DNA of 39,973 bases from Aeriscardovia sp. GTDB lineage: Bacteria; Actinomycetota; Actinomycetes; Actinomycetales; Bifidobacteriaceae. Under the pieces are notes generated by a model. The model saw only the letters and a list, made by a program, of their open reading frames with translations, was not told the origin of the DNA and made no database searches. Numbering within the stretch: the first letter of the stretch is position 1; each line of letters begins with the position of its first letter. Of this stretch, positions 1-39,973 are shown in pieces. The stretch lies in the NCBI GenBank assembly GCA_017538895.1, contig JAFYHY010000009.1:1-39973 (forward strand), written 5' to 3'. Position numbers and translations under genes: made by a program.

Positions 1-16
1 CACCAACAATTTGGTG
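1..16. other. Short inverted repeat at window edge, possible partial terminator
   Basis: CACCAA and TTGGTG flank a 4-base loop at the very start of the window. It lies about 40 bases beyond the aquaporin stop codon, so it could be the tail of a terminator for that gene. The structure is cut by the window edge and cannot be judged further. Confidence 0.2.
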
Positions 17-54
17 GTGGACACACGCCCCTTATGCCATGAGTAGGATTATTA

Positions 55-1014
55 TCAGCGGGATTTCTTACCCTGATCAGACTTCTTACTCAAATCAGAC
101 TGCACAGCCTTCTCAAACTCAGCACGATCAGCAGACAAAGAAGGTTTCTCATCTGTCACTACTGCTTTCTTCCCCTGGATAGAAGAAGAAACAGCACCAG
201 TGGTCGTAGCCTGGGAACGGAATAACAAATCAATTAAACCAACAATAGCACCAGCCAAAAGTGGTACAACCCAAAAGACCCACAAATCACTAATCGCTGT
301 TTTATCACCCTCAAAAATAGCAATAATCGCAGCAGCAGTGGAACGAGCAGGATTAATACCACCACCAGTGAAGAACACTGTCAACATCGTTGCCACAGCA
401 TAACCCAAACCAGTCACCACCGGGTAAGAAGCAGAAGCAACACCCTTCTTATCAGTAGCATTCAACGCAGCAGCAACAACCAACACCGTGCCAATAAAAA
501 CAATAACAATAGCAAACTCAACACTAACAGACAAACGATCAGAAATATCAGCAGAACCAAAACTATTCGATAAAACTGACCACCAATCAGCCGGCTTCAC
601 ACTCAAAGTTGATGGAAGACCATGCAACAAGCCCATCAACGTAGCCGCAGCAGCAAAACCACCCAACACCTGAGCAACAACATACGCCAACACATCAATC
701 CACTGCAAACGACCCGTCAAACCAGCAGCCAAAGTAATAGCAGGATTCAAATGAGCACCCGACGTCGAATGGAAAATCTGCATAACCAACGCATAAGAAA
801 TAAACGCAATGATAGCAACATAAACAGGAGCCAACCCAGTCAGCAACGTCCACGCCGTACCACCCAACAAAGCAATCAGAACAAGAAAAGTACCAGCAAA
901 CTCAGCCAACGAACGAATCCATAAACTCGAGCCACCAGCAACCAACTTCTCATCCAAACCATCTGCCGAACTGATAGCAACATTCCTAGAACTATCAGAA
1001 GATTTACTTGCCAT
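55..1014 (-). CDS. Aquaporin / glycerol-facilitator (MIP family)
   Basis: A 319-residue polytopic membrane protein that should form a tetrameric pore for water or small neutral solutes such as glycerol. Both half-helix signatures are present: NPA at residues 90-92 in HLNPAITLA and NPARS at 221-225, the second followed by the usual selectivity-filter Arg. The first helix has the family-typical AEFAGTF at 37-43. The C-terminal 55 or so residues form a Ser/Lys-rich hydrophilic tail longer than in most bacterial aquaporins. AAGG lies about seven bases before the ATG. The gene stands alone and divergent from rluB. Third codon positions over most of the gene are almost all G or T, because the top strand here is A+C-rich. 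Water versus glycerol selectivity cannot be decided by eye. Confidence 0.93.
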   Translation of the reverse strand: MASKSSDSSRNVAISSADGLDEKLVAGGSSLWIRSLAEFAGTFLVLIALLGGTAWTLLTGLAPVYVAIIAFISYALVMQIFHSTSGAHLNPAITLAAGLTGRLQWIDVLAYVVAQVLGGFAAAATLMGLLHGLPSTLSVKPADWWSVLSNSFGSADISDRLSVSVEFAIVIVFIGTVLVVAAALNATDKKGVASASYPVVTGLGYAVATMLTVFFTGGGINPARSTAAAIIAIFEGDKTAISDLWVFWVVPLLAGAIVGLIDLLFRSQATTTGAVSSSIQGKKAVVTDEKPSLSADRAEFEKAVQSDLSKKSDQGKKSR

Positions 1015-1735
1015 ATAATTTACCTTCGTTTGTACGATGCCACAATCAAGTAATTATCATAACAAATGACAATGATGGTCTATTATCTTTATAAGACAAT
1101 AAGACCAAAACACTATTCTACATACACACACAAATTGGAGAACGATGTCCCATTCATACTCGCACGCAGAAAAACTACACAACACCCCCCACACCACAGA
1201 ACACGACGACGGAACACGACTACAAAAACTCCTCGCCATGGCAGGATACGGATCACGACGCAAATGCGAACTCCTGATCCAACAAGGACGCGTCGAACTC
1301 GATGGAACAATCGTCACCGAACTCGGAACAAAAGTAAAACCACACCAAACCATCCGCGTCGACGGATCCACCATCAAAATCAACCACACTAAAACCATCG
1401 TCCTCGCCGTCAACAAACCCAAAAAAGTCCTCTCCGCCATGGACGACAAAAAAGGACGCTGGACACTCACCGACATCATCGGCAACCAATACACCCACAT
1501 CTTCCACATGGGCCGCCTCGACTACGACTCCGAAGGTCTCATCCTCATGACCAACGACGGAGAACTCGCCGAACGCATCATGCACCCACGCTACGAAATC
1601 CAAAAAACCTACGCCGTCACCCTCAAAGGACACCTCACCCCAGAAACACTCCACCGCATGACCACCCGAGGCGTCTGCCTCGACGACGGATGGCAAAAAT
1701 TCGATAAAACAACACTCCTCACCAGCACTCGCGAA
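210..1735. other. Base-polarised island, top strand A+C-rich
   Basis: The top strand is strongly depleted of G and T across most of aquaporin (minus strand) and the first three quarters of rluB (plus strand). Counted samples: 661-720 has 48 of 60 A or C; 1321-1380 has 45 of 60. Codons end in G/T in aquaporin and in A/C in rluB, so the polarity belongs to the DNA strand. The promoter-containing gap 1015-1120 is less polarised. The right edge near 1735, inside rluB, is sharp. Confidence 0.85.
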
Positions 1736-1933
1736 TATTCCACTGTCCGCGTGACCTTACATTCCGGTAAAAATCGTATTGTACGTCGTATGTTTGCTGC
1801 CCTTGGATTTACTGTTATCAAACTTGTTCGTATGAAGATTGGACCAATTTCACTTGGAACCATCAAATCAGGAAGCTATCGCATGCTCACGAACGATGAA
1901 ATCACTACACTGAAGAAAGAAGTTGCTTTATGA
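1145..1933 (+). CDS. rluB: Ribosomal large-subunit pseudouridine synthase, RsuA/RluB family
   Basis: Isomerises a uridine in 23S rRNA to pseudouridine; RluB is the usual family member in this position in actinobacteria. The 262 residues comprise an N-terminal extension (1-22), an S4 RNA-binding domain (about 23-70) and the catalytic domain with GRLDYDSEGL at 124-132, catalytic Asp126, and TNDG at 136-139. The start follows TTGGAG by four bases. The stop overlaps the next ATG as ATGA, which suggests translational coupling to cmk-der. Upstream neighbours usual in actinobacteria (scpA/scpB) are replaced by aquaporin. Codon use switches abruptly near codon 197, from codons ending almost only in A/C to ordinary mixed codons, while the protein stays family-like throughout. 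Confidence 0.92.
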   Translation: MSHSYSHAEKLHNTPHTTEHDDGTRLQKLLAMAGYGSRRKCELLIQQGRVELDGTIVTELGTKVKPHQTIRVDGSTIKINHTKTIVLAVNKPKKVLSAMDDKKGRWTLTDIIGNQYTHIFHMGRLDYDSEGLILMTNDGELAERIMHPRYEIQKTYAVTLKGHLTPETLHRMTTRGVCLDDGWQKFDKTTLLTSTREYSTVRVTLHSGKNRIVRRMFAALGFTVIKLVRMKIGPISLGTIKSGSYRMLTNDEITTLKKEVAL

Positions 1934-4029
1934 TCAGCATTGCCATTGATGGACCAGCTGGAGTAGGAAAGTCCACTATCTCAAAAGAACTCGCTGCTGA
2001 ATACAAGTTAGCGTACCTTGACACAGGTGCCATGTATCGTGCAGTCACTTGGTGGTTCCTTCAAAATAACATTACCGATGATCAGATGACTGATCTCACA
2101 ATCGATACGTTACGTGACCGTCTTACCGACTTTTGTGCGCATCATCTCACTCTCTCGTTTGATCCAGAGGATCGAACCATCATGAGTGATGATACTGATA
2201 TTAGTGAAGCGTTATACAGTAAAGACGTTACTGATGCTGTTTCTCATATCGCATCACTGCAATGGGTACGTGATATTCTCGTTCGAGTACAAAAACAAAT
2301 CGTTGCAGATGCTGTAGCAACCACAGGAATTATTCTTGAAGGACGCGATACAACCACCATCATCGCACCAAAGGCAGATGTTCGTATTCTGCTCACTGCA
2401 GACGAAAACGTTCGTATTAACCGCCGTCACAAACAATTAGGTGATACTGACAATATTATTGCTCGTGACGCTGAAGACGCTAAAGTCAATAACTTTACTA
2501 CAGCAAGCAAGGGTGTTCTCACTATTGATAATTCCGATATGAGTCTCAACCAAACACTCCGCGTTTTCGAACAAATCATTGATATCGCGTTAGAAAAGTA
2601 TGACACTCAACTTCCTCTCACTGACAATGATGAGGCAGAAGATTTCGATGAGTATGATATCAGCGCATACGAGGACCTTGAGGATAAAGAAACAGAAGAG
2701 GAACTTAATGCACAGAAACTCATTGGAGTTCTTGCAGTCATCGGACGTCCGAATGTAGGTAAATCAACCTTAGTGAACCGTATTCTCCGCCGTAAATCTG
2801 CTATCGTCGAAGATACACCTGGTGTTACTCGCGATCGTATTTCCTATGAAGCAGAATGGTGTGGCGATAACTTCCTTCTTGTTGATACCGGTGGTTGGGA
2901 AGCCAACACATTCGGTATCGATTCTGAAGTAGCAAACCAAGCACAAGTAGCAGCACAATTAGCAGATGCTGTCCTCTTTGTTGTCGACGCGCATACAGGT
3001 ATCACCAATACAGATGAACAAATCGTTCGTATGCTCCGTAGAATGAAGAAACCAGTCCTTATCGCTGTTAACAAGATCGACAAGGAAGATGAAGAGGCCT
3101 ACTTAGCAGAATTTTGGAAACTTGGTTTAGGTAAACCATTCTCTATTTCCGCTATGCATGGTCGTGGTATCGGTGATCTGCTTGACGAATGTGTCAATGC
3201 TTTAAAGAAAGCACCACATACGTCAGAACTCTTCTCCTCAACAAGTCTTCGTCGTGTTGCCTTAATTGGACGTCCTAACGTTGGTAAATCCTCCTTATTG
3301 AACCAATTAGCAAATGAACAGCGTAGCGTCGTCAACAATGAGGCAGGAACCACTCGCGATCCAGTTGACGAAGTAGTAACTCTAGGTGGATCACCATGGT
3401 TGTTCATTGATACCGCTGGTATTAAACGCAAACTGAATAAAATTCACGGTGCTGATTACTACTCAACCTTACGATCACAAGCAGCTATTGAACGTTCAGA
3501 ACTCTGCCTCGTTCTGATTGATGTGTCACAACCTGTCGCAGAACAAGACCTTCGCGTGATGAGCCAAGCCATCAACGCTGGTAAAGCAATCGTTTTGCTC
3601 TTCAACAAGTGGGACTTACTTGATGATTATGGTCGTGAACGTATCGAACGCCTCTATAAGTCTGAATTCGAACAAGTAACTTGGGCAGAACGTATCAATA
3701 TTTCCGCTAAAAACGGATGGCATATGAACCGTCTCGCACACGCAATGGAAACCGCATTGCTGTCCTGGGATAAACGAATCCCAACCAGCAAACTCAATAC
3801 ATTCCTTGGTAAAATTCAATCTGCACACCCACACCCATTACGTGGAGGAAAACAACCACGTATTCTCTTCGCTACACAAGCATCAAATCGACCTCCAAAG
3901 TTCGTGATCTTCACCACAGGAGTACTTGATCATAGCTATGTACGATACATTGAACACCAACTACGTAACGAATTTGACTTCACTGGAACACCAATCCAGC
4001 TCGTCATTAAGGTACGTGAGAAAAAGTGA
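1930..4029 (+). CDS. cmk-der: Fused cytidylate kinase and ribosome-assembly GTPase Der
   Basis: A 699-residue bifunctional protein. The N-terminal cytidylate kinase phosphorylates CMP/dCMP with ATP: P-loop GPAGVGKST at 8-16, LDTGAMYRA at 30-38, EGRD at 137-140. An acidic linker at about 233-260 leads to Der, a tandem-GTPase 50S assembly factor. The first G domain has GRPNVGKS at 272-279, DTPGVTRDR at 295-303 and NKID at 381-384. The second has GRPNVGKS at 447-454, DTAG at 494-497 and NKWD at 559-562, followed by the KH-like C-terminal domain. All GTP-binding motifs are intact in both. The cmk-der fusion is known from bifidobacteria and relatives, so it supports the taxonomic placement. The start overlaps the rluB stop. 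Codons are unpolarised throughout, unlike the 5' part of rluB. Confidence 0.96.
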   Translation: MISIAIDGPAGVGKSTISKELAAEYKLAYLDTGAMYRAVTWWFLQNNITDDQMTDLTIDTLRDRLTDFCAHHLTLSFDPEDRTIMSDDTDISEALYSKDVTDAVSHIASLQWVRDILVRVQKQIVADAVATTGIILEGRDTTTIIAPKADVRILLTADENVRINRRHKQLGDTDNIIARDAEDAKVNNFTTASKGVLTIDNSDMSLNQTLRVFEQIIDIALEKYDTQLPLTDNDEAEDFDEYDISAYEDLEDKETEEELNAQKLIGVLAVIGRPNVGKSTLVNRILRRKSAIVEDTPGVTRDRISYEAEWCGDNFLLVDTGGWEANTFGIDSEVANQAQVAAQLADAVLFVVDAHTGITNTDEQIVRMLRRMKKPVLIAVNKIDKEDEEAYLAEFWKLGLGKPFSISAMHGRGIGDLLDECVNALKKAPHTSELFSSTSLRRVALIGRPNVGKSSLLNQLANEQRSVVNNEAGTTRDPVDEVVTLGGSPWLFIDTAGIKRKLNKIHGADYYSTLRSQAAIERSELCLVLIDVSQPVAEQDLRVMSQAINAGKAIVLLFNKWDLLDDYGRERIERLYKSEFEQVTWAERINISAKNGWHMNRLAHAMETALLSWDKRIPTSKLNTFLGKIQSAHPHPLRGGKQPRILFATQASNRPPKFVIFTTGVLDHSYVRYIEHQLRNEFDFTGTPIQLVIKVREKK

Positions 4030-4055
4030 TTTTTATCGTATAAATATTTTGCTTG

Positions 4056-4061
4056 TATACT
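4056..4061 (+). promoter_or_regulatory. Possible -10 element for ugpA
   Basis: TATACT lies 47 bases before the ugpA start in the 78-base gap after cmk-der. There is no good -35 at the expected distance (TTATCG, a poor match). This is a candidate only. Confidence 0.3.
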
Positions 4062-4107
4062 GAGTTAGTTAATTGATATAACGCTTTTGATATTTAGGGA
4101 GAGTACC

Positions 4108-5523
4108 ATGAGTACCAAAGGGCTCAACAAAGCGGTTGAAAAAATGCGAGCGAATGGTATCAACCAGACTGCGATCGACTCTTTCACACACCTTTATCAT
4201 ACCTGGGAAGATAGTCAAACAAGCTGGATTAAGGAATCGGATGTCGATCCTTTATCTGATATCCCAAGTGTTAAGGAAGTCCTTCCAACCATTAATAGTG
4301 AAGAAGCTCGAACTGCCTTATCAAAGACAGCTTATGTGAAGCTCAATGGTGGTCTGGGAACATCCATGGGATTAAGCAAAGCGAAGTCCCTGTTACCTGT
4401 TTGTACACGTTATGGTAAGACCTTAAACTTCCTGGATATTATACTTGAACAAGTTATTGCCACACGAAAGAAATTCAATATTGATCTTCCATTGATCTTT
4501 ATGAATTCGTACCGTACCTCTGCTGATACTCTCAACGTTATTAGTAAGCATACTGATTTCCATCAAGAAGGATTCCCAGTTGAGATTATTCAGAATAGGG
4601 AACCAAAGATTCGTATTGATGGGAAACCAGTGGAGTGGGAAAAAAATCCTGATCTTGAATGGTGTCCACCAGGACACGGTGATTTATTCCCAACACTTGC
4701 TGCATCAGGTATTCTTGACACTTTATCTGAAAAGGGTATTGAATATCTTTTCATCTCAAACTCTGATAATCTTGGTGCACGTCCTTCAGCAAAGATCGCT
4801 GGCTATTTTGCCCGTAATAACGCGCCGTTCATGATGGAAGTCGCTCGCCGTACTCCATCTGACGTGAAGGGTGGTCAGATTGTTAAAGATAAGAAGACTG
4901 GCCGTTTAATGCTCCGCGAAATGTCACAGGTATGCGATGATGATTTGAAGTACGCGATGGATATTACCCGTCACGCATATTTCAATACGAATAATCTATG
5001 GGTCCGTATTGATAGCTTGAAGCAAAAGCTAGAAGAGAATCATAATATTTTATCTCTTCCAGTAATCATCAACAATAAGACCGTTGATCCAAAGGATTCT
5101 TCCTCAACACCGGTTATTCAGTTAGAAACCGCTATGGGTGCTGCTATCGGACAATTTGATGGTTCTATCTGCTTGGAAGTTGATAAACCTCGATTCTTAC
5201 CAGTTAAAACCACCAACGATTTGCTTATCATGCGTTCTAACCGCTTCCATCTCACCAATGAATTCGAAATGGAAGATGGAAACTATATCTTCCCACAGAT
5301 TAATCTCGATAAGCGTTTCTATAAGAAGATTGATGATTTCAATCAACGCTTCCCAGAAGGCGTTCCATCCTTAGCTGCAACAAAGTCTGTCACCATTAAC
5401 GGTGATTGGACATTCGGCGCGAATGACGCTTTCTTTAGTGATGCGGTTCTCGAAGATCTTGAAAAACCAATGGTGATTCCAGAAAATTCCTACATTGGCC
5501 CTAAGGGAGTAGAAGAATTATAA
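4108..5523 (+). CDS. ugpA: UTP-glucose-1-phosphate uridylyltransferase, eukaryotic-like UGP type
   Basis: Makes UDP-glucose from UTP and glucose 1-phosphate, feeding the Leloir pathway and cell-surface glycan synthesis. At 471 residues it belongs to the UGP2/UDPGP family found in animals, plants and bifidobacteria, not to the short GalU family. The nucleotide-binding loop LNGGLGTSMG sits at residues 79-88. Further family stretches are the uridine-binding PPGHGD region and SNSDNLGA. The reading frame is open from a TTG at 4087, but AGGGAG at 4096-4101 is correctly spaced for the ATG at 4108, which I take as the start. In bifidobacteria this enzyme type is linked to galactose and lacto-N-biose use; that role here is inference. 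A long hairpin follows the gene. Confidence 0.93.
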   Translation: MSTKGLNKAVEKMRANGINQTAIDSFTHLYHTWEDSQTSWIKESDVDPLSDIPSVKEVLPTINSEEARTALSKTAYVKLNGGLGTSMGLSKAKSLLPVCTRYGKTLNFLDIILEQVIATRKKFNIDLPLIFMNSYRTSADTLNVISKHTDFHQEGFPVEIIQNREPKIRIDGKPVEWEKNPDLEWCPPGHGDLFPTLAASGILDTLSEKGIEYLFISNSDNLGARPSAKIAGYFARNNAPFMMEVARRTPSDVKGGQIVKDKKTGRLMLREMSQVCDDDLKYAMDITRHAYFNTNNLWVRIDSLKQKLEENHNILSLPVIINNKTVDPKDSSSTPVIQLETAMGAAIGQFDGSICLEVDKPRFLPVKTTNDLLIMRSNRFHLTNEFEMEDGNYIFPQINLDKRFYKKIDDFNQRFPEGVPSLAATKSVTINGDWTFGANDAFFSDAVLEDLEKPMVIPENSYIGPKGVEEL

Positions 5524-5559
5524 AAGATTGTCCTAAAATTAGGAAAGAATAAATTAAGA

Positions 5560-5609
5560 GACTAAACTGATATTGTTACTTGTAACACAGTAATAATATC
5601 AGTTTAGTC
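5560..5609. terminator. Long hairpin after ugpA, possible terminator
   Basis: A 20-bp stem (arms 5560-5579 and 5590-5609, one G-T wobble) has a 10-base loop, and it contains a smaller GTTAC/GTAAC hairpin. No clear T run follows on the plus strand; the sequence left of the stem would give a T-rich tail on the minus strand. It separates ugpA from the regulator gene starting at 5632. Confidence 0.6.
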
Positions 5610-5631
5610 ATTCGATAAGACATGAGGGCAC

Positions 5632-7542
5632 ATGACAGAAAGTTCGTCGAATGGAAGGCGCAGATTCTCTGATAAATGGGGAAAACATGAACTTGATGTT
5701 TTAGCAGTTCTTTCTTCAGCTTTTCCTCAGTGGCTTACGTCTCGGCAAATAGCACAACGCGTGAAAGCGTACGCAGACTCTTATGGTGAATTAGCAGATC
5801 AAGCTGCAAAAGCCGCATTTGCCAAACAATTCCAACGTGATCGCGCAAAGTTAGCAGCGATGGGAATTGCTATCGAGTCACGCCAACCTGAATACTCGTC
5901 CAAATCTGACGGACAAGATTTTGCTTCCTATAGATTACAACTAGGTGAGGGAAGTCGACGACAAATCAACTTCACTCCAGACGAACTACCTATACTAGCA
6001 ATCGTTAATTACCTTGCTCAAACTATTTCCGTCCTCTGCATTGAACAAAACAAATCGCTTCTTTCATCTGGAAAAGACGGAATATCACGGTCAATCCCAC
6101 GCGTCCAAAAAGTTCCTGTACCAGGATTAGGATTAGACGCCATCGCACCTGGATTAGGAACACAAGTCATTGACCGCCCATTACTCAACGCCATTAATCA
6201 ACAACATCATGTTGCACGTGTTATCCTTGACGGTACTCCAAAAGACATCGTTTATTCCACCGAAAACTATTTCATTAGTTTCGTTCTTCAACATCCTGGA
6301 ATTACCGTCATCACACCAAAAGACTTCTCCAAAACATATTCCACAGTCCTCACCACTGCAGAACGTAATATTCAACTCATCGACACCACACATATCGTGT
6401 ATCAAACACTCGATGAGTATATGAGTGATGTCAGTGAGGAAGCTATCACCGTCTCAACAGGAACACGTCAAAAAGGTCGTAAAAGCAGCGCGAATTCCAA
6501 CCAAATTACCACTGAAGTCGATCGCCGTCTTAAACTTTTACTTTTCCTCGCGGCACATCTTGATGAAGAGTTCAGCATTCACGAATTAGCACAACAATTT
6601 ATCGGGCACTGCACCACAGATAGCGAGTACAATACCGCAATGTCAATCATTGATCGTGACATTCGAACCCTCACCACCGTATCAGATGATGGGGAAGTCG
6701 CAGGATCACAATTCTTTGATATTGATTGGAGCCTTTTCGAACAAGAAAAGACCGTATGCGCAACAAATTCACTTGGTTTAGACCGTCTAGCAGGCATTAC
6801 AAACCATTATTTTGAATTACTAATTGCCATTACTTCGTATTTATGCCAATCAACATTCTTACCACAAAACATGCATGACGTAACCATACAGTTATATAAC
6901 CATTTGGTCAACGAATATCATGCAGATGAAAAACATAGTACCAATAGGCAAAATATTCATATTCAACTAGCTGAATATGAAATGAAACCACAAATTACCA
7001 CCATCATTGATAAAGCAATACAACAACACCAATCCTTAGACATGGACTACTATTCTGACAACTTCACATCAGAACACTGCATTGCTTTACCACTCAAAGT
7101 ATATAGCGCACACCATGCGTACTACGGATTATTCTCACGCAATAATCCAGAAGACCCACAACACCCAATATTCTTCTCAATTCGCTTATCACTCATCACG
7201 GATTGCCACATCTCACACGATACACGCGAGAATACACAACTCATCACGAATACACAACACACCAACAGTGAAGACATCACACTATGCAATCACACCAATA
7301 TTCATGTTGATCTACACATTGATAAATCATTATTACAGGTATTAACACCATATAATGAAAGTATTCATGGTATTGCTGTCCAGGATGATAATACGGTATT
7401 CATCCAATTTTCTGTCGCGAAAGTATCCGATTTTATTGTCTTTTGCCTTGCTAATGCACCATATATTCTCGGTATTAATTCACCAGAACTACAGGAAGCC
7501 ATTAGACATTCAGCAACAAACGTATTAAACACCCTTAAATAA
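5632..7542 (+). CDS. PafBC-like fused tandem WYL-domain transcription regulator
   Basis: A 636-residue protein that reads as PafB and PafC joined end to end. In mycobacteria the PafB-PafC pair activates DNA-damage genes as a transcription activator. The N-terminal half begins with a winged-helix segment (LDVLAVLSSAFPQWLTSRQI, about 21-40) followed by the QFQRDRAKLAAMGI recognition-like helix. A second winged helix starts near residue 304, with IDRDIRTL around 341-348. The second WYL-like domain (about 460-530) has DMDYYS and PLKVYSAHHAYYG, so the canonical W-Y-L triad is degenerate. GAGGGC precedes the ATG. The neighbours, a small membrane protein and rbpA, are all plus strand. Assignment rests on architecture and motif placement; the target genes are unknown. 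Confidence 0.75.
   Translation: MTESSSNGRRRFSDKWGKHELDVLAVLSSAFPQWLTSRQIAQRVKAYADSYGELADQAAKAAFAKQFQRDRAKLAAMGIAIESRQPEYSSKSDGQDFASYRLQLGEGSRRQINFTPDELPILAIVNYLAQTISVLCIEQNKSLLSSGKDGISRSIPRVQKVPVPGLGLDAIAPGLGTQVIDRPLLNAINQQHHVARVILDGTPKDIVYSTENYFISFVLQHPGITVITPKDFSKTYSTVLTTAERNIQLIDTTHIVYQTLDEYMSDVSEEAITVSTGTRQKGRKSSANSNQITTEVDRRLKLLLFLAAHLDEEFSIHELAQQFIGHCTTDSEYNTAMSIIDRDIRTLTTVSDDGEVAGSQFFDIDWSLFEQEKTVCATNSLGLDRLAGITNHYFELLIAITSYLCQSTFLPQNMHDVTIQLYNHLVNEYHADEKHSTNRQNIHIQLAEYEMKPQITTIIDKAIQQHQSLDMDYYSDNFTSEHCIALPLKVYSAHHAYYGLFSRNNPEDPQHPIFFSIRLSLITDCHISHDTRENTQLITNTQHTNSEDITLCNHTNIHVDLHIDKSLLQVLTPYNESIHGIAVQDDNTVFIQFSVAKVSDFIVFCLANAPYILGINSPELQEAIRHSATNVLNTLK
6840..7320. other. Base-polarised island, top strand A+C-rich
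   Basis: The 3' part of the WYL regulator gene has an A+C-rich top strand (7201-7260: 44 of 60; 7141-7200: 41 of 60). The polarity drops near 7320, before the end of the gene. It is milder than the islands at 210-1735 and 33000-33520. Confidence 0.65.
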
Positions 7543-7564
7543 CACCAAGGATATTGCGAAAAGT

Positions 7565-7873
7565 ATGAAACTAGTATGGATTTGTCTAACAGTCATAGTG
7601 CTTTTTGCTTTTATAATGGAATTTATTTCTTTATTTAAAAAAGTAAAGAAAGCAGCTAAAAGCATTAAAAGTACAGCATCTGAATGTACCTCAAAGATTC
7701 AGGAATATGGGGAAGTGGGTCATACATTTCCTGATGACCGTCAACTATCCGTTGTGCGCCCATGGGCGTATCTCGCTCAACATCGAGTTGAAACCCAAGA
7801 TGCAGTACAGCAGCGCAAAAAACAAAAACATGAAGACCATAAAGTCATCTGGTCACGATGGATGTCAGAATAA
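7565..7873 (+). CDS. Small single-span membrane protein of unknown function
   Basis: A 102-residue protein with one N-terminal transmembrane helix (about residues 2-20) followed by a basic, amphipathic-looking stretch (FKKVKKAAKSIKS) and a hydrophilic C-terminus. The overall plan, one helix then a hinge and basic amphipathic segment, recalls TatA, and in many actinobacteria pafBC is followed by tatA. The family FG hinge and other TatA residues are missing, though, so I do not assign it. It starts 22 bases after the regulator stop, with a weak GCGAAAAG ribosome-binding site, and is followed closely by rbpA, so the three may be co-transcribed. I do not recognise the family. Confidence 0.65.
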   Translation: MKLVWICLTVIVLFAFIMEFISLFKKVKKAAKSIKSTASECTSKIQEYGEVGHTFPDDRQLSVVRPWAYLAQHRVETQDAVQQRKKQKHEDHKVIWSRWMSE

Positions 7874-7904
7874 TATTGTCATATTAACAATATAAAGGAG
7901 TTTT

Positions 7905-8255
7905 ATGACTGAACGTAGTCTACGTGGTATGAGTATCGGAGCAAAATCATTAGAGTCTGACGAGAATGTTGATTTTGCTGCACGTAAAGAAATTTCATAC
8001 GTGTGTCCAGAAGGTCACCGTACAATCATTCCTTTTGCTGAAGATATAGAAGCTCCACAAAGCTGGCAATGCCGATGTGGAATGATTGCAACTCTTGAAG
8101 ATAATTCTGTTTCAAGTGATCCTATTGAACCTGGTAAACCTCAGCGTACTCATTGGGATATGTTGATTGAACGTCGTGATGAAAAAGAATTAAAAGAGCT
8201 TCTTGAGAAACGAATTCAAATGCATAATGATGGCTGGTTCCCAGATTACGAGTGA
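7905..8255 (+). CDS. rbpA: RNA polymerase-binding protein RbpA
   Basis: RbpA is an actinobacterial factor that binds RNA polymerase and the primary sigma factor and promotes open-complex formation. The 116-residue protein shows the family pattern: N-terminal LRGMSIGAKSLE, a zinc-site region with Cys34, His38, Cys56 and Cys58, and the strongly conserved PQRTHWDMLIERR at 79-91, which belongs to the sigma-interacting end. An excellent AAGGAG stands five bases before the ATG. It lies behind the PafBC-like regulator and the small membrane protein. A hairpin at 8288-8355 with a T run probably ends the transcript. The match to the family's length and motif order makes this a firm call. Confidence 0.92.
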   Translation: MTERSLRGMSIGAKSLESDENVDFAARKEISYVCPEGHRTIIPFAEDIEAPQSWQCRCGMIATLEDNSVSSDPIEPGKPQRTHWDMLIERRDEKELKELLEKRIQMHNDGWFPDYE

Positions 8256-8287
8256 CATTATAAAAAGCCGATAATATATGTTATGTC

Positions 8288-8355
8288 AAATTGCATAACA
8301 GTGAAACACAATACCGTCAATAATACATATTCCCTATTTCACTGCTATGCAATTT
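8288..8355 (+). terminator. Terminator hairpin after rbpA
   Basis: A 19-bp inverted repeat (arms 8288-8306 and 8337-8355, one mismatch) has a 30-base loop, and the right arm runs into ATTTTTAT. It lies between convergent rbpA and the FHA gene. The T run is on the plus side, so it mainly serves rbpA. Confidence 0.65.
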
Positions 8356-8397
8356 TTATCTATAAAACCTCAAACCTATATCAGACATGTTTCATCA

Positions 8398-8829
8398 TCA
8401 TTGCTTAAAGTAATACAAGAACTTAAAACGACCAATCATAATAACATCACCAGTATGTAAATCGATTAAGTTCTCAATACGTTTCATATTGACATATGTT
8501 CCATTTAACGAACCAGCATCAATCAATGTATAGTGATCAGCTTCTTTCTTAAAAATTGCATGATGTCGTGAAACAGTTGCATCATCTAAAAAGATATCAG
8601 AATGACGATCTCGACCTGCAGTAGTTTCTTCTTCATCTAAAAGATAACGTGTACCAACTGCAGCACTATGAATCGAAATTAATAATGCAGAACCGCTAGC
8701 AAGTTTATCAATGGTTTCGAAGTCTTGAGCGTTTAAAGAACGATCTGCATTCATCGCTAATGATAATTGGATTGGTGGGATACCAATACTGGTAGTTTCA
8801 CCTACTGATTCTTCAAACTGGTTTTCCAT
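8398..8829 (-). CDS. FHA-domain protein of the GarA/OdhI type
   Basis: A 143-residue cytoplasmic phosphothreonine-binding protein. The FHA domain covers about residues 52-140, with TAGRDRHSDIFLDD, then TVSRHH and GSLNGTYVN, the phosphopeptide-binding loops. Near the N-terminus ETTS at 11-14 matches the phosphorylation site of mycobacterial GarA and corynebacterial OdhI, which bind and inhibit 2-oxoglutarate dehydrogenase until phosphorylated by PknG/PknB-type kinases. The adjacency to a pgsA-type gene resembles the M. tuberculosis garA/pgsA2 neighbourhood. Bifidobacteriaceae usually lack a full TCA cycle, so the partner may differ here; that is inference. GAGGG lies just before the ATG. Confidence 0.85.
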   Translation of the reverse strand: MENQFEESVGETTSIGIPPIQLSLAMNADRSLNAQDFETIDKLASGSALLISIHSAAVGTRYLLDEEETTAGRDRHSDIFLDDATVSRHHAIFKKEADHYTLIDAGSLNGTYVNMKRIENLIDLHTGDVIMIGRFKFLYYFKQ

Positions 8830-8967
8830 AACCCTCTTCTTCCCCTCTTCTGTTTTTCTACTATTCCCCTATAGTACTATTTCTCTCTTGTAAGGATTAT
8901 TGTGGTATTGATATTATATGTTTTTCCTGATGTTCAGCTTATGGGAATAAAAATTTTTGTTTTGAAT

Positions 8968-9585
8968 TTAGTGCTGATGTTCTGTTTTCATCAGAATAAA
9001 ACCTTGTGAAAAGTAAATAAAACCAGCGATCCAGTATAGTCCTATTCCCCACCAGCAGCATGCTAATCCGAAAGCATGAATAGCATAGAATACCCAATGA
9101 TAATGAATAAAGATGTGGGAAGCAATGAGGATTGGTACGGCTACAAGGAGCGCGCATGTTCCTACCTTACCAATGAAATGTACTGGTAATGGTCCATACC
9201 CGTATTGTGCAAGGAGAAGTATTTCTAATCCCATGACAAAATCACGGCAACAGATAATGATCATGAGCCACCATGGAACAATATGCACAATAGCGAGTGC
9301 GATGGCTGAGCAGATGATGAGGAGTCTGTCTGCTATTGGGTCGAGCATTTGTCCGAGGACGGATACTTGGTTGAATTTGCGTGCGACGTATCCGTCGAGT
9401 CCGTCGGAGGCTGCTGAGAGTGCCATGACGATGAGTGATGTGATGAGTTGGTTGGTTGCGATGAGGTATCCGATGATTGGTATGGAGAGGATTCTGATGA
9501 AGCTGATGAGGTTTGGGACGGTCCAGATAATGCGACGTGCTGGTGGGCTAAAACGTGTATCATCGTGTGTTTTCTGAACTGTCAC
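8968..9585 (-). CDS. pgsA: CDP-alcohol phosphatidyltransferase (phosphatidylglycerophosphate synthase type)
   Basis: An integral membrane enzyme of 205 residues that transfers a phosphatidyl group from CDP-diacylglycerol to an alcohol, most likely glycerol 3-phosphate or phosphatidylglycerol. The complete CDP-alcohol signature D-x2-D-G-x2-A-R-x8-G-x3-D-x3-D runs from Asp61 to Asp86 (starting SDGLDGYVARK). The N-terminal WTVPNLISFIRI is typical of PgsA-like proteins. Several hydrophobic helices follow. The family also contains CMP-forming cardiolipin synthases and phosphatidylinositol phosphate synthases, so the exact acceptor is open. It is downstream of rpe on the same strand with a 78-base T-rich gap. 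The 5' half lies in a G+T-rich top-strand island. Confidence 0.88.
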   Translation of the reverse strand: MTVQKTHDDTRFSPPARRIIWTVPNLISFIRILSIPIIGYLIATNQLITSLIVMALSAASDGLDGYVARKFNQVSVLGQMLDPIADRLLIICSAIALAIVHIVPWWLMIIICCRDFVMGLEILLLAQYGYGPLPVHFIGKVGTCALLVAVPILIASHIFIHYHWVFYAIHAFGLACCWWGIGLYWIAGFIYFSQGFILMKTEHQH

Positions 9586-10830
9586 TACTCCACCACCTTT
9601 TCTTATGTTTCTTTTCTATTATATTGTTTTCCTTTTTGTTTGGTTATTTTGTTTGTTGTTTGTTTATGCGCGATAGTGTTGTTGTGCTGTTTGTCGGAGG
9701 TTGGTGATCATTTGTGTGCGGTTTTCTGAGTTGAAGATTGATGATCCGGCGACGAGGATATCTGCTCCGGCTTCAGTGACGAGTGGTGCTGTGGTGAGGT
9801 TGATTCCTCCGTCGACTTCGATGTGTGTGGTGAGGTGTTGTCGGGTGATTTCTTGTCGAAGTCGTGCGATTTTGTTGAGTTGGTTGTTGAGGAATTTTTG
9901 TCCTCCGAATCCTGGTTCGACTGTCATGATGAGGATGGTGTCGAATTCGTTGAGGATGTCGAAGAGTGGTTCGACTGGTTCGCTTGGTCGGATGGCGAAG
10001 CAGGCTTGTGTTCCCATGGTGTGGAGTTGGCGTGCGAGGCGGATTGGTGCGGAGGTTGCTCCCATGTGGACGGTGATGGAGGTTGCTCCCATGGCGGCGT
10101 AGTTGATTGCCCATCGGTCTGGGTTTTCGATCATGAGGTGGATATCTGTTGGGAGTGTTGCTATTTCACAGAGTCGTTGGACGACTGGTTCTCCGATGGT
10201 GAGGTTTGGAACGAAGTGGTAGTCCATGACGTCGATGTGGATGCCGTCGGCTGTGCTAATGGTGTTAAGTTCGTTTTTGAGATCGCAGAAATCGGCGGAG
10301 AGAATGCTTGGATAAATTTGAACACTCATTGTGTCACCTCAGCTTGATGATGGTTGTTTGTTTTTAATTTTATAAAAAGTATCAGTCCGAGTACAAATAC
10401 GATGAGTGCGACGAGAGTATTAATGCGGAAGGGTCCGATGTAAAGTGAGGCGTTGATACGAATGTGTTCGATGGCTGCTCGTCCGATTCCGTACCACATG
10501 AGGTATATTGCGAAAGTTTGTCCTGCGTGTAATGAGGCGTGATATTTTTTTTCGATGAGTAGGAGTACAAGGACGCCGAGCATGCACCAGACGATGGAAT
10601 AGAGAAATGTTGGTTGGAAGACATGTGTTTCAGGGTTTGGGCATGGGGTGTTGTTGTAGCAGAGTTCGTATTCACCAATAGCGTTTGATTGGTTGAGTTT
10701 TAATCCCCATGGGAGTGTGGTAGGTGTACCGTAGAGTTCTTGGTTGAACCAGTTTCCGAGACGTCCAAAGGATTGTGCAACGAGGAGTGCTGGTGCTGCT
10801 GCATCACTCAACGAGAGTAATGAGAGATGT
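9300..10830. other. Base-polarised island, top strand G+T-rich
   Basis: The island runs from the 5' half of pgsA, through the intergenic gap and all of rpe, into the 3' half of lgt. Counted samples: 9421-9480 has 42 of 60 G or T, 10081-10140 has 40 of 60, 10501-10560 has 41 of 60. All three genes are on the minus strand, so their codons end mostly in A/C here. Confidence 0.75.
9664..10329 (-). CDS. rpe: Ribulose-phosphate 3-epimerase
   Basis: Interconverts ribulose 5-phosphate and xylulose 5-phosphate; in a bifidobacterium this links pentose phosphates to the fructose-6-phosphate phosphoketolase (bifid) pathway. The 221-residue TIM-barrel protein has the expected motifs in order: PSILSADF at 7-14, HIDVMDYHFVPN, HLMIENP, TVEPGFGGQKF and EVDGGIN. 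The metal-binding His/Asp residues are included in these. The ATG overlaps the lgt stop codon as ATGA, so the two are probably translationally coupled. The whole gene lies in a G+T-rich top-strand island, so third codon positions are nearly all A or C. Confidence 0.95.
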   Translation of the reverse strand: MSVQIYPSILSADFCDLKNELNTISTADGIHIDVMDYHFVPNLTIGEPVVQRLCEIATLPTDIHLMIENPDRWAINYAAMGATSITVHMGATSAPIRLARQLHTMGTQACFAIRPSEPVEPLFDILNEFDTILIMTVEPGFGGQKFLNNQLNKIARLRQEITRQHLTTHIEVDGGINLTTAPLVTEAGADILVAGSSIFNSENRTQMITNLRQTAQQHYRA

Positions 10831-11198
10831 TTGCGATGGCATATGAGTGCTGCCCCACAGTATCCTCCGATAAGTGCACCGAAGATAGCCATACCCCCAT
10901 CCCAAATCTTAAGAATGTTAATCAGACTTCCCCCATAGTAAGGGAAATAGTTAAAGGGGACGGTGAAACAGTTATAGAGTCGTGCGCCTATGAGTCCGCA
11001 TGGGATCGCTACAACTGCAATATCAGTAATTTGGTCGAAGGTCCCTCCCCTCCGTTTCCACCGTTGATAAATGATGGTTACTGCGATCCAGGTTGCAATC
11101 ATCATGATGATTGCATAAAACCTGATTGTAAAAGGTCCCACATGAATGTAGGAAACGGTTGGAGAAGGAATATCAGCCAGAAGCATGTGTACTATCAT
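10326..11198 (-). CDS. lgt: Phosphatidylglycerol-prolipoprotein diacylglyceryl transferase
   Basis: Membrane enzyme that attaches diacylglycerol from phosphatidylglycerol to the lipobox Cys of prelipoproteins. The 290-residue protein has about seven hydrophobic helices and the family signature GRLGNWFNQE at 145-154, with Trp in place of the usual Phe. GARLYNCF at 71-78 and GRAAIEH near the C-terminus are further family stretches. ATG at 11198 gives MIVHMLLADIPS; an internal ATG five codons in is also possible. It follows rlmN by 15 bases and overlaps rpe by four. Its product pairs with the phospholipid enzymes cdsA and pgsA nearby. Confidence 0.94.
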   Translation of the reverse strand: MIVHMLLADIPSPTVSYIHVGPFTIRFYAIIMMIATWIAVTIIYQRWKRRGGTFDQITDIAVVAIPCGLIGARLYNCFTVPFNYFPYYGGSLINILKIWDGGMAIFGALIGGYCGAALICHRKHLSLLSLSDAAAPALLVAQSFGRLGNWFNQELYGTPTTLPWGLKLNQSNAIGEYELCYNNTPCPNPETHVFQPTFLYSIVWCMLGVLVLLLIEKKYHASLHAGQTFAIYLMWYGIGRAAIEHIRINASLYIGPFRINTLVALIVFVLGLILFIKLKTNNHHQAEVTQ

Positions 11199-11213
11199 GA
11201 AGAAAGGTACTTA

Positions 11214-12377
11214 CTACTTTGTCGTTTCATTTTCATAGTATTTTGCTGCTAATTGTCCGCACGCGCCATCAATATCATTGCCACGTGTATCACGTAAGGT
11301 AGCGGTAATACCAGCATCATTCAGGATACGAAGGAACTGTTTTTCATCTTCTGGTTTAGAGGCAGTCCATCGTGATCCTTCGACTGGGTTGAGTGGGATT
11401 GGGTTGACGTGCGCCCAATTATCACCATAATGATTGATACGTTTTGCTAATTCAATGGCATTAATTTTTTGATCGTTAATGCCACGCATGAGCGCGTACT
11501 CGATACTGACACGACGGTGTGTGGCCAGGAAGTAATCATGTGCAGCATCCATGACTTTTTCAAGGTTGAATCGTTTATTCATTGGAACAAGCTCATCACG
11601 AAGCGTGTTATTGGACGCGTGTAAAGAAACAGCGAGACGTACTGGTAATCCTTCTTGCGCTAATTTCTTAATACCAGGAACGACGCCAACGGTAGAAACT
11701 GTAATATTACGTGCGGAAATACCGAATCCTTGTGGTGGGAGTGCGCTAATTTCTCGAATGGCTTGAACTACTGATTTATAGTTTGCCATTGGTTCACCCA
11801 TACCCATGAACACGATATTGCTGAGACGTGTTGCTCCCCCAGCAAGTCCCCCGTTTGCAGCGAGGAGTGCTGCTGCTCGTACTTGTTCGACAATTTCAGC
11901 AGTTGACAGGTTACGTGTTAATCCAAGCATACCTGTTGCGCAGAATGGGCATCCCATACCGCATCCCACCTGACTGGAAATGCAGAGTGTGGTGCGTGTT
12001 GGGTATCGCATGAGAACACTTTCGATTTTTGTATGATCAAATAGTTCCCACAAGGTTTTAATTGTGGTCCCGTTATCAGCTTGACGGGAATACACTTTGG
12101 TAATAAGTGGTGGGAAGAATTGTTCAACGAGTTGACGGCGGATTCCTTGTGGAAGGTCAGTCATCGTGTCTGGGTCAATCGATAAATGAGAAAAATAATG
12201 GTTTTCAAGTTGGCGGACACGGAATGCTGGGAAACCACTCTCTTTCATGACTGTTTTACGTTCTTCAGGAGTCATATCAGCGAGATGAGTTGGCGGTTTT
12301 GGCCTGAATTTATGTCGTGTTAATGATGCGGCGACTGGTGCTGCTGCTGTTTCTACTGCTATAGAATTATCTGTCAT
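11214..12377 (-). CDS. rlmN: Dual-specificity 23S rRNA/tRNA adenine-C2 methyltransferase (radical SAM)
   Basis: RlmN methylates C2 of A2503 in 23S rRNA and A37 in several tRNAs. The 387-residue protein carries the radical-SAM 4Fe-4S motif CGMGCPFC at 139-146 (Cys139, Cys143, Cys146). The SAM-binding MGMGEPMANY follows, and the second catalytic Cys373 sits in DIDGACGQL near the C-terminus. It lies 27 bases downstream of cdsA and 15 upstream of lgt on the same strand, in a likely long operon. Codon use is mixed, without the polarisation seen in the neighbouring cdsA and rpe. Confidence 0.95.
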   Translation of the reverse strand: MTDNSIAVETAAAPVAASLTRHKFRPKPPTHLADMTPEERKTVMKESGFPAFRVRQLENHYFSHLSIDPDTMTDLPQGIRRQLVEQFFPPLITKVYSRQADNGTTIKTLWELFDHTKIESVLMRYPTRTTLCISSQVGCGMGCPFCATGMLGLTRNLSTAEIVEQVRAAALLAANGGLAGGATRLSNIVFMGMGEPMANYKSVVQAIREISALPPQGFGISARNITVSTVGVVPGIKKLAQEGLPVRLAVSLHASNNTLRDELVPMNKRFNLEKVMDAAHDYFLATHRRVSIEYALMRGINDQKINAIELAKRINHYGDNWAHVNPIPLNPVEGSRWTASKPEDEKQFLRILNDAGITATLRDTRGNDIDGACGQLAAKYYENETTK

Positions 12378-12404
12378 AGTAATTTTTGCCTATCACGAAT
12401 TTTT

Positions 12405-13292
12405 TTAGAGAGTAAACCAAGAAAATAATAATAATGCCACAGGTACAGAAAGAAGAATACTGTCTATCCTATCAAGTATTCCTCCATGCCCTTTCAAAAG
12501 ATTACCTAAATCTTTAATGGAAAGATCACGCTTAATCATTGAAATACTAAGATCACCATACGTGCCTGCGAGTGCGATGCTGAGGCCGTAGAGGAAGGGT
12601 TGCCACCAGGAGGTGCTGAGGAGGGTGTGTGTGTAGAAGATGGTGTAGAAGATGAGTGTGCCGATGATAGCGAAGATGATGCTGCCGAGGAGTCCTTCGT
12701 AGGATTTTTTTGGTGAGATGTGTGGTGAGAGTTTGTGTTTGCCGAAGTTCATTCCGAAGAAGAGTCCTCCTGTGTCGCTGCATGCTGGGATAAAGAGGAG
12801 CATCATGAGTTGTGGTTGGTAGTGTGGGTGGAAGAGGGTGATGATGAGGAGGCTGCTGAGGAGGGAGACGTACAGTTCGATGAAGATGGTGGTGGTGAGA
12901 TGTTGGGTGATGCTGTTGGTGGTGAGGGGTGTTTTGGTGGTGTTTTTGATGGTGAAGGGTGTGATGATGAGGGTGATGAGGGTGGTGAGGGTGAAGCTGA
13001 GGAGGAGTCCTAGCCAGTGGTTGTCGACGAGGTAGGTTCCTGTGGGGATGAGGATACTGCTGAGGTAGAGGGGGAAGAATGGGAGATGGATGTGTTGTTG
13101 TGCATAGGCAAATCGTAGTTCGTGGATGCCGAGTACTGCGGAGAGTATGAGGAGTATGGTGAAGCAGTATGGTGGGAGGAACATGATGACTGCGATGAGG
13201 CCGCAGACGAGGAGTATTCCTGTCCAGATGGCTTGGGTCATGTTTCTTCCAGATTTTTTGGCGATGCCACGTGTGTGATTTGTGGTTTGCAT
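12405..13292 (-). CDS. cdsA: Phosphatidate cytidylyltransferase
   Basis: Makes CDP-diacylglycerol from phosphatidic acid and CTP, the precursor for the PgsA-type enzyme nearby. The 295-residue multi-span membrane protein ends with the complete CDS signature (SMIKRDLSIKD, then KGHGGILDRIDS) at about 251-278. PACSDTGGLFFG is the usual acidic active-site region. The middle of the protein is unusually rich in Thr and Asn, for example TTLITLIITPFTIKNTTKT. This coincides with a G+T-rich top strand (12901-12960 is 54 of 60 G or T), meaning an A+C-rich coding strand. It follows frr by 34 bases. Confidence 0.93.
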   Translation of the reverse strand: MQTTNHTRGIAKKSGRNMTQAIWTGILLVCGLIAVIMFLPPYCFTILLILSAVLGIHELRFAYAQQHIHLPFFPLYLSSILIPTGTYLVDNHWLGLLLSFTLTTLITLIITPFTIKNTTKTPLTTNSITQHLTTTIFIELYVSLLSSLLIITLFHPHYQPQLMMLLFIPACSDTGGLFFGMNFGKHKLSPHISPKKSYEGLLGSIIFAIIGTLIFYTIFYTHTLLSTSWWQPFLYGLSIALAGTYGDLSISMIKRDLSIKDLGNLLKGHGGILDRIDSILLSVPVALLLFSWFTL

Positions 13293-13320
13293 GGTGGTGT
13301 TGGATCTCCCATTCCCTGTG
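12550..13320. other. Base-polarised island, top strand G+T-rich
   Basis: This covers most of cdsA, the strongest island in the window: 12901-12960 has 54 of 60 G or T. The left edge near 12550 is sharp; just left of it the 3' end of cdsA has ordinary composition. The polarity fades in frr. Confidence 0.85.
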
Positions 13321-13326
13321 TTCGTA

Positions 13327-13878
13327 TCAGATGGATAAGATTTCTTGTTCTTTGGTGGCTAAGAGTTCATCGATCTGATCTGAATACTTTTTGGTGATGG
13401 TGTCGAGTTCTTTGAAGAAATGGTTTTTGTCATCTTCAGAGATTTCGTTGTCTTTGAGTTCTTTTTCAGCTGTTTCACGTGCTTTGCGGCGAATGTTGCG
13501 GATGGAGACTTTGCCTTCTTCGCCTTTTTCTTTTGCTAGTTTGACGTAATCTTTACGACGGTCTTCGGTGAGTTCTGGGAGGGTGATGTGAACTGTGTTG
13601 CCGTCGCGATTTGGGTTGACACCTAAATCGGAATCACGAATTGCTTTTTCGACTGCAGTGACTTGGCTGGCGTCAAAGACAGAGACAACGAGGGTGCGTG
13701 ATCCAGAAACGTTAATTGATGCTAACTGGTTGAGTGGGGTTAATGCACCGTAATAGCTGACTTGAATGTCTTTCAGTAAGGCTGGATTCGCACGACCTGT
13801 ACGAATGGCAGAAAAGTTGTTCTTTACCGCGTCAATTGTCTTTGTCATTGACTCATCAATATCTGTTAAAGCAACCAT
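13327..13878 (-). CDS. frr: Ribosome recycling factor
   Basis: RRF, with EF-G, splits post-termination ribosomes. The 183-residue length is typical. Family stretches include the N-terminal IRTGRANPALL, ALTPLNQLASINV, the GNTVHITLPELTEDRRKDYVK region (split here for brevity) and RNIRRKARE. It sits directly after pyrH (27 bases) and before cdsA, the standard actinobacterial order rpsB-tsf-pyrH-frr-cdsA. The ribosome-binding site is weak (GAAGCGAG). Confidence 0.96.
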   Translation of the reverse strand: MVALTDIDESMTKTIDAVKNNFSAIRTGRANPALLKDIQVSYYGALTPLNQLASINVSGSRTLVVSVFDASQVTAVEKAIRDSDLGVNPNRDGNTVHITLPELTEDRRKDYVKLAKEKGEEGKVSIRNIRRKARETAEKELKDNEISEDDKNHFFKELDTITKKYSDQIDELLATKEQEILSI

Positions 13879-13905
13879 ATAATCTCGCTTCTTGAACGTT
13901 CAATA

Positions 13906-14631
13906 CTATTTATTAGACACTAAAGTGCCAAGTTTCTCTCCTAATAATACCTGTGTTACGCTCTGAGGATCTTCTATTCCAAAGACGCGAACAGGAAGAT
14001 CATTATCACGAGCAAGACTTAACGCGGACGCATCCATCACACCAAGATTCTTTACTAAGGCTTCTTGATATGACACATGATCATATTTCACTGCGTCTGC
14101 TACTTTGTGAGGATCAGCATTGTAGATACCGTCAATACCGTTCTTCCCCATCAAAACTTCATCGCATCGAATCTCAAGAGCACGTTGAATAGCAACGGTA
14201 TCAGTAGAGAAATAAGGAATACCAGCACCAGAACCAAAAATAACAACACGACCCTTTTCTAAGTGGTGTATTGCTTTTAATGGGATGTATGGTTCAGCAA
14301 CTTGAATCATGGTGATTGCGGTTTGCACTCGCGTTGTTTGGCCTTCTTGTTCTAAGAAGTCTGCCAAGGCTAGACAGTTCATGACGGTGCCGAGCATGCC
14401 CATGTAGTCTCCGCGACTGCGGTCGAGTCCAGCTTCTGCGAGTTCAGCTCCACGGAAAAAGTTACCACCGCCAACGACAACAGCAACTTGGATACCTTGG
14501 TCTACTGCTGCTTTGATTTCTTTTGCTATTCTACGGATGATCGTTGTATCAACGCCTACAGATCCACCGCCGAAAGCTTCTCCTGAGAGTTTCAGAAGAA
14601 CACGACGGGTGTGATTCATCTTAGCTTCCAT
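13906..14631 (-). CDS. pyrH: Uridylate kinase
   Basis: Phosphorylates UMP to UDP; a hexameric amino-acid-kinase-family enzyme. The 241-residue protein has [11 protein letters not shown] at 8-18, [11 protein letters not shown] at 46-56, the DYMGMLGT region, and [10 protein letters not shown] near 165. GAGGAC precedes the first ATG (14631) by three bases and GGAA precedes the ATG four codons further in, so MNHTRR is a possible alternative start. A strong terminator separates it from tsf, so pyrH-frr-cdsA probably depend on readthrough or on a promoter within 14632-14663. Confidence 0.95.
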
Positions 14632-14663
14632 GTTGTCCTCTTCTACTAGGTGGTGTATGGAAA

Positions 14664-14711
14664 AATAAGAGGGAAGGAAAACTGGCTTGTCCAGTTTCCT
14701 TCCCTCTTATT
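14664..14711 (-). terminator. Rho-independent terminator after tsf
   Basis: A 21-bp GC-containing stem (arms 14691-14711 and 14664-14685, one bulged A) has a 5-base loop. Read on the minus strand it ends in a T tract (TTATTTTT). It lies directly after the tsf stop codon and should end the abundant rpsB-tsf message before pyrH. Confidence 0.9.
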
Positions 14712-14729
14712 CTACTTAACACTTAGAGA

Positions 14730-15593
14730 TCACTCTTCTGAATCTTCTTCAGACTTTCCAACCTCGATACGAGCGAAGGCTTCAGCCTTGCCGTCAACTT
14801 CTTTGAAGAGGTCAGCGATGGTCTTCTTACCATCCTTGACGTACTTCTGGTTGAGAAGAACAGATTCTTCGAAGAAGGAGTTCAAACGGCCCTTAACAAT
14901 CATAGGAATGATCTTGTCTGGCTTACCTTCTGCTTTGCACTTTTCTGAAGCGATACGGGTTTCGCGATCAAGGATCTCTTGTGGAACGTCGTCACTGGAG
15001 AGCCAGCGTGGGGACATTGCGGAGATCTGTAAAGCGACATCGTGTGCTACAGAAGCACCGTTTTCATCGGTAGCGATGATAGCAACGGTGGAAGGTGGGA
15101 ATTCTGCAGACTTCTTATGTGCGTAAAGATCGATGTGATCGCCTTCGATACGAACGAATTGACCGATCTTGACATGTTCCTTGAACAAAGCGCCTGCGGA
15201 GGTGATGGTGTCTTGAACAGTTCCGTCAGCGGTTGCAGCTGCTAAAACGTCATCAACAGAGGTTGCCTTAACGGCGATTGCTGCATCAAGAATTTCGTCA
15301 CCATACTTGACAAATTGTGGGGTCTCTGCAACGAAGTCAGTTTCAGAGTTGAATTCGATAGCGTAGCATACTTGCTTCCCGTCTTCTTCAACGATCTTTG
15401 CTGCGACGAGACCTTCTTGTGCCTTACGGCCTTCACGCTTACCAGCAGCTTGAACACCGTTAGCGCGGAGGATTTCCTTTGCACGTTCTGGATCGCCTTC
15501 AGCTTCAGTTAAAGCCTTCTTGACATCCATCATGCCAGCACCGGTATCGTTACGAACCTTTTTAATAAGGTCAAGAGTTATCTTTTGTGCCAT
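14730..15593 (-). CDS. tsf: Translation elongation factor Ts
   Basis: Guanine nucleotide exchange factor for EF-Tu. The 287-residue protein starts with the UBA-like domain (ITLDLIKKVRNDTGAGMMD, then VKKALTEAEGD), followed by the conserved YAIEFNSETDFVA stretch at about 77-89 and the dimerisation core. The C-terminus is acidic. It follows rpsB by 24 bases and ends at a strong terminator, giving a two-gene rpsB-tsf operon. Codon use is that of a highly expressed gene, without base polarisation. Confidence 0.97.
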   Translation of the reverse strand: MAQKITLDLIKKVRNDTGAGMMDVKKALTEAEGDPERAKEILRANGVQAAGKREGRKAQEGLVAAKIVEEDGKQVCYAIEFNSETDFVAETPQFVKYGDEILDAAIAVKATSVDDVLAAATADGTVQDTITSAGALFKEHVKIGQFVRIEGDHIDLYAHKKSAEFPPSTVAIIATDENGASVAHDVALQISAMSPRWLSSDDVPQEILDRETRIASEKCKAEGKPDKIIPMIVKGRLNSFFEESVLLNQKYVKDGKKTIADLFKEVDGKAEAFARIEVGKSEEDSEE

Positions 15594-15617
15594 TTTGCAT
15601 TCCTTTAGAAAAAATTA

Positions 15618-16421
15618 TCACTTCTCAGCGGAGACTTTTTTGTCAGCATTCTTCTCTTTTAAGAGATCGGATTCCCATTCGGTTAATGGCTGCTGATTGT
15701 TGTTCTTCTTTTCACTAGAACGGGTGTTCTTGCCGCGTGCAAGAAGACCATCAGCAACAGCATCAGCCATAAGCTCAGTCAAGAGTGAAATACTGCGGAT
15801 TGAGTCGTCGTTAGCTGGGATTGGGTAAGTTACCTTGTCTGGATCTGTGTTGGTATCAGCCAAAGCAACAACAGGAATGTGAAGCTTAGTAGCTTCTTCA
15901 ACAGCGAGGGATTCCTTGTTGATATCGACAACGAAGAGAACAGATGGGGTACGGGTCATGTTACGAATACCGCCAAGCTGCTTAACTAACTTATCCTTTT
16001 CGCGTCGAAGGAGCAAAAGCTCTTTCTTGGTGAGTCCAGAACCGTGGACATCATCGAAATCAACGTCTTCCAATTCCTTCATGCGTGCAACACGCTTGGA
16101 AACGGTTTGGAAGTTGGTTAACATACCACCGAGCCAACGCTCAGATACGTATGGCATACCAACGCGGGTTGCCTGCTCAGCAATAGATTCTTGAGCCTGC
16201 TTCTTGGTTCCAACGAACAAAACAGTTCCGTTGTGAGCAACGGTCTGCTTGATGAAATCATAAGCGACATTGATGCTATCAATGGTCTTGAAAAGATTGA
16301 TGATATGAATGCCGTTACGCTCCATTAAGATGTTCTGCTTCATCTTTGGATTCCAACGACGGGTCTGATGTCCGAAATGGACACCAGCTTCAAGCAACTG
16401 GCTCAGTTTTACTTCTGCCAT
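15618..16421 (-). CDS. rpsB: 30S ribosomal protein S2
   Basis: A 267-residue S2 with the family start [19 protein letters not shown] at 10-28 and the later [12 protein letters not shown] and IPANDDS motifs near 180-205, the second S2 signature. The C-terminal tail after about residue 235 is charged and Asn/Lys-rich, common in actinobacterial S2. AAAGG stands before the ATG. The 200-base leader contains foldable sequence (see 16437-16504). Confidence 0.97.
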
Positions 16422-16436
16422 GGCAAAGCCTTTCTT

Positions 16437-16504
16437 GTCGGTTAATTCCTAGTCACGTAAATCTGAGAGCAGCTTTATGACCATGTGGTATAAAGCCGAC
16501 CGAC
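16437..16504 (-). promoter_or_regulatory. Candidate structured leader of rpsB mRNA
   Basis: On the minus-strand transcript GTCGGT (16499-16504) can pair with ACCGAC (16437-16442) and enclose an inner hairpin formed by GCTTTATACC and GGTCATAAAGC (16472-16496). The outer pairing ends only about 15 bases before the rpsB start, next to its ribosome-binding site. S2 leaders with autoregulation are known in other bacteria; whether this is one is inference from folding by eye. Confidence 0.35.
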
Positions 16505-16635
16505 GCAGACTATCGCTTCCGTGACGCGTATTTGTGTTTATAACGTACTTGTTATCTTGATTCTTAATAGTGCGATTGTATTAAAAATCAATATCTTCAA
16601 TATAGCATCCAAGGATGTCATTTCTAGAAGTAACT

Positions 16636-17112
16636 TTATTTACGAAGCATGCGTAAAGCTTTGAGACGTTCATCTTTTTCAAGACGATCAATATAAATGT
16701 GTCCGTCTAAGTGATCGCATTCATGCTGAATCATACGTCCTTTGAGTCCACTACCCTCAAGGATGATTTTCTTTCCTGATAAATCGATACCTTCAGCACG
16801 AGCATAATCAGCGCGACGGGTCTTATACCATAATCCAGGTAACGATAAGCATCCCTCTTCCCCATATTGAGTGCCACGCAGTTCAACGATATGAGGATTA
16901 ATAATGTACCCTAGTTCATGACCAACGTTGTAGGAGAAAATACGGAGGTTGATGCCAATCTGGTTGGCCGATAATCCTGCACGTCCTGGATCATCTACTG
17001 TTTCAACAAGATCATGTACTAATTGTTCAATAGCTGGCGTAATTTCTTTCACTTCATCACATGGTGTACGCAGTACCGGGTCCGGGACTACTCGAATAGT
17101 TCGAATTGCCAT
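16636..17112 (-). CDS. def: Peptide deformylase
   Basis: Removes the formyl group from nascent N-terminal Met. All three catalytic motifs are present: AGLSANQIG at 45-53 (motif 1, with Ser for the usual Ala), EEGCLS at 85-90 with the metal-binding Cys, and HECDH at 130-134 with two metal-binding His and the catalytic Glu. The 158-residue length is at the short end of the family. It is a single gene between the rpsB leader and divergent tRNA-Asn. Confidence 0.95.
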
Positions 17113-17179
17113 AATCGTTCTTTCTCTAGTGCTAATAAGTCGTTATTCCAATTCTATCGTGAATTGCGACACGCCAGGT

Positions 17180-17207
17180 TTGCATTCCTGAGAATCTGAT
17201 ATATATT
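17180..17207 (+). promoter_or_regulatory. Likely promoter of tRNA-Asn
   Basis: TTGCAT (17180-17185) and TATATT (17202-17207) are separated by 16 bases. The expected start of transcription lies about 20 bases before the mature tRNA. Position and spacing fit a stable-RNA promoter. Confidence 0.45.
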
Positions 17208-17234
17208 TGTATATGTCATTACGACATGACGCAT

Positions 17235-17310
17235 TCCCGCGTAGCTCAGTTGGCAGAGCGTTCGACTGTTAATCGAAAAGTCGCCGGTTCAAGTCCAGCC
17301 GCGGGAGCCA
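17235..17310 (+). tRNA. tRNA-Asn (GTT)
   Basis: A complete 76-base cloverleaf. The acceptor stem TCCCGCG pairs with CGCGGGA, the D arm is GCTC/GAGC, the anticodon stem TTCGA/TCGAA holds loop CTGTTAA with anticodon GTT, and the T arm is GCCGG/CCAGC with one wobble around TTCAAGT. The discriminator G and the CCA end are encoded. It is a single tRNA, not part of a cluster, followed directly by a terminator. Confidence 0.97.
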
Positions 17311-17312
17311 TT

Positions 17313-17338
17313 AAAAAGACCGAAAGGTCTTTTTTTTT
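17313..17338 (+). terminator. Rho-independent terminator of tRNA-Asn
   Basis: AAAAAGACC and GGTCTTTTT pair around a GAAA tetraloop (stem 17313-17321 / 17326-17334), with the T run continuing to 17338. It starts two bases after the CCA end. Confidence 0.92.
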
Positions 17339-17495
17339 ACCCTTTTTCAGGTTCACTATCCTCCATCACCTCTCATCAGTATCATCATTCCCCATTCGTC
17401 GCTAAACAATCACTGATTTCTTAAACATACCATTATTTTTCTACGACAACGTAACTTATTATTGTAATAATGAGTAAAAATATTCTGGAGGGAAA

Positions 17496-19307
17496 ATGAA
17501 ATCAGAGAGTAGTACTCCACCTACGTATACAACGTTGCCAGCAGAAAACCTTTTCCTCATGCTCAAAGAACGAGTTGAACGAACACCAGACGACCAGTTA
17601 ATCAAATTCCGCAACCAAGACGGTAAATGGGATAGTTATACCGCTACCCAATTCTTTGAATTGATCCAAAATATCGGCAAAGGATTATTAGCATACGGCA
17701 TTCAAAAGAATGACAAAATCGCTATCCTCAGCAATACCCGTTGGGAATGGACAGCATTAGATTTCGCTGCATTAAGTATCGGTGCAGTCATCGTCCCAAT
17801 CTATCAGACAGATTCATCCAACCAAGTAACTGAACTCTTACAAGCAGCAGAAGTCAAACTCCTCTTCGCTGAAGATGAACAACAAGCTGACAAAGTAGTC
17901 AACCGCTTATCTGAAATCCCATCCCTACAAGATGTGTATATCATCGACGATAAAGCTTTAGACATCTTCATCGAATTAGGCAAACACGTAACCGACGGCG
18001 CCTACATGGAACGCGTACAGTCAATACAACCTGATGATTTAGCCACCATCGTGTACACCTCCGGATCAACAGGAGCCCCTAAAGGCGTCGAAATTACCCA
18101 CTACAACTTCTGCTCTATTATTTACAATGGACGTGATTGCATGCCAGCAATCTCTTACGCGAAAAATGGATGCTACCTCTGCTTCCTTCCACTCGCACAC
18201 GTCTTCGCCCGCTACATGCAATACTTCACCATTGCCGGTGAAATGTCATTGGCAATCACCAAAAATATGAAGATGCTTTTGAACGATCTTAAAGAAGTAC
18301 GACCAACCCTCTTACTCGGCGTCCCACGTGTCTTCGAAAAGATCTTCAACGCAGCTTCTCAAAAAGCTGGCATGGGCATGGCCGGACGTATCTTCCACCG
18401 TTCTGTTGTCACAGCACGAGAATGGTCCAAAGCACAACAAAGCGGACACATCCCATTCTATTTATCCCTCAAGCGCTCGCTCTATAAGAAGCTTGTCTAT
18501 CAACAAATTATTGATGTTCTTGGTGGTCGTGTCAATTCCATCGTGTCTGGTGGCGCACCAATCGATTCTGAATTAGCTGATTTCTTTAACGGTATCGGTC
18601 TTCCACTCCTTGAAGGATATGGAATGACTGAATCCTGCGCTCCTGCTGCTGTGAACCCGTCTTTCGATTACAAGATTGGTAGCGTTGGTAAACCATTAGG
18701 TGGTGTTACCTTCGCTATTGCCGACGATGACGAATTACTGATTAAGGGACCAAACGTTTGCAAAGGCTACCATAATAATCCAGAATTAACTGCTGAAGTG
18801 ATTACTGATGGATGGTTACATACCGGTGATCTCGGACGAATTGATGAGGATGGGTATATTTATATTACTGGACGTAAGAAAGATCTTCTGATTACTGCTG
18901 GTGGTAAAAATGTCTCTCCTGCCCCATTAGAGTCTTCTATTATGACATGCCCTATCGTTGACCAATGCTTAGTCATTGGTGATCGTAAACCATTTATTTC
19001 CGCATTAATTACTCTTGATCTTGAAGAAGTGAATAAATGGTTAGCGATGCATAATGAGGATACTGTTAATTCACTTGCAGAAGCTGCTCAGAATCCACTT
19101 CTCTATGATGAAGTTGATAAAGCAGTCAAGCGTGCTAATTCTTTTGTTTCTCGTGCAGAATCAATTCGTAAGTTTGTTATTTTGGATAGCAGGTTTACTG
19201 AGGAAAATGGGATGTTAACACCATCGTTAAAGACGAAGCGTGCTGTTATTACTGAGCATTTTAAATCATTAATTAATGATTCTATTTACTCAACAGTTAA
19301 TAAGTAA
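17496..19307 (+). CDS. Long-chain fatty-acid-CoA ligase (AMP-forming)
   Basis: An acyl-adenylate-forming enzyme of 603 residues that activates fatty acids to acyl-CoA. The P-loop-like motif TIVYTSGSTGAPKG lies at 184-197, followed by EGYGMTES, HTGDLGRIDEDG and the ITGRKKDLLITAGGKN hinge and catalytic-Lys region near 450-470. The architecture matches FadD/FAA-type long-chain ligases. GGAGGG precedes the ATG by four bases. It stands alone, is convergent with clpP2, and is followed by a very long terminator hairpin. Codons are C/A-leaning in the first half and mixed after about 18480. The substrate chain length cannot be read from sequence. Confidence 0.9.
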   Translation: MKSESSTPPTYTTLPAENLFLMLKERVERTPDDQLIKFRNQDGKWDSYTATQFFELIQNIGKGLLAYGIQKNDKIAILSNTRWEWTALDFAALSIGAVIVPIYQTDSSNQVTELLQAAEVKLLFAEDEQQADKVVNRLSEIPSLQDVYIIDDKALDIFIELGKHVTDGAYMERVQSIQPDDLATIVYTSGSTGAPKGVEITHYNFCSIIYNGRDCMPAISYAKNGCYLCFLPLAHVFARYMQYFTIAGEMSLAITKNMKMLLNDLKEVRPTLLLGVPRVFEKIFNAASQKAGMGMAGRIFHRSVVTAREWSKAQQSGHIPFYLSLKRSLYKKLVYQQIIDVLGGRVNSIVSGGAPIDSELADFFNGIGLPLLEGYGMTESCAPAAVNPSFDYKIGSVGKPLGGVTFAIADDDELLIKGPNVCKGYHNNPELTAEVITDGWLHTGDLGRIDEDGYIYITGRKKDLLITAGGKNVSPAPLESSIMTCPIVDQCLVIGDRKPFISALITLDLEEVNKWLAMHNEDTVNSLAEAAQNPLLYDEVDKAVKRANSFVSRAESIRKFVILDSRFTEENGMLTPSLKTKRAVITEHFKSLINDSIYSTVNK

Positions 19308-19324
19308 AGAATATTCTCTTTATT

Positions 19325-19375
19325 ATAAGGGGGTGTGGTCAACAGAATTGATTTCTGTTGACCACACCCCCTTAT
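19325..19375. terminator. Bidirectional terminator between acyl-CoA ligase and clpP2
   Basis: A perfect 23-bp stem (arms 19325-19347 and 19353-19375) has a 5-base loop and a G/C-rich core GGGGGTGTGG. It sits between two convergent genes, 17 bases after one stop and 19 before the other. U tracts are short on both sides; the stem itself is exceptionally stable. Confidence 0.85.
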
Positions 19376-19394
19376 TAAGTATTGAATAGCGAAA

Positions 19395-20054
19395 TTATTT
19401 ACGTGGCATCAGTACTTGGTCGACGATACCGTACTCTTTTGCTTCTTGAGCAGTTAAGATGGTATCAACTTCGATATCTTTACGGATTTTTTCTGCTGTT
19501 TGCCCGGTATGCTTTGCCATTGTAGTTTCTAACCATTCACGTAAGCGAAGCATTTCTCGTGCTTGTACTTCAATTTCATTTGCACGGCCGAAACTTTGTC
19601 CGATTGCTGGCTGATGAATAAGAACACGAGCGTTTGGAAGAATAAGACGTTTACCCTTGGTGCCTGCAGCAAGAATGATTGATGCTGCTGAGGCTGCTTG
19701 ACCAAGGCAGACAGTTTGAATGTCAGGTTTAACGTATTGCATCGTATCGTAGATAGCTGTCATTGCTGTCATGGATCCGCCAGGTGAATTCACGTAAATG
19801 GTGATATCACGGTTTGGATCTTGGCTTTCGAGAACAAGAAGTTGAGCCATGATATCATCGGCGCTAGTGTCATCGACCTGAACACCGAGGAAGATAATAC
19901 GATCTTCGAATAAACGTGAATAAGGGTCTTCTCGTTTGACACCGTATGGCATATGTTCCTCGAATTGAGGTAAGACATAACGGTTCATTGGATTAAATCC
20001 ATAGCCGCTCAAGTGCTGAGAACGAGCGATATATTGAGCTTCTTCAGAAACCAT
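19395..20054 (-). CDS. clpP2: ATP-dependent Clp protease proteolytic subunit 2
   Basis: One of two paralogous serine-protease subunits; actinobacteria assemble ClpP1 and ClpP2 into a mixed tetradecamer served by ClpX/ClpC. The 219-residue protein has the catalytic Ser122 in GQAASAAS, His147 in LIHQPAIG and the handle-region NSPGGS at 89-94. The N-terminal 40 residues form a longer extension than in ClpP1. It lies 32 bases downstream of clpP1, in the order tig, clpP1, clpP2. Confidence 0.95.
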   Translation of the reverse strand: MVSEEAQYIARSQHLSGYGFNPMNRYVLPQFEEHMPYGVKREDPYSRLFEDRIIFLGVQVDDTSADDIMAQLLVLESQDPNRDITIYVNSPGGSMTAMTAIYDTMQYVKPDIQTVCLGQAASAASIILAAGTKGKRLILPNARVLIHQPAIGQSFGRANEIEVQAREMLRLREWLETTMAKHTGQTAEKIRKDIEVDTILTAQEAKEYGIVDQVLMPRK

Positions 20055-20086
20055 TCTTTTCTCCTACTTAAGATATACGACGGTGC

Positions 20087-20668
20087 TCATGATAATAAAT
20101 GATCAACAAAGCCGTACTCTAAAGCTTCTTGTGCTGTAAACCAATGGTCATACGCGTTGTCACGATAAATTTCTTCAACGGTATGTCCTGTTTGTTGAGC
20201 TGTTAGCTCGGATAAGGTTTTTTTCATATCCATAATGAGTTCAGCATTAATACGCACATCGGTTTCTGTTCCACCGATACCACCAGCAGGCTGATGCATT
20301 AAAACACGTGCATGTTCAGTGATGTATCGTTTTCCAGGAGTTCCACTGGAGAGTAAGAATTGTCCCATGGAAGCAGCCATACCAACTGCAACAGTGGCGA
20401 CATCTGGCTTAATTAATTTCATGGTGTCATAAATAGCCATTCCAGCGGTGATGGATCCACCTGGAGAATTGATATACAACCATATATCTTTCTTTGGATC
20501 ATCTGCAGCAAGCATGAGCATTTCTGCGCAAATCTCATTTGCATTTTCATCTTTTACTTCGCTGCCAAGCCAGATAATACGATTCTTTAATAAGCGATCA
20601 TAAACGTGGCCCATTGATGTACCAGATGTACTACCTTCATCAAGAACAGGAGTGAAATCTGACTTCAT
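20087..20668 (-). CDS. clpP1: ATP-dependent Clp protease proteolytic subunit 1
   Basis: The partner of ClpP2 in the mixed ClpP1P2 peptidase. The 193-residue protein shows catalytic Ser100 in VGMAASMG, His125 in LMHQPAGG and NSPGGS at 67-72. I prefer the start at 20668 because GAGGA lies six bases ahead of it; the ATG two codons upstream is too close to that ribosome-binding site. A long hairpin separates it from tig, so clpP1-clpP2 may have their own promoter or be fed by readthrough. Confidence 0.95.
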
Positions 20669-20705
20669 GAACATTCCTCAATCCTAGAGAAAAACAACAG
20701 TATAT

Positions 20706-20768
20706 AGAAATACTTGCTAATAAACAACAATAATACCGTGACATCGTTGTCTATTAGCAAGTATTTCT
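20706..20768 (-). terminator. Terminator hairpin after tig
   Basis: A 23-bp stem (arms 20746-20768 and 20706-20728; one G-U pair on the minus strand) has a 17-base loop. It begins 15 bases after the tig stop. A short T-rich stretch (TTGTTTTTCT) follows on the minus strand some 10 bases later. Confidence 0.75.
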
Positions 20769-20783
20769 CTATGAGCGTTTTAA

Positions 20784-22148
20784 TTATTCTTCGACAGAAT
20801 CAGACTTCTGTGTGCTCTCCTTAGAAGACTTCGTGCTGCTCTTTGATTCTTCAGCTTCGTCCTCTTCTTCTACGCCTAAGAACTGAGTTAAATCAACTGG
20901 TTCACCATCAGCGTCAATGAACTTGGCGAGACGCATACCAGCAACCATACCCTTTTGACGTCCAACTTCAACAACTGCGGATTCGAACTGACCGTTCTTG
21001 ATAACAGCTTCAATGAACTGTGATGGATCAATACCGTACTGTTGTGCGACAGCTGTTAAGAAGTTAGAAATATCATTCTGGTTGACATCGATATCAAGGG
21101 TTTCAGTCAAAGTATCGAGGACCATCTGATCGCGGAGTTCCTTTTCAGCAGACTTCTTAGCAGAGTCCATTTCCTCTTCAGTAAGCTTGGACAGATCTGC
21201 CATACCACGCAAATGATTCTGAACAGTGGTTTCCAAAGCACCTGCTGGGACAGGAATATCAAGTCCTTCTTCCAAGCGGTCGATGAAAGCGTCACGTGCA
21301 TCATTTGCTTGACGTGCTGCTGCATCAAGTAAGGACTGCTTACGGATGGAATCCTTTAATTCGTCTAAGGTATCGAATTCAGAAGCTTCTTGTGCGAACT
21401 CATCGTTCAATTCTGGAAGCTCTTCTTGCTTTACGGAATTAACAGTAACTTTGATTTGTGCGGTTTCACCAGCATGCTCTCCACTTAACAATGGAGCGTC
21501 AAAGTTAGCGGTATCACCAGCAGACAAACCGATCAAAGCATCATCAAGACCAGCAAACATGCTTGCAGAACCAACTTCATAGCTCATGCCAGTCTGAGTA
21601 TCTTCAACTGTGCCATCAAGAGAAGCTTCAATATCAATGTTAACGAAATCACCTTGCTGAACTGGACGATCAACACCAGTCAAGGAACCAAAACGATGCT
21701 GAAGATCTTCAAGATGCTTTGCAATATCATCTTCAGTGACATCACTATTTGGAACGGAAATAGTAAGAGTAGCAGGATCTGGAAGAGTGAACTCTGGACG
21801 AACTTCTACTTCAGCCTTGAAACGAAGATTCTTGTCGCTGTTAGCAGATTCTGGCATATCGACAACATCAATGTTTGGTTGACCCATGGCGTGAAGCTTA
21901 CGCTTATCCATTGCCTTGGTGTAGAAGTTCGGAATAATTTCGTTCAAGGATTCGGAAACGATGCTTTCGAAACCGAAACGAGCGTCAATAACCTTAGCTG
22001 GAACGTGACCCTTGCGGAATCCTGGAATAGCAATTTGCTGTGCAATCTTATTGCGTTCCTTGTTTAAGAATGGGTTAATTTCGCTTCCATCAAGGGTAAT
22101 GGTTAATTGAATTTTAGTAGGTTCAAGTCTCTTGACAGCAGTTTTCAT
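20784..22148 (-). CDS. tig: Trigger factor
   Basis: Ribosome-associated chaperone with a peptidyl-prolyl isomerase domain. The 454-residue protein has the L23-docking signature GFRKGHVPAKV near residues 43-53, the FKBP-type domain starting around VDRPVQQGDFVNIDIEA (about 158-174), then the helical substrate-cradling C-terminal domain. The last 30 residues are an acidic Ser-rich tail common in actinobacterial trigger factors. It is followed by clpP1-clpP2 on the same strand, a classical chaperone-protease neighbourhood. Confidence 0.96.
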   Translation of the reverse strand: MKTAVKRLEPTKIQLTITLDGSEINPFLNKERNKIAQQIAIPGFRKGHVPAKVIDARFGFESIVSESLNEIIPNFYTKAMDKRKLHAMGQPNIDVVDMPESANSDKNLRFKAEVEVRPEFTLPDPATLTISVPNSDVTEDDIAKHLEDLQHRFGSLTGVDRPVQQGDFVNIDIEASLDGTVEDTQTGMSYEVGSASMFAGLDDALIGLSAGDTANFDAPLLSGEHAGETAQIKVTVNSVKQEELPELNDEFAQEASEFDTLDELKDSIRKQSLLDAAARQANDARDAFIDRLEEGLDIPVPAGALETTVQNHLRGMADLSKLTEEEMDSAKKSAEKELRDQMVLDTLTETLDIDVNQNDISNFLTAVAQQYGIDPSQFIEAVIKNGQFESAVVEVGRQKGMVAGMRLAKFIDADGEPVDLTQFLGVEEEDEAEESKSSTKSSKESTQKSDSVEE

Positions 22149-22191
22149 GTTTACTCCAATTCACTAACGAACATACTTCTCTACTCTAATG

Positions 22192-23463
22192 CTACTTTCC
22201 TATCATAACGCGTTTCAACGACTCAGTCACCAAACTACGCTGCCACTCTCGTACACCTTTATTAGAGAGATATTCATCAACATTTAATTCTGGTTGATCA
22301 AGCCAGAAATATTCGCGAAGAATTTTTGGCTGCAAAATTAAATCTGATGGTATATTATTCTGCTCTGCGATTTGGTTAATTGCTTGACGTCCAGCAAGAA
22401 GTTTCCGATATCTCTCTGGTTGATGTGTACTCCAATACTTCAAAGAATGTGGGACAGAAGACCCTTTTTTATATGGTTTTGCTGACACCGTTGGCAGATG
22501 TGATTCTGGTTCTGCCAAAGCGGATTTAATCGCATCTTTCCATACTTGCGGTTTAATCATACGTTGCAATGGTGCATACCGTTCAAACATTTTGTCTTGA
22601 ACAGGATCATTATGCATACGAACACGTTCAAACAATTCAGGAATATTAGCAAACTGTCGTGAATTATGTGGCTTTAACTGTGCTGCTTTAATAATCGTTG
22701 AATCCTGCAAAACCAAACTTGGTGACAAATTCAAATCTGCAGCAATCTGATCACGCGTCATCCATAAGCGTCGAACAATAGCGAGTGCTCTGCGGTCTGG
22801 TCCGAGTGTGGTGATGTGGGAGACGTGTCTCCATGGTTCTTTTTGTGGTGGTGTGGGTTGGAGTCCTTGGGTGAGTATGTGGGTGAATTCTTGGGTGATC
22901 CATTGGGTTTTGTGTTGTTGTGTGAGGAGTTTTTCCATTTTGTTTTTGAGTGGGATGAGGAGTTCGACGTCGAGGGCGGCGTAGTTGCGCCATGAGGCTG
23001 GGAGTGGTCGGTAGGACCAGTCGACGGTGGTGTATTCTTTGGCGAGTTCGATGCCGAGGAGGTTGTGGGTGCAGGTGGAGAGGCTGACGTGTTGGAGGTT
23101 GAGGAATCGTGCGGCGAATTCGGTGTCGAAGAGTGCGGGTGGTTTGATGTTGAGTGTGGTGAAGCTGGGGAGGTCTTGGCTGGCGTCGTGGAGGATCCAG
23201 GTGGTGTTGGGGATGTCGGTGGTGAGGTGTGAGAGGTCGATGTTGTTGTTGAGGAGTGCTGGGATGTCGAGGAGGTAGATGTTGGTGTTGGTGCGTTTGA
23301 GTTGTATGAGGTAGTTGTTGTGGGTGTATCGGTATCCACTGGCGCGTTCTGCGTCTGCTGCGATGGGGCCTTGTGCGTGTTTGAGTTCGTTGAGTGCGGT
23401 GTAGAAAGCTTCAGTGGTGTTGATAACTGATGGGATTCCGTTGTAGGGGTGTTCTAAGAGCAT
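22192..23463 (-). CDS. rnd: Ribonuclease D-like 3'-5' exonuclease with HRDC domain
   Basis: A 423-residue DEDD-family exonuclease, probably acting on the 3' ends of stable RNA. Exo motif I is DAE at 37-39, motif II HDASQDL at 92-98, and motif III YAALD at 161-165. An HRDC-like helical domain follows at about 220-300, and a C-terminal region after 330 is typical of actinobacterial homologues. The first half is encoded by codons ending almost only in A/C and is rich in Thr and Asn. Near 22780 codon use abruptly becomes ordinary. The start is at 23463. Confidence 0.9.
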   Translation of the reverse strand: MLLEHPYNGIPSVINTTEAFYTALNELKHAQGPIAADAERASGYRYTHNNYLIQLKRTNTNIYLLDIPALLNNNIDLSHLTTDIPNTTWILHDASQDLPSFTTLNIKPPALFDTEFAARFLNLQHVSLSTCTHNLLGIELAKEYTTVDWSYRPLPASWRNYAALDVELLIPLKNKMEKLLTQQHKTQWITQEFTHILTQGLQPTPPQKEPWRHVSHITTLGPDRRALAIVRRLWMTRDQIAADLNLSPSLVLQDSTIIKAAQLKPHNSRQFANIPELFERVRMHNDPVQDKMFERYAPLQRMIKPQVWKDAIKSALAEPESHLPTVSAKPYKKGSSVPHSLKYWSTHQPERYRKLLAGRQAINQIAEQNNIPSDLILQPKILREYFWLDQPELNVDEYLSNKGVREWQRSLVTESLKRVMIGK

Positions 23464-23494
23464 GAGGTCTTTCTTGTTATGGTGTTCTTTTTGG

Positions 23495-23569
23495 TTAGTG
23501 TTTTTTGAAAAAACGGACTATTGCGTGGATGATGGAATAGGCAATGAGTGTGTAGAGAATGAAGTACAT
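23495..23569 (-). CDS. Possible 24-residue hydrophobic membrane peptide
   Basis: A 25-codon frame reads MYFILYTLIAYSIIHAIVRF followed by FKKH: a single hydrophobic helix with a positively charged C-terminal end, the layout of a small membrane peptide. It lies 31 bases upstream of rnd and 24 bases downstream of the broken small gene, all on the minus strand. The ribosome-binding site is weak (GAAAGA). No family is recognised. With 24 residues in a base-polarised region the frame could be chance, although the hydrophobicity is continuous and the end is sharply basic. Confidence 0.4.
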   Translation of the reverse strand: MYFILYTLIAYSIIHAIVRFFKKH

Positions 23570-23593
23570 GAGTGTATTCTTTCGGTAGGTGTG

Positions 23594-23932
23594 TTAGTGG
23601 TGTGGGTGGTGGGTGTTATTGTTTGGGTGTGTTTTTAGAAGAGTGCAGATGGGATTGGGTCGTCTGGCTCTTCTAGTTGTTGTTGTGTTCTTGTTTTCTG
23701 TGGTGTAGAGGTCGTATTCGTTGCTGTTTTCTTCTTCGGTATGTTCGTTCCATTCTTCGGTGGCGAGTTTCCATTCGTCATTGCGGGTTGCGATATTGTT
23801 GATGGCGTTGGCGGCTTCTTCTTCGGTGTTGTATGGTCCGATGACGTCGAAGAGGTTAGAGATGCGGCCGTGTTCTACTTGTTTTGTTTTTGTGTTGAAA
23901 TACTATTTTTTCTTGTCTGTTGTGTTTTCCAT
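23594..23932 (-). pseudogene. Broken small SPOR-like protein gene with in-frame TAG
   Basis: A strong AAGGAG lies five bases before ATG 23932, but the frame stops at codon 10 (TAG, 23903-23905). The same frame then continues with YFNTKTKQVEHGRIS and GPYNTEEEAANAINNIATRN, then DEWK and TEEWNEHTEEE. The pattern K-Y-F-N-T-K-T-x-Q-V-E, then G-P-Y-x-T-x-E-E-A, resembles small actinobacterial SPOR-like proteins. Further on the frame ends near 23594, while the +1 frame ends at TAA with the more natural tail EEPDDPIPSALF, so a frameshift near 23725 is also possible. No alternative start follows the TAG. It is either a decaying gene, a sequence error, or stop-codon readthrough. The family assignment comes from memory of the motif and is tentative. 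Confidence 0.6.
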
Positions 23933-23986
23933 TAGTGCTCCTTGATGGGAGGGATAGTTTATGCCTGTAATTTTTTATTGTATCGA

Positions 23987-25657
23987 TTAAATAAATTGTT
24001 GTGATACTGGGATATTGCGATCTTTGCAGAGTGCGCAGGCAGAGATTTTTGGTCCTTGAGGAAGCTGACGTCGTTTCCATTCTGCTGCACTGATCATATG
24101 GATGAGACGGTTTTTATCGGTTTCGGATAATTCTGGGAGGTGAATATCCGCTGCCTTTTTGCCTTGTTCAATGTATTGGTAGAGGAAGGAATCAAGGACT
24201 GGGTATGGTGGAAGATCGTCTTCATCTTTCTGATTTTCGTGGAGTTCAGCACTCGCTGGTTTGGTGAGGGTTGATTCTGGGATAGGGTGTGTGATGCTGC
24301 TGGTGGTGAGGTTGTTGCGCCAGCGTGCGAGTTCGTAGACACGGGTTTTGTAAACGTCGCTAATAGGCGCGTATCCGCCGACTGAGTCACCATACATGGT
24401 GAAGTAGCCAACAGCAAGTTCCGACTTATTTGTGGTATCTAATGCGACAAGGTGATGCTTGTTTGCGTATGCCATGAGGATAAGTCCACGGACACGTGAT
24501 TGTAGGTTATCGGCAGCGAGCCCGTGTACGTGTAGTTGGTTGTTGATACTGGTGACCATGTTGTGGATTGGTTCGACTGAGAAATGGCATCCGAGATTGT
24601 GTGCGAGTGTGGTTGCGTCGGTGAGTGAGTCTTTGGAGGAGATATGGCTTGGCATAGCGATACCGTATACGTTGTTGGCTCCGAGAGCATCAACTGCCAT
24701 GGTGGCGACAAGGGCGGAGTCGATACCTCCTGAGAGGCCAAGAACGACTTGTGTCATATGGTTTTTTGCCATGTAGTCTTTTAAGCCGAGAACGCATGCT
24801 TGGTAGATTTGTTCGGTGTTTGATGCTAATGGTGTGCTGCTGGTGGCGTGTGACTGATGGCCGGTGAGTGTCCAGTAGCTGAGGTCTTCAGTGAATTGTG
24901 GTTGTTGGAGGAGAAGTGTGCCGTTGGGATCGATGATGAAGCTACCGCCATCAAAGACAAGGTTGTCTTGGGCGCCTACTTGGTTGAGGTAGATGCTTGG
25001 TGCGTTAACTTCACGCGCGCGATCATGCAGAAGGTGGTGACGGACGGTCATTTTTCCTTCAGTATAGGGGCTACCGTTGAGTGAAACGAGAACGTCAATG
25101 TTTTCTTTTGCTAATTGTGATACGGTTCCTCCTTCACGCCAGAGGTCTTCGCAAATTGCTAATCCGATACGATACCCATTCACTGTAATGGTGGTGATAT
25201 GGTCACCAGGAGCGAAAAGACGTAGCTCGTCAAATACCCCATAGGTAGGAAGATAATGTTTCTGATAAATCGTTTGGATAGAACCATGTGAGATGACGTA
25301 CGCGCTGTTATGGTTTTCGGTATACCAGATTTCTTCATCATGATCTGGTGTTGGTTCGACTTCTAAGCAACCAACGATAACAGTGAGATCTCCTAATCCC
25401 TCATCTTGTAGTTGTTGTGCTAAGTGTTGTGGTGCGGTGCTCACTTGCTGGCGGAAATCATTCTGGAAGACGAGGTCATCGATGGGATATCCAGTGATTG
25501 CCATTTCTGGGAAAACAATAATGTCTGCATGATGGTCTGCTGCACGGTGAGCATACGTGAGTATGGTGGATATATTTGCGGTCATATTACCGACAATGGT
25601 ATTTATTTGCGCCATTGCAAATGTTAAAGATTTATTCGTTAAAGACTTGTTCATCAT
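23987..25657 (-). CDS. nadE: Glutamine-dependent NAD+ synthetase
   Basis: Final step of NAD synthesis, amidating nicotinic acid adenine dinucleotide with ammonia from glutamine. The 556-residue protein has an N-terminal nitrilase-type glutaminase with the triad Glu51 (FPEMA), Lys133 (YQKHYLP) and Cys169 (AICEDLW). The C-terminal synthetase has the PP-loop SGGIDS at 309-314 and TTNKSELAVGYFTMYGDS. Both domains are complete, so the enzyme should not depend on free ammonia. The start at 25657 has only a weak ribosome-binding site; the second codon is also ATG. A 101-base gap, with the palindrome TTGATATATCAA at 25696-25707, separates it from rarA. Confidence 0.95.
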   Translation of the reverse strand: MMNKSLTNKSLTFAMAQINTIVGNMTANISTILTYAHRAADHHADIIVFPEMAITGYPIDDLVFQNDFRQQVSTAPQHLAQQLQDEGLGDLTVIVGCLEVEPTPDHDEEIWYTENHNSAYVISHGSIQTIYQKHYLPTYGVFDELRLFAPGDHITTITVNGYRIGLAICEDLWREGGTVSQLAKENIDVLVSLNGSPYTEGKMTVRHHLLHDRAREVNAPSIYLNQVGAQDNLVFDGGSFIIDPNGTLLLQQPQFTEDLSYWTLTGHQSHATSSTPLASNTEQIYQACVLGLKDYMAKNHMTQVVLGLSGGIDSALVATMAVDALGANNVYGIAMPSHISSKDSLTDATTLAHNLGCHFSVEPIHNMVTSINNQLHVHGLAADNLQSRVRGLILMAYANKHHLVALDTTNKSELAVGYFTMYGDSVGGYAPISDVYKTRVYELARWRNNLTTSSITHPIPESTLTKPASAELHENQKDEDDLPPYPVLDSFLYQYIEQGKKAADIHLPELSETDKNRLIHMISAAEWKRRQLPQGPKISACALCKDRNIPVSQQFI

Positions 25658-25695
25658 ATAAAATCAGCTTTCTATAAAGGGCTCATAAGCGTGAT

Positions 25696-25707
25696 TTGAT
25701 ATATCAA
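25696..25707. promoter_or_regulatory. 12-bp palindrome upstream of nadE
   Basis: TTGATATATCAA is a perfect palindrome 39 bases upstream of the nadE ATG in the rarA-nadE gap. It could be an operator or simply AT-rich chance; no regulator is assigned. Confidence 0.2.
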
Positions 25708-25758
25708 GACAGTTTCATTGTAATACCAGTTTTGAAATGACAGTACTCTGACTGATGT

Positions 25759-27099
25759 TTATTGATTCTTACTAGTAGGATGCAGAATAGACCGTAATGC
25801 TGGTAATGTTGCGTGAATCCCTTGTTCGAATCCTCGTGTGGTGGGATGATAATATTCCGGTGTTCCCATACAGGACGGTAAATACTGTTGTGTGAGAATG
25901 CCCCGTGGATCATCATGAGGATTCTTATACTCTGAACGCTGCTCCTCCCCTGTATTCGTGAAATCGAAAGCATGGTTACGGAACGCGGATGGTATGGGCG
26001 CTGTCTCATACTCGGGATGTTGATCCATTGCCTGATACACGGCCTGTAATGCCTCATACGTAGATCGTGATTTCGGTGAGGTTGCTAAAAAGATCGTTGC
26101 CTCCGCAAGAATAATTTCTGCTTCTGGCATACCAACTGTCATTACTCCCGTTACTGCTGCAGTAGCGACAGGTAATGCTTGCGGATTCGCTAACCCAATA
26201 TCTTCTGCCGCGGAAATCACGAGCCGGCGTGCAATATACTCTGGTGGAGCTCCTAAACGTAATAATCGCGCTACATAGTAGATCGCTGCATCAGGATCAG
26301 ACCCACGAATGGATTTAATCATCGCAGACACCACATCATAAAACTCATCCTCAGAATACTCATGCTCTACCGTCACCTGATCTGTTAACACGCGTACCAT
26401 ATCACTGGTAATCACTGGCTTCTCCCCTTCCGATACTCCAGCGAGTGCTTGTGTGGTGAGGCTTTCAAGGAGAATGAGGGTTTGGCGTGCGTCTCCGTGG
26501 GTGAGGGTGATGAGGTCGTTTTCTGCGGTATTGGTGAGGGTGATGGTGTTGTTGTATCCGTGGGGGTCGGTGAGAGCACGGTGGATGATGTGGTGGAGGT
26601 CGGTGGTGGTGAAGCGTGTGAGGGTGATGATGAGTGATCGTGAGAGTAATGCTGGGATGAGGCTGAGGCGTGGGTTGTCGGTGGTGGAGGCGATGAGGAT
26701 GATGTCATGGTTTTCTACTGCTGGGAGGAGGACGTCTTGTTGTACTTTGGAGAAGTGGTAGATTTCGTCGATGAAGAGGAGTGTTTCTTCTCCTTGGTAC
26801 GCGAGGCGTGTGTGAGCAGCATGGAGCGCGTCTTTGATGTCTTTGGTGGTAGCAGAAACAGCATTGAGGGAAACGAAAATACGGTGTGAGCTGGTGGCTA
26901 TTGCTTCTGCGAGGGTGGTTTTACCGGTTCCTGGTGGACCGTAGAAGATGAGTGAGCTGGGAACTGTGGTGAGTGGGCCATTTTTTTGGGTGGGGTGTGC
27001 GATGGTGGTGAGTGGTGATCCTGGGGTGAGGAGATTATCTCGGCCGATAATCTCCTCAATGGTGTGTGGTTTGATCCGCAGGAAGAGGGGTGCTGTCAT
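25759..27099 (-). CDS. rarA: Replication-associated recombination protein A (MgsA/RarA AAA+ ATPase)
   Basis: AAA+ clamp-loader-like ATPase acting at stalled replication forks. The 446-residue protein has Walker A GPPGTGKT at 54-61 and Walker B LLFIDEIYHF at 107-116 (commonly DEIHRF), with sensor 1 ASTTDNP and the later IARRLVISAAEDIGLANPQA core characteristic of the family. The ATG overlaps the helicase stop as ATGA, so it is the last gene of hisS-aspS-helicase-rarA. Residues about 140-200 are rich in Thr/Asn/His and correspond to the strongest part of a G+T-rich top-strand island; the catalytic motifs are preserved. Confidence 0.94.
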   Translation of the reverse strand: MTAPLFLRIKPHTIEEIIGRDNLLTPGSPLTTIAHPTQKNGPLTTVPSSLIFYGPPGTGKTTLAEAIATSSHRIFVSLNAVSATTKDIKDALHAAHTRLAYQGEETLLFIDEIYHFSKVQQDVLLPAVENHDIILIASTTDNPRLSLIPALLSRSLIITLTRFTTTDLHHIIHRALTDPHGYNNTITLTNTAENDLITLTHGDARQTLILLESLTTQALAGVSEGEKPVITSDMVRVLTDQVTVEHEYSEDEFYDVVSAMIKSIRGSDPDAAIYYVARLLRLGAPPEYIARRLVISAAEDIGLANPQALPVATAAVTGVMTVGMPEAEIILAEATIFLATSPKSRSTYEALQAVYQAMDQHPEYETAPIPSAFRNHAFDFTNTGEEQRSEYKNPHDDPRGILTQQYLPSCMGTPEYYHPTTRGFEQGIHATLPALRSILHPTSKNQ

Positions 27100-27190
27100 G
27101 AGCGTGTGGTTTCTGTTTCTGGGAGGACAGGGAGATGGTCAAGCTGGTCGACTGTGTAGGTGGTGAAATGTGGTGTGGTGAGTGACCAAT
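26430..27190. other. Base-polarised island, top strand G+T-rich
   Basis: This covers the 5' two thirds of rarA and the last 100 bases of the helicase gene. Counted sample: 26521-26580 has 46 of 60 G or T. The left edge near 26430 is inside rarA; left of it codons are mixed. Confidence 0.75.
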
Positions 27191-29699
27191 CGTCGAGTGT
27201 GACAGTGACGTCGATTGCCCAATCATGATCCCCATCACTATCGTCCAGGATTTGACGTGCGTACACGGTGTTATCAACGATGCGGGTGATGAAGAAGCGG
27301 GAGGATCGTGCTTCTTGATCGGTATAAATTTCCTCATGTTCCTCATAAATATCGTCCAGGAGATCATCCCACTGGTGACGATTCATCCCATATGGTTCAT
27401 CCACATGCGCTAGATCTTCTGTTTTTTCTAAAGCGATGAGTTCAACACGATGGAATAACTCGTTCCTTAGAAGAACAAGAAGTCCACGAATATTCTGTGC
27501 TTGTGATTGTAAGGGGATACTGATCTCTTTCCCATGCGCTTCACTATCTTCTTCTGTTTGATCACTATAAATATGATTCCATTCATCAATGAGACTGGAA
27601 TCAATATTCTCCAGCATTAACGCTAACCAGTGAACGATATCCATCAGCTCATCGTTATAATCCTCACGTGGAATGGTGCGTGTGAGAACACGATATGCGT
27701 CAGACAGGTAATGTAGCAGCATTCCTTCTGAACGGTCTAAACGATAGCGAGAAATATACTCATTAAAGTTCGATGAGGTTTCTAACATGTCACGAACAAT
27801 TGATTTTGGTGATAGTTCATAATCACGTGCCCATGGAATTTCCTGACAGTACGCTGCATACCGGTCTTCCAGGAAATCTTTTAACGGTTGCGGGTACGTA
27901 ATTCGCTGTAAGCGATCCATCCGCTCCTGATAATCCAGATCCAGATCTCTCATCTCATCTAACGCAGCTGCACGAGCAACATTCTGCTGCGCTCGCAATA
28001 TAGACCACGGGTTTTCCAATGTAGCTTCCACCAAAGATAAAACATTCCATGTGTACTCTGGCGACTCATCATCTAACGATTCCACGGTCTCTAACAAAAA
28101 TGGTGATAATGGTTCATCTAACGCAAAGTTCTCTGGCATTTCAAAAGCCGTCGTATACTCATCTTCCCCATCATCCGTCTGATAATGATCAATCACATGC
28201 GCACGTTCTAACGTATCAAAAATCTCATTCGCACGCTGACGTAAACGATCCTTCTGCTTCTCCGATTGACGTGACAAATCAATCAAACGGAATAATCGAC
28301 CTTTCGCATCCCCACCCTGAGACACTTCAGACAAAACAATCGAATGCGTAACAGCGAAATGCGGTAACAAAGTTTCAGGCGCAGAATGAATCAACTTATC
28401 AAAGGTCTGTTGATCCCAACTCACATACCCTTCTTTTTGTTTTTTCTTCACTGGCTTTTTCGTACCCTTAGCTTTCGCCTGATTCAACGCAATCTCATAA
28501 TCAGGAGCTTCCACCAAACAAATACCCGTCTGATCAAACCCCATACGCCCAGCACGACCAGCAATCTGATGAAACTCACGCGCATGCAACTTCCGTTGCT
28601 TCACCCCATCAAACTTCGTTAACGACGTAAAAAGAACCGTATGAATAGGAACATTAATCCCCACACCCAACGTATCCGTCCCACAAATAATCGGCAACAA
28701 ACCTTCCTGCGCTAACTGCTCAATCAAACGACGATATTTCGGAAGCATCCCCGCATGATGAATACCCACACCATTACTTAACAACTTCCGTAACGTTTTA
28801 CCAAACGCAGTACTAAACGTAAAACCAGTTAACTTCTTCTTAATCGCCTCACGCTGCTCACGAGTAGTAAACCCACCATTCGCTAAACTCTCCGCCGTTT
28901 TCACCGCAGCTTCCTGCGAAAAATGAACCACATAAACCGGATACTGATTACTCTTAATCAACCACTCCAACGTATGTTGACACGTCATATCACTCACATA
29001 GTGATACTCCAACGACACCGGACGCTCAACATTATTCACCAACGACGTCACACGCTCAGTACACTGATCCAACGTCGCCTCAATACCAGACGTATCACCC
29101 AACGTCGCACTCATCAACAAAAACTGTGCAGACGGCAAACTCAACAACGGAACCTGCCACGCCCACCCACGCTCACGATCACCATAATAATGAAACTCAT
29201 CAATCACAATACACGCATCATCATCAACATCCCCACGCAACGCCTTATTCGCTAAAATCTCTTCCGTACAACAAATAATCGGCGCATCACTATTAATACG
29301 CGTATCACCAGTAATCATCCCCACATTCTGCGGACCAAAAGCAGCTGTCAAATCAAAAAACTTCTCATTCACCAACGCCTTAATCGGCGCCGTATAATAC
29401 GCCGTACGACCACGACTCAACGCAATAAACAAAAAAGCACTCGCGACCATTGATTTACCAGATCCTGTCGGGGTAGCAAGGATGACATGGTTATCGAGAA
29501 GGAGGTCGAGGATGGCTTCCGTTTGGTGTGGCCAGAGGGTGATGCCATGCCGTTCGCAAGCGTGTGCGAAACGATCGTAAATGTCATCATCGGAGACGGG
29601 TGTTTCTGATTGGTAAATAGAGTCAAGGGCTTGAGATAAGGCAGAGGCCAAGGAAACAGTGTCCTTGGCCTCGGTATCAACCTCAGAATTAATATTCAT
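27096..29699 (-). CDS. DEAD/DEAH-box superfamily 2 helicase with C-terminal DUF3516-type region
   Basis: An 867-residue Ski2/HelY-like helicase. Motif I PTGSGKS is at 77-83, motif II DEFH at 167-170, motif III MSATL at 196-200, motif V GVGINVP at 345-351, and motif VI QIAGRAGRMG at 378-387. The long C-terminal half is helical and charged, as in actinobacterial DUF3516 helicases; RNA or DNA as substrate is not settled by sequence. It follows aspS by 15 bases and overlaps rarA. The coding strand is G+T-rich from about codon 85 to 540, so codons there end in G/T (for example ACG TTG GAG TGG TTG ATT AAG). The first 80 codons show the opposite A/C pattern. Confidence 0.9.
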   Translation of the reverse strand: MNINSEVDTEAKDTVSLASALSQALDSIYQSETPVSDDDIYDRFAHACERHGITLWPHQTEAILDLLLDNHVILATPTGSGKSMVASAFLFIALSRGRTAYYTAPIKALVNEKFFDLTAAFGPQNVGMITGDTRINSDAPIICCTEEILANKALRGDVDDDACIVIDEFHYYGDRERGWAWQVPLLSLPSAQFLLMSATLGDTSGIEATLDQCTERVTSLVNNVERPVSLEYHYVSDMTCQHTLEWLIKSNQYPVYVVHFSQEAAVKTAESLANGGFTTREQREAIKKKLTGFTFSTAFGKTLRKLLSNGVGIHHAGMLPKYRRLIEQLAQEGLLPIICGTDTLGVGINVPIHTVLFTSLTKFDGVKQRKLHAREFHQIAGRAGRMGFDQTGICLVEAPDYEIALNQAKAKGTKKPVKKKQKEGYVSWDQQTFDKLIHSAPETLLPHFAVTHSIVLSEVSQGGDAKGRLFRLIDLSRQSEKQKDRLRQRANEIFDTLERAHVIDHYQTDDGEDEYTTAFEMPENFALDEPLSPFLLETVESLDDESPEYTWNVLSLVEATLENPWSILRAQQNVARAAALDEMRDLDLDYQERMDRLQRITYPQPLKDFLEDRYAAYCQEIPWARDYELSPKSIVRDMLETSSNFNEYISRYRLDRSEGMLLHYLSDAYRVLTRTIPREDYNDELMDIVHWLALMLENIDSSLIDEWNHIYSDQTEEDSEAHGKEISIPLQSQAQNIRGLLVLLRNELFHRVELIALEKTEDLAHVDEPYGMNRHQWDDLLDDIYEEHEEIYTDQEARSSRFFITRIVDNTVYARQILDDSDGDHDWAIDVTVTLDDWSLTTPHFTTYTVDQLDHLPVLPETETTRS
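28080..29440. other. Base-polarised island, top strand A+C-rich
   Basis: This lies inside the helicase gene on the minus strand, so codons end in G/T. Counted samples: 29041-29100 has 41 of 60 A or C, 28921-28980 has 38 of 60. The right edge at about 29440-29460 is immediately followed by the opposite polarity. Confidence 0.75.
29455..29660. other. Base-polarised island, top strand G+T-rich, abutting opposite polarity
   Basis: The first 80 codons of the helicase gene show a G+T-rich top strand, directly next to the A+C-rich island on the left. The switch occurs near the codons for the Walker A motif. Confidence 0.65.
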
Positions 29700-29714
29700 A
29701 TAAAGGAATATCTT

Positions 29715-31517
29715 TCATTCTTCGTCATCATCTGGCTGATAATCAACGCCAGTTTCTTTACGCTGCAAATCCGTAATTGGTGCTGGAGCGAGCGTTAATG
29801 GGTCTTTTCCACCACCGGACTTCGGGAAAGCGATGACTTCGCGAATAGAATCGGTTGCGGTTAAGAGTTGAGCACAACGATCCCATCCAAAAGCTAAACC
29901 AGCGTGAGGTGGTGCACCATACTTGAATGCTTCAAGCAAGAAGCCAAACTTTTCGTTTGCTTCTTCTTGGGTGATACCAAGAACGTTGAAGACGCGCTTT
30001 TGAATATCGTCACGGTGGATACGGACGGAACCACCACCAATTTCGTTACCGTTGCACACAATATCGTAGGAATCACTCATCGCATGTTCTGGATCAGTGT
30101 CAAAGGTGTCTAACCATTCTTCGCTTGGCATGGTGAATGGGTGATGTTCAGAGGTCCATTGTGAATGACCAACAGCAACATCATCATCATCTGGATCATT
30201 CGCTTGCTTGAACAAAGGAAAATCAACAACCCATGTGAAAGCAAACTCATGTGGGTCAAGTAATCCTTGACGTTTAGCGATTTCAACGCGAACAGCGCCG
30301 AGGAGTTCTTGAGAGGAACGCTTCTTGCCAGCAGCGAAGAAGACAGCGTCACCATCTTCTGCATGAACAGCGTCCATGATGCCTGCGCGTTCTTCTTCAG
30401 AAATGTTCTTGGCAACTGGTCCACGTAATTCACCGTCTTTAAAGGTGATGTAGGCAAGTCCCTTTGCACCACGTTGACGTGCCCACTCTTGCCAGGCGTC
30501 GAATTGGCGACGTGGTAAGGAAGCACCGCCCTTATAGACAACAGCACCAACGTATTGTTGTTGGAAGACGCGGAATGGTGTGTTAGCGAAGAAGTCAGTT
30601 AAATCAACAAGCTTGTTGTCGAAACGAAGATCTGGCTTATCAGAACCATAGTAGTTCATGGCGTCAGTCCAGCTAATACGGTTGATTGGCAAGGTGACCT
30701 CATAGCCGGCTGACTTCCAGACAGCTTGGATGACCTGTTCGGCAACCTTCATGATGTCTTCTTGACCAACGTACGCCATTTCCATATCAAACTGAGTGAA
30801 TTCAGGCTGACGGTCAGCACGGAAGTCCTCATCACGGTAGCAGCGTGCAAGCTGATAGTAACGTTCAACGCCACCGACCATTAACAGCTGCTTTAACAAC
30901 TGTGGAGACTGTGGAAGCGCATACCAGGATCCTGGAACCAAACGTGCTGGAACAAGGAAATCGCGAGCGCCTTCTGGGGTGGATTTGATGAGGGTTGGGG
31001 TTTCTACTTCGGTGAATCCGAGGTTGTCGAGGACAGCGCGTGCTGCTTTGGACATATTGGATCGTGTGAGTAGGTTGGCGTGCATGGATGGGCGACGTAA
31101 GTCGAGGTAACGATACTTGAGTCGTAAGTCTTCGTTTGGTAGGTCGAGTTCGCCTTTGTTTTCCAGTTCTGTGGAGACTTGGAATGGGAGGGTTGCGGAG
31201 TTGGACAGGACAGTGACTGTGTCAGCAACGATTTCGATGGTACCTGTCAAGATGTCTGCGTTTTCTTCGCCTTCAGGACGTTTGCGGACGACGCCTGTGA
31301 CTTGAAGTACGTCTTCACTGTGGAGTGGTCGTGCGACGTTTTCGTCGTAGATGACGACTTGGATTAAACCTGAAGCGTCGCGAATATCGACGAAGGCGAC
31401 GCCACCGTGGTTGCGGAGTCTGTCGATCCATCCCGCGATTGTGACGGTTTGGTCTACAAGCGACTCATTCACTTCGCTGGCTGAATGAGACCTATATTTT
31501 GTACTGCTCATCACCAT
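29715..31517 (-). CDS. aspS: Aspartyl-tRNA synthetase
   Basis: A class II synthetase of 600 residues, bacterial type. An OB-fold anticodon-binding domain occupies about 20-110 ([20 protein letters not shown]). The catalytic core follows, with [20 protein letters not shown] in motif 2 near 220-240, a GAD insertion domain in the middle, and motif 3 [12 protein letters not shown] near 545-556. It starts in a TAATG overlap with the hisS stop; ATG 31511 two codons later is an alternative. It is the second gene in hisS-aspS-helicase-rarA. The anticodon-binding part lies in a G+T-rich top-strand island and the rest does not. Confidence 0.97.
31000..31480. other. Base-polarised island, top strand G+T-rich
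   Basis: This covers the 5' quarter of aspS. Counted sample: 31141-31200 has 42 of 60 G or T. A shorter G+T-rich stretch recurs at about 31640-31800 in the 3' end of hisS. Confidence 0.65.
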
Positions 31518-32917
31518 TATTCCTCTGATTTCGTGTTATTTATGATGATCTCTTGACTTTTATACAAGGTATCCGGGACCCATGATAGAGGATCGGCCTC
31601 TATTTGTTCCCCAGTAATGATATTTTTTACACTTTGCTGCTCACTTTCGGTGGTAGCTGGGAACCAGAGGTATGGGATGCCGAGTTTGTCAGCATATTTG
31701 ATTTGTTTGCCGATTTTGTTGGCTTGTGGGGCAACGTCGGCGCAGATGCCGCGGGAGCGGAGTGTGCTGGCGATCGCGTTGGAGATGTGTCGATCGTTTT
31801 CGTTCCAGACAGCAACCATGACGGCTGCTGGTGATTGACGGTTTGCTGTGGCGTGTATTGTTTTCAGTAGGTAGGATAGTAAGCGGGATAAGCCGATGGA
31901 GAGTCCTACGCCAGGATACTTTTTGTTTCCTTTGTTGACGAGACTGTCATAGCGTCCACCAGAGCAAATAGATCCTAATTCTGAAGCACCTTCAATGAAC
32001 GTTTCGTAGACGGATCCGGTGTAGTAGTCAAGACCGCGTGCGATCTTGCAGTCAGCGATCACGGAATGTGGTTGGATACGTTCTGATTCTCTAATGATTG
32101 TGCAGATAGTTTGTAGGCCCTGTTCTGCTAAATGATAATTCTCCGACAGACGATCAATATGATGCTTCTGACATAACTGGTTGAAAGCGTCAGTCAATTC
32201 CTGTGGATCATTCGTAGAAATGGTAGCTAACTCTAAGCATGCGTCCGCCTGTTCGCTTGTCGCACCACAGTTATCACACAACAACTGCTTCACTTCATCA
32301 GCACCAATCTTATCAAGCTTATCAATCTCACGTAATGTGGACTCAATATCGGTTAAACCAATACCACGGTAGAAACCTTCAGACAGCTTACGATTATTCA
32401 CGTGAATTAACGCAGTTGGTAAACCAAACTTCTGTAACTTCTGCAATGCCTCACACATGACTAACGGGAGCTCAACCTCATAATGCTCTGGCAAAACACC
32501 ATCACCAATCACATCAATATCCGCCTGATAAAACTCACGGAATCGACCACCCTGCGGCCTCTCACCACGCCACACCTTCTGAATCTGCCAACGCTTAAAC
32601 GGAAAAGCCAACTGACCAGAATGCTCCAACACATAACGAGATAACGGAACCGTCAAATCAAAATGCAACCCCAAACGCTCCTCCACAGGAACGTGAGTAT
32701 CAGAAGACACATCTTGCAACCGAGACAGCAAATAAATTTCCTTACTCGTCTCACCCTTTTTCAATAAACTAGCACCGGTTTCCACAGCACACGTCTCAAT
32801 ACCAATAAAACCATGCAACTCAAATGTACGGCGAACGGTATCGATAAGAGCCTGCTCAACAGCCCTCTCACTAGGAAGCCACTCTGGGAAACCTGATATT
32901 GATGCACCTTTTGTCAT
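31517..32917 (-). CDS. hisS: Histidyl-tRNA synthetase
   Basis: A class II synthetase of 466 residues. The catalytic domain carries the HisRS stretches [44 protein letters not shown] and SGGRYDSLV, followed by the C-terminal anticodon-binding domain. It is the first gene of the hisS-aspS-helicase-rarA series. A near-consensus promoter lies so close to the ATG that the mRNA would have almost no leader (see 32926-32953). The 5' 450 bases lie in an A+C-rich top-strand island, so codons there end in G/T. Confidence 0.96.
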
Positions 32918-32925
32918 ATTTCCTT

Positions 32926-32953
32926 ATAATAGAGGACGTTATGTAACCGTCAA
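32926..32953 (-). promoter_or_regulatory. hisS promoter close to the start codon
   Basis: Minus-strand TTGACG (32948-32953) and TATTAT (32926-32931) are 16 bases apart. The -10 ends only 8 bases before the hisS ATG, which would place the transcript start within a few bases of the ATG. An AAGGAA sits in those 8 bases and would be largely outside such a transcript. Confidence 0.55.
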
Positions 32954-32954
32954 C

Positions 32955-32973
32955 GCGAATTACAAAAATTCGC
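32955..32973. promoter_or_regulatory. Inverted repeat next to the hisS -35 element
   Basis: GCGAATT and AATTCGC flank a 5-base spacer, one base beyond the hisS -35 in the divergent hisS/DUF349 gap. The position suits an operator; no regulator is known. Confidence 0.35.
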
Positions 32974-33030
32974 AATATTCTCTACACGTAGATACCATAA
33001 CTATTCACCACACAAAGAGGAGTCACCCAC

Positions 33031-34344
33031 ATGGGCATAACACCAAACATCATGGCACAAACACATCAAAACAACACCTCACTCACCACCTACAGTGACA
33101 GTGACCTCATACAAGCCAAACAATACGGATTCATCGACAACAACGGCACTATCTACCTCAAAAACAGTGACGGAACCACCCAACCACTCGGCTCCATCAC
33201 CGACATGAAAGACAAAGACACCATCCTCAACCTCTACGCACGACGCTACCTCGACCTCAAACAACGCGCACTCCTCCTCAAACAACACATCCAAACAGCC
33301 CACACCAAACTACGCACACTCGCCACCTCTATCGCCACCCTCCAAAAAGACATCACCACCACCAAATACATCGGCGACAACACCAGCCTCCAAAACCAAA
33401 TCACCGAACTATCCCAACTCCTCACCCAAAAAGAAACCGAACTCAAAGAACAACACCGCCAAGCCCTCAAAACCTCCCTCACAGCACGCACCACCATCGT
33501 CACCAAAGCAGAAGCACTCGCTCAAGGACTTGATGAGTCAACAAATTGGAAGAATACAGCGGAAGAGTTTAAAGCACTATTCGCAGAATGGCAGGGATTA
33601 CAGAAGACGCAGGTGCGTCTTGATGAAGCGACAGAGAAAGAATTATGGGGTCGTTTCTCTGCTGCTCGATCCTCCTTTAACGAGGCTCGTCATGCATGGA
33701 TTGAGCAACGTGAACAGGATCATGAGAAAGTCCGTCGCGCAAAGAAAGATCTGATTGAGCAAGCTCGCTTATTAGAGGATTCTCGTGATTTTGCTGCAAC
33801 CTCAAAAGAGTTTTCTCGTTTAATGGAGGACTGGAAGCACGCGGGTCGTATTAATAAGCAGGAAGATGATGCTTTGTGGGCTGAGTTCAGAAAGTCTGCT
33901 GATGTCTTCTTCACTACCCGTGAGGAGGAAAGAACTCGCGTTGCCTTAGAAGAACAAGCAAATGTTGCACGAAAGGAAGCATTATTAGAGCAGATTACTG
34001 CACTGGTAAGCACCATTTCTGCCACGACGATTGATCATGTCAAGAAGGAAATTAATCCTCTTCTTGACGCCTGGGATGAAGTTGGTCATGTTCCACAAGA
34101 ACAGTTTATTGAGTTAGAAAAGAAACTCTCTACCGCTACTGCTCCATTGACCTCTTTCGAAGAAAAGAAATGGTCAGAAATTAATACATCAACAGATCAC
34201 CGTTACGTGTCCTTCAAAGAGCAAATCATGAACCGTCTTCACAACATTGATATGCAGCTAGCAACTGAAACTGATCCACAAACGCGTCAGAAATTGCAGG
34301 ATGAGAAAGTAGCTAAGAAACAGTGGTTAGAAACCATTTCCTGA
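33031..34344 (+). CDS. DUF349-domain protein
   Basis: A 437-residue, mostly helical cytoplasmic protein. At least two DUF349-like repeats are visible: WKNTAEEFKALFAEWQ with LWGRFSAARSSFNEAR (about 170-220), and DFAATSKEFSRLMEDWKHAG with LWAEFRKSADVFF (about 250-300). Before them lies a coiled-coil-like stretch rich in Gln, Thr, Leu and Lys (about 65-165). The molecular function of the family is not established. GAGGAG precedes the ATG by about 10 bases. It is divergent from hisS and ends at a perfect terminator. The first 165 codons end almost exclusively in A/C; then, within about 10 codons near 33525, usage becomes mixed. Confidence 0.85.
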   Translation: MGITPNIMAQTHQNNTSLTTYSDSDLIQAKQYGFIDNNGTIYLKNSDGTTQPLGSITDMKDKDTILNLYARRYLDLKQRALLLKQHIQTAHTKLRTLATSIATLQKDITTTKYIGDNTSLQNQITELSQLLTQKETELKEQHRQALKTSLTARTTIVTKAEALAQGLDESTNWKNTAEEFKALFAEWQGLQKTQVRLDEATEKELWGRFSAARSSFNEARHAWIEQREQDHEKVRRAKKDLIEQARLLEDSRDFAATSKEFSRLMEDWKHAGRINKQEDDALWAEFRKSADVFFTTREEERTRVALEEQANVARKEALLEQITALVSTISATTIDHVKKEINPLLDAWDEVGHVPQEQFIELEKKLSTATAPLTSFEEKKWSEINTSTDHRYVSFKEQIMNRLHNIDMQLATETDPQTRQKLQDEKVAKKQWLETIS

Positions 34345-34364
34345 ACTACTGACTTTACCGAGAT

Positions 34365-34417
34365 AACGGTTATTGTTCTCTGCCAAGAGTGGTTTAGAGA
34401 ACAATAACCGTTTTTTT
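34365..34417 (+). terminator. Terminator of the DUF349 gene, built into the end of rel
   Basis: A perfect 17-bp stem (arms 34365-34381 and 34396-34412) with a 14-base loop is followed by seven T (34411-34417). The right arm and T run are the antisense of the last codons of the rel gene, whose stop codon lies at the loop-side end of that arm (34394-34396). Confidence 0.9.
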
Positions 34418-36334
34418 CACTTCTGGAAGAGACGTAATTTTTTGTTTGATCTGCAGTAATTGTGGGAGCTCGGTCTCATGGATTGGCAGCGTGATAGTAA
34501 TCATATGCTGGTCAGGAGTATCAGTTAAATGAATATCTGATTGGACAGTGAGCGCACTAATGAGACGTCGTATATCTGTCAGTAAGTACGTTGGGCAGCT
34601 TGTTGCTTCAACACGTACGGTTGCTGATATCTGATCTTCTGTTACTTCAGGTAACAGTAAGTCATCTGCTGATAATGAGAAATGATCATCGTGTGATTCT
34701 TGCAGTACTTCAGGTACTACTACTGTTTTATCTGTCTGATGTGCGGTAGGAGCATACTGTTGTTGATCATCAGCAACCGGATTATAGTCGGAGTAATGAT
34801 GACTAAACCAATGTTTAATCGCACCACGTGCTTTCGATGATTTCACGAATGATAACCATTCAATCGATGGTCCCAAGCTGGTTGGTGACGTTAAGATATT
34901 GACGGTATCCCCATCATGAAGAATGGTATCTAATGGTACGAGATGCCCGTTCACTTTCGCACCTAACGCATTGTTCCCGATCATGGTATGGATAGCATAC
35001 GCGAAATCAATTGGCGTTGAATTGGTGCCAAGTGTAATGACTTTACCTTTTGGTGTGAAGACGTAAATAGCGTTTGCTTGTAAATCATCTTTTAAAACAT
35101 TGATGAATTCCGCGGAACTTGGTGTCTCATTTGACCATTTTACTAAGTGTTTCACCCATTTTAGGTTATTTTCTATCGTACTGTCAGGTTGTACTAATGC
35201 AGTGGAAGGAGATGCTGCTTCCCCATTAATGGTTGCTTTATACTTCCAGTGTGCTGCAATACCGTATTCAGCGAAATGATGCATATCCCAGGTACGGATT
35301 TGGATTTCAATCATATGACCATTCGCATCTATTACTGTGGTGTGAATAGATTGGTACATATTGATCTTTGGCATTGCAATATAGTCTTTTATACGACCAG
35401 GAACAGGCGTCCATTGCGAGTGCACGATGCCGAGGACTGAGTAGCAGTCTTGTATGGTTGGCACGATGATGCGGATGCCGAGGAGGTCGTAGATGTCGTC
35501 GAAGTTGTGTTGTCGGTTGACGATTTTTTGGTAGATGCTGTAGTAGTTTTTTTGTCGTCCGGTGACGGTTGCGGTGATCTTTTTTTCGGAGAGTTTGAAT
35601 CGTATCTGTTTGACGAGTTGTTTGATGTATGAGTCTTTTTCTCCTGTTTTGCGTGCGACCATGACGACGAGTTTGTTGTAGATGTCTGGGTGAAGTTGTT
35701 TAAAGGAGAGTTCTTCGAGCTCGGTTTTCATAGCGTTGATGCCGAGTCTGTTTGCGAGTGGGACGTAGATGTCGAGGGTTTCTTTTGCCTTGTTGCGTGC
35801 GCTTTCTGGTTTGACGTATCGCCAGGTGCGGGCGTTGTGTGTTCTATCGGCGAGTTTGATGAGAAGGACGCGGATATCGTGGCTCATCGAGATGATCAGT
35901 TTGCGGATGGTTTCTGCTGGGGCGTCGTTTCCTGCTTGTATTTTGCTGATTTTTGTCATGCCGTCTACGAGTGCGGTGATTTCTGGTCCGAATTCGTAGT
36001 TGCATTGTTCGAGAGTGTAGTCGGTGTCTTCGACGGTGTCGTGGAGGAGGCCGGCTGCGACGACGTCTTCTGAGAGGCCAAGGTCGGCGAGGATTTGTGC
36101 GACGCCGAGGGGGTGGATGATGTAGGGTTCTCCTGATTTTCGGCGTTGGTTGCGGTGTTGGTATTGGGCACGATTGTAGGCTTGTTGGAGAAGTTGGAGG
36201 TTTGCTTGTGGGTAGTGTTGTTGCACAATGCGGGTGATTGCTTCTAGAGCATTGGAAGGGTTGCGTGTGATTTCGACACCTAGTAGCCGTGAGTTGCCTT
36301 CGTTGTGCGACTGATGCATCTCGATGTCATTCAT
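34394..36334 (-). CDS. rel: Bifunctional (p)ppGpp synthetase/hydrolase, RelA/SpoT (Rel) family, shortened C-terminus
   Basis: Makes and degrades the alarmone (p)ppGpp. With the start at 36334 (AGGAA nine bases ahead, two bases after the dut stop) it has 646 residues. The hydrolase has His74 in IIHPLG, HD at 98-99 and ED at 102-103, plus DRTHNARTW. The synthetase has GRQKNYYSIYQK, RIKDYIAMPK and YQSIHTTVI, and both look active. TGS follows (IYVFTPKGKVITLGT). After KARGAIKHWFSHHY only about 60 polar residues separate TGS from an ACT-like end (ISATVRVEATS...). The usual helical domain and Cys-rich zinc-finger domain (CCxPxPGD) are not found. The 5' half lies in a G+T-rich top-strand island. Confidence 0.93.
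   Translation of the reverse strand: MNDIEMHQSHNEGNSRLLGVEITRNPSNALEAITRIVQQHYPQANLQLLQQAYNRAQYQHRNQRRKSGEPYIIHPLGVAQILADLGLSEDVVAAGLLHDTVEDTDYTLEQCNYEFGPEITALVDGMTKISKIQAGNDAPAETIRKLIISMSHDIRVLLIKLADRTHNARTWRYVKPESARNKAKETLDIYVPLANRLGINAMKTELEELSFKQLHPDIYNKLVVMVARKTGEKDSYIKQLVKQIRFKLSEKKITATVTGRQKNYYSIYQKIVNRQHNFDDIYDLLGIRIIVPTIQDCYSVLGIVHSQWTPVPGRIKDYIAMPKINMYQSIHTTVIDANGHMIEIQIRTWDMHHFAEYGIAAHWKYKATINGEAASPSTALVQPDSTIENNLKWVKHLVKWSNETPSSAEFINVLKDDLQANAIYVFTPKGKVITLGTNSTPIDFAYAIHTMIGNNALGAKVNGHLVPLDTILHDGDTVNILTSPTSLGPSIEWLSFVKSSKARGAIKHWFSHHYSDYNPVADDQQQYAPTAHQTDKTVVVPEVLQESHDDHFSLSADDLLLPEVTEDQISATVRVEATSCPTYLLTDIRRLISALTVQSDIHLTDTPDQHMITITLPIHETELPQLLQIKQKITSLPEVKKTVIVL
35400..36330. other. 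Base-polarised island, top strand G+T-rich
   Basis: This covers the 5' half of rel (minus strand), ending at the dut boundary. Counted sample: 35701-35760 has 39 of 60 G or T; other stretches look stronger. The left edge near 35400 is inside the synthetase domain. Confidence 0.65.
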
Positions 36335-36335
36335 A

Positions 36336-36779
36336 TTAGTTGATTCCTGTTGATCCGAATCCTGAATCGCCGCGTGAGGAGTTGGTATCGATGGTGCTTT
36401 CACTAAAGATGCCGGTCACGTATTTTTGGAAGACTATTTGTGCAATTCGGTCACCACGGTGGAAATCCCAAGTGTGTGTTGGATCCAGGTTGATGAGTGG
36501 GACTTTTATTTCTCCTCGGTATCCAGAGTCGATGGTTCCTGGAGCGTTGAGAACGGTGATGCCTTTGTTAATGGCAAGACCAGATCGTGGGTGAACGAGT
36601 CCAACGTATCCGTCAGGGATCTGGAAATAGACGCCTGTTGGGATGAGAAGACGTTCGAAAGGTTTGATTGAAAAATCAATGGTTGTGCAGAGATCAGCGC
36701 CAGCATCATCATAATGCTTGTATTGCGGCATAGTAGCGGACTGATCAATGCTTGTTGGTATGGTAATGTGGTCAATCAT
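36336..36779 (-). CDS. dut: dUTP diphosphatase
   Basis: Hydrolyses dUTP to dUMP, keeping uracil out of DNA. The 147-residue trimeric-type enzyme has all five motifs: DAGADL, PRSGLA, the GTIDSGYRGEIKVPLIN region, GDRIAQIVF and RGDSGFGSTG at the C-terminus. The frame is open further upstream but would overlap DUF4193 and read through a hairpin, so MIDHITIPTS at 36779 is the sensible start. No ribosome-binding site precedes it; instead a perfect 21-bp hairpin ends five bases before the ATG. rel starts two bases after its stop. Confidence 0.95.
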   Translation of the reverse strand: MIDHITIPTSIDQSATMPQYKHYDDAGADLCTTIDFSIKPFERLLIPTGVYFQIPDGYVGLVHPRSGLAINKGITVLNAPGTIDSGYRGEIKVPLINLDPTHTWDFHRGDRIAQIVFQKYVTGIFSESTIDTNSSRGDSGFGSTGIN

Positions 36780-36784
36780 AGTCT

Positions 36785-36834
36785 TACAATATCGTGTTTG
36801 TCGTACATGATGATACGACAAACACGATATTGTA
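36785..36834 (-). promoter_or_regulatory. Perfect 21-bp hairpin between DUF4193 gene and dut start
   Basis: Arms 36785-36805 and 36814-36834 are fully complementary, with an 8-base loop. It begins six bases after the DUF4193 stop and ends five bases before the dut ATG, without a T run on either side. It may be a terminator-like attenuator, a processing site, or a translation control element for dut. Confidence 0.7.
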
Positions 36835-36840
36835 GAGTGA

Positions 36841-37131
36841 TCATACTGCGCACTCTTTGCACACTGGTTGACCATCATTGAAATAAGCTAATTGGCTGCG
36901 ATGTTTCACGAGGAAGCATTCTGAGCAGACAAATTCATCGCCCTGCATTGGGGTGACCATTACTGAGGCGTCTTCGCTACTAAGATCAGCTCCAGGAAGT
37001 TCAAAATTTTCAGCGATGATGTTTTCATCGTCATCAATGTTTGATCCATCATTCTGGTTAGCGTTACCAGCAAATTGGGCGACATCGTCATCTTCAATCT
37101 CGTCTTTTGGTGAATCATAATCCTGTGCCAT
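36841..37131 (-). CDS. DUF4193 family small zinc-ribbon-like protein
   Basis: A 96-residue acidic protein recognised as the actinobacterial DUF4193 family: the N-terminus is rich in Asp/Glu (EIEDDDV, NIDDDEN), and the C-terminus carries FVCSECFLVKHRSQL and VCKECA, two CxxC pairs that probably bind zinc. Its function is unknown. It is divergent from sepH across a 119-base gap and upstream of dut on the same strand. GAGAGGG lies before the ATG. Confidence 0.88.
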   Translation of the reverse strand: MAQDYDSPKDEIEDDDVAQFAGNANQNDGSNIDDDENIIAENFELPGADLSSEDASVMVTPMQGDEFVCSECFLVKHRSQLAYFNDGQPVCKECAV

Positions 37132-37250
37132 TCAAGAGCCCTCTCTCTTCATTTCATTAATATGACTGTGTGCTAGCATACACATATTGTGATTATGGTT
37201 AAAGTACAACAATAATGTACATACATGCATATATGAATCCTAGGGGAAAA

Positions 37251-38105
37251 ATGAAGCAAGCTCTTTTTGATCATGTTAGTGATAATGGTGACTTAATTCT
37301 CCGTTTAGGAAACGAAGAAGTGGTTCTGCAACTGTCTGAAGATCTTGAGCAAGGCATCATGTTGTCTCATCAAATTCAAACTGAAAATAGGGCTGGAGAC
37401 ATGCCTCCAAAAGTTGCAACTATGCCGATTTCAGCAATTCAAGAGATGTCCCGTCAAGGATACACATATGAGTATATTTCCGAGAAATATCACATTGATC
37501 AAGCACTTGTTCGTCGTCTCACGAAAGTAGTAGAGCAAGAGAAAAAATCTGCTCTCCACCAGTTCTTTTACTCCATTAAAAGTAGAGATAATAATCATCG
37601 CATCAAGGATATCATTTACAAAAAATTTACTTTTTATAATATTGATCCAACATCAGTAGCGTGGGATGCCACACGAAATAAACGTGCACCATGGAAAATT
37701 ACCGCACACTTCACGTATAAGAATCGTGAATGTACCGCAGCATGGTCATGGAGTATGATCACCAATTCTAGTACCGAAGCTATTCACCCGTTAGATGATA
37801 ATGCTGATTTCCTTCTCCATGATCGTCTCCTCTCTACCCCTTCTCTCGAGGATCATTTCACCGGTCATGACACTACACTCACTACACCAGATACAGAAAA
37901 AGCAGACAACACAGACAAAAAAACACCAATAGTAGACATCGCAGCAGACGCAACAACCATTGCAACAACGACGGTTACCTCATCCTTATCAGAGACTCTT
38001 GCACCTGCGAGTGTGGAAACTTCTTCGTCATCTCACTCGTCTAAACGAACACGGATGCCATCTTGGGATGAAATCATGTTTGGTACTCCACGTACAAAGC
38101 AGTAA
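37251..38105 (+). CDS. sepH: Septation protein SepH (DUF3071 family)
   Basis: SepH is an actinobacterial cell-division protein that stimulates FtsZ assembly. The N-terminal domain (about 1-165 of 284 residues) shows LFDHVSDNGDLILRL and a helix-turn-helix-like stretch ISAIQEMSRQGYTYEYISEKYHIDQALVRRL (residues 62-92, quoted here as ISAIQEMSRQ ... VRRL). The C-terminal part is low-complexity, rich in Thr/Ser/Asp, and ends with RMPSWDEIMFGT, a typical SepH tail. The frame is open to 37215, but AGGGG at 37242-37246 sets the start at 37251. The stop is only four bases from the stop of the convergent phosphodiesterase gene. Confidence 0.85.
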   Translation: MKQALFDHVSDNGDLILRLGNEEVVLQLSEDLEQGIMLSHQIQTENRAGDMPPKVATMPISAIQEMSRQGYTYEYISEKYHIDQALVRRLTKVVEQEKKSALHQFFYSIKSRDNNHRIKDIIYKKFTFYNIDPTSVAWDATRNKRAPWKITAHFTYKNRECTAAWSWSMITNSSTEAIHPLDDNADFLLHDRLLSTPSLEDHFTGHDTTLTTPDTEKADNTDKKTPIVDIAADATTIATTTVTSSLSETLAPASVETSSSSHSSKRTRMPSWDEIMFGTPRTKQ

Positions 38106-38109
38106 AGTT

Positions 38110-39318
38110 TTAATCTTTGTAGTCGATGAGGAGTGGGATACGTGTCTCATACTCAGTGAGGGAACCGTGAACGCCTGGCATGGACATCATTGTTGATGGT
38201 TGTACACGGGAATCAACAATCGTGGTATCTCCAGTACACATGACAATGACGTCTCCGATCATTGGGAGAACGTGAGGAGCAACTTCACCAAAAACATGAT
38301 GTTGTACTGCTTCTTGTTTGGTGAGTACGATTGCTTGATCCTTTAAATAGTTCGCCCATTCGTTGGCGGTTTCTTGTGGATCGGTATCTTTTTTCACGTA
38401 TAGCATAAGAGCACGTGGTTCTCCCCCAATACATGCAATATGATGATTTAATACTGGGATGGTGGCGATATCAATCTGATGATCATAATTAATGTTGATC
38501 ATGCCATGATCAGCAGTAATAATTAATGCACTATCATGAGGCATATTGTTGCGAACAATTTGGAGTTGTTGATCCGCGTTTTCTAAGCTAGCTGCCCATT
38601 CATCTGATTCCCACCCATACTTATGGCCTGCTTTATCAACGATACGAATGTATAGGTAGGTGAGGTTATAGCGGTGAGCGTTTTCCGCCGCTTGATAGGC
38701 ACGACGTAAATCATTCACTTGAGACGTGTACTGTGATCCGCGTAATGCGGCGCGAGTAAGTGGTGACCGTTTAAAATCAGGAAGCCCAACCGTACTCACT
38801 TGTCCACCGGCTTTTTCTATTTTTTCGAAGATGGTTGGCTGTTGCTGTAATTTTTCTGGAGCGATCGCATGCACAAACTTAATCATTTGCGCTATATGAT
38901 GATTTTCCGGATTTAACTGCGTATACCCCAGCATGCCAGTAAGACCAGGACACGTGCCTGTACCAAATGTTCCTAAAGCAGCAACTGTTGTTGATGGATA
39001 ACATGTGTTAATCGACGCAGTATCCGCATTATTTTCTGGATTATTCTGCAATAAAGATCGGAGATAAGGAGCATGACCGATACGTTCTGCAAGATTCCAG
39101 TATCCTAACCCGTCAATCAAAACGACGACTGCGGACGAGCACTGCGGAAGGTTTAAAATACGGCAACAGTCTTCTGCTATCTGATGATAAGCTGTTGACA
39201 CAGGTGTATGAATTGCAAACGAAATTCCTGGAAGTACAGAGGAAAGATGACGTGTGACATGATCGTTTACAGATGCTTGTTGTACCGCTGTCAGATTGAT
39301 ATCTAATTTACTATTCAT
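38110..39318 (-). CDS. Alkaline-phosphatase-superfamily phosphodiesterase / nucleotide pyrophosphatase
   Basis: A 402-residue metal-dependent phosphodiesterase-like enzyme. Metal-binding Asp69 lies in VVLIDGLGYWN; the nucleophile region is YPSTTVAALGTFGTG (about 107-121), with Thr110 or Thr111 as the likely nucleophile, followed by TADHGMI and a C-terminal HG motif. This is the pattern of type I phosphodiesterase/nucleotide pyrophosphatases. AGGGAAG precedes the ATG at 39318; the frame is open 20 codons further upstream without a ribosome-binding site. No signal peptide is seen, so it is probably cytoplasmic. A link with sepH is commonly seen in actinobacteria, but the substrate is unknown. 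Confidence 0.87.
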   Translation of the reverse strand: MNSKLDINLTAVQQASVNDHVTRHLSSVLPGISFAIHTPVSTAYHQIAEDCCRILNLPQCSSAVVVLIDGLGYWNLAERIGHAPYLRSLLQNNPENNADTASINTCYPSTTVAALGTFGTGTCPGLTGMLGYTQLNPENHHIAQMIKFVHAIAPEKLQQQPTIFEKIEKAGGQVSTVGLPDFKRSPLTRAALRGSQYTSQVNDLRRAYQAAENAHRYNLTYLYIRIVDKAGHKYGWESDEWAASLENADQQLQIVRNNMPHDSALIITADHGMININYDHQIDIATIPVLNHHIACIGGEPRALMLYVKKDTDPQETANEWANYLKDQAIVLTKQEAVQHHVFGEVAPHVLPMIGDVIVMCTGDTTIVDSRVQPSTMMSMPGVHGSLTEYETRIPLLIDYKD

Positions 39319-39459
39319 AAACTTCCCTATCTTTCCTTGTACACATATCATAATGTCTGATGAATATGAGTGATACAACGATCAATCCGAGCTGGTTTAA
39401 ATCTCTGTGAATCGTATCCTAATATAACAATACGTGTTTATTAACGTATGATCTATTCC

Positions 39460-39473
39460 TATCGTTAACGATA
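39460..39473. promoter_or_regulatory. Perfect 14-bp palindrome, possible operator
   Basis: TATCGTTAACGATA lies about 140 bases upstream of the phosphodiesterase start, in non-coding AT-rich sequence. Its size and symmetry suit a dimeric repressor site; no regulator is assigned. Confidence 0.35.
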
Positions 39474-39905
39474 CAATGGCAACTTGTTTAATGTTACATG
39501 CACAATAAACTCGACAAAAATCATCTCATTATTAGATGATTAACCGAATATCATTATTTGCTATTTGCACTAAATCGTTATTGATACGCATGAGTATCCT
39601 AGGTGTTTATTCTCCATAAGCGTACGTATATTATGGTGACGTTGTTTTTGATGATATAAAACAACAAGTAGTAATTTTAGTTCCATTCCTTCATTGAAGA
39701 TAAAGAAGAAATTACTCAAATGTTTCTTAGAGAATAGAGAGTTTTCTTGTTTTGGTCTCCAGTACCTTCTTTCCTTTTATTTTCATCATGTTTCCTGTTG
39801 TATTGCTTTAAACACACTAAACCAGATATGCCACAATAAACTGTGACAGAGCAATCAATCGTTTTCCCTCATATTGTGTTCTTTATATGTACTCATTCTC
39901 TTAAC

Positions 39906-39973
39906 ATGGAAAAGTATGACAGCATAACACGGCCTATTGCTTGTTTCCTGGTTACACTGGCGTTTGGGAACAA
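39906..39973 (+). CDS. Possible start of a gene running off the window
   Basis: The frame opens with MEKYDSITRPIACFLVTLAF and stays open to the window end (22 codons). A hydrophobic stretch from about residue 11 could be a membrane segment or signal peptide. Codons such as CGG, CTG, GCG and GGG differ from the neighbourhood. There is no ribosome-binding site, so this is weak. Confidence 0.2.
   Translation, partial: MEKYDSITRPIACFLVTLAFGN

Follow-up and report, generated by a model that had tools for sequence, protein, structure and literature searches.

The octamer GCGAGTGC opens a strand-asymmetric stretch of 1 to 2 kb at nearly all copies tested in the genome of an Aeriscardovia species. 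Most likely, this tract is the fossil trace of a recombination hotspot, in a bacterial group in which none is known. We consider it somewhat probable that GCGAGYGC (complement GCRCTCGC), a candidate strand-oriented Chi-like recombination site, seeds the tract as the long-term footprint of recombinational repair. The starting point was a window of 39,973 bp (positions 1 to 39,973 of contig JAFYHY010000009.1), which belongs to a 1.41-Mb (1411 kb), 163-contig Bifidobacteriaceae assembly; about 688 kb of this assembly was analysed, with genes called mechanically. One genome per species was used throughout, so that mutation and fixation are seen together, and the Chi-like reading is built on base composition, on the frequency and orientation of the word, and on the genes present.

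The original prediction held that polarity flips sign inside a helicase gene of the window, where two tracts of opposite polarity would abut near the Walker A codons as if DNA were processed bidirectionally from one point. Segmentation of the helicase third codon positions placed an abrupt change point at codon 86 (29444/29445), followed by decay on the 3' side. Within codons 86 to 408, A or C occupies 5.9% of third positions (18 A, 1 C, 149 G, 155 T) and G or T 94%; none of the 1,362 untracted 77-codon windows in the genome sequence analysed lies at or below 6% A/C. The A/C share then rises to 22% in codons 409 to 519 and to 41% in codons 520 to 794. The sharp change within the gene thus stands, but the opposite A/C island proposed for codons 1 to 80 does not: third positions of codons 1 to 8 hold no A or C, and those of codons 9 to 85 hold 62%, a value that 10% of ordinary 77-codon windows reach and that is therefore in the normal range. 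As the 5' side of the edge is ordinary, the gene carries a single, one-sided, decaying tract rather than two abutting ones. Likewise, a single start point was retained and bidirectionality was not, the 5' side being neutral across 83 motif copies. Polarity had also been proposed to be independent of gene direction, which was borne out: it follows DNA position, and genes on both strands have the same sign on the motif strand.

Inspection of the edge for a motif or structure returned GCGAGTGC on the minus strand at 29437 to 29444 (codons 86 to 88), coincident with the change point, and no hairpin (DNA fold z = +1.1); the inverted repeats nearby lie at 29286 to 29315 and 29644 to 29672, with none at the edge itself. 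The link to Walker A proved incidental, for two congeners encode QG in place of SA at the same codons (VAQGF, versus VASAF here) and have neither motif nor polar island there; the site is lineage specific. An assembly join was rejected as the cause, since the 867-residue frame is open, the DEAD domain (residues 57 to 201) spans the point, and relatives align continuously across it.

Ten polar islands were called in the window with a three-state hidden Markov model (HMM). These are sawtooth shaped when plotted, and their G/T-rich strand always runs 5' to 3' from the sharp edge. When the edges were aligned, GCGAGTGC was found on the G/T strand at 8 of the 10; the ninth (30963) has the variant GCGAGCGC, and one (7298) has neither. 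That last island, an A/C island at 6846 to 7298, has a sharp right edge at about 7329 with no exact or one-mismatch motif there, and is possibly a decayed site. Two copies that face an opposing tract, at 24249 to 24256 and 14325 to 14332, lack a tract of their own or show only a slight one, as though overlapping tracts of opposite sign cancelled out (Table 1).

TABLE 1 Helicase gene, motif copies, variants and associated tracts in the window
Feature	Position	Strand	Remarks
Helicase gene	27096..29699	minus	867 aa; DEAD + Helicase_C + DUF3516; carries the edge
GCGAGTGC (GCACTCGC on plus)	29437..29444	minus	Start of helicase tract
Helicase tract	28143..29444	minus	G/T-rich on minus (A/C-rich on plus); sharp at 29444, decays leftward
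GCGAGTGC	1725..1732	minus	Tract 1-1735, A/C on plus
GCGAGTGC	9293..9300	plus	Tract to about 10750, G/T on plus
GCGAGTGC	12568..12575	plus	Tract to about 13620, G/T on plus
GCGAGTGC	14325..14332	minus	Tract weak or absent; meets opposing tract from 12568
GCGAGTGC	22781..22788	plus	Tract to about 25000, G/T on plus
GCGAGTGC	24249..24256	minus	Without own tract; inside opposing 22781 tract
GCGAGTGC	26441..26448	plus	Tract to about 27200, G/T on plus
GCGAGTGC	33514..33521	minus	Tract 32263-33514, A/C on plus
GCGAGTGC	35416..35423	plus	Tract to about 36570, G/T on plus
Variant GCGAGCGC	30963..30970	plus	Weaker tract 30972-31937, G/T on plus
Variant GCGAGCGC	18473..18480	minus	Weak A/C (plus) stretch at about 17400-18450 on its 3' side
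Variant GCGAGCGC	27989..27996	minus	Tract barely visible

To examine the genome without prior choice of a word, every octamer was scored by the G+T content of the 400 bp after it minus that of the 400 bp before it. Across 363 kb, GCGAGTGC ranked first of 28,005 octamers (z 12.9) for being GT-rich after and neutral before. It again ranked first, this time of 41,599, in 325 kb of held-out contigs that were fetched after the discovery and unused in it (z 16.3, n = 54; G+T of 0.625 after versus 0.508 before). Taking all sequence analysed together, downstream G+T exceeds upstream G+T at 77 of 83 copies. The word is also over-represented, with 119 copies in the genome versus 20 for the reversed word, and its Markov z of 3.8 is the highest among octamers with at least 20 copies. 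Our literature search met neither GCGAGTGC nor GCACTCGC as a word, and reports elsewhere are possible.

Two further observations concern other contigs. Three A/C islands on contig C36 (920 to 7025, 80758 to 81526, and 142924 to 144630) are A-rich and have no motif in the required orientation; these probably reflect protein composition rather than the tract process. Contig C5 (38.9 kb), which is strongly GC skewed, contains neither GCGAGTGC nor a tract; it looks like phage DNA, one open reading frame resembling, by eye only, a terminase large subunit.

The anatomy of the tract was resolved by pooling copies. Across the motif, third-position G+T jumps from 0.487 (last 15 bp upstream) to 0.787 (first 15 bp downstream) and then falls through 0.76, 0.74, 0.71, 0.66, and 0.62 over successive 200-bp steps. 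At 0.8 to 1 kb the value is 0.66; the effect is halved by about 0.9 kb, and baseline is regained by about 2.2 kb. Across the 83 copies, the 3' side is strongly polar over 1 to 2 kb, whereas the 5' side is neutral save for a slight dip of opposite sign in the 100 bp next to the motif (0.483 ± 0.010 versus about 0.505 further upstream). What is observed for base composition, then, is an orientation-dependent, one-sided action with kilobase decay. Read on the motif strand, two-fold sites change from 0.32 to 0.70 in G/(G+A) and from 0.71 to 0.91 in T/(T+C), alike for genes on the same or the opposite strand. At four-fold sites, A is halved and C is nearly gone, and the purine fraction barely moves (0.463 versus 0.403; 0.579 versus 0.588). 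This near constancy indicates that the change consists essentially of transitions, A to G and C to T on the motif strand. First and second codon positions are shifted as well, and amino acid frequencies follow: relative usage of V, N, and T is 1.28, 0.72, and 0.80 when the gene lies on the G/T (motif) strand and 0.74, 1.25, and 1.29 when it lies on the opposite strand.

Among single-base variants outside existing tracts, each with few copies (n of 1 to 22), only GCGAGCGC is clearly active (0.084 ± 0.022, n = 6). The same variant is the top octamer when the scan is run on a congener (G001; n = 67, z 5.2), and its effect in a second congener (G002) is weakly positive and of the same sign (0.024 ± 0.008). 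The closest named match by helicase is an Aeriscardovia metagenome-assembled genome (MAG), at 59% identity. Over-representation of GCGAGTGC relative to the reversed word was found in 2 of 121 family genomes, namely this one (119:20) and G020 (75:18), which is from the same family and a different genus. When octamer scans were pooled over loci of Bifidobacterium, Gardnerella, and Coriobacteriia, no comparable motif emerged; these scans say little, as the loci are either few or orthologous copies.

Leading and lagging strands were assigned from dnaA (C36:111694), coding-strand bias, and synteny with relatives assembled as single contigs. By this assignment, GCGAGTGC faces the origin, such that GCACTCGC is on the leading strand at 55 of 57 sites outside the terminus (2 lagging), a test that depends in part on gene orientation because some contigs were oriented by coding bias alone. 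GCACTCGC is the sole octamer of 9,502 with both at least 90% polarity and a Markov z of at least 2. By synteny, the strand switch is flanked by the helicase (contig C53) and thrS (end of contig C72). Sites are denser and orientations mixed in C53 and in C72:69-100 kb, the regions flanking this inferred terminus, and tracts near it are stronger (excess of 0.143 versus 0.094, p = 1.6e-4). Adjoining the inferred terminus, C72:68-101 kb holds a dense two-orientation cluster of 16 sites in 32 kb.

Leading-strand polarity and over-representation are the computational hallmarks by which Chi sites are sought (PMC8022716), and both are displayed here by a short, specific word. A sharp one-sided effect that fades over kilobases, seen here in base composition, is likewise used or expected in such work. 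The genome also encodes a candidate reader. Two adjacent genes on contig C28 specify proteins of 1,395 and 1,258 amino acids, each with a UvrD-like domain and a C-terminal PDDEXK nuclease domain, whose best matches among solved structures are the AdnA and AdnB chains of Mycobacterium smegmatis. The adnA gene itself (C28:8629-12816) contains two GCGAGTGC sites with tracts, both antisense to it, at C28:9599 and 12047. According to papers published in 2016 and 2026, it is not known whether or how a Chi-like site regulates AdnAB (PMC4824097, PMC13309787). Given the replication polarity, 5'-GCACTCGC-3' is the likelier form for an enzyme to recognize on the 3'-ended strand. In this model, AdnAB would enter at a broken fork, travel toward the origin, read 5'-GCACTCGC-3' on the leading-sense strand, and there stop degrading the 3' end. 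A RecA-coated 3' tail would be left over the next 1 to 2 kb toward the origin, where the tract lies; this is the 5' side of GCACTCGC, where 3' tail and heteroduplex would form, and the presumptive tail strand is the A/C-rich one.

How the sign of the tract arises is a separate matter, and NucS-biased conversion is a possible but rather doubtful answer. Such conversion presupposes NucS without MutS, which links the idea to the biology of actinobacteria that lack MutS; genes for NucS and DinB are present here, and a MutS match was found in 0 of 23 genomes searched. NucS acts on G-T, G-G, and T-T mismatches and spares A-C (PMC8228993); in M. smegmatis, the difference exceeds 500-fold in vivo (PMC11551767), and loss of NucS raises homeologous recombination (PMC11551767, PMC8228993). 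In heteroduplex with a diverged donor, a G or T on the tail would form G-T mismatches that NucS destroys, whereas an A or C would form A-C mismatches that escape, and the tail could thereby drift to A/C and its partner to G/T. However, as NucS also cuts G-G and T-T, transversions should shift at equilibrium, and no such shift is seen in the nearly constant four-fold purine fraction. These barely moving fractions favor a transition-only process over the NucS step, which would still fit only if the system is far from equilibrium. The faint signal at E. coli Chi (see below) also lies on the 3' side, where the D-loop is extended, and not on the tail side. Against the Chi-like reading as a whole, the exact word is over-represented in 2 of 121 family genomes, a patchier distribution than that of E. 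coli Chi. Written on the 3'-ended strand, the known Chi sequences are also rich in G, and GCACTCGC is not.

Several alternatives were weighed against recombinational repair with NucS-biased conversion. The tract could instead be a mutational footprint at a Chi-like site, left by an error-prone polymerase (e.g., DinB) that re-synthesizes one strand from or opposite the Chi 3' end, with uncorrected G-T mispairs (dG opposite T, dT opposite G) placing G and T in the new strand. We regard this as somewhat unlikely, although much is consistent with it: re-synthesis of the resected strand gives the same sign as the NucS step; the G/T-strand signature is one of transitions at nearly constant purine fraction; a DinB gene is present; and amino acid usage is pushed too (1.28 for V and 0.72 for N with the gene on the G/T strand, 0.74 and 1.25 with it on the opposite strand). 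In E. coli, Pol IV is placed in RecB-dependent double-strand-break repair (PMC7470938), and the faint, marginal G/T excess 3' of Chi (0.0093 ± 0.0033) is on the extension side. Yet NucS is present and would correct G-T, and such a polymerase would have to out-mutate ordinary replication several-fold to hold a 4- to 5-fold odds shift. Another improbable reading dispenses with Chi and makes the motif a fixed point at which lagging-strand or nick-primed synthesis begins (a primase, nickase, or relaxase-like site), with the tract as the first 1 to 2 kb of the strand. The lagging-strand sense of GCGAGTGC, a tract running 5' to 3' from it at about Okazaki-fragment length, and the activity of both orientations near the terminus, where forks arrive from both sides, agree with this. 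On the other hand, about one site per 12 kb is too sparse for ordinary priming, all regions are copied by Okazaki fragments so that locality would need a special polymerase, and why the word is selected and over-represented is left without account.

Selection rather than mutation could act if an A/C-only tail beside the site, being unable to fold, loads RecA or SSB well; we judge this unlikely. If GCACTCGC is the Chi word, the 3' tail would indeed be the A/C strand, and E. coli RecA has composition-linked preferences (PMC3763553). The strands that E. coli RecA prefers are of the TGG type, however, which are the opposite letters; moreover, both two-fold classes are affected equally, and amino acid changes of 20 to 30% would be costly if purely adaptive. 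Single-strand deamination (C to T, A to G) of an exposed recombination tail or R-loop is very improbable. Its chemistry is compatible with both transitions toward G/T on one strand, but a RecA-loaded tail would then need to be G/T enriched, and either Chi orientation predicts the opposite sign on the tail side; tail deamination was rejected for this wrong sign, and the one strand that would match is that displaced in the D-loop, given the orientation judged less likely. An origin in transcription or R-loops was likewise rejected, since genes on either strand behave alike and give the same sign on the motif strand. That chance, codon usage, or protein composition produced the pattern has a negligible probability: some C36 islands (920 to 7025 and 142924 to 144630) are A-rich without a motif in the required orientation, but the first rank among 41,599 octamers in held-out data excludes this reading, both gene strands behave alike, and the edge is sharp to the base pair.

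A site-seeded process in a bacterium sets codon choice over 1 to 2 kb and shifts amino acid frequencies by 20 to 30%, and such tracts would mislead analyses of codon usage, selection, and horizontal transfer. AdnAB is the main break-resecting enzyme of mycobacteria, and our analysis offers an explicit candidate Chi sequence, orientation, and tract length. Tentatively, and with more doubt than confidence, we propose GCRCTCGC as the first Chi for an enzyme of the AdnAB type, and suggest that in MutS-less bacteria every Chi may leave a strand-resolved, base-pair-sharp fossil of heteroduplex repair at synonymous sites. If this is true, genome sequences of Actinobacteria could directly reveal Chi sequences, resection lengths, and the direction of breaks.

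Other polar chromosome motifs, such as the FtsK-orienting sequence (KOPS), are likewise replication oriented and over-represented. KOPS polarity, however, is expected to be strongest at the terminus, whereas orientation here is mixed there; because polarity is lost in C53 and C72:69-100 kb, flanking the inferred terminus, and is not sharpest at the terminus or dif, KOPS was rejected as an identity for the word. To our knowledge, a one-sided composition tract is not a feature of KOPS. Eukaryotic biased gene conversion and hotspot mutation are similarly local, recombination linked, and directional, with a gradient from the initiation site; the process here differs in its strand-asymmetric transitions, its fixed octamer seed, and its occurrence in a bacterium with no MutS match. 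As in mycobacterial-type AdnAB, the enzyme is encoded by two adjacent genes with UvrD-like and C-terminal PDDEXK domains, with the difference that the candidate site is read here from composition alone. The known Chi hotspots (E. coli GCTGGTGG with RecBCD, the Chi of Bacillus subtilis AddAB, and Lactococcus lactis GCGCGTG) are also short, oriented, over-represented words with leading-strand polarity, and their action is likewise one-sided, with kilobase-scale decay and a sharp stop at the site, features that are known here from base composition. The present word departs from them in its sequence, in its host enzyme (AdnAB, the candidate reader, which is not known to have a Chi), and in its mixed orientation near the terminus. 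When E. coli Chi was used as a positive control, GCTGGTGG gave a faint effect (t = 2.8, versus a maximum of 2.06 in 93 permuted words), and at MG1655 loci its G/T excess lies on the 3' side over 500 to 1000 bp (t of about 2.7 to 3.2, n of about 140). Relative to this faint asymmetry, the footprint described here is about 12 times stronger.
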